A DNA stretch of 64,000 nt, from assembly GCA_017439985.1 (NCBI GenBank), contig JAFSIC010000044.1, forward strand, positions 80,676-144,675, in the 5' to 3' direction. The notes beneath the pieces are model-generated. The model was not told the origin of the DNA and ran no database searches. It worked only from the letters and a program-made list of their open reading frames with translations. The position numbers and the translations under genes are program-made. Every line of letters begins with the position of its first letter. Position 1 is the first letter of the stretch. Positions 1 through 64,000 of this stretch are shown here, in pieces. The DNA is from Oscillospiraceae bacterium. Lineage in GTDB: Bacteria > Bacillota > Clostridia > Oscillospirales > Ruminococcaceae.

Positions 1-1317
1 AACAATTCTCGCTGTCCTGTCATCCTTATTGGAGCAAAGGTTACATAGAGACATTTCCGGCAAATAATCCTTGAAAGCATCCTTTGCCTGTTTTACCAGT
101 GCCGTTCTGTCTGCGAGGAAAAGGATATTGGTCACATAACCTCCACGGCTGAGGACATCAGTCAAACTGGCTGCTGTTCTGGTTTTACCGGTACCGGTTG
201 CCATAACCAGAAGATTCCGATGGAAGCCCTGATCCACGTGATCACAAACTGCACGGATCGCTTTCTTCTGATAATATCGGTTAGTAATTTTATCATCAAT
301 CTGGATTTCGCTCAGATTTTTGCGTTCAGAACGGCGGTTCATCAATTTCTGCAAATCAGATTTACCGAACAGACCACTGACCTGTCTTTGTGGGCCATTC
401 TTTGGATCCCAGAAGAAGGTTTCAAAACCGTTGGTTGTGAAAATCATTGGTACGCGTCCAAATCTTCGCTCCAATGCTTCAGCGTAAAGCTGTGCCTGTC
501 TGCGGCCATTATTCGGATCCTTGCTGCTGCGTTTTGCTTCAACAACAGCCAGAGGCAAACCATCCCTGCCAAACAAAACATAGTCTGCAAAGCCCTTCTG
601 CCCCGGGACATTATTCATGTCGTTGATCTCATACTCTTCCCAGACATCGGCATCAGTTCCGTCAAATCTCCAGCCAAGGGCTTTCAGGTCAACATCAATG
701 TATTTTTTGCGGGTCTTGAACTCGGAAATATCGTCCGGTACGAAGTGACGTTTCTCTTGATTCTGCTCTTTTTCCGCAGTGTAGTGCACAGAAAGCTCCG
801 CAATTTTCGCACGCAGAGCTTCGATCTCAGCGTCTTTTTCGCCAAGAAGGCTCTCCTGTTCCTTGATTTTTCGCTCATCGATCACGACCTTCTCTGCCGG
901 GATCAACTTTACATCAAAAGAACGCTCCACATAATCCATGCCGTAGCAGTAGTCGATCCACTGAATGAACTCGAACAAGCCACGCATAGACAGCAGCGCA
1001 TCACTGCCGGAAACACTGCGCTCTGTGTGGACAGCGAGGTTGCCAAGTTTCACGATGAAAGGCAGCTTTCCCCATGTTTTGCCGTCAACAGCCCAGCGGA
1101 AGCTCGGCTCGTGGAGGTGGGACTGCAGATTATCCTTATAGGGCATTTCCATGCTGTTGTCAGCGGAGTAGACCCACTTCACCGCCAGCTCCAGCGCCTT
1201 GCGACAGCCAACAGCACACATGGCAGGCGAGCTTGCGTAGACTTTCTCAGCTTCCACAGCGGCAGCCGCAAAGAGTGCATATTCTGTTTTAGAACTTAAA
1301 TAGGAGAAGTTTGTCAT
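1..1317 (-). CDS. hsdR: Type I restriction enzyme, R (motor/nuclease) subunit, 5' part
   Basis: Only the first 439 codons are inside the window; the gene runs off the left edge. HsdR translocates DNA and cleaves unmodified DNA in complex with HsdM and HsdS. An N-terminal helical region is followed by a charged coiled coil (about residues 140-170), a PD-(D/E)XK nuclease core with the motif VVEAKRSS near residue 255, and a helicase Walker A motif, MATGTGKT, near residue 372. The ATG at 1317 follows a weak GGTG-type site just past the abiH stop. It is the last visible gene of the hsd operon. The motor domains beyond Walker A cannot be checked here. Confidence 0.93.
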   Translation of the reverse strand, partial: MTNFSYLSSKTEYALFAAAAVEAEKVYASSPAMCAVGCRKALELAVKWVYSADNSMEMPYKDNLQSHLHEPSFRWAVDGKTWGKLPFIVKLGNLAVHTERSVSGSDALLSMRGLFEFIQWIDYCYGMDYVERSFDVKLIPAEKVVIDERKIKEQESLLGEKDAEIEALRAKIAELSVHYTAEKEQNQEKRHFVPDDISEFKTRKKYIDVDLKALGWRFDGTDADVWEEYEINDMNNVPGQKGFADYVLFGRDGLPLAVVEAKRSSKDPNNGRRQAQLYAEALERRFGRVPMIFTTNGFETFFWDPKNGPQRQVSGLFGKSDLQKLMNRRSERKNLSEIQIDDKITNRYYQKKAIRAVCDHVDQGFHRNLLVMATGTGKTRTAASLTDVLSRGGYVTNILFLADRTALVKQAKDAFKDYLPEMSLCNLCSNKDDRTARIV

Positions 1318-1321
1318 GGTG

Positions 1322-2509
1322 TCACCTCAATAAGTCTAATTTTACTCCAACCATTTTTTTAGTAAGTTCGTCAGCTTCTTTGATTGCATTAATCATTTTA
1401 TCTTCCCTAGCCATTACTTCTTCAACGCTTCTTTGAACTCGCGTTGCTTCTTCAAAGGTCATTGGAGTACTGATTGTCACTTCCTTTTTAGGATTACTCA
1501 TCTCTTTTTTTCTCAATCCCATAGAGAACACATTGTGATTACCACCAACATAAATTCGGTTACTAATCTCAGTTTTCTGATCTTCTGATAACTCCGAGTA
1601 CGACAGGAATGTATTCACCACTTTGTCAGTTATTTTTCTTTGTGAAAATGGAAAACGAGGATCATATTTTTTATCATATTTCAGTATAACCAATCTGCGT
1701 AACACATCGCCGGATAACCATTTGGATATGATATTCCACCATTTCTTATCAGTTGCTCCTATAGACATGCCATATATACAAATGATATCACTACTATTGA
1801 TGAGTGAAATTACGTCATCTTCATACATTGTTCGTAAATCAACATTCTGTTGAGGCTTTACAATTTCACGAACAATATCATCATCTGTGGCGAAATTTGG
1901 ATTCGTAATTTGTGTCGAATCATTTACCCCCATAATCATATTGGGATCAATGTATCCGTGAATATGAGCAACTTTTCCCACAGTTCTATTTTTATCACTT
2001 TCCAGCATTTTAGAAAGCATTTCTACACAGTTATCTATCGTTCGGGTGTAGTTAAATGAGATGAAGTTATATATTCTCATCCCCGTGATACTGTTATAAA
2101 TTTTTTGAATTTCCGCTTTATCTCCCTCTCGAATATGGAAGTACTTAGTCACTCCATTTTTCATTGTTTCAGAAATAAGGGTTTCATTGGAATAATCCGC
2201 AGCAGCTTCTTCCTCTTCCAAATAGCTATTGAACTTGGAAATAAAATCTTCAAACCGTTCTATGTACATCTCTTTTTCATCGATGGAAAAATCTGCAGAA
2301 TGCTGTCCAAAGGCAGTTTCAAAATCTGCCCAATCAATAATTTTGCTATTATCGTCATAATTTCTTTTTTGGAGCATTTCTTTGAAAGCCCTGATATTGT
2401 TGTTATCGTCCTCAGTGATACAGCAATATTTCTGGTAGAAATCCTCATATCTTGTTTTCAAACCAATGCCGATATCAAAGCCATTACCAATTAAAAATGT
2501 AATATTCAT
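1322..2509 (-). CDS. abiH: AbiH family abortive-infection protein
   Basis: 395 aa. The N terminus carries the signature of the AbiH family (GNGFD at residues 8-12, followed by an LKTRYEDFY stretch). AbiH proteins are linked to abortive infection by phage; the biochemical activity is unresolved, and the GNGFD loop suggests nucleotide binding (inference). A conserved IHGYID motif lies near residue 185 and an IYGMSIG motif near residue 245, both typical of full-length members, so the gene looks intact. It lies between a small membrane-protein gene and hsdR inside the type I operon, only 4 bp before hsdR, so it is probably co-transcribed with the restriction system. Confidence 0.9.
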   Translation of the reverse strand: MNITFLIGNGFDIGIGLKTRYEDFYQKYCCITEDDNNNIRAFKEMLQKRNYDDNSKIIDWADFETAFGQHSADFSIDEKEMYIERFEDFISKFNSYLEEEEAAADYSNETLISETMKNGVTKYFHIREGDKAEIQKIYNSITGMRIYNFISFNYTRTIDNCVEMLSKMLESDKNRTVGKVAHIHGYIDPNMIMGVNDSTQITNPNFATDDDIVREIVKPQQNVDLRTMYEDDVISLINSSDIICIYGMSIGATDKKWWNIISKWLSGDVLRRLVILKYDKKYDPRFPFSQRKITDKVVNTFLSYSELSEDQKTEISNRIYVGGNHNVFSMGLRKKEMSNPKKEVTISTPMTFEEATRVQRSVEEVMAREDKMINAIKEADELTKKMVGVKLDLLR

Positions 2510-2544
2510 ATTTTTACATCACCCGCTCTCTACTGTCAATGCAA

Positions 2545-3042
2545 CTATTTCCGTTTCTCACTTGGTGTATATGTAATTTCCCATCTACCATTTCTCAAAT
2601 CTGCATACCCAACTGTTTTCCATGGATTGTCTCTCCAATCTCTGAAATCAATGGAAAATGATACATGCGTTGTACTGTCTGTTGGTAGTTCGATGTATCT
2701 AATTCCGTTAAATGCTGATATTGGTGGTAGTACTTCTTTTCCAATTGGATATTCTCGACCGTTAAATATATACCTCTCTAGGTATACAACACTATTTCCA
2801 ATATTCCGAATAATAATTGCTGGAACATTTTTATCAGGTTTTTGACCTAATGCATCATGCATTACGATATACTCATCTATCAAATAAAGTTCTACTTTAT
2901 TTTGAAAACTTGTTTGCTGTTCACTTATTTTCATTTGTTTATACCCAATGACAGCACTTGATATCAAGGCTAATACAGAAATAATTATCGTGATGACATC
3001 GACCATGTTAACTCCATTTATCGTTTCAAAATTTAAGAACAT
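2545..3042 (-). CDS. Small single-pass membrane protein of unknown function in the hsd operon
   Basis: 165 aa, or 153 aa if the internal ATG at 3006 (MVDVITIIIS) is used; that start puts the hydrophobic helix at the extreme N terminus and seems likelier. One transmembrane helix (about residues 14-33) is followed by a basic stretch, a short helix and a beta-rich soluble domain. No family was recognised. It lies 35 bp before abiH and 12 bp after hsdS, on the same strand, so it is a passenger in the restriction operon. A membrane-tethered partner of AbiH is one possibility (inference only). Confidence 0.7.
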   Translation of the reverse strand: MFLNFETINGVNMVDVITIIISVLALISSAVIGYKQMKISEQQTSFQNKVELYLIDEYIVMHDALGQKPDKNVPAIIIRNIGNSVVYLERYIFNGREYPIGKEVLPPISAFNGIRYIELPTDSTTHVSFSIDFRDWRDNPWKTVGYADLRNGRWEITYTPSEKRK

Positions 3043-3054
3043 AACAATTCCTTT

Positions 3055-4188
3055 CTACCCAAAATACTCCTGCATCAAGGCTTTTTTGAGGGTTTCCAGT
3101 TGATCCAGACTGTTCTGGATCGCCAATTTTGATTTGTCGGTCTGTTCGACGAAGGCGGCGAATTGTTCTTGAGCTTCCATTGGTGGTAAATCTGTTGGTA
3201 TTGCCATAAAACTATCCATGCTAATAGACTCTCTTCTTTTTACAGAGCCTGTGAATTTGCTGCTAATATATTGCATGGTTCTATCCGTTCTAAGAACATA
3301 CGCTAAAACTTCAGGCACGGCTTTAGATAAATCTACCGTCCAAATTTTATAGGCTGGACTAACAATACCCTCATTGACAATATTTTGTATTGCAAAATTA
3401 CGTTCATCAATATGAATACCTTGGACTAATTTTCCTCTTGGAACAATCTTATATGTTGATGAATCTACCGACGCAATACGTTTCTTGAACTTTTCACTTT
3501 GTAATACAATACCATCATCTTTAGTAATGGAAAGAACCGGTAAATCTTTATCACCACATCGTTCTGCTTTATATGGAGTAATGAACTCACCCAATTCATT
3601 GTGAGCTGGATTTTGTTCACTCAATTCATAATATTTGGATTTCACCATCTCATCCAATGTTTCCAGCTGCTGTTTGCGCAGGCTGATGAGGTTGGAAACT
3701 TTGTCGAGTGTGGAAACAATCTCCCTTTGTTTCGACTCCGGATATAGTTTTATTGGAGTTTCTCTAATATGTGTCAAATGAAGATTGGGCACACCAATCC
3801 CTTTAAGATTCCCATCAAAAAACATTTTTGATGTTGGACTATTAATCGAATAGAGCAAATATTTTGGCATCACTTTTTCGACATTAGGACGTATCAACGC
3901 TAAACTTACATAAATATCGAAAATCTCATCTTTGTCAACTAAAGCTGCTATACCAGTCGTACCATTTTTCGCCAACAAAATATCGCCTTTTTGAGGAGCA
4001 ACTCTTTTATATAATTCATTATGCAATTCTTCTGGAATATACATAACGTTTTCCCAATCTATAAGACCTGTCGTTACATTTTTTGAAGAGAGAAATATAT
4101 AACCAGTATCTGAATATTTAGGTGTTTTATGTGTTCCATCTGTAATCTCCATTAAACACAATTCTTTAAGGGGTACTACTTTTTCCAC
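3055..4188 (-). CDS. hsdS: Type I restriction enzyme, S (specificity) subunit
   Basis: 377 aa. HsdS sets the DNA target of the complex. Two variable target-recognition domains (about residues 1-150 and 195-335) are each followed by a conserved helical spacer: the first contains KQREIVSTLDKVSNLI, the second EAQEQFAAFVEQTDK. The second repeat mirrors the first, as expected for the circularly symmetric S subunit. Translation starts at GTG; the sequence TAGTG makes the hsdM stop overlap this start by one base, implying coupled translation. The recognition-domain DNA is visibly more A+T-rich than hsdM, consistent with domain exchange. Confidence 0.93.
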   Translation of the reverse strand: MEKVVPLKELCLMEITDGTHKTPKYSDTGYIFLSSKNVTTGLIDWENVMYIPEELHNELYKRVAPQKGDILLAKNGTTGIAALVDKDEIFDIYVSLALIRPNVEKVMPKYLLYSINSPTSKMFFDGNLKGIGVPNLHLTHIRETPIKLYPESKQREIVSTLDKVSNLISLRKQQLETLDEMVKSKYYELSEQNPAHNELGEFITPYKAERCGDKDLPVLSITKDDGIVLQSEKFKKRIASVDSSTYKIVPRGKLVQGIHIDERNFAIQNIVNEGIVSPAYKIWTVDLSKAVPEVLAYVLRTDRTMQYISSKFTGSVKRRESISMDSFMAIPTDLPPMEAQEQFAAFVEQTDKSKLAIQNSLDQLETLKKALMQEYFG

Positions 4189-5714
4189 TACAACATCTCC
4201 TCCAGCTCTGCCAGACCGGCGGTGATCTCCATTTCCAGCTCGTGCAGGCGGGTCATCAGCTCTGCGGTGCTTGGGTATTCCACAGCCACATACTCCGCCT
4301 TCTTATACTTGTTGATGCTCAGGTCGTAGCTGTTCTCCACGATCTCCTCCTTCGGCACCATGAAGGATTTCTCGCTGCGGGCACGGTCGGCTTCCGCCTC
4401 CATGTTGTGGAAGCGGGCAATGATGTCCGGAATGTCGTTTTCCTTCACCTCAGAGCGCTTGTCATCCAGACTGAAGCCGTCGGCTGTCATGTCGTAGAAC
4501 CAGACTTTGTCGGTGCCGCCTGCGCCGGTTTTGGTGAACACCAGAATCGCCGTGGAAACACCTGCGTATGGCTTGAACACGCCGGATGGCATGGAAATGA
4601 CCGCGCGAAGCTGATGGTTTTCAATCAGCTCCTGACGGATGGATTTGTGAGCTTTGCTGCTGCCGAAGAGCACGCCGTCCGGAACGATGCAGGCACAGCG
4701 TCCGCCGGTTGCCATAATGCGCAGGAAGAGCGCGAGGAAGAGCAGCTCGGTTTTCTTGGTGTTGGTGACCGCTTTCAGGTCGTCGTTGATGCTTTCAGCG
4801 TCAATGGTGCCTTTGAACGGAGGGTTTGCAAGGCAGACAGTGTACTTGCCGCGGATCTGATTCTGCTTGGACACACTGTCCTTGTAGTCGATTTCCGGGT
4901 TGGTGATGCTGTGGAGCATCAGGTTCATGGCAGAAATGCGGAGCATGGTTCTGTCCATGTCAAAGCCAGTAAAGGCAGGGCCAGCGAAGTGCTCCCACTG
5001 CTCGGAAGTCATGGTATCTTCGTAGTGTCTGCGGATGTACTCGCAGGCAGACACAAGGAAGCCAGCGGTACCGCAAGCAGGGTCACAAATCGTATCGTCA
5101 GGGGTTGGCTGCAGCAGTTCCACCATCATTTCACGGATGTGCTTTGGAGTACGGAACTGACCGTTCTGACCGGCAGTTGCCAACTTACCAAGCATATACT
5201 CGTAGAGGTCGCCCTGCATGTCCAGATCGGAAATGTCGTTGAGATAGAGGTCTTCCAATCCGGTGATGATCTTTTCCAGCACCTGCGGAGTTGGGATCAG
5301 GAACATAGCATCGTCCATGTAGCGGGCGAAGGCGGTGTTGCTTTCCTGTTTCCGTGGATCATCTGGGATTTCCTGCAGTTCGCCATCAACGAAGTCAGGA
5401 AGTTTACCGTATTTCATTTTTTTGATAGCCGGGAACACGCGGCTACTCATGATTGCAAAAATTTCACGAGAGTCTTTGTCTTTCAGCTTACTCCAGCGCA
5501 TGGACTGTCCCGCTTCAGACTGTGGGAAGATTTTCTCCATCGCTTCGCCAGTCATATTTTCATATTCTTCATTTTCCAGTTCTTTTTCATCCAGAGAACG
5601 GATGAACATTAAGTAGGTCAGCTGTTCAATAACAGTCAGCGGGTTGGTGATGCCGCCTGCCCACAGGTCTGTCCAGATCTTGTCGATTTTATTTTTAATA
5701 GCTCCGGTGATCAT
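4188..5714 (-). CDS. hsdM: Type I restriction enzyme, M (methyltransferase) subunit
   Basis: 508 aa N6-adenine DNA methyltransferase. The N-terminal HsdM helical domain (about 1-150) precedes the catalytic domain with the SAM-binding motif DPACGTAGF near residue 208 and the catalytic NPPF motif near residue 297. Length is normal. It is the first gene of the hsd operon; a promoter lies about 40 bp upstream and a terminator separates it from the next upstream operon. With HsdS alone it would act as a modification enzyme. Confidence 0.95.
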   Translation of the reverse strand: MITGAIKNKIDKIWTDLWAGGITNPLTVIEQLTYLMFIRSLDEKELENEEYENMTGEAMEKIFPQSEAGQSMRWSKLKDKDSREIFAIMSSRVFPAIKKMKYGKLPDFVDGELQEIPDDPRKQESNTAFARYMDDAMFLIPTPQVLEKIITGLEDLYLNDISDLDMQGDLYEYMLGKLATAGQNGQFRTPKHIREMMVELLQPTPDDTICDPACGTAGFLVSACEYIRRHYEDTMTSEQWEHFAGPAFTGFDMDRTMLRISAMNLMLHSITNPEIDYKDSVSKQNQIRGKYTVCLANPPFKGTIDAESINDDLKAVTNTKKTELLFLALFLRIMATGGRCACIVPDGVLFGSSKAHKSIRQELIENHQLRAVISMPSGVFKPYAGVSTAILVFTKTGAGGTDKVWFYDMTADGFSLDDKRSEVKENDIPDIIARFHNMEAEADRARSEKSFMVPKEEIVENSYDLSINKYKKAEYVAVEYPSTAELMTRLHELEMEITAGLAELEEML

Positions 5715-5754
5715 ACTCGATTCCTCCTGCTGTTGAATACAGTTATACAGGTTA

Positions 5755-5783
5755 ATTATATCTCATAATTTGACAGGAAACAA
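5755..5783 (-). promoter_or_regulatory. Promoter for the hsd operon
   Basis: On the minus strand, TTGTTT and TATAAT are separated by 17 bp, about 40 bp before the hsdM start. Confidence 0.6.
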
Positions 5784-5807
5784 GAATGGTATTGTTGACA
5801 CTCTAAA

Positions 5808-5850
5808 AGAAAAACGCCCGAAACGGTTTAAGTGCCGACTCGGGTGTTCC
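5808..5850 (-). terminator. Rho-independent terminator after the PD-(D/E)XK gene
   Basis: On the minus strand the stem pairs CACCCGA with TCGGGCG around an inner GG/CC pairing, followed directly by TTTTTCTTTT. It lies just after the stop of the nuclease-like gene and before the hsdM promoter, so the two halves of the island are separate transcription units. Confidence 0.75.
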
Positions 5851-5851
5851 T

Positions 5852-6817
5852 CTACTTCTTTTTATTCTTCTTGATTGCGCTGATGCTGTAGGTAGCGTTT
5901 ACGATATTTGCAAACTCAGTCAGTGCCTGTACCGCATCCAAGCATTCCTTCAAATCTGCCTTGCTGGTCTGTTCAAACGGTTCCTTTACTTTCAGCGGCG
6001 GCACTTTAACACGCAGTGCAAGAGATTTGCCTGCTTTCCGGGCTGAGACGTTGGGCATACCGTGATTTCGCAGCCACGCTGCAATCTCCTGTACAATATC
6101 CATATGCATTGTTGCATTGGGGAAAATCAGGATCACTTCGCCCTCCTGCGTTTGATGGTATAGATAAGTATCTCCCAGTCTGGTTCCGTAGTGCGGCCAC
6201 CAACCGCTTGAGGTAATGCTGGTACGCATATCCAACGATGGGTAGTATTCCTGTTGATACTGACAATACTTATTGAAGAAGTCATTGGCATCCTGATTAA
6301 CATTGACCTCCGGTGGTTTCTTCGACTTATTGATCGCCTGCTCCAGCTGCTGGCTTCTCACGGAACTGAGAATATCGTCCTTTTGCTCAAAGTAGTCTTT
6401 GCATTTCTCATAGGACAGGAAGTAGTCATACTTTTTTGCTACCTCATTGTCGCAACGATACTTCTCCGAACAGAAAATAAAAATTGCAAACTCCTGCCAT
6501 TCTTTTTTCTTCTGACCTTTCTCACCACGAAGGCGGTATCTCTCGTACTGGTCTGGCATTGCAATAGCATTCACTTTATCTTCAATCAGCAAAGCAACAC
6601 GTTTTCCTTCGATCTCCAAAATGACCGTAATATCGCTTTCTCCCAAGTCAAGCTCCGTACGGGACAGCTCCACATTCAGAACCTTGAACTCTTTTCCTTT
6701 ATAGAGCTCGGTCTGCTGCAACACCAGCTCACAAAATCCGTGGTCTGTCGCAATGGACTCCAGAAAGAGCATATCCATATCCCGCTCCCTTACCGTTGAA
6801 AAGGAACATTTCGTCAT
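5852..6817 (-). CDS. PD-(D/E)XK nuclease superfamily protein
   Basis: 321 aa. The N-terminal half has the PD-(D/E)XK nuclease signature: ESDITVIL (acidic D) followed by LLIEDKVNA, where the E-x-K pair lies near residues 82-84. The C-terminal half is a mixed alpha/beta domain with aromatic-rich stretches (SGWWPHYG near residue 205) seen in this nuclease group. Such proteins are often encoded in defence islands; the target is unknown. It is the last gene of a four-gene minus-strand operon that starts near 8726. Confidence 0.75.
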   Translation of the reverse strand: MTKCSFSTVRERDMDMLFLESIATDHGFCELVLQQTELYKGKEFKVLNVELSRTELDLGESDITVILEIEGKRVALLIEDKVNAIAMPDQYERYRLRGEKGQKKKEWQEFAIFIFCSEKYRCDNEVAKKYDYFLSYEKCKDYFEQKDDILSSVRSQQLEQAINKSKKPPEVNVNQDANDFFNKYCQYQQEYYPSLDMRTSITSSGWWPHYGTRLGDTYLYHQTQEGEVILIFPNATMHMDIVQEIAAWLRNHGMPNVSARKAGKSLALRVKVPPLKVKEPFEQTSKADLKECLDAVQALTEFANIVNATYSISAIKKNKKK

Positions 6818-6875
6818 ATGCTTTCACCTCTCATCCATTTCAAGCTTCAGGCATCTCTTCCTCAACCGAACCGCT

Positions 6876-7136
6876 TTACATCCAACGCTGCTTCATTCGC
6901 TTCAGAAACTCCTCTGTGATTGGATAACCCGAACGGTCACCGATGACGGAGTCGACAAAGCAGAATGGACAGATTGCTGTTTCATCCGGTTCCTCATCGA
7001 TGTATTCATTAATTTCTGAAGGAGAAAAAATGCTCAGACAAAAAAAACAGCCGCACTTTTCAGAAGCTTCCAGCTCTGTTTTGTTATAGATAGAGTGTTC
7101 ATGTGCTTTGATAACATCCTGTTTGCTGTTCTTCAT
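6876..7136 (-). CDS. Small zinc-ribbon-like protein
   Basis: 86 aa. Two cysteine pairs, CGCFFC near residue 29 and CPFC near residue 56, are spaced as in a treble-clef or zinc-ribbon domain. Homologues annotated only as cytoplasmic proteins are common in Bacteroidota and Bacillota accessory regions. It lies between the PD-(D/E)XK gene and a 373-aa protein gene on the same strand, with gaps of 58 and 22 bp. Function unknown; the same-strand clustering suggests it works with its neighbours. Confidence 0.75.
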   Translation of the reverse strand: MKNSKQDVIKAHEHSIYNKTELEASEKCGCFFCLSIFSPSEINEYIDEEPDETAICPFCFVDSVIGDRSGYPITEEFLKRMKQRWM

Positions 7137-7158
7137 CTGCTTTACCCTCGCTTTGCCT

Positions 7159-8280
7159 TTATTTCAGCATAGAAAGCTGTGTCTGAATTGTTGATTTGCG
7201 GCTTTTCGCTTTTGATAACTCATCATCGATGCGGGCCATTTCATAGAACAGTTCCATGATTTCTTCCGAATCGGTTGTAAGATAGCCATCAGAAAAGCTC
7301 TGCGGCATCTGGAATGAAGTATCCTTCTTATCAAATCGGACAGCAATCACACGACCATTGTGAGCAGTAACTACTCCCTCACCAAAGCTTTTATGTTTTA
7401 CGACGAGTCCTTTTGCAGAGAAATCATCGTAGTCGGCTCTCTCCACAAGAAGATCGTCCAGCTGATCGCTCACACTTGCCAGCTCTGCCAGCAAACTCTC
7501 ACGCTTCTCATTCTTTGCCTTTTCCTGATCGTGTTTCTTATTTTTGCTGGGATCTGGCTTCTTGATCGTGATATTGTTGTAGAGCTTATACACCACGGCA
7601 GAATAGATGATGTCATAGGCAAGAATATGGTAGTCGTCATCTGCCCACATGCTTTCTGTCATTCGGTTCTGATGCAGTTCTACAAGCTCCGGTGTCTCTT
7701 TGATAACAGCAACCAGTTCATCGCACATTGCGTAGTATTTCTCCAAAGAGAAGTGTTTGCCGCTGCCAAAATCATCGCCGTATTCAATGCAGTACATGAA
7801 CTCTTTTGCCTGTGTTGACTTATACATATAGTTGTGCTTCGGGTCTATCAGGCTAAGATAGGCAATAACGGTACGCATATCCTGTGCGTATTTCCAAGAT
7901 CCTCTGTAATAGCGGTTGAGCAATTCATCGGCTTTGTCCAGAAAGATATCGATTTTATCCTGTCTTTTGGAGATATCACCGTAATCATCGGTCAGCAAAT
8001 CCCGGAACATCTGACGGATAACTTCTGTCAGCTCTGAATGTTCTGCCAGTTTAATAATACCGTTTGTCGGCTGAACACTGCCATTATTAATGAGATTGGA
8101 TGTTGCCTTTACCGCTTCCTTGAACATGGAGGCAAAGTTAGGTGCATCAATGTCCCAGTAATCCTGAAAATGCTTCACTGCCTCCCATTTATAATATTCT
8201 CTGTGGGTTTCATCATTGATCCATTCAAATTTAGCGATATAGTTAGCTATCAGCTTATCCAGATTTTCTCTGTTCATCAT
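7159..8280 (-). CDS. Uncharacterised defence-island protein with C-terminal UvrD-tail-like domain
   Basis: 373 aa. The N-terminal 240 residues are predicted helical and not recognised. A charged linker (about 245-265) and a coiled coil lead to a small beta domain containing HKSFGEGVV near residue 297, which resembles the tudor-like tail of UvrD/PcrA helicases that contacts RNA polymerase or DNA. A final coiled coil ends the protein. Two adjacent ATG codons sit behind GGAGG; the second (8277) has the better 7-bp spacing. Function unknown. Confidence 0.7.
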   Translation of the reverse strand: MMNRENLDKLIANYIAKFEWINDETHREYYKWEAVKHFQDYWDIDAPNFASMFKEAVKATSNLINNGSVQPTNGIIKLAEHSELTEVIRQMFRDLLTDDYGDISKRQDKIDIFLDKADELLNRYYRGSWKYAQDMRTVIAYLSLIDPKHNYMYKSTQAKEFMYCIEYGDDFGSGKHFSLEKYYAMCDELVAVIKETPELVELHQNRMTESMWADDDYHILAYDIIYSAVVYKLYNNITIKKPDPSKNKKHDQEKAKNEKRESLLAELASVSDQLDDLLVERADYDDFSAKGLVVKHKSFGEGVVTAHNGRVIAVRFDKKDTSFQMPQSFSDGYLTTDSEEIMELFYEMARIDDELSKAKSRKSTIQTQLSMLK

Positions 8281-8297
8281 TTTGCCTCCGTTCCATC

Positions 8298-8726
8298 TTA
8301 GTCAGTACAATCAGCCGCATCGATTTCCTGTAATCTCGTCAGCCACTTTTTCATGCTCCCATTCTCAAAGAAGTCGAGCAGCGCGCCATCGCAGAAACGC
8401 TCAGCCCGGACAGCAGCCATAAGCAATGCCATAACACAGTGACTGTCTAAATCGGAGACATCTGCTTCACTCATGGACTCCGAATCCCATTTTAGTCCGT
8501 TCTTTTCCAGTATCTCGCTGTAGTGTGTCAGTTCAAAATCCTTATTATTCTCATGGAATTCATGTACATCTCGGATAAAGCTGCGTACCATTTCAGAATA
8601 ATCCACAAACGGCATGTGGAATGGATGTTCCGGTGTTCCATCGTTTTCACGGTCTATAACCCAGGTTCCGATTTTGTCATTCTCTAATAGAGGAAGATAT
8701 TTGGTCATGCTTTCAAATTTTTTCAT
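8298..8726 (-). CDS. DUF6508 family protein
   Basis: 142 aa. The N terminus (MKKFESMTKYLPLLENDKIG) and the HPFHMPFVDYS stretch match my memory of the DUF6508 family, small acidic proteins with no known activity that recur in accessory regions of gut Clostridia. First gene of the four-gene operon; it follows a promoter at 8781-8809 and a 17-bp gap separates it from the next gene. Confidence 0.7.
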   Translation of the reverse strand: MKKFESMTKYLPLLENDKIGTWVIDRENDGTPEHPFHMPFVDYSEMVRSFIRDVHEFHENNKDFELTHYSEILEKNGLKWDSESMSEADVSDLDSHCVMALLMAAVRAERFCDGALLDFFENGSMKKWLTRLQEIDAADCTD

Positions 8727-8780
8727 CGTATTCCACCTTTATCTGTCATGTGTCCTTCTGTCCTTTATTCTGATAGGATA

Positions 8781-8809
8781 ATTATAACAAATTTTCACAG
8801 ATAAGACAA
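8781..8809 (-). promoter_or_regulatory. Promoter for the DUF6508 to PD-(D/E)XK operon
   Basis: Minus-strand TTGTCT, 17-bp spacer, TATAAT, about 55 bp before the DUF6508 start. Confidence 0.6.
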
Positions 8810-8946
8810 CAAAGCGGTTAGCCGCATATATCCTGTGTTTTGAATCTCAATGTTCAAATAGTTATTTTTATGTAAACACTTATTTCGAGCAGTCTTTTCC
8901 TGTTTTGCATCGTTTGGTGTAAGTTTGGTGCAAATCACTGAAAAAA

Positions 8947-8982
8947 GCAAAATCTGCGGGGCACAAAACCCGCAGATTTTGC
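8947..8982 (+). terminator. Strong hairpin, probable orphan terminator
   Basis: A perfect 14-bp stem (arms GCAAAATCTGCGGG and CCCGCAGATTTTGC) with an 8-nt loop. The T-run lies inside the distal arm. No gene ends just upstream on the plus strand, so it may be left from a lost gene, or form a leader structure for the gene at 9054. Confidence 0.5.
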
Positions 8983-9053
8983 TTCAGTTAAGCCATTTTT
9001 TATAACACCGCAATTGGAACAACAGTTATTACCGTACACAATGAGGTGATATT

Positions 9054-9263
9054 ATGAACGAACTACAGAAACAATTTGATGCTCTTGTAGAAGCCATCGC
9101 CGCTTACAGCACCGGTAATCAGATGGGACAATCTGCGGCCATTCTTCGTTTTAAGTTCGTTGTAGATGCAGCTCTAGAAGCTCTTACAGAAGCTTTGCTG
9201 GATAGACAGGTAGTTGTCGGAACAGGCGAGAACTCATCTCACAAGGTCACACGCATGGTATAA
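9054..9263 (+). pseudogene. Small accessory gene, probably frameshifted (coding relic continues to 9409)
   Basis: The open frame gives 69 aa behind a good GAGGTGAT site, ending at 9263. A second reading frame, open from 9206 but lacking a start codon, continues from about 9251 to a stop at 9407-9409 and encodes a plausible helical tail (NEKTWLRIIFDREHLDEAWD and onward), followed at once by a terminator. Joining the two near the HKVT codons gives a protein of about 117 aa, so a single -1 or +2 shift near 9251 probably broke one gene. No family recognised. It lies among accessory-type repeats and has no partner gene. Confidence 0.55.
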
Positions 9264-9408
9264 TCAAAAATGAGAAGACTTGGTTAAGGATCATCTTTGA
9301 TCGTGAGCATCTTGATGAAGCATGGGATGATTGTATAGCCAAAGTTATTTATGAAAATATCACTGAGTTGTACCTTGATGCACTGAGTGATTTTATAGTG
9401 AAAATGTA

Positions 9409-9442
9409 AAATAGGGTAGCCAACCGGCTACCCTATTTTTTT
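9409..9442 (+). terminator. Terminator of the frameshifted small gene
   Basis: A perfect 13-bp stem (AAATAGGGTAGCC with its complement), loop AACC, then a T-run. The region 9443-9821 after it holds GGTGTCA repeats, a perfect inverted repeat at 9605-9624 and no convincing gene. Confidence 0.85.
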
Positions 9443-9604
9443 ACGAATATTTGAATAATGCTTACGCAACAGCGTGTTTGTGGTGTCAAACTCCAATTGG
9501 TGTCAGATTGGTGTCAAAACCTTTTTTGTGATTATAGATTATTTGAATAGATGGCTTAGTTATGCGGTTTGTTGAGTGTAATAAAAGAACAATATTTTGA
9601 TTTG

Positions 9605-9624
9605 AAAGAAACAACCGTTTCTTT
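9605..9624. repeat. Inverted repeat AAAGAAAC / GTTTCTTT
   Basis: Perfect 8-bp arms around AACC. Two smaller palindromes built on CGACGA (TTTCGACGAAA at 9622-9632 and TCTCGACGAGA about 45 bp later) follow. They are 200 bp upstream of the rhodanese promoter; a regulatory role is possible but not shown. Confidence 0.3.
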
Positions 9625-9821
9625 CGACGAAAGTTTGAAGGAGCTGTGAATTTTATAAACAACGCCCCTCTCGACGAGAAAAATCAGCTTCCGTTCAGAA
9701 ATAGTTATTGCCTGTCATAATTATGCAATATTATATCTATTTCTTATGGAATATTACAGCTGATTTGTAGTATATATTCAAAAAAGCAATGGATTTTATT
9801 CGTTTTATAGAAATTATCAGT

Positions 9822-9850
9822 TTGCTGTTTTGCCTGTTTTTGACTATTCT
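9822..9850 (+). promoter_or_regulatory. Promoter for the exported rhodanese protein
   Basis: TTGCTG, 17-bp spacer, TATTCT. The -10 context CTATTCT is identical at the promoters of the rhodanese lipoprotein (45705) and the YnjB-like gene (39945). Confidence 0.5.
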
Positions 9851-9906
9851 TTAAGTAGGGGGAAGCTGCATTTTCCCTTCATTTTAATGAGAAAGAAGGA
9901 TCTCCT

Positions 9907-11607
9907 ATGAACAATGTATTGAAAAAAGGTCTTGTGATTGCTTTGGCTCTGTCCATGAGCATGTCTGCTGCCCTGCCTGCATTCGCAGCTGACAAAACAG
10001 TGACCACCGCTGCTCCGGTTTCCACCGTTATCGAAACTACCAGCTCCGTAAAAGCAAAAGCAAAACGCTACTTCGTGAACTATGTTTCCGGCAATATTTC
10101 CGCTGACAGCTTCCTGGATAAAGTAGCTGCCGGTGAAAAACGCGTTGTTGTCGATATCCGCGACGCTGCCGACTACGCAAAAGGCCATGTAAAAGGCGCT
10201 GTTAACATTCCTTACGGTGTTGCTGTTGCAGAAAATCTGGAAAACCTGCCAACCGACCGTCCGGTATATGTATACTGCTACTCCGGTCAGACCGCTTCCC
10301 AGACCATCGCTATCATGCGTCTGGCCGGCATCGAAGCTTACAACGTTTCCGGCGGCTGGAACAACGGCATTTCCAAGAGCGAAAAAGCTGCTAAACTGAC
10401 CACCACCAAAGAAAAAGTTCTCCGCGGCTACAGCAATGATGTTGACAACAGCGTCGTAAAAGCTGCAGAAGAATACTACGAACTGGCTGTGAAAAACGGC
10501 AAATTCAACATCAGCAATACCGCTGCTCAGTCTATGATCGCCAACGACGAAGTATATCTGCTGGATGTACGTTCTGAAAACGATCATCTGAAAGAATGGA
10601 TCGCCGGCGTTGACAAAAACATCCCATTCGGCGAAGGCATGGGCGCTTCCTTCTCCAAACTGCCAAAAGACAAAAAGATTCTGGTTCAGTGCTACTCCGG
10701 TCAGACTGCTTCCCAGACTTCCGCAATCCTGAGAATGCTGGGTTATGAATCCTACACCCTGTCCGGCGGCACCAACGGTTGGAAATCCGCTAAGCTGCCA
10801 ATGGAAAAACGCAGCACTCAGGAATTCCTCAACAAAAAAGTAGAAAACTACTTCGCAAATCTGCCAGCTGACAAAAACAACGTTTCCGCAGCTGCTTTCC
10901 TTGCTGATGCAAAAACTCCAAAAGACTGCGTGATCATCGATATCCGTGACAAAGCTGACTACGACAAAGGTCACGTTCGTTCCGCGATCAACGTGCCTTA
11001 CGGTGTTGACATTGTAGAAGCTCTGGATAAAATTCCAAACAACAAAACCGTTTACGTTTACTGCTACTCCGGTCAGACCGCTTCTCAGACCATGATGCTG
11101 CTGAATCTGGCAGGCAAACAGGCGAAAAACGTTTCCGGCGGCTGGAACAACGGTATCTCCAAAGTTGACGGCTACAAAGATCAGCTGTCCACCGGCAGAT
11201 ATGCTTTCAAAGCAGGTACCTACGCTGTAGATGCTGACATCAAAGCAGCAATCAAAGGCTACTACGAAGAAGTTGCTAAAGAACAGACCAACAAAAAAGG
11301 TAACATCTCCGTTGCTAACGCTGAAAAACTCATCGGCAATCCTGCTTACCAGTTCGTTGACGTTCGCTCCGCTGCTGACTACGCAAAAGGTCACATCAAA
11401 GGCGCGATCAATGTTCCATACGGCAAAGATATGCATAAAAACTTCAGCAAACTGCCAAAGAACAAAACTCTGATCCTCAACTGCTACTCCGGTCAGACCG
11501 CTTCCCAGGCTATGGCTGCTCTGGAAATCATGGGCTACGAAGTGTACAACCTGTCCGGCGGTATGAACAATGGCTGGCTGGCTAACGGCAAAACCCTGGT
11601 TAAATAA
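9907..11607 (+). CDS. Exported protein with four rhodanese domains
   Basis: 566 aa. A signal peptide (about residues 1-27, ending AFAA) is followed by four rhodanese (sulfurtransferase-type) domains, at about 55-165, 190-300, 320-430 and 445-565. Each has the active-site loop CYSGQTASQ, with the persulfide-forming Cys at DNA positions near 10275, 10690, 11060 and 11483. Domains 1 and 3 end in SGGWNNGISK; domains 2 and 4 have SFSKLPK or NFSKLPK before the loop and end in a Gly-Trp turn, so the layout is A-B-A-B from duplication of a two-domain unit. All four Cys are present, so all could be active. Codon use is very uniform (AAA, GCT, GAA), like a highly expressed gene. It probably acts outside the membrane on sulfane sulfur or thiols; the substrate is unknown. 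No anchor is seen. Confidence 0.9.
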   Translation: MNNVLKKGLVIALALSMSMSAALPAFAADKTVTTAAPVSTVIETTSSVKAKAKRYFVNYVSGNISADSFLDKVAAGEKRVVVDIRDAADYAKGHVKGAVNIPYGVAVAENLENLPTDRPVYVYCYSGQTASQTIAIMRLAGIEAYNVSGGWNNGISKSEKAAKLTTTKEKVLRGYSNDVDNSVVKAAEEYYELAVKNGKFNISNTAAQSMIANDEVYLLDVRSENDHLKEWIAGVDKNIPFGEGMGASFSKLPKDKKILVQCYSGQTASQTSAILRMLGYESYTLSGGTNGWKSAKLPMEKRSTQEFLNKKVENYFANLPADKNNVSAAAFLADAKTPKDCVIIDIRDKADYDKGHVRSAINVPYGVDIVEALDKIPNNKTVYVYCYSGQTASQTMMLLNLAGKQAKNVSGGWNNGISKVDGYKDQLSTGRYAFKAGTYAVDADIKAAIKGYYEEVAKEQTNKKGNISVANAEKLIGNPAYQFVDVRSAADYAKGHIKGAINVPYGKDMHKNFSKLPKNKTLILNCYSGQTASQAMAALEIMGYEVYNLSGGMNNGWLANGKTLVK

Positions 11608-11648
11608 TTGACCACTATTCTTTCCTTTTTCATACCTCATTACACAGA

Positions 11649-11683
11649 GAAAGAGCCTCGACTTACGTCGGGGCTCTTTCATT
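11649..11683. terminator. Bidirectional terminator between rhodanese and amidase genes
   Basis: A 14-bp stem (GAAAGAGCCTCGAC paired with its complement, one G-U) with loop TTAC and T-runs on both sides, between convergent genes. Confidence 0.85.
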
Positions 11684-11691
11684 TTGCTCTG

Positions 11692-13473
11692 TTATTGCAG
11701 GAAATTCAAAATACCGTCAGCAACCGCATTGGCTGTGGCGAAAAGACTGTCCTCACTTCGAAGCTGGTCGTATTCCTTCGGATTGCTGACAAAGCCCATC
11801 TCCAGCAGGAAGCCTGGACAGGTGGTGTTGCGGTTGACAAAATAGTTACTGTAATAGGTTCCGCGAAGGTTGCGGCCTGTGTTCTCGGTCAGAGCGGTCA
11901 GAACGTCCTTCGCAAAGTCGCGGGAGACGTTCTCATAGTAATAGACCTCGCTGCCCTCGGATTTCAGGTCATTGGCGCTGCCGCCTACGGAGTTGCAGTG
12001 GAGTGACACAAAGAAGTCCGCCTCTGCATCGCGGGTGATCTGCACTCGCTCATGGAGCACCACTTTTTTGTTCTGCGGCAGAGTGGTCGGAACACTCATA
12101 ATAACATTGGCGCCCAGCGATTCCAGACGTTTCTGCACTGCCAAAGCATGAGCCATGGTAATGTCGTCTTCCGTTGGGCCAAAGGCTGCATTGAGAACAC
12201 CCAATGCACCCGGATCTGCGCCGCCATGTCCTGCATCGACCACGACAGTCACGCTTTCAAGCGGCAAGTCCTCCGAGCCCAGCTGCGGCTTCGCGTTAAA
12301 GAACACGGTGATACTGCCGTCCTCGTTATAGCGCACATCGTAGCCCAACACGGAATCCGCCTCTTTGCAGTACAGTTCGATGGTGGTACTGCGGCTGTCG
12401 CTGCTGACCTGCACCCGTTCAAACAATTCGGATTTATCCACATTAAAATTGCTGACACCCTTCATATTATAGAAGCGCAGGTAGACTTTTTCGCTGTTCA
12501 TATAGGATTTGAAGGTGGACGCCACGCTGCCGTGGAGAATCAGGTACTCGCCACCCTCGCCCAGCTCCCAGCTGACTTTTTCGATTTTATTTTCGATGGA
12601 AGGGTCGCCCTCCACAACGTCAATGAACTCCTTCTTCACCCAGCCGCCAAGGGAAAGTTTGGCGAGATTATCGCCCAGTTCCACGATTTTATCGGTGGCT
12701 CCCTCATTGAGCATGGCAACAAAGTTACTGGAGGTGTCGTTGGTTTCGTAAACCGTGGTGGAATTCTGGTTGATTCGCACGGTCGGCTTGGCATCTGCCG
12801 CAAAGACCGTGATGGAACCTGCCGATTCCACGGTGCTGCTCTGACCATTGAAGCTCAAGGTATAGGTGACAGAACTGATGCTGCCCTCTTCCAGAAGCAC
12901 CGTGCCCTTATACGTTGCAGGAACGCCGTCCTCCGCGGTGGCAACCGCCTGCTCCAATTCTACGGTCTGTGAGCCAACTTTGGCAGTCACTTTTGCACCG
13001 GATGGCGCAGTACAGGTCAATGTGTATTCGCCGGCGAAAGCGTAATCGTTGGCGGTCGGTTTGGCAGCGGTCAGCTTGGTGGTTTTTGCAGCGCCGCTGT
13101 CCCCTTTCTCACGAGTGATGGTCACGGTCTGCGTCGTGCCGCCGTTGTTGATGGTGAACACATTTTTGCCGACTGCCAGATTCACCTGCACGCCCCAGCT
13201 GCCGAAGCGTCCGCGGTCCTCCACCGCCACGCCGTTGACGGTCAGATTTTTCTCCGGGTCCGAGGAGCCGGTGATGTAGTATTTCGCTGCCGTGGTGGTC
13301 ACCGCTTTCAGCGGCTTGGCAATGGTCAGCGTGGTCGGCGCTGTCAGGTCGATGCCGGTTTTGACGATTTCTTCCCTGTCGTCATAGGTTCTGCCCTCCG
13401 CTGATACAGGCAGAGCACCAAAAATCATGGCGCCGCAGAGCAGCAGAGAGACAAGTGCTTTTTTCTTACTCAT
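11692..13473 (-). CDS. Secreted N-acetylmuramoyl-L-alanine amidase (Amidase_3)
   Basis: 593 aa. A signal peptide (residues 1-25, ending VSAEG) precedes about 370 residues of beta-rich, Ig-like domains and a C-terminal Amidase_3 domain (about 405-593). The zinc ligands and catalytic residues are visible: VVVDAGHGGADPG, then a Glu in PTEDDITMAHAL, SLHCNS and LLEMGFVSN. It cuts the amide bond between muramic acid and L-alanine in peptidoglycan. The long Ig-like region probably positions the enzyme at the wall. Monocistronic. Confidence 0.92.
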   Translation of the reverse strand: MSKKKALVSLLLCGAMIFGALPVSAEGRTYDDREEIVKTGIDLTAPTTLTIAKPLKAVTTTAAKYYITGSSDPEKNLTVNGVAVEDRGRFGSWGVQVNLAVGKNVFTINNGGTTQTVTITREKGDSGAAKTTKLTAAKPTANDYAFAGEYTLTCTAPSGAKVTAKVGSQTVELEQAVATAEDGVPATYKGTVLLEEGSISSVTYTLSFNGQSSTVESAGSITVFAADAKPTVRINQNSTTVYETNDTSSNFVAMLNEGATDKIVELGDNLAKLSLGGWVKKEFIDVVEGDPSIENKIEKVSWELGEGGEYLILHGSVASTFKSYMNSEKVYLRFYNMKGVSNFNVDKSELFERVQVSSDSRSTTIELYCKEADSVLGYDVRYNEDGSITVFFNAKPQLGSEDLPLESVTVVVDAGHGGADPGALGVLNAAFGPTEDDITMAHALAVQKRLESLGANVIMSVPTTLPQNKKVVLHERVQITRDAEADFFVSLHCNSVGGSANDLKSEGSEVYYYENVSRDFAKDVLTALTENTGRNLRGTYYSNYFVNRNTTCPGFLLEMGFVSNPKEYDQLRSEDSLFATANAVADGILNFLQ

Positions 13474-13570
13474 AAAATCCTCCTTTCGGGATTTCTGCTT
13501 CTATTGTAGCACGAAAATTCTGTCGATGGAACAAGTTCCGCAGGAATTTACAATTGATACACAAAAGCTC

Positions 13571-13631
13571 TTGACAAGTATATCGTCAGACGATATACTA
13601 TAAGTACGATATATCGGTTAACGATATATCG
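13571..13631 (+). promoter_or_regulatory. Promoter and triple operator of the PadR/DUF2812 operon
   Basis: A consensus promoter, TTGACA (13571-13576), 17 bp, TATACT (13594-13599), is overlaid by a perfect inverted repeat with arms AGTATATCGT (13577-13586) and ACGATATACT (13590-13599). Two further copies of the self-complementary CGATATATCG lie at 13607-13616 and 13622-13631. A PadR dimer bound here would block RNA polymerase, so autorepression is very likely. Confidence 0.85.
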
Positions 13632-13648
13632 GCAAAGGAGGGATCACT

Positions 13649-13966
13649 CTGAACGAACATATTGCTTTAACGGAATCGACCTATTATATTTTGCTTTCGC
13701 TGTACCGCCCCAATCATGGCTACGGCATCATGCAGCTGACGGAGCAACTCTCCGGTGGGCGGATCCGCCTGGCGGCGGGAACTCTCTACGGCGCACTGAA
13801 CTCCCTTTGCGACAAGGGCTGGATCGTGCCTCTGCCTGTCCGCGAGGAAAGCCGAAAGAAAGAATATCAACTGACCGAACTGGGTTTGTCTGTATTGAAA
13901 AATGAGCTGGCTCGCCTGCATCAGCTGGTGGAAAACGGCGAGCTCATCCTGAAGGAGGAAGCGTAA
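13649..13966 (+). CDS. PadR family transcriptional repressor
   Basis: 105 aa winged-helix regulator. The likely start is CTG at 13649, six bases after AAAGGAGGG; it yields NEHIALTESTYYILLSLYRP, which restores the usual PadR N-terminal helix. A start at the downstream TTG (13691) would delete that helix. The PadR signature GYGIMQL and the wing (KKEYQLTELG) are present. Its stop overlaps the next start (TAATG), so it is co-translated with the DUF2812 gene, the usual pairing. Ligand unknown. Confidence 0.88.
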   Translation: MNEHIALTESTYYILLSLYRPNHGYGIMQLTEQLSGGRIRLAAGTLYGALNSLCDKGWIVPLPVREESRKKEYQLTELGLSVLKNELARLHQLVENGELILKEEA

Positions 13967-14469
13967 TGGAGCGTAAAATCGTGAAAAAATGGTTCTGGGT
14001 CTGGGAATTTGAAAAGGAAGAACAGTGGCTCAACACGATGGCACAGAGCGGCTGGGTGCTGGATAAACTTGGCCTCTGCAAATACGAGTTTGTTTCCTGC
14101 GAGGCGGGAGAATATACCGTTCGTCTGGAGATGCGCGACCACGAACCTGCTTACATCGACTTCATGGCAGAGACCGGTGCAGAATACGTTGGCCGCATGG
14201 CAAAATGGATTTACTTCCGCAAGAAAGCGGCGGACGGTCCTTTCGATATCTTCTCTGACATCGACTCCCGCATCGCCCATCTGGACAAAATCGGCAAAAT
14301 GCTGGGTATTGTCGGCGGTGCAAACATGGGTATCGGCCTCATGAATATTCTGACACCGGGAAATCTCGGCTGGATCAATCTCTGCGGCGCTGCCCTGCTT
14401 TACTACGCACTGGGTCGCATCCACGGTAAAAAAGAGGCTCTTGAGAAAGACAGACTGCTGCGGGAATAA
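13966..14469 (+). CDS. DUF2812 domain protein
   Basis: 167 aa. A soluble N-terminal DUF2812 domain (about 1-110; EKEEQWLNTMAQSGWVL is characteristic) is followed by one or two C-terminal hydrophobic helices (about 113-155). DUF2812 genes are typically paired with PadR regulators; the protein may sense or respond to the same membrane or antibiotic signal. One-base overlap with padR. Confidence 0.85.
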   Translation: MERKIVKKWFWVWEFEKEEQWLNTMAQSGWVLDKLGLCKYEFVSCEAGEYTVRLEMRDHEPAYIDFMAETGAEYVGRMAKWIYFRKKAADGPFDIFSDIDSRIAHLDKIGKMLGIVGGANMGIGLMNILTPGNLGWINLCGAALLYYALGRIHGKKEALEKDRLLRE

Positions 14470-14540
14470 AGAGCACGGAGCACTATTCCTTTTTTATCCA
14501 AAATAGCAAAAAAGTTAATATTATTTATGTATTATACCAC

Positions 14541-14569
14541 TTGAATTCATGTTTGTTTTTTGGTATTAT
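14541..14569 (+). promoter_or_regulatory. Promoter of the small secreted protein gene
   Basis: TTGAAT, 17-bp spacer, TATTAT, 60 bp before the start at 14629. Confidence 0.55.
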
Positions 14570-14628
14570 TTAGGAAAGTAATTGCTATAATTCCCCATTA
14601 AACACAAAATAATGAAGGAGTGTTAAAC

Positions 14629-15009
14629 ATGAAAAAGATTTGGAAACCAATTACTATTGTTTTAGTTGCCATGTTGTTTGCTCTCCCTGTGTTTGCCGGT
14701 GGTGACAATGCAAACCTGCCGGACGATTATGAAGAAAATCCTATTCTTTCAATAGAGGATGAAGTTCAGCCTCTCGGTGCCGATTGTGCCGTTTGTGCCG
14801 ATTGTGGACTTTGTACTATGGCACAGACATACTATGACGCAACCGATTGGGCAATCTATGCTTACGACTGGTGTACCTGTGAAGGTGGATATCAGCCAAT
14901 GAGAGATGCTTTTGTTGAACAATATGTTACCATTACCCACACATGTACACACTGTGGAATATCCGCAACTACCACTAATCGATACACCGACCGACAGCAT
15001 TTCGGTTAA
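14629..15009 (+). CDS. Small secreted cysteine-rich protein
   Basis: 126 aa. The ATG at 14629 follows GAAGGAG. A signal peptide (about 1-23, ending VFAG) leads a mature acidic protein with a Cys cluster C-x2-C-x2-C-x2-C (CAVCADCGLC near residue 50), a CTC pair near residue 81, and a C-x2-C (CTHCG) near residue 104. The pattern could bind zinc or an iron-sulfur cluster, or be disulfide-linked outside the cell. No family recognised. It stands alone between its own promoter and terminator. Confidence 0.75.
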   Translation: MKKIWKPITIVLVAMLFALPVFAGGDNANLPDDYEENPILSIEDEVQPLGADCAVCADCGLCTMAQTYYDATDWAIYAYDWCTCEGGYQPMRDAFVEQYVTITHTCTHCGISATTTNRYTDRQHFG

Positions 15010-15013
15010 AAAT

Positions 15014-15040
15014 AAGAGCCACCTTTCGGTGGCTCTTTTA
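15014..15040. terminator. Bidirectional terminator
   Basis: Stem AAGAGCCACC / GGTGGCTCTT with loop TTTC, serving the small secreted gene and prfB, which converge. Confidence 0.8.
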
Positions 15041-15050
15041 CTTTTACATT

Positions 15051-16169
15051 TTATAATTCGCCCTGGCTGTAGGCTTTCAGGTAGGCATTGATGAACGGGT
15101 CAAGGTCGCCGTCGATAACTGCCTGAATGTTGCCGCTTTCGAAGTTGGTGCGGTGGTCTTTGACCAAAGTGTAAGGCATAAATACATAGGAACGAATCTG
15201 GGAACCCCAAGCGATGTCCTTGTGCTCGCCTTTGATATCCTCAATTTTTTCCAGATGCTCGCGCTCTTTGATCTGAACCAGCTTCGCTTTCAGCATAGAC
15301 ATGGCAACCTCGCGGTTCTGATGCTGGCTGCGTTCCTGCTGGCTGGCTACGATCACGCCGGTCGGGATGTGGGTGATACGGATGGCCGATTCGGTCTTGT
15401 TGACGTGCTGACCGCCTGCACCGCCGGAACGGTAAGTATCCACCTTCAGGTCAGAGGCTTTGATCTCAATATCAGTGCTTTCGTCCAGCTCCGGCATAAC
15501 CTCAATGGATGCGAAGGAAGTATGGCGTTTGCCCGATGGGTCGAACGGAGAAATGCGAACCAGACGATGAACGCCGGATTCGGATTTCAGAAAACCGTAG
15601 GCATTGGTGCCGTTGACGGAGATCGTCAGGCTCTTGATGCCCGCCTCCTCGCCGGAGAGGTAGTCCAGAATTTTGGTTTTCATACCGTGAGCTTCTGCCC
15701 AGCGGTTGTACATACGGTAGAGCATTTCCACCCAGTCCTGAGCTTCGGTGCCGCCTGCGCCCGCATGGAAGGACATAATGGCAGAGTTGTGGTCATAGTC
15801 GCCGGAAAGCAGAGTTTCCAGCTTCTTCTCCTCAATGGTTTTATCGATCTGACGAATGGCATCCTTCAGTTCGCCCAACATGGCTTCGTCCTCCGGAGCC
15901 TCCAGTTCGATCAGTTCCATCATTGTCACGGTATCGTCATATTTACGAATCAGCTCCTCAAAGTGAGCTACCTTATCGTTGATCTCTTTCTGCAGTTTCA
16001 GGATCTTCTGGGAATTCTCAAGATTGTCCCAGAAACCCGGTGCGCTGACTTTCAGCTCAAGCTCCTCTTTCTTATTGAGAAGAGCCTCATAGCCGATGGC
16101 AGAGCGCAGATCCTCCAGCCGCGGCTGCAATAAATTCAGTTCCTGTTTCAAGTCTGCTGCCTGAAGCAT
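15051..16169 (-). CDS. prfB: Peptide chain release factor 2
   Basis: 372 aa. RF2 reads UAA and UGA and hydrolyses peptidyl-tRNA. The tripeptide anticodon SPF (RISPFDPSG, near residue 200) and the catalytic GGQ (GGAGGQHVNK, near residue 245) are present. The ATG at 16169 has GGAGG seven bases upstream; the frame is open further upstream but has no better start. Many bacteria need a programmed +1 frameshift at an in-frame UGA near codon 25; here the frame runs straight through that region (LRSAIGYEALL), so the autoregulatory frameshift is absent. Confidence 0.96.
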   Translation of the reverse strand: MLQAADLKQELNLLQPRLEDLRSAIGYEALLNKKEELELKVSAPGFWDNLENSQKILKLQKEINDKVAHFEELIRKYDDTVTMMELIELEAPEDEAMLGELKDAIRQIDKTIEEKKLETLLSGDYDHNSAIMSFHAGAGGTEAQDWVEMLYRMYNRWAEAHGMKTKILDYLSGEEAGIKSLTISVNGTNAYGFLKSESGVHRLVRISPFDPSGKRHTSFASIEVMPELDESTDIEIKASDLKVDTYRSGGAGGQHVNKTESAIRITHIPTGVIVASQQERSQHQNREVAMSMLKAKLVQIKEREHLEKIEDIKGEHKDIAWGSQIRSYVFMPYTLVKDHRTNFESGNIQAVIDGDLDPFINAYLKAYSQGEL

Positions 16170-16378
16170 AGTGTTCCTCCAAGTTGTATAGTAGATAACC
16201 ATTATATTATAGCAGGACTGGCGAGGATTGTCAAAAAAATGGCTCAATTTCGGAAAAATTGAGGAAAATCCTCCTTTCGTTACGCTGTATTCATAATTTC
16301 CTCTGGATTTTTTCATTGTTATACGCTATAATGAAATGTAAAATGTATTTGAGTCCTGAGAAAGAAAGGAATTGTTAT

Positions 16379-17374
16379 ATGAATTATCACGGTGCTCCCT
16401 GCCCGCTCTGCGGACAGATTTTCAAAGAGGGCGACGATGTGGTAGTCTGCCCGGACTGCGGCACCCCGTATCACCGCGCCTGCTACAAAGAAAAAGGCCA
16501 CTGCATCATGGAAGAACTCCATGAAAGCGGCGGCGAATGGGTCAACCCAAACAAACCAAAGGTGGTTCCGAATATTGTCAGCCAGCAGACCATCGCTGCC
16601 TGCCCGGACTGCGGTCATCCAAATCATGTGGATAATCTGCGCTGCGAAAACTGCGGCCGCCGCCTGCAGTCCGCAGCTCACAGCGACCGTCCTTACGAGC
16701 GTCAGTACGAGGAAGATATGCGCGCTATGGAAGAAGATGCCGATCACGGTCAGCCAATGGCAGAAATTTTCGGCCGCATCGATCCAAACTCCAAGATTCA
16801 GAAAATCGCGGTCCGCGACATCATTGCCTTCACACAGAACAATGCCAGCTACTTTGTGCGCCTGTTCAAGCTTATGTCCATGGAAGTGTCTGCTTCCGTA
16901 TTCAACTGGTCTGCGCTGCTCTTTGGTCCGTTCTACTTCCTGTACCGTAAAATGTATCACAAGGGTATCACCCTCCTGCTGATGGAACTGGCAACCTATC
17001 TGCCGTCCTTTGCTGTGGCTTACCATCTGATGCCTCAGGCCATCAATGATCCAAGCCTGCTGCAGACCATGGCCTTTGATACCAGCGGTATCGGTTTCCT
17101 GCTGACCATCTCCAACATCGTCAGCTACATTCCGTGGCTCCTTCACATCTACGCCGGCTTTACCGCGAACAAAAGCTACTTCAAACACTCCATGGATTCC
17201 CTCCAGCAGCTGAGCCTGCAGTTTGAAGGCAACCGTCCGGAGATGGAAAAACAGATCCTGCGCCGCGGCGGTGTCAATCCGGTGGCTGTATTCCTGGGTA
17301 TTCTGGGCGTTTTCGCTCTGTTCCTGCTGGTATCTGTGTTCATCACCATGACGCTGCTTCCACTGGTGCCTTAG
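16379..17374 (+). CDS. Zinc-finger (prokaryotic RING-like) membrane protein with DUF2628
   Basis: 331 aa. The N terminus has two zinc-binding modules: a RING-like one (CPLCGQIF, CPDCGTPYHRACY, within residues 8-35) and a zinc ribbon (CPDCGHPNHVDNLRCENCGRR split over about residues 75-100). The C-terminal half has four hydrophobic helices and the DUF2628 pattern (SVFNWSALLFGPFYFLYRKMY near residue 185). The ATG at 16379 was chosen because it begins at MNYHGAPCPLC behind AAAGGAA. Function unknown; common in Oscillospirales-type genomes. Confidence 0.85.
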   Translation: MNYHGAPCPLCGQIFKEGDDVVVCPDCGTPYHRACYKEKGHCIMEELHESGGEWVNPNKPKVVPNIVSQQTIAACPDCGHPNHVDNLRCENCGRRLQSAAHSDRPYERQYEEDMRAMEEDADHGQPMAEIFGRIDPNSKIQKIAVRDIIAFTQNNASYFVRLFKLMSMEVSASVFNWSALLFGPFYFLYRKMYHKGITLLLMELATYLPSFAVAYHLMPQAINDPSLLQTMAFDTSGIGFLLTISNIVSYIPWLLHIYAGFTANKSYFKHSMDSLQQLSLQFEGNRPEMEKQILRRGGVNPVAVFLGILGVFALFLLVSVFITMTLLPLVP

Positions 17375-17427
17375 CAAAACGCACAAAGGCTTTTCACAAA
17401 AGCTGTTTAGACTCACTGAAACTCCAA

Positions 17428-17465
17428 AATCCGCAGAAGCTTCCACTTTCTGCGGATTTTTTTGT
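17428..17465 (+). terminator. Terminator before rpsF
   Basis: Perfect 12-bp stem AAATCCGCAGAA / TTCTGCGGATTT with an 8-nt loop and a T-run. Confidence 0.9.
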
Positions 17466-17492
17466 TGACAATCCCGCGTTTTATGATATTAT
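17465..17492 (+). promoter_or_regulatory. Promoter of rpsF-ssb-rpsR
   Basis: TTGACA, 16-bp spacer, TATTAT. Confidence 0.65.
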
Positions 17493-17498
17493 TTTGTT

Positions 17499-17541
17499 GT
17501 TATCGAAAACGATAACCCTTGCCTCTCCGTCCGAGAGAGGC
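17499..17541 (+). promoter_or_regulatory. rpsF mRNA leader hairpins, candidate S6:S18 binding site
   Basis: Two adjacent hairpins in the 5' leader: GTTATCG-AAAA-CGATAAC (17499-17516), and GCCTCTC ... GAGAGGC with loop CGTCCGA (17521-17541). Many bacteria carry an RNA in the rpsF leader that binds an S6:S18 complex and contains a CCG element; the second loop contains CCG. Assignment by position and motif only. Confidence 0.4.
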
Positions 17542-17567
17542 CTAATGTCCAAAAGGAGGTGCTTATA

Positions 17568-17864
17568 ATGGCAAAACTGCACGAAAATTACGAGACCATC
17601 ATGATCCTCAACACCAAAGGTACTGAGGAAGAAACCAAAGCTCTGGTTGAAAAATTCACCAACCTGATTTCTGCTAATGGTACCATCGAAACCGTTGAGG
17701 AATGGGGTAAACGCAAACTGGCTTACGAAATCAACGACGAGTCCGAAGGTTACTACGTATACGTTACCTTCAACTGCGCTCCAGATTTCCCAGCTGAACT
17801 TGACCGTGTTTACAAAATCACCGACGGCGTTCTCCGCACTCTGATCGTTAAAAGAGAGAACTAA
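17568..17864 (+). CDS. rpsF: 30S ribosomal protein S6
   Basis: 98 aa. Binds 16S rRNA with S18 in the platform of the 30S subunit. ATG at 17568 with AAAAGGAGG nine bases upstream. The fold-typical ETIMILNTKG and EEWGKRKLAYEI stretches are clear. First gene of rpsF-ssb-rpsR, 16 bp before ssb. Confidence 0.97.
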   Translation: MAKLHENYETIMILNTKGTEEETKALVEKFTNLISANGTIETVEEWGKRKLAYEINDESEGYYVYVTFNCAPDFPAELDRVYKITDGVLRTLIVKREN

Positions 17865-17880
17865 TTAAGGAGGACTACTG

Positions 17881-18339
17881 ATGCTTAACCGTGTCATCCT
17901 CATGGGTCGCCTCACCGCTGATCCGGAACTGAAACAGACTCCAAACGGAATCTCTGTTACTTCTTTCTCTCTCGCTGTTGACCGCAACTTCACCTCTCGT
18001 GGTGCTGAGCGTCAGACAGACTTCATCAACTGTGTTGCATGGAGACAGACTGCTGAATTCATCTCCCGCTACTTTGCAAAGGGCAGAATGATGGCAGTGG
18101 AAGGTTCTCTGCAGGTTCGCAACTATGTGGACAAAAATGAGAACAAACGTCAGGCTGTAGAAGTTGTTGTTGATCAGGCTTACTTCGCTGACAGCAAGAA
18201 CGCAGCTCCGTCTTCCTCCCCTGCTCCTTCTTATCAGAGCGCAGCTCCTGCTTACGCACCAGCTGCTCCGGTTGCTTTCAATGCCGGCTCTGTGGAAGAT
18301 TTCCAGGAGATCGATGACGAAGACGATCTTCCGTTTTAA
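17881..18339 (+). CDS. ssb: Single-stranded DNA-binding protein
   Basis: 152 aa. OB-fold domain (1-105; MLNRVILMGRLTADPELK, NCVAWRQTAEFI) followed by an Ala/Pro-rich flexible linker and the acidic tip DDEDDLPF that recruits replication and repair partners. Good AAGGAGG site eight bases upstream. Middle gene of the rpsF operon. Confidence 0.97.
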   Translation: MLNRVILMGRLTADPELKQTPNGISVTSFSLAVDRNFTSRGAERQTDFINCVAWRQTAEFISRYFAKGRMMAVEGSLQVRNYVDKNENKRQAVEVVVDQAYFADSKNAAPSSSPAPSYQSAAPAYAPAAPVAFNAGSVEDFQEIDDEDDLPF

Positions 18340-18375
18340 TTTTAGTAAACAACAAATTTAAGGAGGTCAAGAACC

Positions 18376-18612
18376 ATGGAAAGAATGGAAAAACGTTCTA
18401 GAAAACCAAGAAAAAAAGTTTGCGCATTTTGCATGGATAAAATCGAAATGATCGATTACAAAGATGTTCCAAGACTGAGAAGATTCCTCTCTGACAGAGC
18501 TAAAATCATTCCTCGTCGTGTAACCGGTACCTGCGCTCGTCATCAGAGACAGCTGACCGTTGCTGTAAAACGCGCTCGTCACGTAGCATTCCTGCCATAC
18601 GTTGGTGAATAA
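18376..18612 (+). CDS. rpsR: 30S ribosomal protein S18
   Basis: 78 aa. Partner of S6 in the 30S platform. Typical [10 protein letters not shown] start region and C-terminal [11 protein letters not shown]. It contains a C-x2-C pair (CAFC), so this is the zinc-type or partly zinc-type S18 form. Last gene of the operon, followed by a terminator. Confidence 0.97.
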
Positions 18613-18642
18613 TCTCACCGCGTAACAGACATGTTGTGCACC

Positions 18643-18675
18643 AATCCCCTGAACTTCGGTTCGGGGGATTTTTTT
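18643..18675 (+). terminator. Terminator of rpsF-ssb-rpsR
   Basis: Stem AATCCCCTGAAC with its complement (one G-T pair), TTCG tetraloop, T-run. Confidence 0.9.
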
Positions 18676-18694
18676 ATCTGAATTTTTGCGCTGT

Positions 18695-18725
18695 AAAAAA
18701 GCCTCCCTGTTCGGGAGGCTTTTTG
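18695..18725 (-). terminator. Terminator of the coaD cluster
   Basis: Stem GCCTCCC / GGGAGGC extended by A/T pairs, poly-T on the minus strand. Confidence 0.85.
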
Positions 18726-18734
18726 TCTGTAATC

Positions 18735-19232
18735 TTACTGGTTTACAACATCGTTTGCCGGCTGTTCCACGAAGGTACCTTTCTTCATGGCAGCGTTCAG
18801 TTCCTGACGGGTTTCGTGAACGTTCTTCAGCGCGATGGACAGTGCTTCTTCGGACTGTTTCAGTGCGTTGTCGGAGAACTCGTTGGCAGCTTTTCTCAGC
18901 TCTTTTGCTACGTTCTGTGCCTGAGTGATGATCTCTTTTGCTTTCTCCTGTGCCTGACGAACCACTTCCTCCTGAGCAACCAGAGCTTTTGCGCGCTCTT
19001 CTGCTTTGCGGACGGTAGCTTCTGCCTGTTTTTCAGCCTGAGAGATGATATCAGAGCGATCGTTTACGATCAGCTTCGCCTGCTTGATCTCGGTTGGCAT
19101 GTTCAGACGGATGTCCTCCAGATACTGCTTCACTTTTTCAGCGTCGATGACACATTTGTTGCCGCTGAGCGGAATGCTCCACGCTTCCTCCAGCATATCT
19201 TCCAGAGCGTCCAGAATTTCTTCAATGTTCAT
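18735..19232 (-). CDS. Coiled-coil protein resembling ATP synthase subunit b / DivIVA-like
   Basis: 165 aa. Residues 45-150 are a long, Ala/Glu/Gln-rich coiled coil; no membrane helix is present, unlike true AtpF. Clostridia often encode such a protein next to coaD, annotated loosely as an ATPase or DivIVA-like. It follows coaD by 3 bp and is the last gene of the rsmD-coaD cluster. A scaffold or cell-division role is possible but unproven. Confidence 0.7.
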   Translation of the reverse strand: MNIEEILDALEDMLEEAWSIPLSGNKCVIDAEKVKQYLEDIRLNMPTEIKQAKLIVNDRSDIISQAEKQAEATVRKAEERAKALVAQEEVVRQAQEKAKEIITQAQNVAKELRKAANEFSDNALKQSEEALSIALKNVHETRQELNAAMKKGTFVEQPANDVVNQ

Positions 19233-19235
19233 TGT

Positions 19236-19730
19236 TTATTTATCTCCTTTCACCTGAGAGATCCGCTCAAGGACCTGATCAGCGATCACTGCCGGAACAA
19301 AGTCAGATACCTCTCTGCCGTAGCGGGCGATGGATTTCACGCCGCTGGAGCTGAGGTACAGATTTTCCGTGCTCGTGGTCATAAAGAGCGTTTCTGCTTC
19401 CGGATATAATTTTTTATTGTACAAAGCCATCTGGAATTCGTACTCGAAGTCCGACATGGCTCGCAAGCCTTTCACAATGGCGCAGGCGCCTACCTGCTTC
19501 ACATAATCCACCAGCAGACCGTCAAAGCAATCTACCATGACGTTGTCATATTTTCCGATGCATTTTTCAATGAGGAGAACTCGTTCCTCCGGTGTGAAGG
19601 ACGGATTTTTCTCCGCATTGGCTGCAACCAGCACAACTACACGGTCAAACAGTGCGCTGGTGCGCTCGATGATGTCCATATGTCCGTTGGTGATTGGGTC
19701 AAAACTGCCCGGTACAACTGCTACTCGCAT
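19236..19730 (-). CDS. coaD: Phosphopantetheine adenylyltransferase
   Basis: 164 aa. Transfers AMP from ATP to 4'-phosphopantetheine, the penultimate step of CoA synthesis. The nucleotidyltransferase motif GSFDPITNGHMDII (His-x3-His-like TxGH) is at residues 8-21, and the second motif YLSSSGVKSIA near residue 125. Its 5' end overlaps the 3' end of rsmD by 10 bp, so it is translationally coupled. Confidence 0.96.
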   Translation of the reverse strand: MRVAVVPGSFDPITNGHMDIIERTSALFDRVVVLVAANAEKNPSFTPEERVLLIEKCIGKYDNVMVDCFDGLLVDYVKQVGACAIVKGLRAMSDFEYEFQMALYNKKLYPEAETLFMTTSTENLYLSSSGVKSIARYGREVSDFVPAVIADQVLERISQVKGDK

Positions 19731-20275
19731 ACCTCTTCCCCCTTTTTGCGGAAGGACGTTACTTTTGCTTTGCCGTAGCGGTATTCTTTTACCAGCTCCA
19801 GACCTGCTACGTCCTCCGGAAGGTTCTCGTTTTTCTCGGTTTCACAAAGAATGATGCCTTCGTCCTTCAGACAGTTTGCACAGTACGGAAGGACCGCAGC
19901 AATCAGTTCCTTATTATACGGCGGGTCTAAGAAGATCACGTCGAATTTTGCAGTACAATTTTTGATATAGGTCAAGCTGTCCATCATGGCAACGCGGCTT
20001 TTTTCCATGAATCCGCAGGCTTTCAGGTTGGCCTTCACCGCTGCGATGGCTTTTGCATCGCTGTCAATGAATGTAGCGCTTTTTGCGCCACGGCTCAAAG
20101 CCTCCACGCCCATCTGTCCGGAGCCTGCAAACAAATCGAGGAAATCGCTGTTCTCGATCATCATCTGCAGAATGCTGAACACAGCTCCTTTGGTCATATC
20201 GGAGGTCGGACGGGTGTTGAGTCCCTCCGGAGCCGCCAGATTGCGTCCGCGGGCAGAACCTGTAATTACTCTCAT
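19721..20275 (-). CDS. rsmD: 16S rRNA (guanine(966)-N2)-methyltransferase
   Basis: 184 aa with the ATG at 20275, which follows GAGAGGGAAG; an in-frame codon seven codons earlier is a poorer start. SAM-binding FLDLFAGSGQMGVEAL and the catalytic DPPY (FLDPPYNKE near residue 118) mark the N2-guanine methylase. First gene of rsmD-coaD-coiled coil. Confidence 0.94.
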   Translation of the reverse strand: MRVITGSARGRNLAAPEGLNTRPTSDMTKGAVFSILQMMIENSDFLDLFAGSGQMGVEALSRGAKSATFIDSDAKAIAAVKANLKACGFMEKSRVAMMDSLTYIKNCTAKFDVIFLDPPYNKELIAAVLPYCANCLKDEGIILCETEKNENLPEDVAGLELVKEYRYGKAKVTSFRKKGEEVCE

Positions 20276-20343
20276 ATTTCTTCCCTCTCTATTCAAACAA
20301 AACCGTTTTTACTTCTCACAAAGGGACAAAATCCCTCTTTTAT

Positions 20344-20372
20344 ATTATGAAAGCAAAGGGCGGCTTTGTCAA
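20344..20372 (-). promoter_or_regulatory. Promoter of rsmD-coaD
   Basis: Minus-strand TTGACA, 17-bp spacer, CATAAT, about 70 bp upstream of rsmD. Confidence 0.6.
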
Positions 20373-20386
20373 GTCTTTCCGCAGCT

Positions 20387-22228
20387 TCACTCCTGCTCTC
20401 CATGGAGGAAATTGTAAAGATCGCGGGCAGCCGCCTCTGTCATGGACGGAGTTTCTTCCAACTGCTCTAACGTAGCGGCTTTCATGGCCTTCATGGTCTT
20501 GAAGCGCAGGAAAAGATTCTGTGCTCGCTTCGGGCCGATGCCGGGAACGGATTTCAGCAGAGATTCCATGCCCTTGCTCTGATGCTTGGAACGGGAATAT
20601 TCAATGGAGAAGCGATGGACCTCATCCTGAATGGAGGTCAGCAGATCAAAGGCTGTCTTGAAGCTGCTGACAGACAGCTCCCCGTCCTCTGTGGTGATGA
20701 CACGGGTGCGGTGGCGGTCGTCCTTCGCCATACCGAAGATCGGCACCTGATAGCCCATGGAGCGAACCAACGGCTTCACAGCGGCCACATGACCTTTGCC
20801 GCCGTCCAGCAGGATCAAATCGGGCATTCGTCCAAAGCCGATTCCCTCGTTCTTGTGCTGTTCATAGCGTTCAAAGCGGCGCTGCAGCACCTCCCGCATG
20901 GAAGCATAGTCGTCGGGCTTGCCCTGCACCGTTTTCACGGAGAATTTACGGTAGGCTCCGCGGAGCGGTCTGCCGCCGTCAAATACGACCATGCCCGCAA
21001 CGATGGTATCGCTGCCGATGTTGGAGATATCGTAGGCTTCGATGTATTCGGGGATTTTGTTGAGGCCCAGCAGACGGGACAGCTCATCCAGTGCATTGAT
21101 CTCGCGGCTGCTGCGTCGGCTGCGCTCGGAAATGTGCTGACTGGCATTTTCTTTCGCCATGCGCACCAGCTCCATCTGGTCTCCCTTCTGTGGAATGATG
21201 AGGGAAACCGCATGGTTTGCCTTTTCCGCAAGATATTTCTGTAGTTCGTCCTGATGGGCGATATCTCCGTCAACGACTACGCTCTTGGGCACTTCACCCT
21301 TCATATCGTAATACTCCATGAGAAAACGGGCGCGCTCATCAGCTGCATCCTCCGATGGCTCCAGCATGAAATATTCCTTATCCACCAGCTTGTAGCCGCG
21401 GAATTTCAGCACCACAGCGCAGGCGTTGACGGTACCCTGCACCAGAGCGATGACATCTTCCTCCTCGTAGCGCACAGAGACTACTTTCTGGCTGGCGCCT
21501 ACGTTTTTGATGGCATTGAGGCGGTCACGATAGCGGGCAGCTTTTTCAAACTCCTCCCGCTCCGCAGCGTCGTACATCATCTGCAAAATCTTCTTCTGGA
21601 TGTCCAGATTGTCGCCTTTGATGAACTCAATGGCCTGTTCCAGTGCCTCATTGTACTCGGCAACGCTGATATTGCCGGTACAAGGCGCCATGCACTGTTT
21701 GATGTGGTAGTTCAGGCAAGGACGACCCTTGCGGATGTCCTGTGGAAACTTTCGGTTGCAGGTGGGAAGCAGGAACGCTTTGTTCACCTCATCCACCGTC
21801 TGGGAAGTCACATAGCTGGAGATATAGGGACCGATATAGCGACTGCCATCCTCCACTTTCTGATGAGTGGCTTCGATGCGTCCGAAGTCGCCGGGCGTAA
21901 CCTTGATATAATGGTAGCCTTTGTCGTCCTTCAGCAGAATGTTGTACTTCGGGCTGTGCTGCTTGATGAAGCTGCACTCCAGAATCAGCGCTTCAAATTC
22001 ACTGCGGGTGACGATGTACTCAAAGTCCCAGACATTTTCCACCATCTTGTAGACCTTGGGAAGATGTTTATCCACCGAGCGGAAGTAACTGCTGACGCGG
22101 TTTTTCAGAGATTTCGCTTTGCCGACATAGATGATCTCTCCGCTTTTGTCCTTCATAATGTAAATGCCCGGCTGTGTGGGCAGTTTTTTCGTTTTATCCG
22201 ATAAATACGGGAGTCTTGGATTGTCCAT
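20387..22228 (-). CDS. uvrC: UvrABC excinuclease subunit C
   Basis: 613 aa. Makes both incisions in nucleotide excision repair. Domains in order: GIY-YIG nuclease (LPTQPGIYIMKDKSGEIIYVG, residues 16-90), Cys-rich motif (CNRKFPQDIRKGRPCLNYH, 157-175), UVR domain for UvrB contact (about 205-240), RNase H-like endonuclease domain (380-530; EAYDISNIGSD and LLDGGKGH), and helix-hairpin-helix (SVPGIGPKRAQNL, near 560). Full length. Confidence 0.96.
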   Translation of the reverse strand: MDNPRLPYLSDKTKKLPTQPGIYIMKDKSGEIIYVGKAKSLKNRVSSYFRSVDKHLPKVYKMVENVWDFEYIVTRSEFEALILECSFIKQHSPKYNILLKDDKGYHYIKVTPGDFGRIEATHQKVEDGSRYIGPYISSYVTSQTVDEVNKAFLLPTCNRKFPQDIRKGRPCLNYHIKQCMAPCTGNISVAEYNEALEQAIEFIKGDNLDIQKKILQMMYDAAEREEFEKAARYRDRLNAIKNVGASQKVVSVRYEEEDVIALVQGTVNACAVVLKFRGYKLVDKEYFMLEPSEDAADERARFLMEYYDMKGEVPKSVVVDGDIAHQDELQKYLAEKANHAVSLIIPQKGDQMELVRMAKENASQHISERSRRSSREINALDELSRLLGLNKIPEYIEAYDISNIGSDTIVAGMVVFDGGRPLRGAYRKFSVKTVQGKPDDYASMREVLQRRFERYEQHKNEGIGFGRMPDLILLDGGKGHVAAVKPLVRSMGYQVPIFGMAKDDRHRTRVITTEDGELSVSSFKTAFDLLTSIQDEVHRFSIEYSRSKHQSKGMESLLKSVPGIGPKRAQNLFLRFKTMKAMKAATLEQLEETPSMTEAAARDLYNFLHGEQE

Positions 22229-22282
22229 ACTTGCCTCCTGTCGGGTAAGATTCTTTTATCAGTATAGCACAAATCGGAGCAT

Positions 22283-22317
22283 AAAAAAATACACCGCTGA
22301 GATTCAGCGGTGTATTT
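22283..22317 (-). terminator. Terminator of the HPr gene
   Basis: Perfect 14-bp stem AAATACACCGCTGA / TCAGCGGTGTATTT with loop GAT; T-run on the minus strand. Confidence 0.9.
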
Positions 22318-22331
22318 CGTAAAATCAATAA

Positions 22332-22595
22332 TTATTCAGCAAAACCGGATTCAACCAGAGCGATCAGGCCTTCTACTGCCTGTTCTTCATCAGCGCCGTC
22401 AGCAATGATGCGGATGGAGGTACCGCCAACGATACCCAGGGACAGTACGCCCAGCAGAGATTTAGCGTTTACTCTGCGTTCTTCTTTTTCTACCCAGATA
22501 GAGGATTTGAATTCGTTAGCTTTCTGGATGAAGAAAGTAGCTGGACGAGCGTGGAGGCCTACCTGATTCTGAACGGTAACTTCTTTAACAAACAT
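22332..22595 (-). CDS. ptsH: Phosphocarrier protein HPr
   Basis: 87 aa. Carries the phosphoryl group from enzyme I to sugar-specific PTS enzymes. The active His is in GLHARPA (near residue 15) and the regulatory Ser in NAKSLLG (near residue 46), the site phosphorylated by HPr kinase in Bacillota, so both catalytic and catabolite-repression roles are possible. Enzyme I is not adjacent. It has its own promoter and terminator. Confidence 0.92.
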   Translation of the reverse strand: MFVKEVTVQNQVGLHARPATFFIQKANEFKSSIWVEKEERRVNAKSLLGVLSLGIVGGTSIRIIADGADEEQAVEGLIALVESGFAE

Positions 22596-22689
22596 AATCT
22601 AAACTCCCTTTATAACATTGTGTTGTGTTGCGATATTCCATCGCCTGATCCTTTGGCACAAGATGCCGCAGGCTCTTTGGAATGATTTA

Positions 22690-22718
22690 ATTATAACTGG
22701 TATTGCGAGTTGCGTCAA
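22690..22718 (-). promoter_or_regulatory. Promoter of ptsH
   Basis: Minus-strand TTGACG, 17-bp spacer, TATAAT. The rest of 22719-22865 is A+T-rich with no gene seen. Confidence 0.7.
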
Positions 22719-22865
22719 CGAAAAAAACAATAAAGTTGAATCATTTTGTGTATTTTATACGTTTTTTTCATTCTTTTTGCCTTTGCTGAACTGTGATTTG
22801 TGACTTTCGGACAATGAGTTTTCAACAATATTCGCCAAAGCTTCACAAAACTTTCAACAAGTTTG

Positions 22866-23612
22866 TTATTCTTCCTCCAATGTACGGAGGAAGGCTTTAT
22901 CCTTTTTATCCAGCTCGCCGCGAGCTTCTGCTGCATCGATCAGCTCCGGACGGCGGGCTTTGGTCACACGCAGGGATTCCTCTCTGCGCCATTTCACGAT
23001 ATTGGCGTGATGGCCGCTGAGCAGCACCTCCGGCACTTCCCTGTCGTGCCATACCGGCGGACGGGTGTACTGCGGATACTCCAGCAGACCGTTATAGTGG
23101 CTCTCTTCCGTGAAGCAGACATCCTCAGAGAGAACGCCGTCGCAGAGACGTCCGATGGCATCAGCGATAACCAGCGCTCCCAGCTCGCCGCCGGTGAGCA
23201 CATAGTCGCCGATGGAGATTTCTTCGTCCACGATCTCGTCCAGAACGCGCTGATCCACGCCCTCGTAGTGTCCGCAGAGCAGGAAGATATTCTCGTGGTT
23301 TTCCTTCAGCTCGATGGCTTTTTTCTGGCAGAACACACTGCCTTTTGGAGACAGGTAGATGGTGTGAGGCTTGCCGCCGATCTCCTCACAGATAGACTCC
23401 CAGCAGCGGTAGATGGGTTCCACCTGCATCAGCATGCCCTTGCCGCCGCCGTATGGCGTGTCATCCACGCGGCGGTGTTTATCCAGTGTGTAATCTCGGA
23501 TGTTGCGGCAGCGAATATCCAGCTTGCCGGCGCGTCTTGCACGACCGATGATGCTTTCGTCCAGCACTCGCTCGCACATCTCCGGAAACAGAGTTGCAAT
23601 ATCAATGCGCAT
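22866..23612 (-). CDS. trmD: tRNA (guanine-N1)-methyltransferase
   Basis: 248 aa. Makes m1G37 next to the anticodon and prevents frameshifting. The SPOUT knot region is visible (LLCGHYEGVDQRVLD near residue 110 and SIGDYVLTGGE near 133). Begins 3 bp after rimM and is the last gene of ylxM-ffh-rpsP-khpA-rimM-trmD. Confidence 0.97.
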   Translation of the reverse strand: MRIDIATLFPEMCERVLDESIIGRARRAGKLDIRCRNIRDYTLDKHRRVDDTPYGGGKGMLMQVEPIYRCWESICEEIGGKPHTIYLSPKGSVFCQKKAIELKENHENIFLLCGHYEGVDQRVLDEIVDEEISIGDYVLTGGELGALVIADAIGRLCDGVLSEDVCFTEESHYNGLLEYPQYTRPPVWHDREVPEVLLSGHHANIVKWRREESLRVTKARRPELIDAAEARGELDKKDKAFLRTLEEE

Positions 23613-23615
23613 GCT

Positions 23616-24149
23616 CTATTCCTCGTCGTCGTTGCCGCTGAGGTCGAAGAGGCCAACCATCGGGCGGATGCGGATGACTCTGCCTTCGAGATCGGTTTCG
23701 ATGATGGTCTCATCGATCGCCGGACAAAGCTGTACGGAACCGTCTGCAAATTTGATATGATAAATATCGCTGGCACCGGAGTAGGTCACATCGATGAGCT
23801 TGCCGTATTCTCTGCCGTCATCAGCGTCGATGATGGTGCAGCCCAGCAGATCCTGAATGAGGTATTCGCCTTCTTCCAGCGGAATATCATCGCGGTGGAT
23901 GTAGATGACCTTGTTACGCAGTTTTTCACCGGCCTCGATGCTGTCGATTCCCTCAAATTTGATGAGGATCATGCCCTTCTGCATACGGGCGTTCTGGATC
24001 TTCAGAGGCTGTTTGCCCTCTGCGTCCAGATAGAGGGTGTCGATGTCAAAGAACAGCTCCGGATCGTCGGTCCAAGCCTCCAGCTTCACGTCGCCGCGGA
24101 GACCGTGGGTATTTACGATCTTACCGGTATCAATATATGTTTTCAGCAT
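23616..24149 (-). CDS. rimM: 16S rRNA processing protein RimM
   Basis: 177 aa. Assists maturation of the 30S head. The N-terminal RimM domain (TGKIVNTHGLRGDVKLEA) is followed by a PRC-barrel domain (about 95-170). ATG at 24149 behind AAGGGGAA. Confidence 0.95.
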   Translation of the reverse strand: MLKTYIDTGKIVNTHGLRGDVKLEAWTDDPELFFDIDTLYLDAEGKQPLKIQNARMQKGMILIKFEGIDSIEAGEKLRNKVIYIHRDDIPLEEGEYLIQDLLGCTIIDADDGREYGKLIDVTYSGASDIYHIKFADGSVQLCPAIDETIIETDLEGRVIRIRPMVGLFDLSGNDDEE

Positions 24150-24177
24150 AGCTCTATGTTCCCCTTTCGCAAGAAAA

Positions 24178-24199
24178 GGGAAAAGCAGCTGCTTTTCCC
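24178..24199. repeat. Perfect palindrome between khpA and rimM
   Basis: Two 11-bp arms, GGGAAAAGCAG and CTGCTTTTCCC, without a loop. It could form a hairpin that tunes read-through from khpA into rimM. Confidence 0.5.
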
Positions 24200-24224
24200 T
24201 CTACTTCGCCTATTGAGTCAAAGA

Positions 24225-24461
24225 TTAGTCGATCTCGACTGCAATTTTCTGGTCCACTTTGCCGGCAGCAGAGCGGGCAATGGTGCGGATCGCTTTTGCA
24301 ATGCGACCCTGTTTGCCGATTACACGACCCATGTCTTCCGGTGCAACGTGCAGATGGTAAACGAAAGTACCGTCTTCACGTGGCTGTTCGTCCATGGTTA
24401 CAGAAACTGCTTCTTTGTTGTCAACCAGACCTTTAACGATTGCAACGATCAATTCCTGCAT
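24225..24461 (-). CDS. khpA: KH-domain RNA-binding protein KhpA
   Basis: 78 aa, a single KH domain with the GxxG loop VIGKQGRI (near residue 52). KhpA binds RNA together with KhpB in Bacillota and affects cell size and translation. Between rpsP and rimM, the usual place. Confidence 0.93.
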   Translation of the reverse strand: MQELIVAIVKGLVDNKEAVSVTMDEQPREDGTFVYHLHVAPEDMGRVIGKQGRIAKAIRTIARSAAGKVDQKIAVEID

Positions 24462-24485
24462 ACTGTATCACCTGAACGCTGTAAA

Positions 24486-24722
24486 TTACAGAACGTTTTT
24501 CAGCAGGGATTTTACAGTATCGGTTGGCTGAGCGCCGTTAGCGATCCATTTTTTAGCTTTTTCAGCGTCGATTTTTACGTCAGCTGGGTTTTTGCTTGGA
24601 TCATAGTAACCGATTTCTTCGATGAATCTGCCGTCCATTGGGTAACGGGAGTCAGCAACAACAACACGGTAGAAAGGAGCTTTTTTAGCGCCCATGCGGC
24701 GCAGTCTGATTTTAACAGCCAT
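24486..24722 (-). CDS. rpsP: 30S ribosomal protein S16
   Basis: 78 aa from the ATG at 24722 ([11 protein letters not shown]); an in-frame codon three codons upstream is less likely because S16 starts AVKIRL in its family. [14 protein letters not shown] is diagnostic. Co-transcribed with ffh upstream and khpA downstream. Confidence 0.96.
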
Positions 24723-24784
24723 TTTGTTCACCTCATAAAATAATTAAAAAATTTACAAATATGTTAAGCCATCGGGCTTAATTA

Positions 24785-26143
24785 CTACATCTTAGGAAGG
24801 TTTCCCATTCCCGGGAAGAACGGCATACGGCGTTTGCCGCCTTTTTTGCCGAAGTTCTTCATCTGTTTCATCATATCCTTCATCTGCTTATGCTGTTTCA
24901 GCAGGCGGTTGACCTGAGAAACATCGGTGCCGGAACCGGCAGCGATACGACGTTTGCGGTTTGGATTGATGATTTCCGGATTAGCACGCTCTGCTTTGGT
25001 CATGGAATTGATGATAGCTTCCATGGTTGCCAGCTCTTTTTCACCGGCAGCAGCCGCTTCATCGTCCACTTTACCTGCCACGCCCGGGATCATTTCCAGG
25101 ATCTTGCCCAGAGGTCCCATGCCGCGGATCTGTTTCATCTGATCCAGCAGGTCGTTCATATCGAACTGGTCGTTTTTCAGGCGTTCCACCGCTTTGGCAG
25201 CTTTTTCCTCATCCATTTCGTTCTGGACTTTGTCCAGCAGGCTGAGCACGTCGCCCATACCGAGGATTCGGGATGCCATACGGTCCGGATAGAATGGCTC
25301 CAGCTCGTCCAGCTTCTCACCCATACCGACGAATTTGATCGGTTTGCCGGTGACTGCTCTTACGGAAAGAGCCGCACCGCCGCGGGTGTCGCCGTCCAGC
25401 TTGGTGAGGATCACGCCGTCGATGCCCAGAACGTTGTTAAAGCTCTCAGCCACGTTGACAGAGTCCTGACCGGTCATGGAGTCGATGACCAGAAGAATTT
25501 CGTGGGGTTCTACGGTGGATTTGATGTTCTGAAGCTCCTGCATCAGCGCTTCATCCACATGGAGACGGCCGGCGGTATCCAAAATCACGATGTCATGACC
25601 GTAGTCCTTAGCGTATTTGATCGCTTCCTGTGCGATCTTCACCGGATTCTCCTTGCCCATTTCGAAGACAGGGGTCTCCACCTGTTTGCCGACAACTTTC
25701 AGCTGGTCGATCGCAGCCGGACGGTAAATGTCGCAGGCTACCAGCAGAGGACGGTGACCTTCCTTGCGGAACATCTTCGCCAGTTTCGCGGAGTGTGTGG
25801 TCTTACCGGAACCCTGCAGACCGCACATCATAATGATGGTCGGCAGCTTGGAGGAAAGGTGGATCTTGGAGTTTGTGGAGCCCATCAGCTCGGTCATCTC
25901 ATCGCGAACGATTTTGATAACATGTTGAACCGGAGTCAGGCTCTGCAGCACTTCGGAACCCACGCACTTCTCCGTTACGGTTTTGATGAAATCTTTGGCT
26001 ACTTTGTAGTTGACGTCAGCTTCCAGCAGAGCAAGACGAACTTCTCGCATCGCTTCCTTAACGTCCGCTTCTTTGAGCACACCTTTGGATTTCAGCTTTT
26101 TAAAGGCTTGAGTCAGTTTTTCGGAAAGTCCTTCAAATGCCAT
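24785..26143 (-). CDS. ffh: Signal recognition particle protein Ffh
   Basis: 452 aa GTPase that delivers nascent membrane proteins to FtsY. N domain (1-90), G domain with GLQGSGKTTHSAKLA (near 107), DTAGRLHVDE (near 190) and TKLDGDTRGG (near 247), then the Met-rich M domain ending GKKGGKRRMPFFPGM. Full length. Confidence 0.97.
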   Translation of the reverse strand: MAFEGLSEKLTQAFKKLKSKGVLKEADVKEAMREVRLALLEADVNYKVAKDFIKTVTEKCVGSEVLQSLTPVQHVIKIVRDEMTELMGSTNSKIHLSSKLPTIIMMCGLQGSGKTTHSAKLAKMFRKEGHRPLLVACDIYRPAAIDQLKVVGKQVETPVFEMGKENPVKIAQEAIKYAKDYGHDIVILDTAGRLHVDEALMQELQNIKSTVEPHEILLVIDSMTGQDSVNVAESFNNVLGIDGVILTKLDGDTRGGAALSVRAVTGKPIKFVGMGEKLDELEPFYPDRMASRILGMGDVLSLLDKVQNEMDEEKAAKAVERLKNDQFDMNDLLDQMKQIRGMGPLGKILEMIPGVAGKVDDEAAAAGEKELATMEAIINSMTKAERANPEIINPNRKRRIAAGSGTDVSQVNRLLKQHKQMKDMMKQMKNFGKKGGKRRMPFFPGMGNLPKM

Positions 26144-26161
26144 GGTTCCAATCCTTTCTCC

Positions 26162-26524
26162 TTAATCCATCAGTCTGTCGGCGATGCGCTCGATCTCTTT
26201 CGCCTGTTCGATGATCGGTCTGGTGCGTGGGATCTCCTCCGCTTCAAAGACGATCTCTCTTGCACAAGCGATGATCTTGGTCAGATCCTCTTCCATCTGA
26301 CGGAACTTTGCCGCCAGCTTCAGACGCTCTTCCATATCGATCAGCGTTGCTTCGCCGCGCTTGATGCTGTCGCGGACACCCTGTCGGGTGATCTGCGCGA
26401 TGGACGCGATCTCCGCGAGAGACAGATCCTCGTTGTAATAGAGGCTCACCACTTCTCGCTGCTTATCCGTCAGCATTTCCCCGTAAAAGTCCAACAGCAT
26501 GGAGATCTCAAGGTTCTTTGCCAT
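26162..26524 (-). CDS. ylxM: YlxM/p13 family helix-turn-helix protein
   Basis: 120 aa, UPF0122. A sigma-70 region 4-like helix-turn-helix (LSLAEIASIAQITRQGVRDS, residues 33-52). Always linked to ffh and proposed to modulate SRP. First gene of the operon, 18 bp before ffh. Confidence 0.93.
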   Translation of the reverse strand: MAKNLEISMLLDFYGEMLTDKQREVVSLYYNEDLSLAEIASIAQITRQGVRDSIKRGEATLIDMEERLKLAAKFRQMEEDLTKIIACAREIVFEAEEIPRTRPIIEQAKEIERIADRLMD

Positions 26525-26593
26525 GGTTACCGCGTTCCTTTCGCATCAAGTTCAGTTGTAAAGCGCTTTGCTTTACATCCTCTGACGTTGATT

Positions 26594-26622
26594 ATTATAT
26601 CGAAAACAAGGGTCAGTGTCAA
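26594..26622 (-). promoter_or_regulatory. Promoter of the ylxM-ffh-trmD operon
   Basis: Minus-strand TTGACA, 17-bp spacer, TATAAT. Confidence 0.75.
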
Positions 26623-26743
26623 GTTTTTTTCTTTACACTTCGAGGATTTTTCGCAATTTCATAAAACGCAGCGTTTTCCACGGCATTGCACGGTCTGTTT
26701 TGTGCTTCTTGTACAGGAATTGTGGAAATTTTGCCGCAGACAT

Positions 26744-26776
26744 GAAGAAAAGCCTGTCTTGCGACAGGCTTTTCCG
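26744..26776 (-). terminator. Terminator of rplS
   Basis: Stem GAAAAGCCTGTC / GACAGGCTTTTC, loop TTGC. Confidence 0.85.
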
Positions 26777-26785
26777 GAGTCCTTA

Positions 26786-27130
26786 TTACAGGATCTGCTC
26801 TTTAACTTTAGCAGCTTTACCAACGCGGTCACGCAGGTAGTACAGTTTGCTTCTGCGAACTTTACCGTGACGGGTAACTTTGATTTCTGCAACGTTAGGA
26901 GAGTGCATTGGGAATACTCTCTCAACACCGCAGCCATGAGCTACGCGGCGAACGGTGAAGGTTTCAGCAACGCCACCGTGTTTTTTAGCGATTACAGTGC
27001 CTTCGAAAGCCTGCAGTCTTTCACGGTTACCTTCTTTGATTTTTACCATTACGCGAACGGTGTCACCAACTTCGAAAGCTGGAATTTCAGTCTTCATGCA
27101 AGACTGTGCAATAGTTTTCAGTGCGTCCAT
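26786..27130 (-). CDS. rplS: 50S ribosomal protein L19
   Basis: 114 aa. Sits at the 30S-50S interface. [20 protein letters not shown] and the [11 protein letters not shown]-like C terminus ([14 protein letters not shown]) are diagnostic. Usually rplS ends the rimM-trmD operon; here it lies upstream of ylxM as a separate unit with its own leader, promoter and terminator. Confidence 0.96.
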
Positions 27131-27296
27131 TGATGGATCCTCCTTTAATTTTCAGATATTCATGCGCATCGTGCCAGAGGAATATCCACTTTAATGTTGT
27201 GACCGAGCACGGTTGTACCCGGCCCGTGCATTAACCCTCGCTATGTGTCGGCTGCTCTTTCGTCAACCTGCTCATAGTGGTATTGCATTCTTGTAT
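27131..27296 (-). promoter_or_regulatory. rplS 5' leader, candidate L19 autoregulatory RNA
   Basis: A leader of about 165 nt precedes rplS. On the minus strand it contains paired segments GATATTC and GAATATC around a short hairpin just before the AAAGGAGG site, and GC-rich hairpins further upstream (GCACGG ... CCGTGC around the GGCCGGGTACAA region). Bacillota rplS genes commonly have an L19 leader RNA for feedback by L19. Assigned by position and pairing only. Confidence 0.5.
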
Positions 27297-27325
27297 ATAA
27301 TACCACAGCATTTTTCCCTTTTCAA
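27297..27325 (-). promoter_or_regulatory. Promoter of rplS
   Basis: Minus-strand TTGAAA, 17-bp spacer, TATTAT. The stretch 27326-27412 shows nothing further beyond a weak 5-bp hairpin. Confidence 0.6.
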
Positions 27326-27412
27326 GAGGTCAAAGTATCTTTTTTTGATGGGTACCCACTGTGGAATGTGGGCAGAATGACGGGACTTGTTGAGAACCGT
27401 CGTTTTCCACCG

Positions 27413-28060
27413 TTATTTGAACTGTTCCAGTTTCGCAGTATAGACCATGGTGCGGCAGGTAGAGGTGGTTTCCACCTTGTCGATGCCGCTGAAGTTCTCA
27501 AGCAGCAGGCTTGGGTTGATGTTCACCTCAATACCGGTGGTGCAGCGAAGAGTCAGAGCGATGCCCTCCTCTTCCACTTCCTGTTTCAGCACGGAGAAAT
27601 GAGGTTTCAGGTCCACTTCTTTGGAGCCCTTTTTGGTCTTTTTCTGAACCAGAATCTGTTCCTGTGCAAAGTAGGCGCTCAGCTCCTCGGAGAGAGCTGC
27701 GGCGTTGTCACAGGACAGGAAAATATCGTAGTCTGCCCAGGCGATCTCTTTCTGATCCATCACAGGTTCTGCACAGGCAAAAACGCGGATGTCCAGCGGG
27801 AGCGCATCGTTGAGGCGCTGTACTACTTCCGCATCGGAGAGATCCTCCATCAGCTTCATATCAACGCACTCGTATTTGCTTTCATAACCCAGAGACAGTG
27901 GCAGTGGGAAGGTCAGGTACATGTGTGGGTTGAAACCCTCGGTGTACCACACCGGCAGGCCGGAGCGTTTGATGGAACGCTGCCAGCAGCGATTGGAGTC
28001 CAGATGGGAGATGTATTTCGCTCTGCCCAGTTTGGTGAAGAAGACACGGATCTTACGCAA
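27413..28060 (-). CDS. DUF2344 (TIGR03936) radical-SAM-linked protein
   Basis: 215 aa. VFFTKLGRAKYISHLD and SGLPVWYTEGFNPHMYL-like stretches mark DUF2344. The family nearly always follows, or is fused to, the TIGR03960 radical SAM enzyme, and here overlaps it by 8 bp. Function of the pair is unknown; the RNA-associated neighbourhood suggests RNA or ribosome modification (inference). Confidence 0.88.
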   Translation of the reverse strand: MRKIRVFFTKLGRAKYISHLDSNRCWQRSIKRSGLPVWYTEGFNPHMYLTFPLPLSLGYESKYECVDMKLMEDLSDAEVVQRLNDALPLDIRVFACAEPVMDQKEIAWADYDIFLSCDNAAALSEELSAYFAQEQILVQKKTKKGSKEVDLKPHFSVLKQEVEEEGIALTLRCTTGIEVNINPSLLLENFSGIDKVETTSTCRTMVYTAKLEQFK

Positions 28061-29897
28061 AGCACTTACCTCCTACCAGTTTATTGGCACCACAGCCGGA
28101 GCACTGCTGACGGCAATGTGGAGTGGTTCTGTTTTCTTCTTTTGCAATGCGGTTCTCGCGGATGAGGAAGTTCTTGGAGACACAGTAGTCCAGATGATCC
28201 CAAGGGTTTACTTCTTCATAGGAGCGCAGACGGTTTGCATAGAATGCACCATCCAGACCGGCCTCCGCGAAGGAATCATACCAGCGCTGTGGATCGAAGT
28301 ATTCGTCCCAGCCGTCCAGTTTGCTGCCCTTCTGCCAGCACAGTTCGATGGCGTCAGCAAGACGGCGGTCGCCGCGAGCCAGAACAGCCTCGATGTAACT
28401 GGTGTCAGCATCGTGGTAGCTGACGGAGATCTTCTTGGATTTCACGCAGGACATGAGATATTTCTGCTTTTCGTGGAGCATATCCATGGTATCCTGCGGC
28501 TCGAACTGGAACGGAGTGAATGGCTTTGGAACGAAGCAAGCGCAGCTGATGCTGACCTGTACGCCCTTGCCCTTTGGTTTGTTTGGCAGAGAGTAGAACA
28601 GATCCACCACTTTCTGTGCCAGATCGGCGATACCCTTGATGTCCTCCATGGTTTCGGTCGGCAGACCCATCATGAAGTAGAGTTTAACGGAGGTGTAGCC
28701 GCCTTCAAAGGCAGTTTTGCAGGTCTCCATGACTTCGTCTTCGTAGACGTTTTTGTTGATAACGTCACGCAAACGCTGTGTGCCGGCTTCTGCCGCGAAG
28801 GTCAGACCGGATTTACGCACTTTGGAGATCTTCTTCATCAGTTCTTCGGAGAAGTTATCCACGCGCAGGGATGGCAGAGACATATTGATCTTCTGCTCCA
28901 CAGTCCATGGCAGCATATCGTCCAGCAGGTCGCCCAGCTGGTCGTAGTCACTGGTGGACAGAGAGGTCAGAGAGATCTCATCGTAACCGGTGGACTGGCA
29001 GAGAGCTTTTGCGTTGCAGTCCAGAATGGTGTGGCTCTTGTCACGGAGCGGACGGTAAATGAAGCCCGCCTGACAGAAACGGCAGCCGCGCAGACAGCCG
29101 CGCTGGATCTCCAGCTGAGAGCGGTCATGGACGATGCTGGTGAACGGAACGACAAAGCTTTCCGGATAGAACACGCTGTCCAGATCTTTGATGATACGTT
29201 TCTGAATGGTAGCAGGAACGGAAGCTTCCACAGGAGTGTAGGCTTTGATGGTACCGTCCTCGTTGTAGGAAACCTCGTACAGAGACGGAACGTACACGCC
29301 TTCGATGTGGCTTGCTTCCAACAGGAATTTTTCCTTGCTCCAGCCTTCTTTTTTGGCAGTTTCGTAGAGCTCGGTCACTTCTACGTTGACTTCCTCGCCT
29401 TCGCCCAGAAAGAACAGATCGATGAAGTCAGCGATTGGTTCCGGGTTGCAGGCACAAGGGCCGCCTGCTGCCACGATTGGCCACAGGCCTTTTCTGTCCT
29501 TGCTGCGAACCGGCAGACCTGCCAGATCCAGCATATTCAGAATTGCGGTGTAGCTCATCTCGTACTGCAAAGTAAAGAGAATGAAGTCAAAATTGGTGAT
29601 CGGGTCCAGAGATTCCAGACCGTAGAGAGCGATGTTGTTCTCACGCATCTTCTGCTCCATGTCCGCATCCGGTGCAAACACGCGTTCACACCACCAGTTC
29701 GGACGGGAGTTGTAGAGAGAGTAGAGAATCTTCATGCCGAGGTGGGACATACCCACTTCGTATTTATCCGGGAAGCAGAAAGCCAGACGAATGTCCACTT
29801 CTTCCCTGTTTTTGATGACGCTGTTCAGCTCGCCGCCAATGTACTGGGACGGCTTCTGCACGTCAAGCAGGATTTTTTCCAGTTGTTTCGGGATCAT
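28053..29897 (-). CDS. TIGR03960 family B12-binding-domain radical SAM protein
   Basis: 614 aa. An N-terminal B12-binding-like domain (about 1-170) is followed by the radical SAM core with C-x3-C-x2-C as CLRGCRFCQAGF near residue 268, ligating the 4Fe-4S cluster that cleaves SAM. The C-terminal Cys cluster (CRQQCSGCGANK near residue 598) may bind a second metal. Substrate unknown. First gene of a two-gene operon with DUF2344. Confidence 0.9.
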   Translation of the reverse strand: MIPKQLEKILLDVQKPSQYIGGELNSVIKNREEVDIRLAFCFPDKYEVGMSHLGMKILYSLYNSRPNWWCERVFAPDADMEQKMRENNIALYGLESLDPITNFDFILFTLQYEMSYTAILNMLDLAGLPVRSKDRKGLWPIVAAGGPCACNPEPIADFIDLFFLGEGEEVNVEVTELYETAKKEGWSKEKFLLEASHIEGVYVPSLYEVSYNEDGTIKAYTPVEASVPATIQKRIIKDLDSVFYPESFVVPFTSIVHDRSQLEIQRGCLRGCRFCQAGFIYRPLRDKSHTILDCNAKALCQSTGYDEISLTSLSTSDYDQLGDLLDDMLPWTVEQKINMSLPSLRVDNFSEELMKKISKVRKSGLTFAAEAGTQRLRDVINKNVYEDEVMETCKTAFEGGYTSVKLYFMMGLPTETMEDIKGIADLAQKVVDLFYSLPNKPKGKGVQVSISCACFVPKPFTPFQFEPQDTMDMLHEKQKYLMSCVKSKKISVSYHDADTSYIEAVLARGDRRLADAIELCWQKGSKLDGWDEYFDPQRWYDSFAEAGLDGAFYANRLRSYEEVNPWDHLDYCVSKNFLIRENRIAKEENRTTPHCRQQCSGCGANKLVGGKCFA

Positions 29898-29985
29898 GCT
29901 GCGATTCCTCCAAACGTTTTTATCTTATCTAATAATTGTAGCGTATTTTCTGCGGATTTGCAAGAGGCGTCCCACATACAAAAAC

Positions 29986-30008
29986 AAAAGCCCCCGAAGG
30001 GGCTCTTT
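29986..30008 (-). terminator. Terminator after the helD tail relic
   Basis: Stem AGCCCC / GGGGCT, loop CGAA, with a T-rich tail on the minus strand. It still sits directly after the relic's stop codon. Confidence 0.75.
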
Positions 30009-30009
30009 G

Positions 30010-30073
30010 TTATTTTAGGATATTGGGAATCTCACCGATTCTCGTTAAATCCAGCTTGTGCATCGCACGGGCG
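30010..30073 (-). pseudogene. Relic of a second helD 3' end
   Basis: Read on the minus strand this encodes RARAMHKLDLTRIGEIPNIL-Lys-stop, almost identical to the last 20 codons of the intact helD gene 140 bp away (TRAMHKLDLTRIGEIPQILR-stop). It has its own stop and terminator but no upstream coding sequence. It is what remains of a tandem helD copy after deletion, or a small duplication of the gene end. Confidence 0.8.
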
Positions 30074-30112
30074 TTCGAATGCTTATGCTTATTATACCTT
30101 ATTAACGCCCTG

Positions 30113-30144
30113 AAAAATACGCCTGCTGATACAGGCGTATTTCC
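30113..30144 (-). terminator. Terminator of helD
   Basis: Stem AATACGCCTG / CAGGCGTATT, loop CTGATA, T-run on the minus strand. Confidence 0.85.
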
Positions 30145-30151
30145 GATGGAT

Positions 30152-32209
30152 TCATCGCAGTATCTGCGGAATCTCACCAATTCTCGTTAAATCCAGCTTG
30201 TGCATCGCACGGGTGGCGGCGATGTACAGCAGGCTGTTGTCCAGCTCGCTGCGGAAATTGGTAGAATCCACGTTAGGCACGATGACCTGATCGAACTCCA
30301 AGCCTTTTGCCATGTGAGCAGAGGTGATGATCATGCCTTCTTCAAAGCTGCTGCTCTCGAAACTCAGCAGCTGCAGCTGTGGGTACTTGTCTGCCAACGC
30401 GGCGTGGAGAACTTCCGCCTCCGGCTGGGATTTGGTGATGATGCCCAGGGTTGTATGGCTGCTCTGCTTCCAGTTTTCAATGAGAGCGATGATGGTATCC
30501 AGCTGTTCACCCTCATCCCAGCAGAGATGCAGCTGAGGCTCCTCGCCATGTCGCTCCACAGGGATCAATTTCTTGTTTTCGTGAATCTTGCGGGCAAAGT
30601 TGGTGATCTCGATGGTGGAACGGTAGCTGCGGCACAGCTCCACGGCAGTGGCACCGTCAAAGAACGGCTGAATCTTTTCCACAGAGGAGGAGCTGTAGGG
30701 GTTCACGCTCTGATGAGCGTCGCCCAGAATAGTCATTTTGCAGTCGAAGACCTTGCTGATGACCGCGTACTGGATCGGTGTGTAGTCCTGCATCTCGTCC
30801 ACCAGCAGATGTTTGATGGTCTTATATGCCATATCCGTGCCCTCAAAGAAGAGCTTCACATAGAGCAGCGGGAACACATCGCAGAATTCCAGACGGTTTT
30901 TCGCCAGTTTCTTGAAGAGATGCGCTTTGCCGCTGTCCTCCCAGAAGCGGGCGTAGAGCCCATTGGCTGTGCTGTATGGGAAGAAAGATTTGATGCGTTT
31001 TTTCAGTTCGCGGCCCACAGCAGGCTCCAAAGGCTGCTCATGAGTGCGTTTGTACTGGGCAATCAGGTCGGTGGCCATTTTCTGCAGACGCTGCTTGATA
31101 GGCAGACGGCTCAATCCTGTCCACAGCCATTCCAGCTGCTCGGCAGAGATCTTCAGCTGACCGAGATCAATGTCCTGCGGCTGGAAAAATTCTGCTTCCA
31201 CACGCTGAAGAAAGGCGTCCAGTTCCTTCACGAAATCAATGGTCGCTTTGTAATGGATACGCTCCACAGCGGCTGCGTCGTCCTTTGCCAGAAGATCTGC
31301 CACCTGCTGTGCGAAGGTCTGGAACTTGAATTTCTTGCCCAACAGCTCCTGTGCCATCTCCTCGAAGCTCATTTCCAGAATGTTTTCCTCGCCCAGCTCC
31401 GGCAGGACGTTGCTGATGTAGCTGCCGAAAACCTTATTCGGTGAGAGGATGAGGATGTTTCGGGAGTTCAGCTCCTGCTTGAAGCGATACAGCAGGAAGG
31501 CCACGCGATGCAGTGCGATTGAGGTTTTTCCTGAACCGGCAGAACCCTGAATGATGAGCACTTTGGCATTTTCATCGCGGATGATGCGGTTCTGCTCCTT
31601 CTGAATGGTAGCGACGATGTTTTTCATTTTCTCGTCGGAGCTGCGGGACAGCTCCTTCTGCAGGACTTCGTCGTTGATGTTCATGGCGGACTCGATCATG
31701 TACTCCATCTCGCTGCGAACGATGCGGTACTGACGTTTCAGACTGATGTCGCCCTCGATGATACCCATTGGCGCAGTAAAGTGGGCCGGTCCGGATTCAA
31801 AGTCGTAGAACATGGAAGAAATGGGCGCACGCCAGTCGTAGATGAGGTTTTCCTTGCTCTCCTCATCCTCAAAAGCATGGATGCCCAGATAGATATTCTG
31901 TGTATTGGCGGCGCCTGCTTCGTTGAAGTCGATGCGCCCGAAATATGGGGAGAGGATCAGCTTATCGATGCGGGCTGCCTCGCGGATGATCTCCTCACCG
32001 CGGTCCATTTCATCGCTGACATTGATGCGGTTGGCGACCAGTTCCTTGGTATCCATATCCGCCTGCTCTTCCCAAAGCTGACGCTTCATCTCCAAAACCT
32101 GCTCGGCTGCTGCATCAATCTGCGCCTGCAGCTTGTCGCGCTGCATCTGCAGACGGCTCAGCACCTGCTTCAAATAACGGCGTTCGTCTTGTTCTGTTGG
32201 CTGAAACAC
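30152..32209 (-). CDS. helD: HelD-like superfamily 1 helicase (RNA polymerase recycling factor)
   Basis: 685 aa. An N-terminal coiled coil (about 10-60) that in HelD inserts into the RNA polymerase channel, then the UvrD-like motor: Walker A QGSAGSGKTSIALHRVAF (near 222), Walker B LLVDEMQDYTPIQY (near 480), motif IV/V region (GDAHQSVNPY) and C-terminal ATRAMHKLDL. HelD frees stalled RNA polymerase from DNA. GTG start behind GAGGGAG. Monocistronic. Confidence 0.88.
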   Translation of the reverse strand: MFQPTEQDERRYLKQVLSRLQMQRDKLQAQIDAAAEQVLEMKRQLWEEQADMDTKELVANRINVSDEMDRGEEIIREAARIDKLILSPYFGRIDFNEAGAANTQNIYLGIHAFEDEESKENLIYDWRAPISSMFYDFESGPAHFTAPMGIIEGDISLKRQYRIVRSEMEYMIESAMNINDEVLQKELSRSSDEKMKNIVATIQKEQNRIIRDENAKVLIIQGSAGSGKTSIALHRVAFLLYRFKQELNSRNILILSPNKVFGSYISNVLPELGEENILEMSFEEMAQELLGKKFKFQTFAQQVADLLAKDDAAAVERIHYKATIDFVKELDAFLQRVEAEFFQPQDIDLGQLKISAEQLEWLWTGLSRLPIKQRLQKMATDLIAQYKRTHEQPLEPAVGRELKKRIKSFFPYSTANGLYARFWEDSGKAHLFKKLAKNRLEFCDVFPLLYVKLFFEGTDMAYKTIKHLLVDEMQDYTPIQYAVISKVFDCKMTILGDAHQSVNPYSSSSVEKIQPFFDGATAVELCRSYRSTIEITNFARKIHENKKLIPVERHGEEPQLHLCWDEGEQLDTIIALIENWKQSSHTTLGIITKSQPEAEVLHAALADKYPQLQLLSFESSSFEEGMIITSAHMAKGLEFDQVIVPNVDSTNFRSELDNSLLYIAATRAMHKLDLTRIGEIPQILR

Positions 32210-32282
32210 GATTCTTCTCCCTCACATTCTGTTGATAAAATTTGTTTGCGGACAGATATTATAGAGGGAAAAATCGCTTTTG

Positions 32283-32846
32283 TCAAGCGCTGCACTGAAA
32301 AGCCAGCAGAATCGTGAAAATCAGCATGGCGGGGTTCCAATGGCGCAGAAAAAGCCATGCTCCCAAAATCAGCAGAAGCGTCCATGTCAACGCGGAAAGC
32401 AAGCGGCAGCTGCGTTCTGCAGCGCGGGGAGGAAGCAGCTGCCCCAGCACCAATGCTGCCAGATTTCCGCCGTCCATAGGCAGGATGGGAAGCAGATTCA
32501 GAGTCGCCAGCACCAGATGGAAGATGGCGCTCAGTTTATTCCACGGCAGCAAGAAAAGCGTCGCCAGCAGATTAAAGGCAGGACCTGCCAGATGGAGCAG
32601 AAAGTCCTGCCAAAATGTTCCGCAGCTGCTGCGCTCCATGCGGATGCCAAAGGCAGAGCAGTCCAGCAGCGTCACCTGCTGTTTCTGTGCGAGCAGCACC
32701 AGCAGATGCCCCAGCTCATGCCACAGCACCGCAAGCAAAAAGCGGCTTCCCTGCTCCAGCTGTTCTAATAGAAGGAAGATGCTCAGCAGCAGCAAAAAGG
32801 AAAAATGCAGGCGAACGTTCATTCCGAAGAGCTTGAAAGAAATCAT
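32283..32846 (-). CDS. spoIVFB: Site-2-type intramembrane metalloprotease, SpoIVFB-like
   Basis: 187 aa from the ATG at 32846, which overlaps the upstream stop as ATGA. Membrane-embedded zinc protease with HELGH (near residue 42) and the third ligand in NLLPILPMDGG (near 123), within about six hydrophobic segments. SpoIVFB cleaves pro-sigma-K in the mother cell late in sporulation. Its placement straight after a SpoIVFA-like gene supports this over a general RseP-type role. No CBS domain is visible, so it is a short form. Confidence 0.85.
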   Translation of the reverse strand: MISFKLFGMNVRLHFSFLLLLSIFLLLEQLEQGSRFLLAVLWHELGHLLVLLAQKQQVTLLDCSAFGIRMERSSCGTFWQDFLLHLAGPAFNLLATLFLLPWNKLSAIFHLVLATLNLLPILPMDGGNLAALVLGQLLPPRAAERSCRLLSALTWTLLLILGAWLFLRHWNPAMLIFTILLAFQCSA

Positions 32847-33580
32847 AGAGGCAGCAGCCACAGCGGGTCACAGCGCAGCTCCTCCACGATGCACTCAAAG
32901 TGCAGGTGCGGGCCGGTGGAGACACCGGTGCTGCCCACCAGCGCGATGCGTTCTCCTTGCCGCAGAACATCCCCCTGCTGTGCAATGAGGCGGCTGCAGT
33001 GGGCATATTTTGTTTGGAAATTCTCCGAATGGCTCACCACAAGATAGTTGCCGTAAATGTCCGACCAGCCGGCTTCGGTCACTTTTCCGTCAGCAGCACA
33101 GTGAATGGCTGTGCCCTCCAGGGCGGCAATATCAATGCCCGTATGGAAGTCCGGCTTTCCTGTGATGGGATGCTCCCGATAGCCGAAGTAGGATGTGATG
33201 CTTCCGCTCAGAGGGGTGCAAAGCTCCTGCTCCGCCGCAACTTGCCGGAAACTCATGCCTTCCGGCGCTTCTGCCGCCGAAAACGGCAATTCTGCCAAAG
33301 GATACAGGCCGCCCATGCCCTGCGGTTCTTCATAGATGTACTGATTCAGGAAGGTCTCCACCGCCTCCTGAAGCTGCTCCTGCTCCACCTGCGGCAGTTT
33401 CAGCGGCGGAGCGTTCAGCGCATCGTTCAGCCACAGCCGCAGATCCCCCACATTGAGCCACACACCCAAGCCCAAAAGCAGACAGAGGCAGATTTGCAGA
33501 AAGAGAATATCCCAGACTGTCCAGCGGGGTTTGGGCGGAGTTTTGCTTTTATTTCGATAGGTATAGCCTGTTTTTTTCAT
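32843..33580 (-). CDS. spoIVFA: SpoIVFA-like membrane protein with M23 domain
   Basis: 245 aa from the ATG at 33580 (MKKTGYTYRN). One membrane helix (about 22-44) then an extracytoplasmic region ending in a LytM/M23 domain. The M23 zinc residues look intact: HTGIDI (H-x3-D), YAH and PHLHFE. SpoIVFA holds SpoIVFB inactive until the forespore signal arrives; here the M23 domain might also be a working endopeptidase. Overlaps spoIVFB by 4 bp. Confidence 0.82.
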   Translation of the reverse strand: MKKTGYTYRNKSKTPPKPRWTVWDILFLQICLCLLLGLGVWLNVGDLRLWLNDALNAPPLKLPQVEQEQLQEAVETFLNQYIYEEPQGMGGLYPLAELPFSAAEAPEGMSFRQVAAEQELCTPLSGSITSYFGYREHPITGKPDFHTGIDIAALEGTAIHCAADGKVTEAGWSDIYGNYLVVSHSENFQTKYAHCSRLIAQQGDVLRQGERIALVGSTGVSTGPHLHFECIVEELRCDPLWLLPL

Positions 33581-33623
33581 GCTCTCCCGTCCTTTCAGAG
33601 CATTGTATGCTCGCGGACGCAAA

Positions 33624-33650
33624 AAAAGGACTCCCGAAGGAGTCCTTTTG
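33624..33650 (-). terminator. Terminator of the cysteine desulfidase gene
   Basis: Stem AAAAGGACTCC / GGAGTCCTTTT, loop CGAA. Confidence 0.88.
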
Positions 33651-33659
33651 AATTCAAAA

Positions 33660-34949
33660 CTATTTTGCTGCTTTTTCCAGCATGATGTTCAGCATCAGAC
33701 GGTCCAGTTCCACAGAACCTTCGTTGCCCAGCAGGCAGAAGTTTGCGATGGTCTTGTCAACGTCTTCGTCAACGATACCTTCGTTGGACTGTACGCGGAT
33801 GCCTTTCATAGCCAGCAGAGCTGCCTGCCATGCTGCGTTAACGCAGGTAGCGATCTTCAGGGCGCAGTCAGGTTTTGCACCGTCGCAGCACATACCGGTT
33901 ACGTTACCGATCATGTTGAATACTGCGTATTCCATTTCTTTTACGCCGCCGCCCAGCATGTAGGTGATTGCTGCTGCGGTACCGGAAGCTGCTACAGTTG
34001 CGCCGCAGAATGCGGACAGTTTACCGAACTGAGCTTTGATGTAGATTGCCATCAGGGAGCTGATGGTTACTGCGCGGAGCAGTTCTTCACGGTTTTTGCC
34101 CATGTATTCAGCGATAGCGATTGCCGGAACGGAGGAAGAGATACCCTGGTTACCGGAACCGGAGTTGGTAACAACAGAGAAGTCTGCGCCTGCCATACGA
34201 GCGTCAGCAGCAGCTGCTGCGATCATCATGGAGTAGTTGATGCAGTCGTAAGCACGGATGCCCTGTTTGATCTCTTTTTCCATGGATTTACCGATCATCA
34301 GACCGTAATCGTTTTTCATACCTTCGCCGGCGATGATGGAGTTTACTTCAACGGACTGTTTGATGATATCCAGTTTTTCTACATCAACGGTGGTAGCGAA
34401 TTCATGGATTTTTGCAACGGAGAGATACTCGCGAACATCAATGCCTGCTTTGCCGCCTTCAGCGGATGGGCTGCGGGTATCCATGAGAACTTCGCCGTCT
34501 TTTTCCAGATAGCAGAGGTTGGTGTGAGCTTTTGCAACGATGGCTTTGGTCATATGGCCATTGCCTTTTGCGATCACTTCAATGTAGAGTTTTTCCGGAT
34601 CTTTGGACAGGTCCAGAGAAACTTTTTTAGCAGCAACCATTGCTTTTGCGGTGTCCAGCTGTTCAGCGGTGATACCGTTGATCACTTCCAGCTGTTTTTC
34701 CGGTTTTGCAACGATTGCACCGATTGCTGCAGCGTATTCGATGCCGGTCAGGCCGGTACCCGGGATGCCGGCAGAGTAAGCGTTTTTGATGATGTTGCCG
34801 CTGGCAATGACGTCCAGAGTTTCTACGGTTTCGCCCAGTTTTTCAGCAGCAGCTGCTGCAGTCAGAGCGATCGCACCAGGTTCGGTACAGCCGGTAGCCA
34901 GAACCATGTTTGCGTTGAGAATTTCAATAATTTTGTCGTAATTTACCAC
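33660..34949 (-). CDS. L-cysteine desulfidase family protein (UPF0597)
   Basis: 429 aa. Members of this 4Fe-4S family (CyuA/YhaM) split L-cysteine to sulfide, ammonia and pyruvate; they resemble the alpha chain of iron-sulfur serine dehydratase. The Cys of ATGCTEPGAI (near residue 20) and later Cys residues (CCDGAKPDC near 350) are the probable cluster ligands. GTG start with GGAG upstream. It would supply sulfide, relevant to the many rhodanese domains nearby. Monocistronic. Confidence 0.85.
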   Translation of the reverse strand: MVNYDKIIEILNANMVLATGCTEPGAIALTAAAAAEKLGETVETLDVIASGNIIKNAYSAGIPGTGLTGIEYAAAIGAIVAKPEKQLEVINGITAEQLDTAKAMVAAKKVSLDLSKDPEKLYIEVIAKGNGHMTKAIVAKAHTNLCYLEKDGEVLMDTRSPSAEGGKAGIDVREYLSVAKIHEFATTVDVEKLDIIKQSVEVNSIIAGEGMKNDYGLMIGKSMEKEIKQGIRAYDCINYSMMIAAAAADARMAGADFSVVTNSGSGNQGISSSVPAIAIAEYMGKNREELLRAVTISSLMAIYIKAQFGKLSAFCGATVAASGTAAAITYMLGGGVKEMEYAVFNMIGNVTGMCCDGAKPDCALKIATCVNAAWQAALLAMKGIRVQSNEGIVDEDVDKTIANFCLLGNEGSVELDRLMLNIMLEKAAK

Positions 34950-35057
34950 GATTATTCTCCTTCGTTTTCAGAACTTGGCGGGCTTGCGACGCCATTCGCC
35001 ATAATGTTACAGGTTTCCAACTATTATTATGAACTTTTTTCTATGCCTTGTCAATGC

Positions 35058-35330
35058 TTATTTGTGCTCGTCCAAGTACTTTTCCTGATACTTCTTGCTC
35101 TCATCCATCATGTTCTGGTAGATGGACGCAATGTACGGAGCGTACTCTTCCCCCGCCAGCGCAGAAACTTTGGCAATGACTGCTTTTTCCCGCTCCGGAT
35201 GGTAGATCGGCAGATCGTGGGCTTTCTTGTATGCCGCCACATCACGGGTCACTTCCATGCGCTTCACCAGCAGAGCGGTGATCTCTTTATCCAAGCCGTC
35301 AATGATAAGACGGATCTCGTCCAGATTCAT
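35058..35330 (-). CDS. Chorismate mutase (AroQ type)
   Basis: 90 aa, a single AroQ domain converting chorismate to prephenate for Phe/Tyr. LDEIRLIIDGLDKEITALLVKR carries the first catalytic Arg; YHPEREKAVI carries the next ones. The ATG at 35330 has AGGGGAG upstream. Stand-alone, not fused to a dehydratase. Confidence 0.9.
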   Translation of the reverse strand: MNLDEIRLIIDGLDKEITALLVKRMEVTRDVAAYKKAHDLPIYHPEREKAVIAKVSALAGEEYAPYIASIYQNMMDESKKYQEKYLDEHK

Positions 35331-35394
35331 CAAAATCTCCCCTTTTTCCTGTTTGTTTCATCATACTCCAAAGCTTGTGCGCCGTCAAGAACGG

Positions 35395-35425
35395 AAAAAG
35401 CCCTCTCTGTCGAGAGGGCTTTGAT
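35395..35425 (-). terminator. Terminator of the SH3 amidase gene
   Basis: Stem AAAGCCCTCTC / GAGAGGGCTTT, loop TGTC. Confidence 0.85.
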
Positions 35426-36166
35426 TCAGATGATATACTCGCTTTTTGCGTAGCCTGTAAAGCCTCCAAAGCCTACCACAGACCAGCCGTTGCCGATTTG
35501 GGAATAGACCAGCAGCTTGCTGTTGTTTGGAATTTGGACTAAAACCTGCGCCTCTGTGCTTGGGAAGCGACGGAGATTCAAGTTCGCGCCGCCGGTATGG
35601 ACAGTGCCGATACGCAGAGGCTGCGGCGGGACAAAGGGCACTCCGAAGTAAGCACAGACTCCCTTGACCACCGCCTGGGCGATATTGCCCAGATTGTCGC
35701 GGATCCACTGAGCATCCTCCCAGTTGTCATGGTAGGCAACCTCCAGAAGCACCGCCGGCATATCTGTGCGAACCACTTCCGCCAGCCTCGTTGTGGGCAG
35801 GATGCGGATCTCGGAGGGCAGTGGGTAAATCTGACGCATCTCCTCCGCCAGAAGCTCCACTGCTTTGCGGGAGAAGGCATCGTTGGGATCGTAGTAGACC
35901 TCCACGCCCCGAACCTGACCCTCCTTGCCCTCGCCTGCTGCGTTGGAGTGCAGCGCAAGATGCAGATCGATATCCGAGGCGTTGGACTGGCGGATCACGT
36001 CCTGCAGTTCCTGTGTGGCAGGATCGCTGCGCAGATATGTGATACCGCTGGAAATGAGATAGGGCTCCATTTCATCCGCCAGCAGATTCATGTAGTATTC
36101 TTCGTTGCCGCCGCCTGCATAGAGGTTAAACTCCTGCAGCGAGGGGCTGAGATACAGTCTCGGCAT
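35426..36166 (-). CDS. Amidase_3 family peptidoglycan amidase with C-terminal SH3 domain
   Basis: 246 aa with no signal peptide. Amidase_3-like domain (1-175) with LHLALHSNAAG (near 70) and LLEVAYHDNWEDAQWI (near 140), then a bacterial SH3 domain (about 183-246; LNLRRFPSTEAQVLVQIP). The usual first zinc motif (DAGHGG) is replaced by YAGGGNEEYYM; this variant is common in Clostridia, where the Glu may serve as ligand. Lack of a signal peptide recalls mother-cell lytic amidases and phage endolysins. SD and start overlap a relic reading frame upstream. Confidence 0.83.
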   Translation of the reverse strand: MPRLYLSPSLQEFNLYAGGGNEEYYMNLLADEMEPYLISSGITYLRSDPATQELQDVIRQSNASDIDLHLALHSNAAGEGKEGQVRGVEVYYDPNDAFSRKAVELLAEEMRQIYPLPSEIRILPTTRLAEVVRTDMPAVLLEVAYHDNWEDAQWIRDNLGNIAQAVVKGVCAYFGVPFVPPQPLRIGTVHTGGANLNLRRFPSTEAQVLVQIPNNSKLLVYSQIGNGWSVVGFGGFTGYAKSEYII

Positions 36167-36177
36167 AGTCCTCCCTC

Positions 36178-36285
36178 CTAACGACGCGGCATTTTCGGCT
36201 TATCGAAAGCGGGGTTAAAGGCATAGAAGTTCTTGCTGTCCAGCCGCTCCTGTGTCAGACGGAGCGCTTCAGCGAAATGGGCAGT
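36178..36285 (-). pseudogene. 3' remnant of an unidentified gene between the ABC ATPase and amidase
   Basis: Read on the minus strand from just after the ABC ATPase stop, and in the same frame, 35 codons (AHFAEALRLTQERLDSKNFY ... DKPKMPRR) run to a TAG that overlaps the amidase ribosome site. There is no start codon. It looks like the end of a gene once coupled to the amidase, truncated when the ABC operon was joined here. Family not recognised. Confidence 0.5.
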
Positions 36286-36945
36286 TTAAGTGCTTTTCTT
36301 CAAAATATCCACAATTTGTCCGTTGGACATGGCGATGATGCGGTCGGACATACTGAGTGCTTCCGGACGGTCGTGGGTGACCATGATCGTGGTCATATTG
36401 AAATCGCGATGGAGCTTCAGCACCAGCTCGCGCATTCCCTGACGCAGTTCCTCGTCCAGCGCGGAAAAAGGCTCATCCAGAAGCAGCAGTTTCGGCTTTG
36501 CAGCCAGCGCTCTGGCCAGCGCAACTCGCTGCTGCTGTCCGCCCGACAACTGATGGATCCGGCGCTTTCCATAGCCGGCCAGCTGTACTTTTTCCAGAAG
36601 CTCCCGCGCTGTCTGCAGGCGCTGTGCTTTGGGAAGCCGCTGCATCTTCAGCGGAAAGGCAATGTTGTCCTCCACATTCATATTGGGAAACAGACGCATA
36701 TCCTGAAAAACGATGACTGTTCCTCTTTTATGAATGGGCATCTGCGTGATGTCCTGCCCATCCAGAAAAATCTGTCCCTGTTCCACCGGAAGGATACCTG
36801 CGATGGCTTTCAGCAGGGTGCTTTTGCCGCAGCCGGAAGGGCCCTGCAAAGACAGGAACTCTCCCTGCGCCGCCTGCAGACTGATATCGGGCAGGATGCA
36901 GTCTTTTCCTATATTCACTGTTACATGTTCAATATTCAGTTTCAT
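36286..36945 (-). CDS. ynjD: ABC transporter ATPase, YnjD-like
   Basis: 219 aa. Walker A GPSGCGKST (near residue 35), signature LSGGQQQRVALARAL (near 132), Walker B LLLLDEPFSALD (near 153), H-loop THDRPEAL. Length matches E. coli YnjD (about 217 aa) and it lacks the regulatory tail of the CysA/PotA ATPases. Last gene of the transporter operon, overlapping the permease by 4 bp. Confidence 0.85.
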   Translation of the reverse strand: MKLNIEHVTVNIGKDCILPDISLQAAQGEFLSLQGPSGCGKSTLLKAIAGILPVEQGQIFLDGQDITQMPIHKRGTVIVFQDMRLFPNMNVEDNIAFPLKMQRLPKAQRLQTARELLEKVQLAGYGKRRIHQLSGGQQQRVALARALAAKPKLLLLDEPFSALDEELRQGMRELVLKLHRDFNMTTIMVTHDRPEALSMSDRIIAMSNGQIVDILKKST

Positions 36946-37742
36946 CGGGTTTCCTCTCCCCTCTCAAGATGATGGATCAACGCTTCAAACAGGAAGAAAA
37001 TCAGCAATGCCGAGCCTACAAAGACCACAGAATATACTGCGGAAAGAGCACGGTCACCGCTTTGGATGTAAGGAACCAGGACGAGAGCCAAGGTTTTTAC
37101 CCGTCCGCCGCCTATCAGCAGCGTGCTGAAATACTGGCTGTAGGACAAAATAAAGCCCATGCTCATGGAGGACAGGATCCCCGGCAGCAGAGCCGGTAAT
37201 GTCACTTGGAAAAAAGCCGTGAACGGTCCTGCTCCCAGTACCATAGCCTGCTCCTCCATGCGTTGACCTACCGCACGGGTCACATCAGTCATGATGGTAA
37301 TGCAGTACGGTACGGCGGCGATCAGGTGGACGATCACAACACCGACTAATGTATCGCTGAGTCCAAGGCGGATCAGCGTGATCTGGATGCCCATGGCAAA
37401 AACGGTGCCCGGAACCAAAAGCGGCAGGAAGCTGCCTATACGCACGAAGCTTTTTCCTTTGAAGTCATAAAACTCTGTGGCTCTTGCTGTGAGGATGCCC
37501 ACAACAGTAGCTAAGAATGCTACAATGGCTGCCAGCGTGATACTGCTCAGGAGAAGATCCGGCAGCTTTGCCGAACCGAAGAACAGCTCCTGCAGAGTAC
37601 GCAGCGTGTAGCTTTCCGGCAGGAGATTCGGCCAGGGCCAGCGGCCTGTAACGCTCCACAACAGCAGTACCGCGATGGGCAGCAGAATGCTGACACCTGT
37701 GATCAATAAAATCAGCTTTAGAAAGGTCTGTTGCTTCATCAT
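36942..37742 (-). CDS. ABC transporter permease, second half of a YnjC-like pair
   Basis: 266 aa, six predicted membrane helices and the EAA loop (MEEQAMVLGAGPFTAFFQVTLP, split near residues 160-180). In E. coli, YnjC is one long protein with two permease domains; here the two halves are separate genes, and this is the downstream one. Its ATG overlaps the stop of the first permease (ATGATGA). Confidence 0.85.
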   Translation of the reverse strand: MMKQQTFLKLILLITGVSILLPIAVLLLWSVTGRWPWPNLLPESYTLRTLQELFFGSAKLPDLLLSSITLAAIVAFLATVVGILTARATEFYDFKGKSFVRIGSFLPLLVPGTVFAMGIQITLIRLGLSDTLVGVVIVHLIAAVPYCITIMTDVTRAVGQRMEEQAMVLGAGPFTAFFQVTLPALLPGILSSMSMGFILSYSQYFSTLLIGGGRVKTLALVLVPYIQSGDRALSAVYSVVFVGSALLIFFLFEALIHHLERGEETR

Positions 37743-38608
37743 TCCCTACCTCCTGTTTGTTTCAGCAGCTTGCGGGTCAGCAAGGCATAGAGCAAGGCCA
37801 TTGCCAGCGACAGGAACAGAATCACGCCGTTCATCGCCATGGCATACGGTCTGTCACGGAGTTCCGGGCTGGTGTAGGCCATATACGCCTGCACCGGCAG
37901 AGCTTTCGGAACGGTGGTGCCCAGGAGGAAAGGCAGTTCATAGCCGCCAAATGCGAAGATAAAGATAATGAGAAATGCTTTCAGCGCGGCAGGAAGGCTC
38001 AGTGGCAGCGTGATTTGGAAGAAACTGCGCCACGGCGATGCCCCGAGGTTTTCCGCCGCTTCCCCCAATGTACTGCTGATACTGCTCATCAGTGCGAGAA
38101 CAAAATAGGCAACGAAAGGGATCTCTTTCCAAAGGTAAGCCGCGATGGCTGCGCCGTAGTTTTCCGTGTAGAGCAAGGCAGGAAACTGATTAAAGTCTAT
38201 AATAAAGCCCAGCATATAAGCGATGCGGGCGAAGAGCCCTGTCTGCGAGAACAGACTAATAACAAAAACCGCAACCACTGCATGGGGCATGAGAATGGGC
38301 AGGCGCACCAGATAGAGCAGCTCGCCCTTGCTGTGTCCGCGCTTCACCAAAGCATAGCACAGTAGTACACCCAGCATTGTCGCCAACAGTGCGGACTGCA
38401 GGGCAATGCGCAGGCTGACTTCCAATGCAGAGAGAAATTCCTCCTGCTGAAAGACTGCTTTGTAGTAATCCAAGGTCAGCGTCGTCAGACCGAAAGCGGG
38501 AATGTAGCCCAGACTTTGCAGCAGTACATTCCAGATGGAAACAAGAATCAGCGCCATAATGACGAAAAACGGCAGCAGTAATAAATATGGAGTATAGGAT
38601 CGTTTCAT
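37739..38608 (-). CDS. ABC transporter permease, first half of a YnjC-like pair
   Basis: 289 aa from the ATG at 38608 (MKRSYTPYLLLLPF). Six hydrophobic segments and an EAA loop (LGEAAENLGASPWRSFFQITLP, near 180-200). It follows the binding-protein gene after an intergenic terminator, so its level depends on read-through. Confidence 0.85.
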   Translation of the reverse strand: MKRSYTPYLLLLPFFVIMALILVSIWNVLLQSLGYIPAFGLTTLTLDYYKAVFQQEEFLSALEVSLRIALQSALLATMLGVLLCYALVKRGHSKGELLYLVRLPILMPHAVVAVFVISLFSQTGLFARIAYMLGFIIDFNQFPALLYTENYGAAIAAYLWKEIPFVAYFVLALMSSISSTLGEAAENLGASPWRSFFQITLPLSLPAALKAFLIIFIFAFGGYELPFLLGTTVPKALPVQAYMAYTSPELRDRPYAMAMNGVILFLSLAMALLYALLTRKLLKQTGGRE

Positions 38609-38626
38609 AGATACCTCCCGACATAG

Positions 38627-38656
38627 AAAAAACGGTGCAAACATGCACCGTTTTCT
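38627..38656 (-). terminator. Partial terminator between the binding protein and permease genes
   Basis: Perfect 11-bp stem AAAACGGTGCA / TGCACCGTTTT with T-run on the minus strand, inside the operon. Such hairpins give more binding protein than membrane subunits. Confidence 0.8.
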
Positions 38657-38674
38657 ATTGTAGCGTATTTTATT

Positions 38675-39892
38675 CTACTTGCCAACTACTTCGTTGAGCC
38701 AAATTTCCTCGATGATCGGAACGAGGCTTGCAGGCATTTCCGGCAGGCGGTGTGCCAGCAGTTCTGCCTGAGAGAGTACGCCCTGACCAAGGTCTACTGC
38801 ACCAAAGGCGGCCTTTTCGTCAGCGCTCAGCTTGTCGGTGGCAACGACAGGCAGTTCTTTCAGCTGTGCGTACTGAGTCAGCTGGATGTCCGCGGAGATG
38901 ATCTCGTTGATGACAACCATTGCACCGGCTTTGTTTGGTGCATCGTAGGCAATCGCCATGTAGTTGGTGTTGCCGATGGTGCCGTTGTCAAAGACGAAAG
39001 TGCGGGTGGTATCGGTATAGATACCCTGATCAATGCCGGTAGCCACGGAGAATGGGCTGTAACTCATGTTCATCACTACTTCGCCGTCAGCAAACATGGC
39101 ATCCACTTTGGTGGAGGATTCCGGGAAGGATTTGCCCTGATTCCACAGGTATGGGTTCAACTGGCGGAGGTAATCCAGCGCCGGCTCGATGGCGGTTTTC
39201 ACGGTATCATAGTCAGCTTCCATGGTCTGGAACTGCTCCCAGCCGCAGAGATCGTAAATGATGTTGCGGACAAAGGCAGAACCGGTGAAGTCCGGCAGAG
39301 CCGGATAGGTCACTTTGCCTTCGTATTTCTTGCAGAATTCCATGAATTCTGCAGCATTGGCAGGAGTTTCCGGAGTCACAGCACTGTCATTGAACAGGAC
39401 CATCTGCGCTTTTGCGTAAGGAGCTTCGTAGCCGTCGATCGGCATGCAGAAGTCGTTGAGAGTTTCCGGATCGTCCAGATCAATGTAGTTTTCCATGTTT
39501 GGAAGTTTATCGGTAAATGGGCCGTAGAGCAGACCGTTTTCCTTGGCAGAATAGAAGTTCTCGCCGTTGATCCAGATCATATCGATGCTGCCTTTGGTGG
39601 CATTGGCTTGTTTTTCACCGGAAAGTTTGGCAAGAATATCGTTGATATCCATGCCTACCACTTCCAGAGTAATGTCGTATTTGTCCTTCACCTGCTCGGC
39701 AACAGTGGTGTTGAGCCAGTTGTTGCGGTTTTCGTCGCCGCCCCAGCCGTAAAAAGTGACGGTGCTGCCTTTTGCAGCTTCCACGATTTCATCCCAGCTT
39801 GCATTCTGCGGATCGATGCTCTGCTTGGAAGCGGAGCAGCCGCTCAGGCTCATTATGCCTGCCAGCAGCAGAGCCAGCCATTTCTTCATCAT
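38675..39892 (-). CDS. ynjB: YnjB-like ABC transporter substrate-binding lipoprotein
   Basis: 405 aa. Lipoprotein signal (MMKKWLALLLAGIMSLSGC; Cys near residue 20 in the lipobox LSGC). The segments VTFYGWGGDENRNNWL and SIDMIWINGENFYSAKENGL match the E. coli YnjB pattern. The family resembles thiamine/iron/sulfate binding proteins but the ligand is unknown. First gene of ynjB-permease-permease-ynjD. Confidence 0.85.
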   Translation of the reverse strand: MMKKWLALLLAGIMSLSGCSASKQSIDPQNASWDEIVEAAKGSTVTFYGWGGDENRNNWLNTTVAEQVKDKYDITLEVVGMDINDILAKLSGEKQANATKGSIDMIWINGENFYSAKENGLLYGPFTDKLPNMENYIDLDDPETLNDFCMPIDGYEAPYAKAQMVLFNDSAVTPETPANAAEFMEFCKKYEGKVTYPALPDFTGSAFVRNIIYDLCGWEQFQTMEADYDTVKTAIEPALDYLRQLNPYLWNQGKSFPESSTKVDAMFADGEVVMNMSYSPFSVATGIDQGIYTDTTRTFVFDNGTIGNTNYMAIAYDAPNKAGAMVVINEIISADIQLTQYAQLKELPVVATDKLSADEKAAFGAVDLGQGVLSQAELLAHRLPEMPASLVPIIEEIWLNEVVGK

Positions 39893-39944
39893 AAAATTCC
39901 CTTCCTTTTCTTATGATTAGTCTGTGCTAACACAGTTCTTTATT

Positions 39945-39973
39945 AGAATAGAGGAAAGGAGCTAAATCGTCAA
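39945..39973 (-). promoter_or_regulatory. Promoter of the YnjBCD-like operon
   Basis: Minus-strand TTGACG, 17-bp spacer, TATTCT (context CTATTCT). An inverted repeat CTGTG-CTAA-CACAG at 39922-39935 lies just downstream and could be an operator. Confidence 0.6.
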
Positions 39974-40056
39974 GCTGTTCCGCTTGAAATGAACACTTCA
40001 TTGAAATAATCAATCAAATTTCCGATTTTTAGGATTTTTTCCTATGGTGAGAACAA

Positions 40057-40085
40057 TGGACAAGCCGGGTTGAATCGGGTATTAT
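40057..40085 (+). promoter_or_regulatory. Promoter of the nucleoside hydrolase/transferase operon
   Basis: TGGACA, 17-bp spacer, TATTAT, preceded by a small inverted repeat TAGGA-TTTTT-TCCTA at 40030-40044. Divergent from the transporter promoter. Confidence 0.55.
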
Positions 40086-40115
40086 GAAGATATATTGCAA
40101 TCCTTGGAGGTCATT

Positions 40116-41003
40116 ATGCTGAAAAAAGTGATTTTTGACTGCGACAATACCATGGGCATCGACGGTTACCCGATGGACGATGCGCTGGCTTTTCTTTATG
40201 TGCTGGGAAATCGGGACAAAGTGGATCTGCTGGGCTTTATCTGCACCTTCGCTAACGGCACAGCGGCGCAGGTTTACGAAGCATCCCGACAACTGCTGCA
40301 GGAGGTCGGCTGCTCTGCCCTGCCGCTGCTCAAAGGCGCTGAAGCAAACGAAGATCCCCGTTCCGAAGCGGCACAGTTTATCGTGGATATGGCAAATCGT
40401 TACCCCGGCGAAGTATCTGTGCTCGCCATCGGTTCCATGACCAATCTCTACGGCGCATGGCTCATCGATCCGCAGATTTTCGACAAACTGGAGCGCTGTG
40501 TCCTCATGGGCGGTATCACCGAGAAGCTGTACACCCACGGCGTTCACTGCCCGGAACTGAACTTCTCCATCAACGCCCATGCTTCCGCTGAGGTCTTTAC
40601 CCACGGCAAGAATCTTTCCATTATCACCGGCAACAACTGTCTGTCGGTCTCCTACCTGCCGAAAGAGGAATTCATGGAGAAAATGGAGATCGACAAGCGC
40701 CCTGTCAGTGCCTATGTTGCCCGCAAATGCGGCTACCGCTTCGATTGCCGCAGGGAAATTTACGGCGAAGAAGGCTCCTACTGCTGGGATGCGATCGCTG
40801 CGGCATATCTGCTCTACCCCGAGCTGTTCGAAGACCATTTGACCGCCTGTGACATCTCCGAGGAGCATCTACAGGATGGTTCCCTTATGCCTTGTGAAAA
40901 CGGCAAAACCATCCTCAACCTGCCTGTTGCCAAAGATGCTGCCGCATTCCGCCGCAATCTCTACGAAAGCTGGCTGAAACTGGATTTCGTTGTGGAGGAC
41001 TAA
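40116..41003 (+). CDS. Nucleoside hydrolase family protein
   Basis: 295 aa from the ATG at 40116 (GGAGG upstream). Family members cleave the N-glycosidic bond of (ribo)nucleosides using a Ca2+ held by an N-terminal Asp cluster. Here FDCDNTMGIDGYPMDDALAF has the Asp set with a longer loop than the classic DxDPGxDD, a variant common in Clostridia. LAIGSMTNLY, VLMGGI, ELNFSINAHA and the C-terminal WDAIAAA are all present. Whether the substrate is an ordinary nucleoside or a modified one linked to the cluster is open. First of four plus-strand genes. Confidence 0.85.
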   Translation: MLKKVIFDCDNTMGIDGYPMDDALAFLYVLGNRDKVDLLGFICTFANGTAAQVYEASRQLLQEVGCSALPLLKGAEANEDPRSEAAQFIVDMANRYPGEVSVLAIGSMTNLYGAWLIDPQIFDKLERCVLMGGITEKLYTHGVHCPELNFSINAHASAEVFTHGKNLSIITGNNCLSVSYLPKEEFMEKMEIDKRPVSAYVARKCGYRFDCRREIYGEEGSYCWDAIAAAYLLYPELFEDHLTACDISEEHLQDGSLMPCENGKTILNLPVAKDAAAFRRNLYESWLKLDFVVED

Positions 41004-41004
41004 G

Positions 41005-41670
41005 ATGAAACGTGCTGTCATTTGCTTTACCCGTGTTCCCAAAGCGGGACAGACAAAGACACGTCTGCTGCCGATTCTGTCTCCACAGCAATGTGCCGAT
41101 CTCCACACTGCCTTTTTGCAGGACTTGGCACAGCTGTATGAATGTTTCCCTGCCGACTTGTTTGTTGCCTATACGGCTGACCCCGACTGGGAACAGCTGA
41201 AGAAGATTTTCCCTACGGCGAAGGCTTTCTTCCCTCAGGATGGTGAGGACTTGGGAGCTAAAATGCTCCACGCCATGGAGAATGTGTTGACTTTGGGCTA
41301 TGAAAGCTGTATCCTCACGGGCAGTGACCTGCCGCTGCTCTCCTCTGCACAGCTGGAAAGCGGATTTCGTGCATTGGAACAAGCCGATGTAACGCTCGGC
41401 CCCACCCCCGACGGCGGCTATTATCTGGTGGGTTCCAAGAAACCTTGCCCTGCGCTGTTCCGCAGTCAGACTTACGGCGGCTCCACCGTCTGGGAAAATA
41501 CCCTCGCCGCCGCGGAACAAGCCGGCTTCTCCGTTCTGCCCGCTCTCCCCTGCGACGATGTGGACAATCCCGACGACCTGCGGTCTCTGTGGAAAACCAT
41601 TGCCGGAAACGGCAGTTATACTGCCCGTTTCCTTGAACAAATCCGGAAAGAAGGTGTGTCCCTGTGCTAA
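41005..41670 (+). CDS. TIGR04282 family GT-A transferase
   Basis: 221 aa. A nucleotidyltransferase-like GT-A fold: FTRVPKAGQTKTRLLP at the N terminus, ILTGSDLPLLSSAQL (near 108), and GPTPDGGYYLVGSK (near 138), all typical of TIGR04282, a family named from arsenosugar gene clusters but of unproven function. ATG at 41005 with GGAGG upstream, one base after the previous stop. The TIGR04283 partner is two genes on. Confidence 0.85.
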   Translation: MKRAVICFTRVPKAGQTKTRLLPILSPQQCADLHTAFLQDLAQLYECFPADLFVAYTADPDWEQLKKIFPTAKAFFPQDGEDLGAKMLHAMENVLTLGYESCILTGSDLPLLSSAQLESGFRALEQADVTLGPTPDGGYYLVGSKKPCPALFRSQTYGGSTVWENTLAAAEQAGFSVLPALPCDDVDNPDDLRSLWKTIAGNGSYTARFLEQIRKEGVSLC

Positions 41671-42686
41671 ATCGACCTGAGTTTCAATCTTATGTACAAA
41701 GTGAATGCTTTTTGCGCCCGCTGGGCTTGCCTATGGGTACCGAGCTGTCCTTTGCTCTGTTGGGACAGGGTGAGTACAATCAGAATTTCAGCTTTATCCA
41801 TCCACTGACGCAGCAGAAGCTGGTTCTGCGCATCAACACCGGCAGCCAGATGCACTTGGAAAACCAAATCGAATATGAATTTTCCGCTCTCAAAAATCTG
41901 GAAGCCAGCGGCAGAACACCGAAGGCTCTCTTCTGCGATAACAGCAAGTCTATTCTTCCTTACGGTACCCTTGTCATGGAATGGCTGCCCGGTCGGCCAC
42001 TGGATTATCGCCGCGATTTACAGAAAGCGGCAGAGATTTTTGCCGACATTCACAGCACGCCTGTGCCTGCCGGGCATCAGCTCATGGAGCCGGCTCACCC
42101 TGCCAAGGCGATCTATGATGAGTGCATGGAAATGTTCACACATTATTTTGACTGGGAACAGGCTGATCCTGTCATTGTGCGTCTGCTGGAAGAACTTATC
42201 TCCGAAATCGGCAGGCTGCCTCTCTGTGATGGCTCCTCTGCTCCAAAGTGCATCGTTAATACGGAGGTCAACTCCGGTAACTTCCTCATCAATAAAGAAG
42301 GAAACAGTTATCTCATCGACTGGGAAAAACCACTGCTCTCCGAAGCGGCACAGGACCTGGGACATTTCCTCGTTCCTACCACAACGTTCTGGAAAACCGA
42401 TGTAATTTTGACCCCTGATGAAATTCGCGGCTTTGTGGAACTTTATGAGAAAGCCATGAACGGGCGCATGGATACTTCCTGTCTGTCGGAGCGTCTGCCG
42501 CTGTTCTTCACGGTCACCTGCCTGCGCGGTGTGACCTGGTGCGCTATGGCTCTGCGTGAGTATTCTCAGCCGGACCGCCCGCTCAGCAACGCCGACACAC
42601 TGGCAAAAATCAAGGACTACATCAATGAGGATTTCCTGCGGAAACTTCTGAACAACTATGTCCGCAAGAATTTCCTGCGAGGTTAG
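41664..42686 (+). CDS. APH/choline-kinase-like phosphotransferase with an atypical catalytic loop
   Basis: 340 aa; GTG start overlapping the previous gene by 7 bp. Kinase fold with N-lobe Lys region (LVLRINTGSQ), VMEWLPGRPL hinge, and the DFG-like LIDWEKPLLSEAAQDLGHFL. The catalytic loop that normally reads H-x-D-x4-N is VNTEVNSGN here: His to Asn and catalytic Asp to Glu, with the metal Asn kept. It may be a weak or specialised kinase acting on a sugar or amino alcohol made by its neighbours (inference). Confidence 0.75.
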   Translation: MLNRPEFQSYVQSECFLRPLGLPMGTELSFALLGQGEYNQNFSFIHPLTQQKLVLRINTGSQMHLENQIEYEFSALKNLEASGRTPKALFCDNSKSILPYGTLVMEWLPGRPLDYRRDLQKAAEIFADIHSTPVPAGHQLMEPAHPAKAIYDECMEMFTHYFDWEQADPVIVRLLEELISEIGRLPLCDGSSAPKCIVNTEVNSGNFLINKEGNSYLIDWEKPLLSEAAQDLGHFLVPTTTFWKTDVILTPDEIRGFVELYEKAMNGRMDTSCLSERLPLFFTVTCLRGVTWCAMALREYSQPDRPLSNADTLAKIKDYINEDFLRKLLNNYVRKNFLRG

Positions 42687-42687
42687 T

Positions 42688-43365
42688 ATGAAAATTTCTC
42701 TCATCATCCCCATTTATAATGAAAGCGCCAAAATCGCCGCCTGTCTGGAGCAGCTGGAGAAACTCCCCGGCGACTGGGAAATTCTTTTTGCCGATGGCGG
42801 CTGCAGCGACGACACCTTGACACAAATCGGTGGAAAATATCCTGTCATCGCCTGCCCGAAAGGACGCGCCAAGCAGATGAACTGTGCAGCGAAGCACGCC
42901 ACTTCCGATGTGATCTGGTTTGTACACTGCGACAGTCGGCTGCCTGTGGATGCTCACGCACAAATTTCCGATGCGATTGAAAAAGGCGCGCAGTTCGGCT
43001 GCTTCCACATTGCTTTTGACTACAACGGACCGTTCATGGGCTGCAACACCTACCTGTCCAACCGCCGTGCTAAAAAAAGTCACATCGCTTTCGGCGATCA
43101 GGGTATCTGGATGCAGCGAAAACTGTTTCTTCAGCAGGGCGGCTTCCCCGATCTGCCCATCATGGAGGACTACGAACTGTCCCGCCGCATGAAACAACAG
43201 AAAATCCCATTGCATGTGCTGCCGGGATGCATCGTCACCTCCGGGCGACGCTACGAAAAACGCTTCCCCCTGTGGACCATGTGGCAAATGTTCTGGCTGC
43301 GCTGCCTGTACCGTGCCGGCGTGGACATCAATGAAATCGCCCGCCGCTACAAAGATATTCGCTAA
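42688..43365 (+). CDS. TIGR04283 family glycosyltransferase 2
   Basis: 225 aa from the ATG at 42688. GT2 signature ISLIIPIYNESAKIAACLEQL, donor-site Asp in ILFADGGCSDDT, WFVHCDSRLP (DxD-like), and MEDYELSRRMKQQ. TIGR04283 is the usual partner of TIGR04282. The family has been named for arsenosugar biosynthesis, but it is much wider than arsenic loci. Last plus-strand gene of the four. Confidence 0.85.
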   Translation: MKISLIIPIYNESAKIAACLEQLEKLPGDWEILFADGGCSDDTLTQIGGKYPVIACPKGRAKQMNCAAKHATSDVIWFVHCDSRLPVDAHAQISDAIEKGAQFGCFHIAFDYNGPFMGCNTYLSNRRAKKSHIAFGDQGIWMQRKLFLQQGGFPDLPIMEDYELSRRMKQQKIPLHVLPGCIVTSGRRYEKRFPLWTMWQMFWLRCLYRAGVDINEIARRYKDIR

Positions 43366-43369
43366 ACAA

Positions 43370-43397
43370 AAAAGCCTCGGTCTTTACCGAGGCTTTT
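43370..43397. terminator. Bidirectional terminator between convergent operons
   Basis: Stem AAAAGCCTCGGT / ACCGAGGCTTTT, loop CTTT; it overlaps the last codons of the Fe-S protein gene. Confidence 0.85.
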
Positions 43398-44172
43398 GAT
43401 ATTTCTGTTGAAATGTTGTACGGAAGCGATTCCCCCAGCCGCGCTGAACACTGGCTCCAAAGAGCAGCTCCAGCAGATGAAGACAGTCTCTGCCTTCGCC
43501 TCGGAACGCTCCCAGGCAGCCTTCACAGCTGCTGAGGATCCTGCGCTCCTGCGGAAATTCACTGAGTCGGCGCTGACAAACTTCCGCCGACTTTTCCGGA
43601 CGCAGCGTATGCAGCATGTGGAAGTTTCCGCAGCAGATGGTGTTTGCGCCGTTGTGTGTCGGTTCAATGACATCGCAGCCGCTGAGTTTCAGAAGCTGAC
43701 GCACGGCATTCTGCTGCTCCGCGTCGCGCTTTGTGACGCAGGGGTCATGCCAGATAAAGGAACCCTCTGTGTGCTGAATATCCTCTTTATCACAAAGCTG
43801 AGCCAATAACGGCCACACAGAATAAACATCGCAGGCATGCAGTTGTTTCAGTTGGATCGTGCAGTTGGGGCAAGCGGTATAGATGCGCTGTACCCCCTGC
43901 TGTTTCAGCAAAGTACGGAGTCGCTCCTGCCCTTTCTTTGCCTGCTGAGGAAAAAGATACGCACTGGGCTGTCCGCAGCAGCAGGTGCAGAGCTGGATCG
44001 TCGGCTCTGCACGACGGAGGACAGCAAGCGTTTTCTCCAGAAGTTCTCCGTCCAGATTCAGCAGCGCACAGCCGGGCCAGAACAAAGCTTCCGCTTTGGG
44101 AACGTGCATCAGTAAGCTTGAAAAAGACAAGCCCTGATGGATTTTCATACCTGTCAGTCCGGATCGTGCCAT
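43384..44172 (-). CDS. CCG-domain Fe-S protein, HdrB-like
   Basis: 262 aa. Two CCG (Cys-Cys-Gly) domains: PGCALL with CTCCCGQPS (residues 33-68) and HDPCVTKR with TICCGNFHM (near 140-185), plus CPNCTIQ and SCEGCLG. This arrangement binds the noncubane 4Fe-4S cluster of heterodisulfide reductase HdrB and related thiol/disulfide or quinone-linked proteins. It overlaps the TVP38 gene by one base (TAATG). In the related E. coli region an Fe-S protein (YdjY) sits between two TVP38 proteins, though it is of ferredoxin type. Confidence 0.82.
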   Translation of the reverse strand: MARSGLTGMKIHQGLSFSSLLMHVPKAEALFWPGCALLNLDGELLEKTLAVLRRAEPTIQLCTCCCGQPSAYLFPQQAKKGQERLRTLLKQQGVQRIYTACPNCTIQLKQLHACDVYSVWPLLAQLCDKEDIQHTEGSFIWHDPCVTKRDAEQQNAVRQLLKLSGCDVIEPTHNGANTICCGNFHMLHTLRPEKSAEVCQRRLSEFPQERRILSSCEGCLGAFRGEGRDCLHLLELLFGASVQRGWGNRFRTTFQQKYQKPR

Positions 44173-44873
44173 TATTTCTGCGCCTTCTTTGCCTGATAGG
44201 TGTCATACATCTGCTTGAGGATGGTGCTGAAAATGCCCAGACCAAAGAGACAAAGCAGACCGGTCACCAGCCATCTTGCACCTCCTGTCAGCATACCTCC
44301 AACGTAGGAGTACACAATGGTTGCCGGCAGCTGGCCGATTCCGGTCGCGAGGAAGAACGGCAGGAATTTGATTGGAGTGAGACCTGCAAAGTAGCTGACC
44401 GCATCGAAGGAAACAAAAGGAAGCAGACGGCAGACCAGAATGGTTTTGCTGCCGTATTTTTCAAAGTAGCCCTCTACGGCTGCCAGCGCACCCTTGCCTG
44501 CGAATTTTTCCACCACATCACGACCCAGTGCGCGTGCGATGAGGAAGCAAAGGGCTGCACCCACCATTGCGGAGCTCCAGGACAGGATAGCGCCCTGCCA
44601 CCAGCCGAAAATGGCAGCATTGGAAACGGTGATGAGGAAGGCCGGCAGCGGTGCCAGCAGAGAAGAAAAGACCATCAGGCTGAAGGATACCACCACGGCA
44701 AATGCGCCAAAGGAACGGATATACTCGATGACGGCATCTACGTTGGCCGAACCCAGCACGGAGGTCACCGTGTCCACGGTATTTTTCACAGAAGGTACAC
44801 AGAAGTACAGCAGTACCGCCAGAAGAATCAGCGCTACGGTGATCCAGCGTCCATAATTATGTTTCTTTGTCAT
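44172..44873 (-). CDS. TVP38/TMEM64 family membrane protein (second copy)
   Basis: 233 aa from the ATG at 44873 behind AAGGAG, overlapping the first TVP38 gene by 17 bp. About six hydrophobic segments with the SNARE-associated/DedA-like core (SNAAIFGWWQGAILSWSSAM and RLLPFVSFDAVSYFAGLT). These proteins are thought to be lipid scramblases or carriers; YdjX/YdjZ of E. coli belong to the same family. Confidence 0.88.
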   Translation of the reverse strand: MTKKHNYGRWITVALILLAVLLYFCVPSVKNTVDTVTSVLGSANVDAVIEYIRSFGAFAVVVSFSLMVFSSLLAPLPAFLITVSNAAIFGWWQGAILSWSSAMVGAALCFLIARALGRDVVEKFAGKGALAAVEGYFEKYGSKTILVCRLLPFVSFDAVSYFAGLTPIKFLPFFLATGIGQLPATIVYSYVGGMLTGGARWLVTGLLCLFGLGIFSTILKQMYDTYQAKKAQK

Positions 44874-45552
44874 TGTTTTCGCTCTCCTTGTCGTTGTTTG
44901 TTGAGGATGGAAGAAGTTTCTTACCCAGCACTGTTGTAACTGCCAACAGAAGCAAAAGCAAGGCAATGGCAAGCCAGAAGGATGCCGATGTCACATCCAA
45001 TACCTTGTCGCCGATGTTGATGAAGGCCAATGTACCGGGGATGATGCCCAATGCCGAAGCCAACAGATAAGAACGAAAGCTCATCTCTGTCAGACCGAAG
45101 CTGTAATTGATCAGATTATAGGGTACGGCAGGAATCAGGCGCAGAATGATCAGCAGAAGAAAGCCCTGCTTCCCTGCTGCAGTGTTCAGGCGCCGCTGCC
45201 AGTCGGGACTGAGCTTTCGCTGTAGCATGTTCCGTACCTGTTCTCGTCCGAAGGAACGAGCCATGAAGAACATCAGGCTGCAGTTGAGGACAGCTCCCAG
45301 AAAGGTGTAGATACTGCCGCGAAACAATCCGAAAAGCAGTCCGCCTGCCAGTGCCAGGATCGGCACCGGAAAGAAAAAAGCAGGTAAAAGCACCCACAGA
45401 CCGATATATGCCAGCGGAGCGGCACTGCCAAAGCGGGACAGAAGCAGCTGCAGCTCCTGCGGTGACAAAACAGTGGACAGCTTCCAGGTCAACAGGATCA
45501 GCAACGCAAAAAGGAGCAGCAGAAGCAAGTGCTTTTTGTTCGTTTGTTTCAT
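44857..45552 (-). CDS. TVP38/TMEM64 family membrane protein (first copy)
   Basis: 231 aa. Core FPVPILALAGGLLFGLFRGS and LRLIPAVPYNLINYSFGLT; reentrant loops typical of the DedA superfamily. C-terminal tail is acidic/Asn-rich (NNDKESENNDKET). First gene of the minus-strand operon TVP38-TVP38-Fe-S protein, divergent from the rhodanese lipoprotein. Confidence 0.88.
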   Translation of the reverse strand: MKQTNKKHLLLLLLFALLILLTWKLSTVLSPQELQLLLSRFGSAAPLAYIGLWVLLPAFFFPVPILALAGGLLFGLFRGSIYTFLGAVLNCSLMFFMARSFGREQVRNMLQRKLSPDWQRRLNTAAGKQGFLLLIILRLIPAVPYNLINYSFGLTEMSFRSYLLASALGIIPGTLAFINIGDKVLDVTSASFWLAIALLLLLLAVTTVLGKKLLPSSTNNDKESENNDKET

Positions 45553-45587
45553 TTTATATCTCCTGTTGCAAAGGATATTTTGTAACC

Positions 45588-45617
45588 AGTTTAACTGAGA
45601 CTTTCCACACTTGTCAA
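45588..45617 (-). promoter_or_regulatory. Promoter of the TVP38 operon
   Basis: Minus-strand TTGACA, 18-bp spacer, TAAACT. Confidence 0.55.
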
Positions 45618-45624
45618 CGACCGA

Positions 45625-45645
45625 TCCATAGATAAAATCTATGGA
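45625..45645. promoter_or_regulatory. Perfect palindrome in the divergent promoter region
   Basis: Arms TCCATAGAT and ATCTATGGA around AAA. It lies 7 bp upstream of the TVP38 -35 box and 36 bp upstream of the rhodanese -35 box, a position suited to an activator serving both. No regulator gene is adjacent. Confidence 0.65.
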
Positions 45646-45681
45646 GACACTGCCTTTTGTCCGTTGGAAAAATTCCTATGA

Positions 45682-45710
45682 TTGACAAAAGTCTGTCGCT
45701 TTGCTATTCT
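45682..45710 (+). promoter_or_regulatory. Promoter of the rhodanese lipoprotein
   Basis: TTGACA, 17-bp spacer, TATTCT (context CTATTCT). Confidence 0.75.
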
Positions 45711-45754
45711 TTCCTTGCTTTTCAAAAGCAATATTATGTTTATGGAGGTTTACC

Positions 45755-47353
45755 ATGAAAAGAATTCTTGCTGCTCTGATGTGCGCGCTGATGGTTCTCA
45801 CTATGATGGCCGGCTGCACTCAGGAACAGGCTACCACTACCCCACCTGCAGAAAACAAAGTAGAAGCTCCTGCTTCCGATGTTGCTATGCAGTACAAAAC
45901 CGTTGACGAAGCAGAAGCTCTGCTGAATGACGACAGCTACGTGTTCTTCGACGTTCGTAAAGCTGCTGACTCCTCTGCTGCTACCATCCCTGGCGCTCTG
46001 GCTTACGACATGGATGCTGCAAAAGAAGGCAACTTTGAAGCAGGCGTTGCTACCATGACCCCTGCAATCAAAGATCTGGACAAAAACATCATTCTGGTTT
46101 GCTACTCCGGCAAACGCTACGCTCAGGCTACCACCAACGTGTTGTCTGCTCTGGGCTACGATATGTCCAAAGTTTACACTCTGGAAGGCGGCTTCACCGC
46201 TTGGTCCGAAGCCGGCAAAGCAACTTCTGCTCCGGAAGAAGCTCCTGCTAAAATCGAAGCTCCTGCTTCCGACGTAGCAATGCAGTACATCACCGTTGAC
46301 GATGCTGAGAAAGTTCTGAACGATGATTCTTACGTATTCTTCGACGTACGCAAAGCTGCTGACTCCGCAAAAGCTACCATTCCGGGCGCTCTGGCTTACG
46401 ACATGGACGCTGCAAAAGAAGGCGACTTTGAAGCAGGCGTTAAAGTAATGCAGGATGCAACCAAAGATCTGGACAAAAATCTGGTTATCGTATGCTACTC
46501 CGGTAAACGCTACGCTCAGGCTACCACCAACGTACTGTCCGCTCTGGGCTACGATATGTCCAAAGTTTATACTCTGGAAGGCGGTTTCACTGCTTGGAAC
46601 AAAGCAAACAAAGAAGTTCTGATCGCAGATGACATCAAAGCTCCTGAAACTGACGTAGCTATGCAGTACATCTCTGTTGCTGATGCTGCTAAAGTTCTGG
46701 GTGATGAAAATTACGTATTCTTCGACGTTCGTAAAGCTGCTGACTCCTCCGCTGCTACCATTCCGGGCGCTGCTGCTCACGATATGGATGCTGCAAAAGA
46801 AGGTGACTTTGCTCACGGCGTTGCTACCATGCAGCTGGCTACCCGCGGTCTGGACAAAAATATCGTAATCATCTGCTACTCCGGTAAATCCTACGCTCAG
46901 GCTACCACCAACGCTCTCTCCGCTCTGGGCTACGATATGTCCAAAGTTTACACTCTGGAAGGCGGCTTCAAAGCATGGTCCGAAGCATTCAAAGATGATG
47001 TTGCTATGAACTACATCGCCCCTGCTGATGCTCTGGCTGTTCTGGAAGATGATTCCTATGTATTCTTCGATGTTCGCAAAGCTGACGACCATAAAGCCGG
47101 TCACATCAAAGGCTCTCTGAGCTACGACATGGACGCTGCAAAAGAAGGCGACTTCAATGCAGGTCTGGCTACCATGCTGGAAGCTACCAAAGATCTGGAC
47201 AAAAATGTCGTTGTAATCTGCTACTCCGGTAAACGCTACGCTCAGGCTACCACCAACGCTCTGTCCGCTCTGGGCTATGATATGTCCAAAGTCTTCACTC
47301 TCGAAGGCGGTATGAAAGCTTGGACCGACGCCGGTTACGCTACCGAAGCTTAA
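45755..47353 (+). CDS. Lipoprotein with four rhodanese domains
   Basis: 532 aa from the ATG at 45755 (GGAGG upstream); reading from an earlier codon would bury the signal. Lipobox TMMAGC (Cys near 22). Four rhodanese domains follow (about 45-155, 170-285, 295-410, 415-530), each with the loop CYSGK and QATTN(V/A)LSALGYD. The first three are near-identical and have lost the usual GHI(P/K)GA histidine (SSAATIPGA or SAKATIPGA); the fourth keeps KAGHIKGS. All four catalytic Cys remain. The protein would be tethered to the outer face of the membrane, next to two TVP38 proteins encoded divergently. YnjE, the multi-rhodanese of E. coli, is the functional parallel. Confidence 0.9.
   Translation: MKRILAALMCALMVLTMMAGCTQEQATTTPPAENKVEAPASDVAMQYKTVDEAEALLNDDSYVFFDVRKAADSSAATIPGALAYDMDAAKEGNFEAGVATMTPAIKDLDKNIILVCYSGKRYAQATTNVLSALGYDMSKVYTLEGGFTAWSEAGKATSAPEEAPAKIEAPASDVAMQYITVDDAEKVLNDDSYVFFDVRKAADSAKATIPGALAYDMDAAKEGDFEAGVKVMQDATKDLDKNLVIVCYSGKRYAQATTNVLSALGYDMSKVYTLEGGFTAWNKANKEVLIADDIKAPETDVAMQYISVADAAKVLGDENYVFFDVRKAADSSAATIPGAAAHDMDAAKEGDFAHGVATMQLATRGLDKNIVIICYSGKSYAQATTNALSALGYDMSKVYTLEGGFKAWSEAFKDDVAMNYIAPADALAVLEDDSYVFFDVRKADDHKAGHIKGSLSYDMDAAKEGDFNAGLATMLEATKDLDKNVVVICYSGKRYAQATTNALSALGYDMSKVFTLEGGMKAWTDAGYATEA
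45880..47340 (+). repeat. Tandem coding repeats of the rhodanese lipoprotein
   Basis: Four units of about 345-390 bp; the active-site codons recur near 46100, 46492, 46873 and 47218. Units share long exact DNA blocks (for example around GCTACGCTCAGGCTACCACC), so copy number could change by recombination. Confidence 0.85.
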
Positions 47354-47366
47354 TTCAAAACCTATA

Positions 47367-47405
47367 AAAAAAGGCCGTTTCCCTTGCGGGAAGCGGTCTT
47401 TTTTC
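47367..47405 (+). terminator. Terminator of the rhodanese lipoprotein gene
   Basis: Imperfect stem between GGCCGTTTCCC and GGGAAGCGGTC, loop TTGC, T-run. Confidence 0.8.
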
Positions 47406-47534
47406 GTGAATTTACTTAAAAAATCCTATTGAAAATATCAATAATAGCTGTTTTTTGAAAGAATTTTGTATTTTCGTTAAAACTCCACCATACAGCTCCA
47501 TATTGGAAACTGCTTTCTGAAAAGAATGCACAAA

Positions 47535-47572
47535 GAAACCTCCTGCCGAAATCAGCAGGAGGTTTTTTCGAT
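47535..47572 (-). terminator. Terminator of the PII-like/DUF1538 operon
   Basis: Stem AAACCTCCTGC / GCAGGAGGTTT, 8-nt loop, T-run on the minus strand. Between 47405 and 47535 no gene is seen. Confidence 0.85.
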
Positions 47573-48261
47573 TATATACCCATGACGCTGTCGATCGGCA
47601 GGGACAGAACCAGGCCCTCTGCCTCGCTGTGCATGCCGCAGCGTTCGCTGATGGCACGCATGATGCCGACTTTCATCTCATGGTCGGCAAGAATCAGCAC
47701 CAGTTCTTTTTCCTCATGGACACCCAAGCCCCAAACATTTGTGGCTTCTTCGCTTCCGATGCTGCGGCTGTGCATCAAGGTACCGCCGCGGGCGCCGGCT
47801 GCTCTTGCAGCATCCATCACTTCTCCGCCAAAGCCGCGGTTCACAATGGCTGCAATGAGCACATATGTAGATTCAGACATATAAATCTCCTTCCTTCCCT
47901 TGTCGGAACCTTCGATGACTTCCGCTGTGTGCGTCATCATACGCAGCAGCAGATTGTTTGCCGCTGTCAGCGGAATGGTGAAAGCGATGCCGCTGTTGAC
48001 TGCATCGAGACGCAGCTCCGAATGCAGTTTGCCCAGCATCAGCTTGCCGAAGGATTCCGGCACGGTACTGATCAGCACACCTTTATCGCTGCTGCCCAGA
48101 CCCAATGTATCCATGATCTGACTGGAGGCAGTCCCCTCCGCGTAGAAGCGGTACTGAATGGGCAGAGCGCTCTTCAGGAACAGATCTGCCGCTTTATCCG
48201 TCAGTTTTGGGGAGGCGATCAGCACAAGCAGCTGATAGCGTCTATTTGCTTTTTGTTCCAT
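47572..48261 (-). CDS. PII-like signalling protein (two ferredoxin-like repeats)
   Basis: 229 aa. Two halves: LLVLIASPKLTDKAADLFL and VLIAAIVNRGFGGEVMDAARAAGARGGT, the latter a PII T-loop/core pattern. Paired with the DUF1538 membrane protein; the stop of that gene is directly at the start here. PII-like proteins usually gate an adjacent transporter in response to nucleotides. Confidence 0.82.
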   Translation of the reverse strand: MEQKANRRYQLLVLIASPKLTDKAADLFLKSALPIQYRFYAEGTASSQIMDTLGLGSSDKGVLISTVPESFGKLMLGKLHSELRLDAVNSGIAFTIPLTAANNLLLRMMTHTAEVIEGSDKGRKEIYMSESTYVLIAAIVNRGFGGEVMDAARAAGARGGTLMHSRSIGSEEATNVWGLGVHEEKELVLILADHEMKVGIMRAISERCGMHSEAEGLVLSLPIDSVMGI

Positions 48262-49791
48262 CTACCATGCCACCTCCAGATCAATGATTTCATCGCTGTC
48301 ATCGCTAATTCCGGTAGGCTGCAGAGCAGTTTTCTGGAGCTTATCGGTTTTGAATTTATAAACAAGACCCATGATCTGAATAGCGATCAGTGGAGTCAGC
48401 GCAACCAGCGCAACCACACCGAAGGCATCGGTCATCAGATTACCGCCGAGAGCCTGGCAAGTGCCGATGCTCAGCGGCAGCAGGAAGGTCGAAGTCATCG
48501 GACCGCTGGCTACGCCACCGGAGTCGAATGCGATACCGACGAAAATTTTCGGAACAAACACAGACATCAGCAAGGCGACGATATAGCCCGGAATGATGAT
48601 GTACTGGATCGGAATACCCAGCAGAACACGCAGCATCGCGGTGCCGATACTGATCGCAACACCGATGGACATGGAGCGGTTCATGGCTTTCACGGAGATC
48701 GCGCCGTCGGTGACGGTCTCTACCTGATGGTTCAATACCTGAATGGCAGGCTCCGCTTTGACGATGTAGTAACCGATCAGCATACCGATCGGAACAATAA
48801 CCCAGTTGAAGCTGAGAGACGCCAGTTCTTTGCCGATCAGGGCGCCCACCGGCGCAAAGCCCACATTAACACCGCAGAGGAAGAGCACCAGACCCAAGTA
48901 TGTATAAAGGAGACCCACGATGATTCGTTTGATCTGTCGCTTCTGATAGCGGTGGGTCAGGAACTGGAAAATCGCAAACACTGCTGCGATCGGTGCCAGA
49001 GAAATAAAGACCTCATTGGCGTATTCCGGAATTTCGTGAAAGAATACCTGCACCACATCGCGGGTGGTTCCCACGCTGGCAACATCCGACATGGAGTACG
49101 CCGCCTCCGTCGGACGATAGAAGCAGCCTAATACGAGCACTGCAAGAATTGGTCCGACGCTGGAGAGCGCAACCAGACCGAAGCTGTCGCTGGCGGAGTT
49201 TTTGTCCCCTCGCAGAGAAGCGAGACCGACACCCATCGCCATAATAAACGGTACCGTCATTGGTCCGGTGGTCACGCCGCCGGAGTCAAAGGCAACCGCA
49301 AGAAAAGCATCAGGCACCAAGAAGGACGCGCCAATAAGAAAAACATACAGAATGATCAGGAGCTTGGACAGACTGATCTGATAGCGGATACGGACAATGG
49401 CCAAAGCCAGGAAAATACCGACACCAACGGCAACAGTCAGAATCAGCACCAGATTCGGCACCGATGGCACCTGTTCCGCCAGCACCTGCAGGTCCGGCTC
49501 GGAAATGGTAATGATCAGACCCATGGCAAAGCCGATGAGAACGACCCACCAGATATTTTTGGTTTTGGATACCTGAACGCCGATGCCTTCACCGATCGGT
49601 GTCATCGCCATCTCGGCACCCAACTGGAAGAAGCCCATACCTCCTATCAGCATGACGGCGCCCACAAGGAACATCGTCATTGTCCCCAGCTCCACCGGCG
49701 CAAGCAGAATGCTGATGAGCAGCACAATGCCCGTGATCGGAAGAACCGCAGAAAGGGATTCCAATGTTTTTTCTTTTAATTTGGAATTCAA
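48262..49791 (-). CDS. DUF1538 family membrane transporter
   Basis: 509 aa with about 12 hydrophobic helices in two homologous halves, each with the motif FDSGGV(T/A)(T/S)GPMT (near residues 172 and 412). The duplicated DUF1538 fold is transporter-like; substrate unknown. Almost always next to a PII-like protein. First gene of the two-gene operon. Confidence 0.85.
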   Translation of the reverse strand: MNSKLKEKTLESLSAVLPITGIVLLISILLAPVELGTMTMFLVGAVMLIGGMGFFQLGAEMAMTPIGEGIGVQVSKTKNIWWVVLIGFAMGLIITISEPDLQVLAEQVPSVPNLVLILTVAVGVGIFLALAIVRIRYQISLSKLLIILYVFLIGASFLVPDAFLAVAFDSGGVTTGPMTVPFIMAMGVGLASLRGDKNSASDSFGLVALSSVGPILAVLVLGCFYRPTEAAYSMSDVASVGTTRDVVQVFFHEIPEYANEVFISLAPIAAVFAIFQFLTHRYQKRQIKRIIVGLLYTYLGLVLFLCGVNVGFAPVGALIGKELASLSFNWVIVPIGMLIGYYIVKAEPAIQVLNHQVETVTDGAISVKAMNRSMSIGVAISIGTAMLRVLLGIPIQYIIIPGYIVALLMSVFVPKIFVGIAFDSGGVASGPMTSTFLLPLSIGTCQALGGNLMTDAFGVVALVALTPLIAIQIMGLVYKFKTDKLQKTALQPTGISDDSDEIIDLEVAW

Positions 49792-49969
49792 TTCCGCACA
49801 ACCTTTCTTGTATAATTATTCTTTTTGCACCGGCCTCCTTTGTATCATCAAGCAAAATTCTCTTGAAGTTCCAGAAAATTAATATCCTATCGCATGCAAA
49901 AAATATACAGTTTTGTTGTAATAGTTTCCAAACTCAAACGAAAGATTATTTGAACATTTTATGAAACAA

Positions 49970-50010
49970 AAATCCCCCCTCGAAACCACTCATACTCGAA
50001 GGGGGATAAA
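49970..50010 (-). terminator. Terminator of the molybdenum enzyme operon
   Basis: Stem ATCCCCC / GGGGGAT with inner TCG pairs, T-rich tail on the minus strand. The 49792-49970 stretch is A+T-rich promoter DNA for the DUF1538 gene. Confidence 0.7.
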
Positions 50011-50026
50011 AAGGAGATATTTTGTT

Positions 50027-50464
50027 TTATTCTACTATAATCTGTTTGACGTCGCTGACGCTGCGTTTGCTGTTGCTATCGCCAAAGACAATTAAGCGCA
50101 GTGTCCCCTCTTCCAGCAGGAAGTGGGCGTTTTCTGCTTCGTCGGCATGGACTTCGGCGCTGTAAGAGTCGTCAGATACAACGCAAACACGCTGATATGT
50201 GCTGACGCCGCACTGTTTCAGCAGGTCAGGAAGCGAGATACCCTGTCCGGAAACAGGAATTTCCTCCCCCTTGCCATTGACACGAACACCGCTGATCTGC
50301 TCATAACGGAAAGCAGAAAGGTTCCGTTCATCGCTTTTGCCATCGACGATCAGCTGCACGCACTGTTCCTCAACCTGTTCTCTGCTGCTCAGATGCAGCC
50401 AGCTGAACAGCAGCACAAGCATCAAAAGCAGCGCAGCCGCTGCAATAAGTTTACGATTTTTCAT
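50027..50464 (-). CDS. Membrane-anchored small protein, possible molybdopterin-binding-fold fragment
   Basis: 145 aa from the ATG at 50464 (AAAAGGAG upstream). One N-terminal membrane helix (about 6-24). The rest (GVRVNGKGEEIPVSG, LPDLLKQCGVSTYQRVCVVSDDSYSAEV) recalls the small beta domain that binds molybdopterin in sulfite-oxidase-type proteins, which would fit the operon. Resemblance is by eye only. Confidence 0.5.
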   Translation of the reverse strand: MKNRKLIAAAALLLMLVLLFSWLHLSSREQVEEQCVQLIVDGKSDERNLSAFRYEQISGVRVNGKGEEIPVSGQGISLPDLLKQCGVSTYQRVCVVSDDSYSAEVHADEAENAHFLLEEGTLRLIVFGDSNSKRSVSDVKQIIVE

Positions 50465-50478
50465 TTTTGTTGCTCCTT

Positions 50479-51006
50479 TTAGATCATCGATAGGATTGGT
50501 TTCAGGCGTTTGACCAGTGCTGCACCTAACAGTCCCCAAAGCAGTCCACTGACTGCGGAAACGGTCAGATACAGACAAAGCACCACTCCCCACAGGTGAA
50601 AAACGATCAGATTTGCTGTCAGCGAGGCTGTGACAGCCGCCGCCATATTGCTGAAAGCCATTCGTTCTTCCTGGGACCAGGAGCGGGTCAGTGGGTACAG
50701 CAAGTCAATAACGATGCCGGGCATCAAGTAGCCCAAAGGCATCAGCGCTCCCATGCTGCCTACCCGCCCGCTGATCAGGGCAAGAGCCCCCTGCACTGCA
50801 CCCATCATGCTGCCACAGCGGCGCAGCTGCACCAACTCTGCGGCAATCACAAGGAACATCAGAGAAAAACCGGCGCTGATTCCACCGGGAATATGCAGGC
50901 TGTCGGTAAGCAGATTGGCAAAGGGGTTGATCAGCTTCTTTGCAAAGAGACCCAAAACAGCGCACAGAGCCATGAAAATCAGCTTGGTCAATTTGGATTT
51001 TTTCAT
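50479..51006 (-). CDS. ECF transporter S component-like membrane protein
   Basis: 175 aa from the ATG at 51006 (AAGGAG upstream). Six hydrophobic segments, LTKLIFMALCAVLGLFAKK at the start and PGGISAGFSLMFLVIAAELV. S components bind a vitamin or metal and share an ECF ATPase module encoded elsewhere. In a molybdenum operon the ligand could be a cofactor precursor or metal (inference). Confidence 0.65.
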   Translation of the reverse strand: MKKSKLTKLIFMALCAVLGLFAKKLINPFANLLTDSLHIPGGISAGFSLMFLVIAAELVQLRRCGSMMGAVQGALALISGRVGSMGALMPLGYLMPGIVIDLLYPLTRSWSQEERMAFSNMAAAVTASLTANLIVFHLWGVVLCLYLTVSAVSGLLWGLLGAALVKRLKPILSMI

Positions 51007-51009
51007 ATA

Positions 51010-51115
51010 GAACTCCTTCTCAAACACGGAAAGCATGACCGTTTCCCGTCATACTCTGGTCCGACACCATATTCCGGCAACAATGCCGCAACTTAGGCTG
51101 CAGGACTCGGAATTC
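51010..51115 (-). promoter_or_regulatory. Structured intergenic RNA before the ECF S component gene
   Basis: On the minus strand two hairpins can form: CGGC-ATTGTT-GCCG, and ATGAC-GGGAAACG-GTCAT, with flanking GTCC/GGAC able to enclose the first. No known riboswitch consensus was recognised. Confidence 0.35.
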
Positions 51116-51120
51116 GTTTG

Positions 51121-51678
51121 TTATTCTTGCAGGAAAGAGCGATACTCCTCCTCGGTGTTGATGTTTTTCAGCATAAAGGCAAACTGAGAAACATCTGCAT
51201 AGCAGACATTGATTTGCTCCAGAGCTTTCATCATACGGAAATCTCCGTTACGCAAACAACGCTCCAAGACAGGAAGCGCCGTTTTCCTGTAAATCGCCGC
51301 CAGGGGCTGACAGCGTCCATCTGCTACGGGAATCACCGCGTCATGATCTGTCAGCTGTGTCAGCAGATATTCGTACAGTTCCCATTTCAGCAGAGGCATA
51401 TCGCAGGCTGCCGTCATCAAGGTATCACTGCGGCAGGATTTCAGTCCGGCGTGCAAGCCGCCCATTGGGCCGCAGTCTTTATACTCATCCTGTATGATTT
51501 GACAGCCGGACAGTTTCTGTCTGACGATTTCGCCATAGGACACCAAGACTTGATCTGCATGAGCTTGAAACTCATTCAGCAGATGCTGGGTGAAGCTTTC
51601 CTCCCCGATCAGCAGACTGCCTTTGTGCTTCCCGCCCATGCGGCTGCTTTTTCCGCCCGCTAAAATCAACGCGTCCAT
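51121..51678 (-). CDS. mobA: Molybdenum cofactor guanylyltransferase
   Basis: 185 aa. Attaches GMP to molybdopterin to form MGD, the cofactor form needed by the oxidoreductase two genes upstream. GT-A nucleotidyltransferase motif ILAGGKSSRMGGKHKG (residues 5-20), with GGLHAGL and ACDMPLLKWELYEYL. One base after the ferredoxin gene. Confidence 0.92.
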   Translation of the reverse strand: MDALILAGGKSSRMGGKHKGSLLIGEESFTQHLLNEFQAHADQVLVSYGEIVRQKLSGCQIIQDEYKDCGPMGGLHAGLKSCRSDTLMTAACDMPLLKWELYEYLLTQLTDHDAVIPVADGRCQPLAAIYRKTALPVLERCLRNGDFRMMKALEQINVCYADVSQFAFMLKNINTEEEYRSFLQE

Positions 51679-51679
51679 T

Positions 51680-52114
51680 TTAGTCCAGCTCCAATTTCAG
51701 GCAGCCGGTGTTGCAGGCGCGGACACAAGCAGGTTCCAGACCGCAGGCAACGCGGGTTGCACAGCCATCGCATTTGACGATCTTGTTTTCCGCATCAAAG
51801 AGCGGAATATTGTGCGGGCAGGCAGCCTTGCACTTTCTGCAGCCCACACAGTCATCTCTGCGTACTGCAACCACAAAGCCGTTTTGGCTGCGTTCAAAGA
51901 CGTCCATCGGGCAGGCTGCCATGCAGGCTGCGTTTTCGCAGTGCAGACAGCTTTTTGTTTTGTAGCAGACCATGCCGCTTGGAGCGGTCACTTTCTCGTA
52001 GAGACGGCAGGACACAGGATGTTCTGCCGTTTCGTCGTAGTGCTGGTCAATGCAGGCGATGACACAGGCCAGACAGCCGGAGCATTTTTTCAAATCACAA
52101 ACAATTTTACTCAT
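51680..52114 (-). CDS. Four-cluster-type ferredoxin subunit
   Basis: 144 aa with about 16 Cys in the DmsB/HycB pattern: CSGCLACVIAC, CLHCENAACMAACP, CVGCRKCKAACP and CDGCATR...C...CVRAC. It should carry 4Fe-4S clusters that pass electrons between the molybdenum subunit and a partner. 2 bp from the catalytic subunit gene. Confidence 0.92.
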   Translation of the reverse strand: MSKIVCDLKKCSGCLACVIACIDQHYDETAEHPVSCRLYEKVTAPSGMVCYKTKSCLHCENAACMAACPMDVFERSQNGFVVAVRRDDCVGCRKCKAACPHNIPLFDAENKIVKCDGCATRVACGLEPACVRACNTGCLKLELD

Positions 52115-52116
52115 GG

Positions 52117-54243
52117 CTATCTCTCCTTCTTTTCCAGACGGCAGCAGTAGGATTTGAAGCCCGGGAAGCCGGAGATCGGATCCAGATAGTTGTCGTCCAT
52201 GATGTAGTTGATGTCTTTCTCGCCGGCGCCGTGGTAGATGTTGACGGTGCCTTTGAGGGTGCCGGCGTTTTCACAGAGAACGAAGTCCATGCTGCCAACA
52301 GGGGTCGTCAGGTCAACCAGATCGCCTTCCTTGAGGCCGTATTTCTCGGCGTCGCTTGGGTGGATTTCCACCAGCGGATAGTTTTCCAGATCGGTCAGCC
52401 AGCTCATGCGGTAGGTTCTGGAGTGGAAGAGCTGTGGTTTACGGCTGCCGGTAGAAAGGATCAGCGGGTACTGATCCAGAGGCAGCTGCTCGCGGAAGTC
52501 GTGATAAATCGGCAGAGCGTCATGGCCAGCCTTGTTGCAGGAAGCCAGAACGGAAGAAGTAAACTCAATCTTGCCGCTTGGGGTTTTCACACTGAGGATC
52601 TGCTCGCTGCTTCTGCCCGGCATCACATGTTTGGATTTCAGCATGTGATTCGGAGAGGCTTTCAGCTCTTCCAGAGTCAGACCGGTTGGGGTCAGGATCT
52701 TGTTCATGAAGTCCTCATTGCTGTGGATCGGGTTCTCATCGCCTATCTGCAGACCCATTTTGTCCGCGATTCCTGCCAGAATATCCATGTCGGATTTAGC
52801 TTCGCCGGCAGGTTCCACCACGTGCTCGTGGAAGTAGAGAGTGTCAAGACCCAGCATTTCGATCTGATCGCGCTCCAGACTTGGCTGTACCGGCAGCACG
52901 ATATCAGCGTACTTGCAGGTGTCGGTCATGTAAATGTCGGCGCTGACAAAGAAGTCCAGCTTATCGAAGGCCTTCTCTACCCTGTCAACACGAGGCCACA
53001 TGTGGTGGTTCATGCCGAAGGACAGAATGCTCTTGATGCCGTTTTCCTGCTCGATGTAATCAGCCAGACGGATGATCTGGATCTCGTGGTAGTTGATTTT
53101 TGCCCAAGCCGGGAATTCCTCGTGGCTCAGGTCCAGCTCCGGATGCACACGCTCTTTGGAAGGGCCCATGAAGGTGTCCTTCAGCATTGCTCTTCCAGGG
53201 CCGGGTGCCATGCAGCCGCCGGGAACACCGAAGCTTCCAGTCAGCGCCAGCAGCAGGTTGATGGCACGAACATTCTGCACTCCGTTGATGTTATGCACCA
53301 GCGGAGATGCGGTGGTCATGATCGGGAATGGAGCATTTTCGCCCAGCAATCTTGCTGCGGCGATCATATCTTCCTTCGGAACACCGGTCAGTTCCTCCAC
53401 GCGTTCCGGAGTAAACTGCATGACGTATTCTTTGTACTCCTCGTAGCCGAGGGTGTATTTGTCGATGTACTCCTGATTCTGCAGGTTCTCGGTGATGATG
53501 ACTCTCGCCATACCCAGAGCCAGTGCACCGTCTGTGCCCGGCAGCGGACGCAGATGAATATGCGCCAGCTCGGAGGTTGGGGTGCAGCGTGGGTCAACAA
53601 CGATCAGCTTCATACCGCGATCAATGGCATTGATCAGGTTGCTGCCCTGCGTCACCGGATTGGTATGCAGAACATTGGCCGCCCATGCTACCAGCACTTT
53701 CGCGCGGCGCAGGTCCGGCATCATGATGCGGATGCCTTTGCCGTAGGTCGCCTGATTGGCCAGCATGATGGCATAGGCGCAGGTGCTGGACTCGGAACCC
53801 ATGTTGCAGGTGCCGTAGGAGTTGGCCAGCTCGGTCATCTGGTAGCGGAACCACTTCGGATGACCAACGTAGAACAGCGTGGAGTCCGCGCCGTATTTCT
53901 CTTTGGATGCGTTCAGCTTCTCTGCGATGGTGCTGTAAGCTTCATCCCAGCTGATGCGCTCGAACTTGCCTTCGCCGCGTTCGCCAACGCGCTTCATTGG
54001 ATAAAGCAGTCGTTTAGGATTGTAGAGAGCCTGTTTCATGGCCGCGCCTTTGACGCAGATGCGTCCGTTGGCGCCCGGCATGGTCTTGTTGCCCTCGATT
54101 TTCACCACTTTACCGTCCTTGCAGTACACGTCCACGAAGCATTTGCCGCCGCAGAAGCCGCAGATACCTGTTTTGACTTCGATGCCGCTTTCCTCGCCCG
54201 GGATCTTCGCGGCGAGAAGCTCATCATATTTCATTTTGTCCAT
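52117..54243 (-). CDS. Molybdopterin (MGD) oxidoreductase catalytic subunit
   Basis: 708 aa, DMSO-reductase family. The N-terminal cluster motif CGFCGGKCFVDV (near residue 28, with CVKG completing it) binds a 4Fe-4S; the MGD-binding body follows, ending in a C-terminal cupredoxin-like domain (SDAEKYGLKEGDLVDLTT). The likely molybdenum ligand region is SSTCAYAIML near residue 155. No twin-arginine signal, so it is cytoplasmic, and no NrfD/DmsC-type anchor gene accompanies it. Substrate unknown. First gene of oxidoreductase-ferredoxin-mobA-ECF-small protein. Confidence 0.9.
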   Translation of the reverse strand: MDKMKYDELLAAKIPGEESGIEVKTGICGFCGGKCFVDVYCKDGKVVKIEGNKTMPGANGRICVKGAAMKQALYNPKRLLYPMKRVGERGEGKFERISWDEAYSTIAEKLNASKEKYGADSTLFYVGHPKWFRYQMTELANSYGTCNMGSESSTCAYAIMLANQATYGKGIRIMMPDLRRAKVLVAWAANVLHTNPVTQGSNLINAIDRGMKLIVVDPRCTPTSELAHIHLRPLPGTDGALALGMARVIITENLQNQEYIDKYTLGYEEYKEYVMQFTPERVEELTGVPKEDMIAAARLLGENAPFPIMTTASPLVHNINGVQNVRAINLLLALTGSFGVPGGCMAPGPGRAMLKDTFMGPSKERVHPELDLSHEEFPAWAKINYHEIQIIRLADYIEQENGIKSILSFGMNHHMWPRVDRVEKAFDKLDFFVSADIYMTDTCKYADIVLPVQPSLERDQIEMLGLDTLYFHEHVVEPAGEAKSDMDILAGIADKMGLQIGDENPIHSNEDFMNKILTPTGLTLEELKASPNHMLKSKHVMPGRSSEQILSVKTPSGKIEFTSSVLASCNKAGHDALPIYHDFREQLPLDQYPLILSTGSRKPQLFHSRTYRMSWLTDLENYPLVEIHPSDAEKYGLKEGDLVDLTTPVGSMDFVLCENAGTLKGTVNIYHGAGEKDINYIMDDNYLDPISGFPGFKSYCCRLEKKER

Positions 54244-54287
54244 CCTGTTCCCTCACTTTGTGTAAAGATTGGATTTTCCATACTTAA

Positions 54288-54318
54288 ACTTTACCACAGT
54301 ACTGCGGTAGGACTCCAA
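54288..54318 (-). promoter_or_regulatory. MerR-type promoter of the molybdenum enzyme operon
   Basis: Minus-strand TTGGAG and TAAAGT are 19 bp apart, too long for normal recognition, and the spacer holds the dyad TACCGCAG/CTGTGGTA (54292-54309). This is the classic MerR activator layout, where the regulator untwists DNA to align the boxes. Confidence 0.75.
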
Positions 54319-54335
54319 TATTTTTTTCTTATGAT

Positions 54336-54545
54336 TTATTTTTTATCGAAGAGATGGCAGGCTACGAAATGACCCGGCTCGATCTCTCGAAGCTGTGGAG
54401 CAACCTTGCCGCAGATTTCCCCCGCAAAGGCACAGCGGTTGCAGAAGTGACAGCCTGCCGGCGGATTCATTGGACTTGGTACCTCGCCCTGCAGACGGAT
54501 CTGGCTTCTCTGTCTCTCGATGTCCGGATCAGCTCCCTGTCCTGC
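54336..54545 (-). pseudogene. oppF: 3' remnant of an oligopeptide ABC transporter ATPase (oppF)
   Basis: Minus-strand codons give [20 protein letters not shown] then [14 protein letters not shown] and a final Cys pair, ending FDKK-stop: the C-terminal oligopeptide/dipeptide domain of OppF/DppF. Everything upstream, including both Walker motifs, is gone; instead the sequence joins the merR gene in another frame. Confidence 0.85.
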
Positions 54546-55036
54546 AGCTCGATCATCTCCCCCGTCGGACTTAAGCGAGCGGTCGCGGCGCTGACGACGA
54601 CGAAGGTTCGTCGGTCCTTCACTGTGGCATATGGACAGTTTACGCAGATGGTCATGTCGTAACCGATATTAAAACCGTCAGAATAGCGGAAATTCTCGCT
54701 GACGCTGCGTTCCAACTCTCTGATTTTGTTTAGTTTTCGGTTGATTTCCCGCAGCTCATCCTCCACACGATGGCGCACTTTGGTCATCAGTTCCGTGCGC
54801 TCCGTAATGGACTCACTGTTGCAGTGCTGTAACACCTCTTCCACGGTCAAACCCAAGTCACGGAATGCAAGGATTTTCTTCAACTTTCGCACATTGATCT
54901 CGTCGAAAACACGATAGCCGTTTTCTTTGCGTCTGGATTCAATGAGACCATGCGTTTCATAATACTTGATGGTATCGCGTGTGATACCGTATAGTTCCAT
55001 CAGGTCTTTGATTTGGTATTCCTTCTCTGTAAACAC
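54467..55036 (-). CDS. MerR family regulator, 3' end fused out of frame to the oppF relic
   Basis: 189 aa from the GTG at 55036 ([20 protein letters not shown]), which places the winged helix-turn-helix at the N terminus; longer upstream frames look non-coding. Coiled coil at about 80-115, then an effector region with CVNCPYATV. The last 20 or so residues ([20 protein letters not shown]) are oppF DNA read in the wrong frame, so the native C terminus was replaced by a deletion. It lies just upstream of a 19-bp-spacer promoter and probably controls the molybdenum operon. Confidence 0.8.
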
Positions 55037-55226
55037 GGAAAAACTCACTCGTTTCTTAAAAGTGTTTCTTATTATAATAAACCTGTGTCCCGCACATAAG
55101 TCAACCTGTTTAACCATAGCTTTTTCAAATCATAACAGTTTATCACATCAATTATTTCTATCTTATTGATGATCCTATTGTGATTTGAAAAAATTATCGA
55201 AAAAACAAATATTAACAAGTATTAAG

Positions 55227-55252
55227 AAAGCCCCGCCGATTAGGCGGGGCTG
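55227..55252 (-). terminator. Terminator of the asparaginase/M24 operon
   Basis: Stem AGCCCCGCC / GGCGGGGCT, loop GATTA, T-run on the minus strand. Confidence 0.88.
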
Positions 55253-55255
55253 GTG

Positions 55256-56635
55256 TTAGCTTTTCTTCAAGGCAAAGTCATGATTCAGGATGTATGGTCT
55301 CAGATAGCCGCAGAGGTCGCTGAGCGGGAGAATCTCCTCCTTCAGTGTGATACCAAGCTCCTCCTGCATGTAACGACGGCGCTCACAGATGCGCTGCCAT
55401 GTTTGTGGGTAAGCGCGCTGCAATTCCTGGCGCAGAGCCGCATCGGCGATGGCGATACCGTCCTCACAGCTGGCGCCTCCATAGCCTGCGATGGATGGAA
55501 TGATATCCATCTGCAGCAGCATACCGCTTTGCAGAACGACATCGGAACCGGCATAAACAGGCGAAGCGGTCCACTCCTCCTGACCGGTGTAGTGACCCGG
55601 GTTCAGACTCCAGCGATACTGAGCCTTCGGCAGAACGCGGTCGATGCTTTGATACAGCTCGTCACAGGAAAGACCGATTCCCACGCTTTCATACCAGGTG
55701 ACAGCCGCCTTGTAGTACGGCATGGCGACCTTTTCCATGTAGTCTGCCACAGCGGCGGGCAGCTGTTCCCTGTTTTCCACCACATAGGCTGCGCGGGATG
55801 TAAGACCGCCGCGGAGCCCCAGAGTCAGAGAGAATTTATCGCCCAGTTCCACCTGTTTATTCCGTGGAAAAACGACCGCATCGGTGAAGCGTTCACCGGT
55901 GGCACAGATGGTGGTCACGGTCAGAGGCTGTCCGCAGGCGCAGAGCAAGTTCGCCAGCTCCAGCTCCGTTTTGCCGGGCGCCACTGCGTTCAGCGCTGCC
56001 AGCACGCGGGAGGAAGCCAAGCCTGCGCCGTATTCATAATGAGCGATTTCGTTGGCGTTGTGGAAGTGACGCAAACCTTCCTTCGCATCAAGGAACAGGT
56101 CTGCGGCATTAAGGATGCTTCCGCTATGGTTCACGCGGCGCAGAGCATCGACCAGAAAGGCAGGCACATCAAAGAGGGCGCTGTTGTCCTCCAGACGGCT
56201 GCTGAACAGCTTCCAGCCGACAACGCCCAGTTTCATTCCATCACGGATTCCCGCTTCTTCCAGGAGTTCATCGACGGTTTTCTCGGTTTCCATCGGCTGA
56301 TTCGGCAGAGAAAAGTGCGGCACATGGACAACGTTTGCAGGAATGAAGCTGTAGTTTGCCATTTTCAGATTCTCGTTGCCCAGCATCAGAAAACAGCTTC
56401 CGTCCTTGTGGAGAACCAGCACGCTCTCCTCGAAGCGAGTTTCAAAGCCGGTCAGATAGGCGTAGTTTGCGCCGTGTTCCCGGTCACCGTAAACCAGTAG
56501 AGCGTCCAGCTGACGCTTCTGCATTTGTTCCAGTACCTTGCGGCGGTGTTCTTCCATGGTTTCTCGGCTGAGATTCACCGGCAGATAGTTCTCATGGGCT
56601 GTCGGCATGGCGACTTTCGCATAGCAAATGTTCAT
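55256..56635 (-). CDS. M24 (Xaa-Pro aminopeptidase-like) family protein with incomplete metal site
   Basis: 459 aa. N-terminal creatinase-like domain (about 25-190) and a pita-bread M24 domain (200-440). Of the five usual metal ligands only the His (NPGHYTG near 360) and the last Glu (SCEDGIAIAD near 402) are clear; the two Asp positions read GLRGGLTSRAAYV and the first Glu is Asp (QMDIIPS). It may act without the dinuclear metal, like creatinase, or be a pseudo-enzyme. 9 bp after the asparaginase gene. Confidence 0.8.
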   Translation of the reverse strand: MNICYAKVAMPTAHENYLPVNLSRETMEEHRRKVLEQMQKRQLDALLVYGDREHGANYAYLTGFETRFEESVLVLHKDGSCFLMLGNENLKMANYSFIPANVVHVPHFSLPNQPMETEKTVDELLEEAGIRDGMKLGVVGWKLFSSRLEDNSALFDVPAFLVDALRRVNHSGSILNAADLFLDAKEGLRHFHNANEIAHYEYGAGLASSRVLAALNAVAPGKTELELANLLCACGQPLTVTTICATGERFTDAVVFPRNKQVELGDKFSLTLGLRGGLTSRAAYVVENREQLPAAVADYMEKVAMPYYKAAVTWYESVGIGLSCDELYQSIDRVLPKAQYRWSLNPGHYTGQEEWTASPVYAGSDVVLQSGMLLQMDIIPSIAGYGGASCEDGIAIADAALRQELQRAYPQTWQRICERRRYMQEELGITLKEEILPLSDLCGYLRPYILNHDFALKKS

Positions 56636-56644
56636 GGGCTCCTC

Positions 56645-57664
56645 CTAAATGCTGATTTTGATCTCGCTGCGGCGTTCGCCGACGATTTTTCCGTTGTCGT
56701 TGACAAAGAAGGTCGGATGCAGGCTGTCCAGACGAGCTTCATGCTCCGGAGTCAGAGCATCTAAGGCTCTCAGGATCTCCTTCAGCATGAAAGGCCATGC
56801 GGCCTCTGTGCCGTCGATGAGCTTGAAGGCTACGCCCAGTTTCTGCTTTTTCAAGCCAAAGCCGTAAACGCCGTTGGCTCCGCCTTTGGCAATGATATTG
56901 GGATCCATGTTCATGATGGTGCATGGGAAACCTGTGCCTCGGATCATTTCCGGATGACGCTGAATGCGTCCCACGTTGTCGATGGCGGCTCTTTGCAGGG
57001 CGTCATCACGGATGTATTCCGGGCAGGCCAGATTTTTGAAGGAAATGGCGATGTTCTTCATGCCTACCGCAAAGACAGGTACGCCGCAGCCGTCCACACC
57101 AACTTTCATCTTGTCGGTTTCGGCAAAGGTGCGGATGCAGTCTGCTACTTCACGGAAAACAGGAGTATCCACCTTCCAGTAGTCCTCCACGTTTCCGCCC
57201 AGATACTTCTGCACCATCAGCAGCGCAGCATGTTTGCCGGAGCAGTTGTGATACACTTTCCGCAGCGGCAGACCTGCGCGGATACGAGCCTCGTTGGCGG
57301 CTTCGTTGGTCGGGCGGGTCGGGCTCATGCAGAGGATATCCTCGCTGAAGCCGCCCTTGCGCAGAATGTTTTCCACTGCCTGCACATGGCAGGGTTCTGC
57401 TGCGTGAGATGCGGAGAGCACCACGGATTCCCATTCTTCAATGCCGAATTCCTTGTCCAGTCCGTACTTGAATACAGGCAAAGACTGGATCGGCTTGGAT
57501 GCAGAACGGTAAAAGACCAGATCATCGCAGTCGCCTGCACTGTACAGCACGCGGGAATGCTCGTCCACGATGCAGACATAGCCGTAGTGCATCAGATCAA
57601 AGATGGCGCTTTCCGGATTTTCCGATGGGTCAAAACGATATTCGCTGATAAGTTTTGTATACAT
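56645..57664 (-). CDS. L-asparaginase II-type (thermolabile, PF06089)
   Basis: 339 aa from the ATG at 57664 (AGGAGG upstream). LVFYRSASKPIQSLPVF and YHNCSGKHAALL are signatures of the Rhizobium-type asparaginase family, distinct from the classic type I/II enzymes. Hydrolyses asparagine to aspartate and ammonia. A reading frame extending another 376 codons upstream only overlaps the ROK gene antisense and is not real. First gene of a two-gene operon with the M24 protein. Confidence 0.88.
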   Translation of the reverse strand: MYTKLISEYRFDPSENPESAIFDLMHYGYVCIVDEHSRVLYSAGDCDDLVFYRSASKPIQSLPVFKYGLDKEFGIEEWESVVLSASHAAEPCHVQAVENILRKGGFSEDILCMSPTRPTNEAANEARIRAGLPLRKVYHNCSGKHAALLMVQKYLGGNVEDYWKVDTPVFREVADCIRTFAETDKMKVGVDGCGVPVFAVGMKNIAISFKNLACPEYIRDDALQRAAIDNVGRIQRHPEMIRGTGFPCTIMNMDPNIIAKGGANGVYGFGLKKQKLGVAFKLIDGTEAAWPFMLKEILRALDALTPEHEARLDSLHPTFFVNDNGKIVGERRSEIKISI

Positions 57665-57698
57665 AAGCATCCTCCTGCCTGTTTGTATTTCTGCTTCT

Positions 57699-57727
57699 AT
57701 AGTAGCACATTTGCCGCTGTGTTTCAA
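57699..57727 (-). promoter_or_regulatory. Promoter of the asparaginase operon
   Basis: Minus-strand TTGAAA, 17-bp spacer, TACTAT; back-to-back with the ROK promoter. Confidence 0.65.
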
Positions 57728-57728
57728 T

Positions 57729-57757
57729 TTGACTTTCCCTGCGGAGCAGTTTATAAT
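57729..57757 (+). promoter_or_regulatory. Promoter of the ROK/chromate operon
   Basis: TTGACT, 17-bp spacer, TATAAT. The two divergent -35 boxes are 1 bp apart, so polymerases compete. Confidence 0.75.
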
Positions 57758-57790
57758 TTGGACAGATACTATGAGAAATGAGGGAGATTT

Positions 57791-58747
57791 ATGAAATACA
57801 GCATTGGCATTGATATGGGCGGAACCACCACAAAAATGGGGCTGTTTTCCGCAGATGGACAGATGCTTCGGGATGCCGAGATCCCGACCCGCTCTGCACT
57901 GGGTTTGGACGTCATGTTCTGTGACATGGCAGACTGCGTTCGCCTGCTCTGCGCGGAACAGCAGATCAGCCTGCAGGACTGTGCGGTGGGCATGGGCGTC
58001 GCAGGACCGGTGGAGGAAGACGGTCATGTGGAAGGCTTGGTGAATCTGAACCTCTACGACATCTACCCTGCCAAAGAACTCTCTCAGCGTTTGGACGACA
58101 TTCCGGTCGCTATCAGCAACGATGCCAATGTGGCCGCACTGGGTGAACTGTGGCAGGGCGGCGGCAAAGACTGCCGCAGTCTGCTCTTCGTCACTCTGGG
58201 AACCGGCGTGGGCGGCGGTCTTGTTGTCAACGGACAGGTCATCAACGGTCGTCACGGCTTGGGCGGCGAGATCGGTCACATCAAGGTCAATCCGGACGAA
58301 CCGGAGCTCTGCAACTGCGGCGGCCGCGGCTGTCTGGATCAGATGGCCTCCGCAACCGGAATCGTACGCAACGCCAAACGCTTCCTCGCCAAAGATAGCG
58401 GCGACAGCTTGCTCCGCGGCGTGGAAAAGCTCACGGCCAAGGATGTTCTGGATGCTGCCAAACAGGGCGACGCCATCGCCGAAAAAACCGTGGACTACTG
58501 CATGAGCTTCCTTGGCAAAACCATCGCCGATATCAACTACATCGTTGGTCCGGACGTTGTGGTTCTGGGCGGCGGCCTCTCCAAAGCGGGACAGTATCTG
58601 CTGGATGTGGTGTACCGTCACTACGACCGCTACCCTACCCTGACCAAACAGCGCAGCCGCTTTGCACTGGCGCAGCTGGGCAGCGATGCCGGCCGCTATG
58701 GCGCAGCGAAGCTGGCGCTGGATCTCTCTGAAGCAGAAAGGAGCTGA
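57791..58747 (+). CDS. ROK family glucokinase-type sugar kinase
   Basis: 318 aa. ATP-binding IGIDMGGTTTKMGLF (residues 5-19), catalytic Asp in AISNDANVAALGE (near 105), ATP motif LGTGVGGGLVVNG (near 137), and the ROK zinc motif CNCGGRGCLDQMAS (near 175) with GHGLGGEIGH-like HGLGGEIGHIKV. No helix-turn-helix, so a kinase rather than repressor. First gene of an operon with two chromate-transporter halves. Confidence 0.9.
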   Translation: MKYSIGIDMGGTTTKMGLFSADGQMLRDAEIPTRSALGLDVMFCDMADCVRLLCAEQQISLQDCAVGMGVAGPVEEDGHVEGLVNLNLYDIYPAKELSQRLDDIPVAISNDANVAALGELWQGGGKDCRSLLFVTLGTGVGGGLVVNGQVINGRHGLGGEIGHIKVNPDEPELCNCGGRGCLDQMASATGIVRNAKRFLAKDSGDSLLRGVEKLTAKDVLDAAKQGDAIAEKTVDYCMSFLGKTIADINYIVGPDVVVLGGGLSKAGQYLLDVVYRHYDRYPTLTKQRSRFALAQLGSDAGRYGAAKLALDLSEAERS

Positions 58748-58754
58748 AACAGCG

Positions 58755-59333
58755 ATGCACATTCTCCTTGACCTTTTTCTCACCTTCGCCAAAATCGGTC
58801 TGTTTACCTTTGGCGGCGGCTATGCCATGATCGCCATGATCGAAAATCACTGCGTCGAGCGCAAGGGCTGGATCAGCCACGACGACATGATGAATGTCAC
58901 TGTCATCGCAGAATCCACACCGGGGCCTATCGCCATCAACTGCGCTACCTTTACAGGTTATAAGAAAGCAGGCATTCTCGGTGCTGTGACTGCGACACTG
59001 GGCATTGTTTTACCGTCTTTTCTTATCATTTATCTGATTTCCATGTTTCTTGACAACTTCTTGGAGCTGACTCTCATTGCCAATGCGTTCAAGGGCATCA
59101 AAATTGCGGTTGGTATTCTCATCCTCGATGCCGCTGTCACCATGATCAAGAAAATGCACAAGAAAAAACTGCCTCGTGCTATCATGCTCTGTTCTGCGGC
59201 GGTGATGCTCTGCATCAATCTCTTTGCGTGGAACTTCTCCTCCATCAGTCTGATGCTGTTGGCTGCCGCCGTCAGCCTGTGCATCTTCCTGCTGCAAGGT
59301 TCTGCTGCTAAGAAAGGCGGTGCAAAACAATGA
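58755..59333 (+). CDS. Chromate transporter family half-protein A
   Basis: 192 aa from the ATG at 58755 (AAAGGAG upstream). Short-chain CHR protein: FAKIGLFTFGGGYAMIAMIE and ESTPGPIAINCATFTGYK are diagnostic. Six hydrophobic segments. Paired half-size proteins form the full transporter; in anaerobes the natural anion may not be chromate. Confidence 0.9.
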   Translation: MHILLDLFLTFAKIGLFTFGGGYAMIAMIENHCVERKGWISHDDMMNVTVIAESTPGPIAINCATFTGYKKAGILGAVTATLGIVLPSFLIIYLISMFLDNFLELTLIANAFKGIKIAVGILILDAAVTMIKKMHKKKLPRAIMLCSAAVMLCINLFAWNFSSISLMLLAAAVSLCIFLLQGSAAKKGGAKQ

Positions 59334-59893
59334 TCTACCTTGATTTACTGCTGGGTTTCCTGAAAGTCGGCTGCTTCGCATTCGGCGGAGCCTACGGTGC
59401 CATCCCGCTGATTCGCGATGTGGTGCTGTCCTACGGCTGGCTCAGCGACGAAACACTGACTTACATGATCGCCGTCAGCGAAAGCACCCCTGGTCCCATC
59501 ATGGTCAATCTGGCGACCTACATCGGCAGCTCTCAGGCAGGATTTTGGGGCGCTGTCATCGCGACTTTGGCTGTAGTGCTGCCGTCCTTCCTCATTATTC
59601 TCCTGGTAACCGCTCTGTTGACCACAGTGCTGAAAAATAAGTATGTCCAGGCGATCCTGCGCGGACTGAAGCCCTGTGTCATCGGCATCGTGCTGGCAAC
59701 CGGTCTGTACATGGTATTCAGCAACTGTTTTGGAAAAGTGGGAGCCTCTGCTTTGCAGTGGGAAGCTCTCCTTATCACGATTCTTTTGCTGCTGGCAATG
59801 CTTATCTACAAACGCACGAAAAAGCAAAAGCTATCCCCTATTCTGCTGATTATTCTGTCTGCGGTCCTTGGGGCTATGATATACGGACTTTAA
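59330..59893 (+). CDS. Chromate transporter family half-protein B
   Basis: 187 aa; ATGA overlap with the first half. FLKVGCFAFGGAYGAIPLI and SESTPGPIMVNLATYIG match the CHR signature. Opposite membrane orientation to its partner is usual in this family. Confidence 0.9.
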   Translation: MIYLDLLLGFLKVGCFAFGGAYGAIPLIRDVVLSYGWLSDETLTYMIAVSESTPGPIMVNLATYIGSSQAGFWGAVIATLAVVLPSFLIILLVTALLTTVLKNKYVQAILRGLKPCVIGIVLATGLYMVFSNCFGKVGASALQWEALLITILLLLAMLIYKRTKKQKLSPILLIILSAVLGAMIYGL

Positions 59894-59965
59894 TATTCAA
59901 CAGCTCTGCCGCTTGCAGGGCTGTTTTTCTTTTATGCTGCATACTCTTTCGTGGGAGGGATGCGG

Positions 59966-60112
59966 ATGAAAACACAGTACACAGACCGCAAGGGACTGAC
60001 CCATTGCGTCAAGCACGAGACGCTTCCTTTGGATGCCGAGGAACGGCGGCAAATCATTGATGCGCTCATCGCCGTGCTGAAATTTGACACACAAAAACAG
60101 CCGTCAGTATAA
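59966..60112 (+). CDS. 48-aa small protein
   Basis: Starts at the ATG at 59966 behind GGGAGGG. Sequence begins MKTQYTDRKGLTHCVKHETL, then DAEERRQIIDALIAVLKF, an amphipathic helix. Short conserved proteins of this kind occur in Clostridia but the function is unknown. The gene ends inside a strong terminator hairpin. Confidence 0.6.
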   Translation: MKTQYTDRKGLTHCVKHETLPLDAEERRQIIDALIAVLKFDTQKQPSV

Positions 60113-60127
60113 ACTGACGGCTGTTTC
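60096..60127. terminator. Bidirectional terminator of two small genes
   Basis: Stem CAGCCGTCAGT / ACTGACGGCTG, loop ATAA; T-rich in the plus direction and A-rich upstream, so it can serve both convergent genes. Confidence 0.85.
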
Positions 60128-60143
60128 ACTGTTCTTAAATTCG

Positions 60144-60293
60144 TTATAGCAACATAGATGCGAAGAGAAGCAGCAGAAGAGAAGCCATGACGGAAGCCGC
60201 GTGGGCCGTTGATCTCTTTCTTTTCAGCAGAGTTTTGACCTGCACCAAACCAAGTCCCAACAACACGATCAGCAAAAGATTCATTAACATCAT
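60144..60293 (-). CDS. 49-aa small membrane protein
   Basis: MMLMNLLLIVLLGLGLVQVK, a basic turn (TLLKRKRSTAHAA), then a second hydrophobic segment ending FASMLL: a two-helix hairpin. AAGGAGG lies 9 bases before the ATG, and a consensus promoter with an operator-like repeat precedes it. No family recognised; could be a small regulator of a membrane complex or a toxin-like peptide (no antitoxin seen). Confidence 0.6.
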   Translation of the reverse strand: MMLMNLLLIVLLGLGLVQVKTLLKRKRSTAHAASVMASLLLLLFASMLL

Positions 60294-60321
60294 ACGTCCA
60301 CGCCTCCTTCTCCATATTTCC

Positions 60322-60354
60322 ACTTGTAAAGTTATACGCTCCTAACTTTCAAGT
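60322..60354. promoter_or_regulatory. Inverted repeat operator-like site
   Basis: ACTTGTAAAGTTA (60322-60334) and TAACTTTCAAGT (60343-60354) are complementary apart from one extra base. It lies just downstream of the -10 box, where a repressor would block transcription of the small membrane protein. Confidence 0.6.
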
Positions 60355-60356
60355 TT

Positions 60357-60385
60357 ATTATAGCAGAAATTGCAGGACTTGTCAA
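60357..60385 (-). promoter_or_regulatory. Promoter of the small membrane protein
   Basis: Minus-strand TTGACA, 17-bp spacer, TATAAT: a full consensus promoter. Confidence 0.8.
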
Positions 60386-60502
60386 GAATCATTCTTAATT
60401 TCTTTCATTGCTTCTTGCTTTGTTCCATCAAAGCCTGAACATATACGGCGGTGGGCGATCACTTGATTTTTTAATGATTCATCGTATGCTTTGAGCATCG
60501 CT

Positions 60503-61612
60503 TTACTTCATTTTCTTTGTGCTGTTTCCGCGGATATCCACCTCGATCAAGCGATCCACAGTCTCACCGCGAACTGCAATGTAATACTGTGTGAGATTCG
60601 CGGTGGAACAGGAGTGATTTGGAACAATGCGGATTTTGTCACCGACTTTTAGCTTTGTTGGGCCGTCCACATGAATTTTGCCCACCTCTTCGGACAGGCT
60701 GAATACGGTCAGCTCCGGATGACCGATAATAATACCGTGACCTTTGATGGAACCATTGCCGTGGGCACCCTGATCCAAACCGAGACATTTCGCGCCTGCG
60801 TCACAGATGAACAAATCCTCTCGCGGATGGGAGATCACGGATGCCAGAACCGTGAGAGCGCAGTCCTCTTCCCTTGCGCTGTCTGTGGACAGCTGAATGG
60901 CATCGTTGAAAATATAGTTGCCCGGATGGTAAATCATCAGATTTTCATCCTGCAGAGAGCCCCAAAAAGTCGGTGTGGCACCGCTGGAAATAATATTCAA
61001 CTCAAAGCCCGCTTCCCGCAGTGCAGCGGCGGCAACAGCAATACTCTCCATCTCCGACCGGCAGTACTGTGGGATCTCTGCCGCAGAGGAAGCAGCATAA
61101 ACATGGCCGGGATGGGTGGAAATTCCACAGAAAGTAAGATGTTCGAACTGCTGCAGCTCTTTCGCAAGCTCTACGATTTTGTCGGGTGCGACACCGAAAC
61201 GATGGAGACCGCTATCCACGATCAAGGTGTATTTCACGGATACCGCTGCCTTTTTTGCCGCTTCATTCAGCAGGTGGGCGGCATCGCTGCCATCCATGCG
61301 AATGATGAAATTGCACTGTTTGCTCAGGGCGATAACGCGCTGAACGGATACATCGGTAGCCACCGGATAGGCGTACATGATATTCTCATATCCTGCTTTT
61401 GCCATTGCTTCCGCTTCGTCCAATGTGCCGCAGAGGAAGCCTGTACAGCCGTATTTTGCCTGCAGCTGAGACAATTCTGTGCTTTTGTGGGTTTTGATCA
61501 TCGGCCAGATTTGTTTTCCTGCGGCAGCTGCTCCCTCGCTGTATCGCTGCAGATTGCGCTCTGCTGCATCTAAATCCAGAAGGATCGCAGGCGTTTCCAA
61601 CTCAAAAATATT
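60503..61612 (-). CDS. D-threonine aldolase / D-serine dehydratase-like PLP enzyme
   Basis: 369 aa from the GTG at 61612 behind AAAGGAG. Alanine-racemase-type barrel: LETPAILLDLDAAERNL with WPMIKTHKSTEL (PLP Lys near 39), and the C-terminal metal-binding His/Cys in VPNHSCSTANL (near 340), typical of this family. It would cleave a D-beta-hydroxy amino acid. Follows DUF1292 by 22 bp. Confidence 0.85.
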   Translation of the reverse strand, partial: NIFELETPAILLDLDAAERNLQRYSEGAAAAGKQIWPMIKTHKSTELSQLQAKYGCTGFLCGTLDEAEAMAKAGYENIMYAYPVATDVSVQRVIALSKQCNFIIRMDGSDAAHLLNEAAKKAAVSVKYTLIVDSGLHRFGVAPDKIVELAKELQQFEHLTFCGISTHPGHVYAASSAAEIPQYCRSEMESIAVAAAALREAGFELNIISSGATPTFWGSLQDENLMIYHPGNYIFNDAIQLSTDSAREEDCALTVLASVISHPREDLFICDAGAKCLGLDQGAHGNGSIKGHGIIIGHPELTVFSLSEEVGKIHVDGPTKLKVGDKIRIVPNHSCSTANLTQYYIAVRGETVDRLIEVDIRGNSTKKMK

Positions 61613-61634
61613 CACAGTCAGCTCTCCTTTGTTT

Positions 61635-61901
61635 TTATTTTGCGTTGATGATGGCATGGAAGGTCTGTTCTACTGCATCGTAATCTTCATCCGGGATATC
61701 TTCCAATTCAAAGCCATCTTCCTTTTCAATGTAACGGTAAAGGTAAATGTCATCGTTTTTCAAACTTTCCAGTGCGATATACATACTGCCGTTTGCTTCA
61801 AACGCACCCATGATACCGGCTTCCAGCTTTTCCTCGCCATCAAATTCGAGAACAAGGATCTCATCCTTCGGATATTTCGATTTTTTTGGAGCTTTTCCCA
61901 T
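61635..61901 (-). CDS. DUF1292 family protein
   Basis: 88 aa, very acidic. DEILVLEFDGEEKLEAGIMG and NDDIYLYRYIEKEDGFELEDI match DUF1292, a small widespread Clostridia/Bacilli family of unknown role. Confidence 0.82.
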   Translation of the reverse strand: MGKAPKKSKYPKDEILVLEFDGEEKLEAGIMGAFEANGSMYIALESLKNDDIYLYRYIEKEDGFELEDIPDEDYDAVEQTFHAIINAK

Positions 61902-61990
61902 TATTTTTCCTTCTTTCCCATGGAGTTATTTCATATGTATGATTATATCATATCCCACAAGGAAATGACAGTGCGAATAAGGAGCGTAGT

Positions 61991-63520
61991 ATGTCTATTA
62001 TCTTATATGCTCGCAAATCGGTAGAGCGGGAAAACAGCATCAGCTGTGAAACACAGCTGGAATACTGTAAAATGATGATCAAGCCCGATGAACGCCGAGA
62101 AAAGCTCATCGAATTGGTCGATAACGGCTTCTCCGGCGGCAATGTCAATCGTGATGGCTTTCAAACCATGATGAAGCTGGTTCGTCAGCGAAAGGTCAAA
62201 AAGGTTATCGTTTATAAACTGGATCGTATCAGCCGCTCTCTTGCTGATTTCGTGAATATTATGCAGGAGTTTAAGGAGTATGGTGTTGAGTTTGTATCTT
62301 CGCAGGAAGCCTTCGACACCTCCTCCCCTTACGGTGAGCTCATCATGAAGATTCTGATGGTTTTTGCGGAGTTTGAGCGCACCTCCATCATCAACCGTGT
62401 GACACAGGCCTATCATCACCGCAGCGAACTTGGTTTCTATATGGGAGGCCGCAGACCTTATGGATTCGAGCTGATACCAACCACCATCCATGATAAACCA
62501 AGCAAAAAACTGCATCCGATTCCCGCAGAAGCCGAACAGCTCCGTTACATCTTTGAGGTCTATGGGCTGGAGAATCTATCTCTCAGAGCGTTGCAGAGTC
62601 GCTTGCTTGATGAAGAGATTCATCCCTTGGACGGCAGTCACTGGACGACGGCCAAGCTGTCTGCCATACTGAAAAATCCCATCTATGTGAAAGCCGACGC
62701 CGATGTGTATGATTACTTTGAGCGTCACGGCGTTCAAATGATCTCCGCTGTATCTCAATTCAGCGGGAACTTCGGGGCGCAGCTTTATGGCCGCACAAAG
62801 CATAAATCCGATGACACGGACTGGTCGGAGATGAAGCTGGTCCTTCTGTCCCATGAGGGGATCATCGATTCGGAGATCTGGCTGAGGTGTCAGCGCAAGT
62901 TGGAAAAGAATCGGCAGATCGGCAGAAGCAGCAGCAATCCCACAAGTTGGCTTGCCGGTAAGGTCGTCTGCGAGAAATGCAAGCATTCCATGACTACCAT
63001 CAAAGGAAAAGCAAATCAAAACGGAGAACTGCGCCGCTACTTCAACTGTACCGGTAAATCTCATAAGAAAATATGCTCGGGGCCGAAATGCACCGTATAC
63101 GTCGAGGATCTGGAACAGATGATCGATGATTGCATCACAGAAAAACTGACTGAAATATTGAAAGAAACGCATACTGCTAACGTGCAGGATCCTGCCGAAA
63201 TCAATGACTTAAAGCTGAAAATCAAGGCCATTGAGCAGTCTGAAAAACAACTCACCGATTCTCTGCTGTTAGGCAATCTGAATGCTGATATGGTCGCACT
63301 GCTCAATCAACGAGCCTCACAGCTCAAAGAGAAAAAGCGATTGCTGGAGACAAGACTTGAGCAAATCAGAAGCGTTCAAAAAGAGTGTGGAAAACCCATC
63401 GATCTTGCTCACTCCTGGAAACATGCAAACTACGAACATAAAAAAGCCGTTGCATCTATTTTAGTGCATCAGATCCTCATCAGCGAGGATGGCAGCACCA
63501 AGGTCATCTGGAACATATAA
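61991..63520 (+). CDS. Large serine recombinase
   Basis: 509 aa. Catalytic resolvase domain (1-150) with the nucleophile Ser in YARKSVERENSIS (about residue 10), GGNVNRDGFQTMM and VYKLDRISRSLADF; recombinase domain (about 165-270; GRRPYGFELIP); zinc ribbon (CEKCKHSM ... CTGKSHKKIC, 330-370); then a coiled coil (about 405-460). Such enzymes integrate and excise phages, transposons and sporulation-gene inserts. No other element gene is nearby on its left, so the element may be cut down. Confidence 0.93.
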   Translation: MSIILYARKSVERENSISCETQLEYCKMMIKPDERREKLIELVDNGFSGGNVNRDGFQTMMKLVRQRKVKKVIVYKLDRISRSLADFVNIMQEFKEYGVEFVSSQEAFDTSSPYGELIMKILMVFAEFERTSIINRVTQAYHHRSELGFYMGGRRPYGFELIPTTIHDKPSKKLHPIPAEAEQLRYIFEVYGLENLSLRALQSRLLDEEIHPLDGSHWTTAKLSAILKNPIYVKADADVYDYFERHGVQMISAVSQFSGNFGAQLYGRTKHKSDDTDWSEMKLVLLSHEGIIDSEIWLRCQRKLEKNRQIGRSSSNPTSWLAGKVVCEKCKHSMTTIKGKANQNGELRRYFNCTGKSHKKICSGPKCTVYVEDLEQMIDDCITEKLTEILKETHTANVQDPAEINDLKLKIKAIEQSEKQLTDSLLLGNLNADMVALLNQRASQLKEKKRLLETRLEQIRSVQKECGKPIDLAHSWKHANYEHKKAVASILVHQILISEDGSTKVIWNI

Positions 63521-63571
63521 AAGTGTCAGAGATTCTGTTTCCTGGCGCTTCTTTTTTATTTTTTTCTGTAC

Positions 63572-63803
63572 TTTGTCTCAAACGGTCGAAAATACTGAGA
63601 AAAACATTTGCATTTGAAAAACAACTTATTTTGCTCATTTCGCTTCGCCGAAGCGCTGGAAGTGGACGATTTCGCGTTCGCGGAGGAATTTGATCACGTC
63701 ACGAACGTCAGGGTCATCCACAAGCCGCAAAATGTTGTCGTAGGTTACACGTGCCTTCTGTTCTGCTGCGAGTTGGGGAAAGACAAATGAAATTTGTCTC
63801 AAA
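63572..63803. repeat. Direct repeat TTTGTCTCAAA flanking the cotJC fragment
   Basis: Identical 11-mers at 63572-63582 and 63793-63803. The right copy overlaps a perfect inverted repeat (AGACAAAT / ATTTGTCT, 63781-63799) at the junction with the second recombinase. Candidate core or end of serine-recombinase sites. Confidence 0.45.
63635..63772 (-). pseudogene. cotJC: 3' fragment of spore-coat manganese catalase cotJC
   Basis: Minus-strand codons give LAAEQKARVTYDNILRLVDD, then a stretch ending FLREREIVHFQRFGEAK-stop, which matches the CotJC C terminus. The N-terminal three quarters are missing; the reading breaks at about 63773, next to the second recombinase gene. Either a dead fragment, or the 3' exon of a gene restored by excision during sporulation. 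Confidence 0.8.
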
Positions 63804-64000
63804 ACCGCCACTTGATCTCCATGGGAACTTCTTCTCCGCGTTTTGCACGCTTCCCCACAGAGATGGATTCGATGAAACAATCAATGAGTTCCGCAGAAAG
63901 CTCGGTCGGGATGGGCGGCGTCTGCTGTGCTGACAGCTGTGCTTGCAGGGCTTGCTGCTCCTCCTTGAGCTCTGTGGAAAAGTCAGCATACCAATCCTCC
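63799..64000 (-). CDS. Probable second serine recombinase, C-terminal end
   Basis: 67 codons are visible; the gene continues off the right edge. A Gln/Glu-rich coiled coil (STELKEEQQALQAQLSAQQ) is followed by ELIDCFIESISVGKRAKRGE and a final IKWRF. The layout (coiled coil, then a short beta tail ending in Trp-aromatic) parallels the end of the recombinase at 61991-63520. Its TGA lies in the inverted repeat at the cotJC junction. Family assigned by pattern only. Confidence 0.55.
   Translation of the reverse strand, partial: EDWYADFSTELKEEQQALQAQLSAQQTPPIPTELSAELIDCFIESISVGKRAKRGEEVPMEIKWRF

Follow-up and report, generated by a model that had tools for sequence, protein, structure and literature searches.

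Introduction

Does a clostridial locus in which a YnjBCD-type transporter lies beside a nucleoside hydrolase, two transferases, a kinase-like protein, an Fe–S protein, a pair of TVP38 membrane proteins and a four-rhodanese lipoprotein encode one pathway, and on what compound would such a pathway act? The locus occupies positions 36286 to 47353 of the window, that is, the whole analysed stretch of 64,000 nucleotides from an Oscillospiraceae bacterium of the gut (contig JAFSIC010000044.1). YnjBCD has been termed uncharacterized (PMC9207381), and no paper assigning a substrate to it was found in the literature searched; in the part of an E. coli transporter-knockout paper that mentions ynjB and ydjX, they are table entries with no substrate. 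The same search found no paper testing the enzymes that follow ArsS, the arsenosugar radical-SAM enzyme, in arsenosugar formation.

Gene organization of the locus

36286..36945, minus strand: YnjD-like ABC ATPase (ABC ATPase families; 38% identity to E. coli YnjD over 194 aa)
36942..37742, minus strand: ABC permease A, corresponding to one half of YnjC, a fused permease in E. coli (PF00528; 26% identity to YnjC over 157 aa)
37739..38644, minus strand: ABC permease B (ABC permease families; weak match to YnjC)
38675..39892, minus strand: YnjB-type solute-binding lipoprotein (NF008633, 440.6 bits, cut-off 203)
39893..40115: divergent intergenic region, promoter-like sites on both strands
40116..41003, plus strand: nucleoside hydrolase, NH (PF01156, 120 bits; start chosen, longest ORF from 40095)
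40990..41670, plus strand: TIGR04282/DUF2064 protein, T4282, CofC-like (176.5 bits, cut-off 134; PDB relative 3cgx)
41664..42686, plus strand: APH/choline-kinase-fold protein, kinase-like (PF01636; N-x-E-x4-N catalytic loop)
42658..43365, plus strand: TIGR04283 GT2-type transferase, T4283 (228.9 bits, cut-off 182)
43370..43397: terminator-like 12-bp inverted repeat separating convergent units
43384..44172, minus strand: two-CCG-domain Fe–S protein, CCG (PF02754 in two stretches; NF045663 partial)
44172..44882, minus strand: TVP38/VTT membrane protein a, YdjZ-like (PF09335; 52% identity to E. coli YdjZ over 206 aa; longest ORF extends to 44972)
44857..45552, minus strand: TVP38/VTT membrane protein b, YdjX-like (PF09335; 33% identity to YdjX over 145 aa)
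45553..45748: divergent intergenic region, promoter-like sites on both strands
45749..47353, plus strand: four-rhodanese lipoprotein (PF00581 in four stretches, 218 bits; longest ORF from 45701)

Twelve genes are present, not eleven as the preliminary description had counted, although profile matches placed every family that it named where it had put them. They form four units around the two divergent gaps, as it had proposed: four transporter genes, the four-gene NH–T4282–kinase-like–T4283 unit, three genes for CCG and the TVP38 pair, and the rhodanese gene. The two gaps have no common word of at least 9 bases and no common motif, so that common regulation lacks sequence support, and an operator common to both was rejected on this comparison. 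The only match to a known RNA element was to SurA, at 17.6 bits against a gathering score of 100. A selenoprotein within the locus was also rejected, as in-frame extension of all twelve genes through TGA yielded nothing coherent.

The transporter belongs to the YnjBCD family, since the binding protein scores above the NF008633 cut-off and is accompanied by permeases and an ATPase. The window YnjB has 34% identity to that of E. coli over 398 aa, and its model suggests a likeness to glycoside-binding proteins. In NH, Trp-Asp replaces His-Asp at the last Ca ligand; this pair (W224-D225) is invariant in 18/18 sequences and aligns with His-Asp in structures of group I. Such a Trp preceding the final Ca-binding Asp is given in a passage of PMC8910321 as the mark of purine-specific group II hydrolases. 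By profile score, plant and IU-type hydrolases (best E 1e-37) rank above purine-specific IAG-NH (E 1e-6 to 1e-8).

T4282 and T4283, both above cut-off, are separated by the gene for the kinase-like protein, which has an APH-type kinase fold. The canonical APH catalytic loop is HxDxxxxN. The kinase-like family departs from it, with N-x-E-x4-N in 42/42 members; Glu replaces the catalytic Asp that is present in two aligned solved structures. Choline kinase, homoserine kinase and N-acetylhexosamine 1-kinase score close together in a structure search, and choosing a substrate in this way was given up, several kinase classes being nearly equal; the absence of MTR kinase from the 50 matches listed excludes nothing. 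A LicABC-like surface decoration, in which the kinase, T4282 and T4283 would in turn phosphorylate, activate and transfer an imported choline-like alcohol, is improbable.

The two-CCG Fe–S protein, which we take to be HdrB-like, is without the ferredoxin part that some relatives, L028, L041 and L126 among them, possess, and it matches NF045663 (diclust_near_Sec) over part of the profile at 117 bits against a cut-off of 530. The four-rhodanese protein has a lipobox-like N terminus (MMAGC) and a CYSGK[RS] loop in every rhodanese domain.

Co-occurrence across genomes, loci and fusions

Among 291 Clostridia genomes, TIGR04282 and TIGR04283 exceed their cut-offs in the same 11 (hypergeometric 3.8e-20), and YnjB is found in 11, eight of them in common (2.3e-11); all these co-occurrence statistics ignore kinship. 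The kinase-like family (E <= 1e-40) is present in 9 of the 11 TIGR04282/TIGR04283 genomes and in 0 of the 280 others. One scan found relatives of the kinase-like protein encoded in 352 stretches, and the system is therefore not rare among anaerobes. The best 80 of these 352 by similarity to the window kinase-like protein, 24 of which are shorter than 14 kb, contain T4283 in 65, TVP38 in 65, T4282 in 63, CCG in 57, rhodanese in 52, YnjB in 44, NH in 34 and ArsS in 12 loci. Genes were called with a home-made ORF picker and home-made profiles, of which those for rhodanese and ATPase may include false hits; matches below set score floors were dropped before counting, and L043–L046 are omitted from the locus map. 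There is overlap between the two collections of genomes, in which G259 C74 and L107 are one and the same sequence. In these best 80, NH goes with YnjB (32 of 34 NH loci), and six loci have none of T4282, T4283, TVP38 and CCG near the kinase-like gene. Gene fusions in 97 loci join T4282 to T4283 (25), to CCG (3), to CCG and TVP38 (2), to NH (2) and to the kinase (1).

It is scarcely credible that unrelated operons became neighbours here by chance, as could be argued from the four separate units and from the gaps without a common operator, but is contradicted by the co-occurrence, by the repeated rearranged clusters and by the fusions. The parts of the locus are one conserved module. That they belong together had been claimed from the sequence of this locus, and association by genome, by locus and by fusion now bears the claim out: the families co-occur beyond chance, and the co-occurrence half of the refutation test set for it is therefore passed.

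A different division of the module is unlikely. YnjBCD, TVP38, CCG and rhodanese might constitute one system for an oxidised S, Se or As compound that merely travels with the T4282–kinase–T4283 unit. G040 and G269 have YnjBCD-TVP38-CCG-rhodanese without T4282/T4283, and the stretches examined from E. coli, Ilyobacter and Metabacillus, which likewise lack T4282/T4283, combine YnjBCD and TVP38 with a CDP-alcohol phosphatidyltransferase and with redox or rhodanese genes. On the other hand, T4282 is fused to CCG in five loci, with TVP38 in two of them, NH is tied to YnjBCD, and T4282/T4283 are found in 8 of the 11 YnjB genomes.

Arsenic and selenium genes

ArsS and YnjB occur together in none of the best 80 of 352 kinase-like loci (12 with ArsS, 44 with YnjB; Fisher 2e-5, kinship ignored), an incomplete ArsS at the edge of a contig (L112) being excluded from the 12. 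A tblastn search of the kinase-like loci for split or TGA-interrupted ArsS gave no extra intact copy. ArsS and YnjBCD are both present in G169, G190 and G284, which belong to a single genus, and the swap of ArsS for YnjBCD and the hydrolase is thus made per locus and not per genome. In the window's genome (about 94% complete), the best match to ArsS (TIGR04167) is 28.3 bits against a cut-off of 300.

The window locus itself contains no known arsenic gene. ArsM is found in 6/14 module genomes, only three of the six above cut-off, vs 0/36 others that were hand-picked from the class sample, not random. The window's genome is one of the six, and its ArsM gene is interrupted at a CxxG-type position by an in-frame TGA; in-frame TGA is found in ArsM of G000 and G185. 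ArsR and ACR3 lie beside the cluster in G259, as do ArsR and an ArsP-type permease in G141; in the best 80 of 352 loci, ArsR occurs in three, ACR3 in two and ArsP in none. selD is present in 13/14 module genomes vs 66/291 in the class, an excess that may come from selenoprotein forms of ArsM and ArsS; a pathway defined by selenium is retained as a rival. The preliminary description had left the choice between a chalcogen and arsenic, of which arsenic is favoured by ArsS in the sister loci and by ArsM, while selenium also correlates through selD.

MTA phosphorylase is encoded in 3/3 proteobacterial ArsS clusters together with T4283, T4282 and TVP38, kinase and NH being absent, and in none of the 97 clostridial loci. 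It was rejected as a partner of kinase-less genomes, for which it gives no discrimination (31/45 match, 10/45 above cut-off): at the genome level it is not complementary to the kinase-like gene. The natural substrate of MTA phosphorylase is 5'-methylthioadenosine. Its partnership in all three clusters, the selD excess and the window locus free of known arsenic genes fit a rather unlikely alternative with the same enzymology, namely salvage of a 5'-methylthio-, 5'-deoxy- or seleno-riboside whose modified ribose would go into a surface lipid or polymer. Against a non-arsenic 5' group stand ArsS within the cluster in the 12 loci and the enrichment of ArsM, whose in-frame TGA in G000 and G185 could account for selD.

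A proposed pathway

We tentatively favour a reading of the locus as a form of the arsenosugar pathway that lacks ArsS and is fed by an importer. The sequences show its gene content, the co-occurrence, the fusions and the swap of ArsS for YnjBCD and NH; the substrates, the order of the steps and the arsenic atom we infer. YnjB, the two permeases and the ATPase would import a riboside with a 5' group, most likely a methylated arsenical, from which NH would strip the base (or aglycone) to free a 5-modified ribose. From this, the kinase-like protein together with T4282 would make an activated sugar, which T4283 would pass to an acceptor such as glycerol, a lipid or undecaprenyl phosphate. Passage of the lipid-linked sugar, or of its carrier, through the membrane may fall to the TVP38 pair, CCG would provide reducing power, and the rhodanese lipoprotein would handle sulfane sulfur outside, possibly for thiolation. 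The predicted steps of re-glycosylation and of sulfur transfer at the surface are plausible. Several observations weigh against this reading: Glu at the catalytic position of the kinase-like family, the NH profile ranking, ArsM in fewer than half of the module genomes, the few loci with ArsR, ACR3 or ArsP neighbours, MTA phosphorylase not complementing the kinase at the genome level, the six kinase-like loci without the other parts, and the three genomes with both ArsS and YnjBCD.

A more specific form of this reading, possible though doubtful, is organoarsenic salvage by Clostridia of gut and sediment and by some Coriobacteriia: YnjBCD would import foreign or dietary arsenoribosides, the purine-type NH and the atypical kinase would feed T4282/T4283, and a (thio-)arsenosugar lipid would be displayed or exported. 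According to a passage of PMC6656958 that names no genes, gut flora converts an arsenosugar to a thio form. If the salvage holds, the YnjBCD family, so far an orphan, would gain a first class of substrates, and genes could be named for this thiolation.

Comparison with known systems

The E. coli K-12 ydjXYZ-ynjABCDE stretch, described in part of PMC3688515 as FNR-activated, i.e. anaerobic, resembles the window in its adjoining YnjBCD, two TVP38 proteins (PF09335 twice in the window), Fe–S protein and multi-rhodanese protein. It differs in lacking T4282, T4283, the kinase and the hydrolase, in its AhpD-like YnjA and in YnjC, a single fused permease. The resemblance drawn in the preliminary description holds for YnjBCD and the TVP38 pair; it fails for the Fe–S protein, as E. 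coli YdjY matches NF040466, which is absent from the matches of the window CCG protein, and YnjE agrees in rhodanese domains only. As T4282, T4283 and kinase do not adjoin YnjBCD and the TVP38 pair in E. coli, the transporter does not have to belong to the sugar branch.

The selenocysteine-assisted organometal (SAO) system, for which organometal chemistry, an ABC importer and a selenium link are proposed in a passage of PMC13188914, gave sub-cut-off matches only among the proteins scanned: 198 of 360 bits for the window ATPase against SaoA and, in G141, 146 of 295 bits for a second transporter against SaoP and 115 of 325 for the ArsP-type permease against SaoE.

The ArsS arsenosugar clusters on plasmids of Acinetobacter portensis and Burkholderia glumae combine T4282, T4283 and TVP38 as the window does, although their TVP38 is fused to an FAD oxidoreductase, and they have MTA phosphorylase where the window has YnjBCD, NH and the kinase-like protein. 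Clostridial ArsS-type clusters have T4282/T4283, the kinase-like protein, CCG, the TVP38 pair and rhodanese, like the window, whereas TIGR04169, ArsS and a C-GCAxxG-C-C protein replace its YnjBCD and NH; in L101, from an Eubacteriales MAG, TIGR04169, TIGR04167 (442 bits, cut-off 300) and the C-GCAxxG-C-C protein lie in one gene run. In the window, an importer and NH occupy the position of the enzyme that normally begins the pathway, which suggests uptake and reworking of compounds of the arsenic-sugar type. The comparison yields gene markers for arsenosugar handling by gut bacteria and an ordered, testable scheme, in which phosphorolysis by MTA phosphorylase in Proteobacteria would correspond to hydrolysis and a kinase in Clostridia, followed by T4282 and T4283.

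Organization of the window locus

Twelve genes, arranged as four units, occupy positions 36286-47353 of the window. The preliminary description had counted eleven, although its families and layout are upheld, and the assignments of TIGR04282 (DUF2064, CofC-like; T4282), TIGR04283 (a GT2-type transferase; T4283) and YnjB are each above the curated cut-off.

Units of the locus
Unit 1, minus strand: ATPase, permease, permease, YnjB
Unit 2, plus strand: nucleoside hydrolase, T4282, kinase-like (APH-fold) protein, T4283
Unit 3, minus strand: two-CCG-domain Fe-S protein (CCG), TVP38, TVP38
Unit 4, plus strand: rhodanese lipoprotein

An inverted repeat of 12 bp lies between the convergent units. A DUF1538 protein (48262-49791) and its partner ORF (47572-48261), which has no Pfam family at E 0.001, adjoin the rhodanese gene on the opposite strand. 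At 52117-54243 lies a molybdopterin oxidoreductase resembling formate dehydrogenase and thiosulfate reductase that scores under every curated cut-off listed.

Co-occurrence and fusion of the module parts

Co-occurrence of the parts is robust among 291 genomes of the same class as the window's organism. TIGR04283 and TIGR04282 are above the cut-off in an identical set of 11 genomes, every one of the nine genomes with the kinase-like family (profile A4, E <= 1e-40) belongs to this set, and YnjB is found in 11 genomes, eight of them in common with it; hypergeometric values for these overlaps carry no kinship correction. The kinase-like family is absent at E <= 1e-40 from the other two genomes of the set (G091 and G185). 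YnjB and T4283 lie inside a single cluster in the window's own genome (G000), G109, G141 and G259. In G055 they are found on two contigs, close to their ends, and in G169, G190 and G284, which belong to one genus, they are apart.

When named genomes were scanned using the alignment of the kinase-like family, 352 stretches were found to encode relatives, and the best 80 of these were kept. These 80 loci come from Oscillospiraceae, Lachnospiraceae, Tissierellia, Terrisporobacter and Clostridioides, and also from Coriobacteriia such as Adlercreutzia and Raoultibacter. Terrisporobacter mayombei and Tissierella creatinophila are examples of non-pathogenic, tractable carriers.

Gene counts in the best 80 of 352 loci
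T4283 65; TVP38 65; T4282 63; CCG 57; rhodanese 52; YnjB 44; hydrolase 34; C-GCAxxG-C-C 21; TIGR04169-like 14; arsenosugar radical-SAM enzyme TIGR04167 (ArsS) 12; ArsR 3; ACR3 2

The full set (T4282, T4283, TVP38, CCG, rhodanese, YnjB, permease B and hydrolase) is present in 14 of these 80, and none of T4282, T4283, TVP38 and CCG was found in six; L105, L106, L114 and L124 are clear clusters. A 148-aa protein that no Pfam or NCBIfam model matches above threshold recurs in 18 of the 80 (e.g. L104 3998-4444), in 14 of them at most 300 bases from a TVP38 gene.

Fusions, sought in 97 loci, tie module parts physically. T4282 is fused with T4283 in 25 loci, with CCG in three, with the hydrolase in two (L051 and L054) and with the kinase in one (L040), and CCG, T4282 and TVP38 are joined in two, one of which (L126) was confirmed by Pfam.

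Triple fusions (TVP38 membrane domain, T4282 (DUF2064) and ferredoxin-CCG protein)
L065, 6882-9173: single ORF, 763 aa
L126, 5620-7875: single ORF, 751 aa

The shared set of 11 genomes, YnjB in eight of them, the recurrent loci and the fusions bear out the earlier proposal of one module.

Beside individual clusters, an SsuABC-like second transporter with two nucleoside hydrolases nearby directly follows that of G141 (L031 413-6466), a heavy-metal P-type ATPase with homologues in L094 and L119 adjoins that of G109 (L030 3793-5625), and an ORF with one in-frame TGA, a candidate selenoprotein or a defect, lies upstream of that of G055 (L026 8541-10592).

Replacement of ArsS and the arsenic context

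In L101, which also carries a T4282-T4283 fusion, ArsS (442 bits against a cut-off of 300) is encoded between an AhpD-like gene and a C-GCAxxG-C-C gene, and its homologues defined the ArsS loci. ArsS and YnjB are never together in the best 80 of 352 loci (ArsS 12, YnjB 44), nor in the 56 of at least 14 kb (10 and 34), and YnjB is present in 32 of the 34 hydrolase loci among the 80; thus YnjBCD and the hydrolase take the place of ArsS. The two hydrolase loci without YnjB are the short contigs L047 (8.9 kb) and L116 (6.9 kb), the latter with ArsS. The replacement holds only at the locus level, because G169, G190 and G284 carry both systems. ArsS is above the cut-off in six of the 14 genomes carrying module parts, and no ArsS reaches it in the window's own genome. 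From this exchange we infer an import-and-salvage step.

Arsenic methyltransferase-type genes (ArsM; NF008823, E up to 1e-30) are found in six of the 14 module genomes (three above the cut-off), versus none of 36 comparison genomes. That of the window's genome (L129 2083, contig C35; 294.9 bits, cut-off 263) is probably a selenoprotein: an in-frame TGA, immediately preceding VSGA, stands at the place of a CxxG-type cysteine. In G185, TGA precedes VGGS. ArsM selenoproteins with a UxxG motif are listed in PMC13188914. selD occurs in 13 of the 14 module genomes and 66 of the 291 overall; this signal could point to a selenium substrate, but is read here as supporting ArsM/ArsS selenoproteins. The cluster has ArsR and ACR3 (336 bits against a cut-off of 283) as neighbours in L107, which is identical in sequence to G259 C74, ACR3 in L110, and ArsR with an ArsP-family permease in G141. 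In G109, a separate operon with ArsR- and ACR3-like genes shares a stretch with the ArsM gene. This genomic context makes a fair case for an arsenosugar link. In open-licence literature, titles and abstract starts gave nothing on the module, on tested TIGR04282/TIGR04283 function or on the YnjBCD substrate, which is no proof of novelty; two arsenosugar glycosyltransferase annotations are merely listed among arsenic genes in an excerpt of PMC13077682.

Comparison with E. coli and other YnjBCD loci

The ydjXYZ-ynjABCDE arrangement cited earlier from E. coli is confirmed, YdjZ being 52% identical to window TVP38 a and YnjB 34% identical to its window counterpart. The matching Fe-S protein proposed there fails, since YdjY is not a CCG protein, and YnjA is not TIGR04169. 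According to PMC3688515, ydjXYZ-ynjABCD and ynjE are both directly activated by FNR, and therefore the E. coli set is anaerobic too. In Fusobacteria, Bacilli and Alphaproteobacteria (L144 8001-12452, L145 6971-11560 and L143 7303-11481), a CDP-alcohol phosphatidyltransferase gene lies beside YnjBCD, and E. coli ynjF likewise encodes this enzyme beside YnjBCD; such a neighbour provides a lipid-headgroup link for the transporter. On Ilyobacter and Metabacillus plasmids, YnjBCD is accompanied by TVP38, FAD oxidoreductase and CDP-alcohol phosphatidyltransferase, with rhodaneses in addition in Ilyobacter, and in Peptoclostridium acidaminophilum the hydrolase immediately adjoins YnjBCD. The combination of YnjBCD with TVP38 and redox genes therefore either predates the sugar branch or extends more widely.
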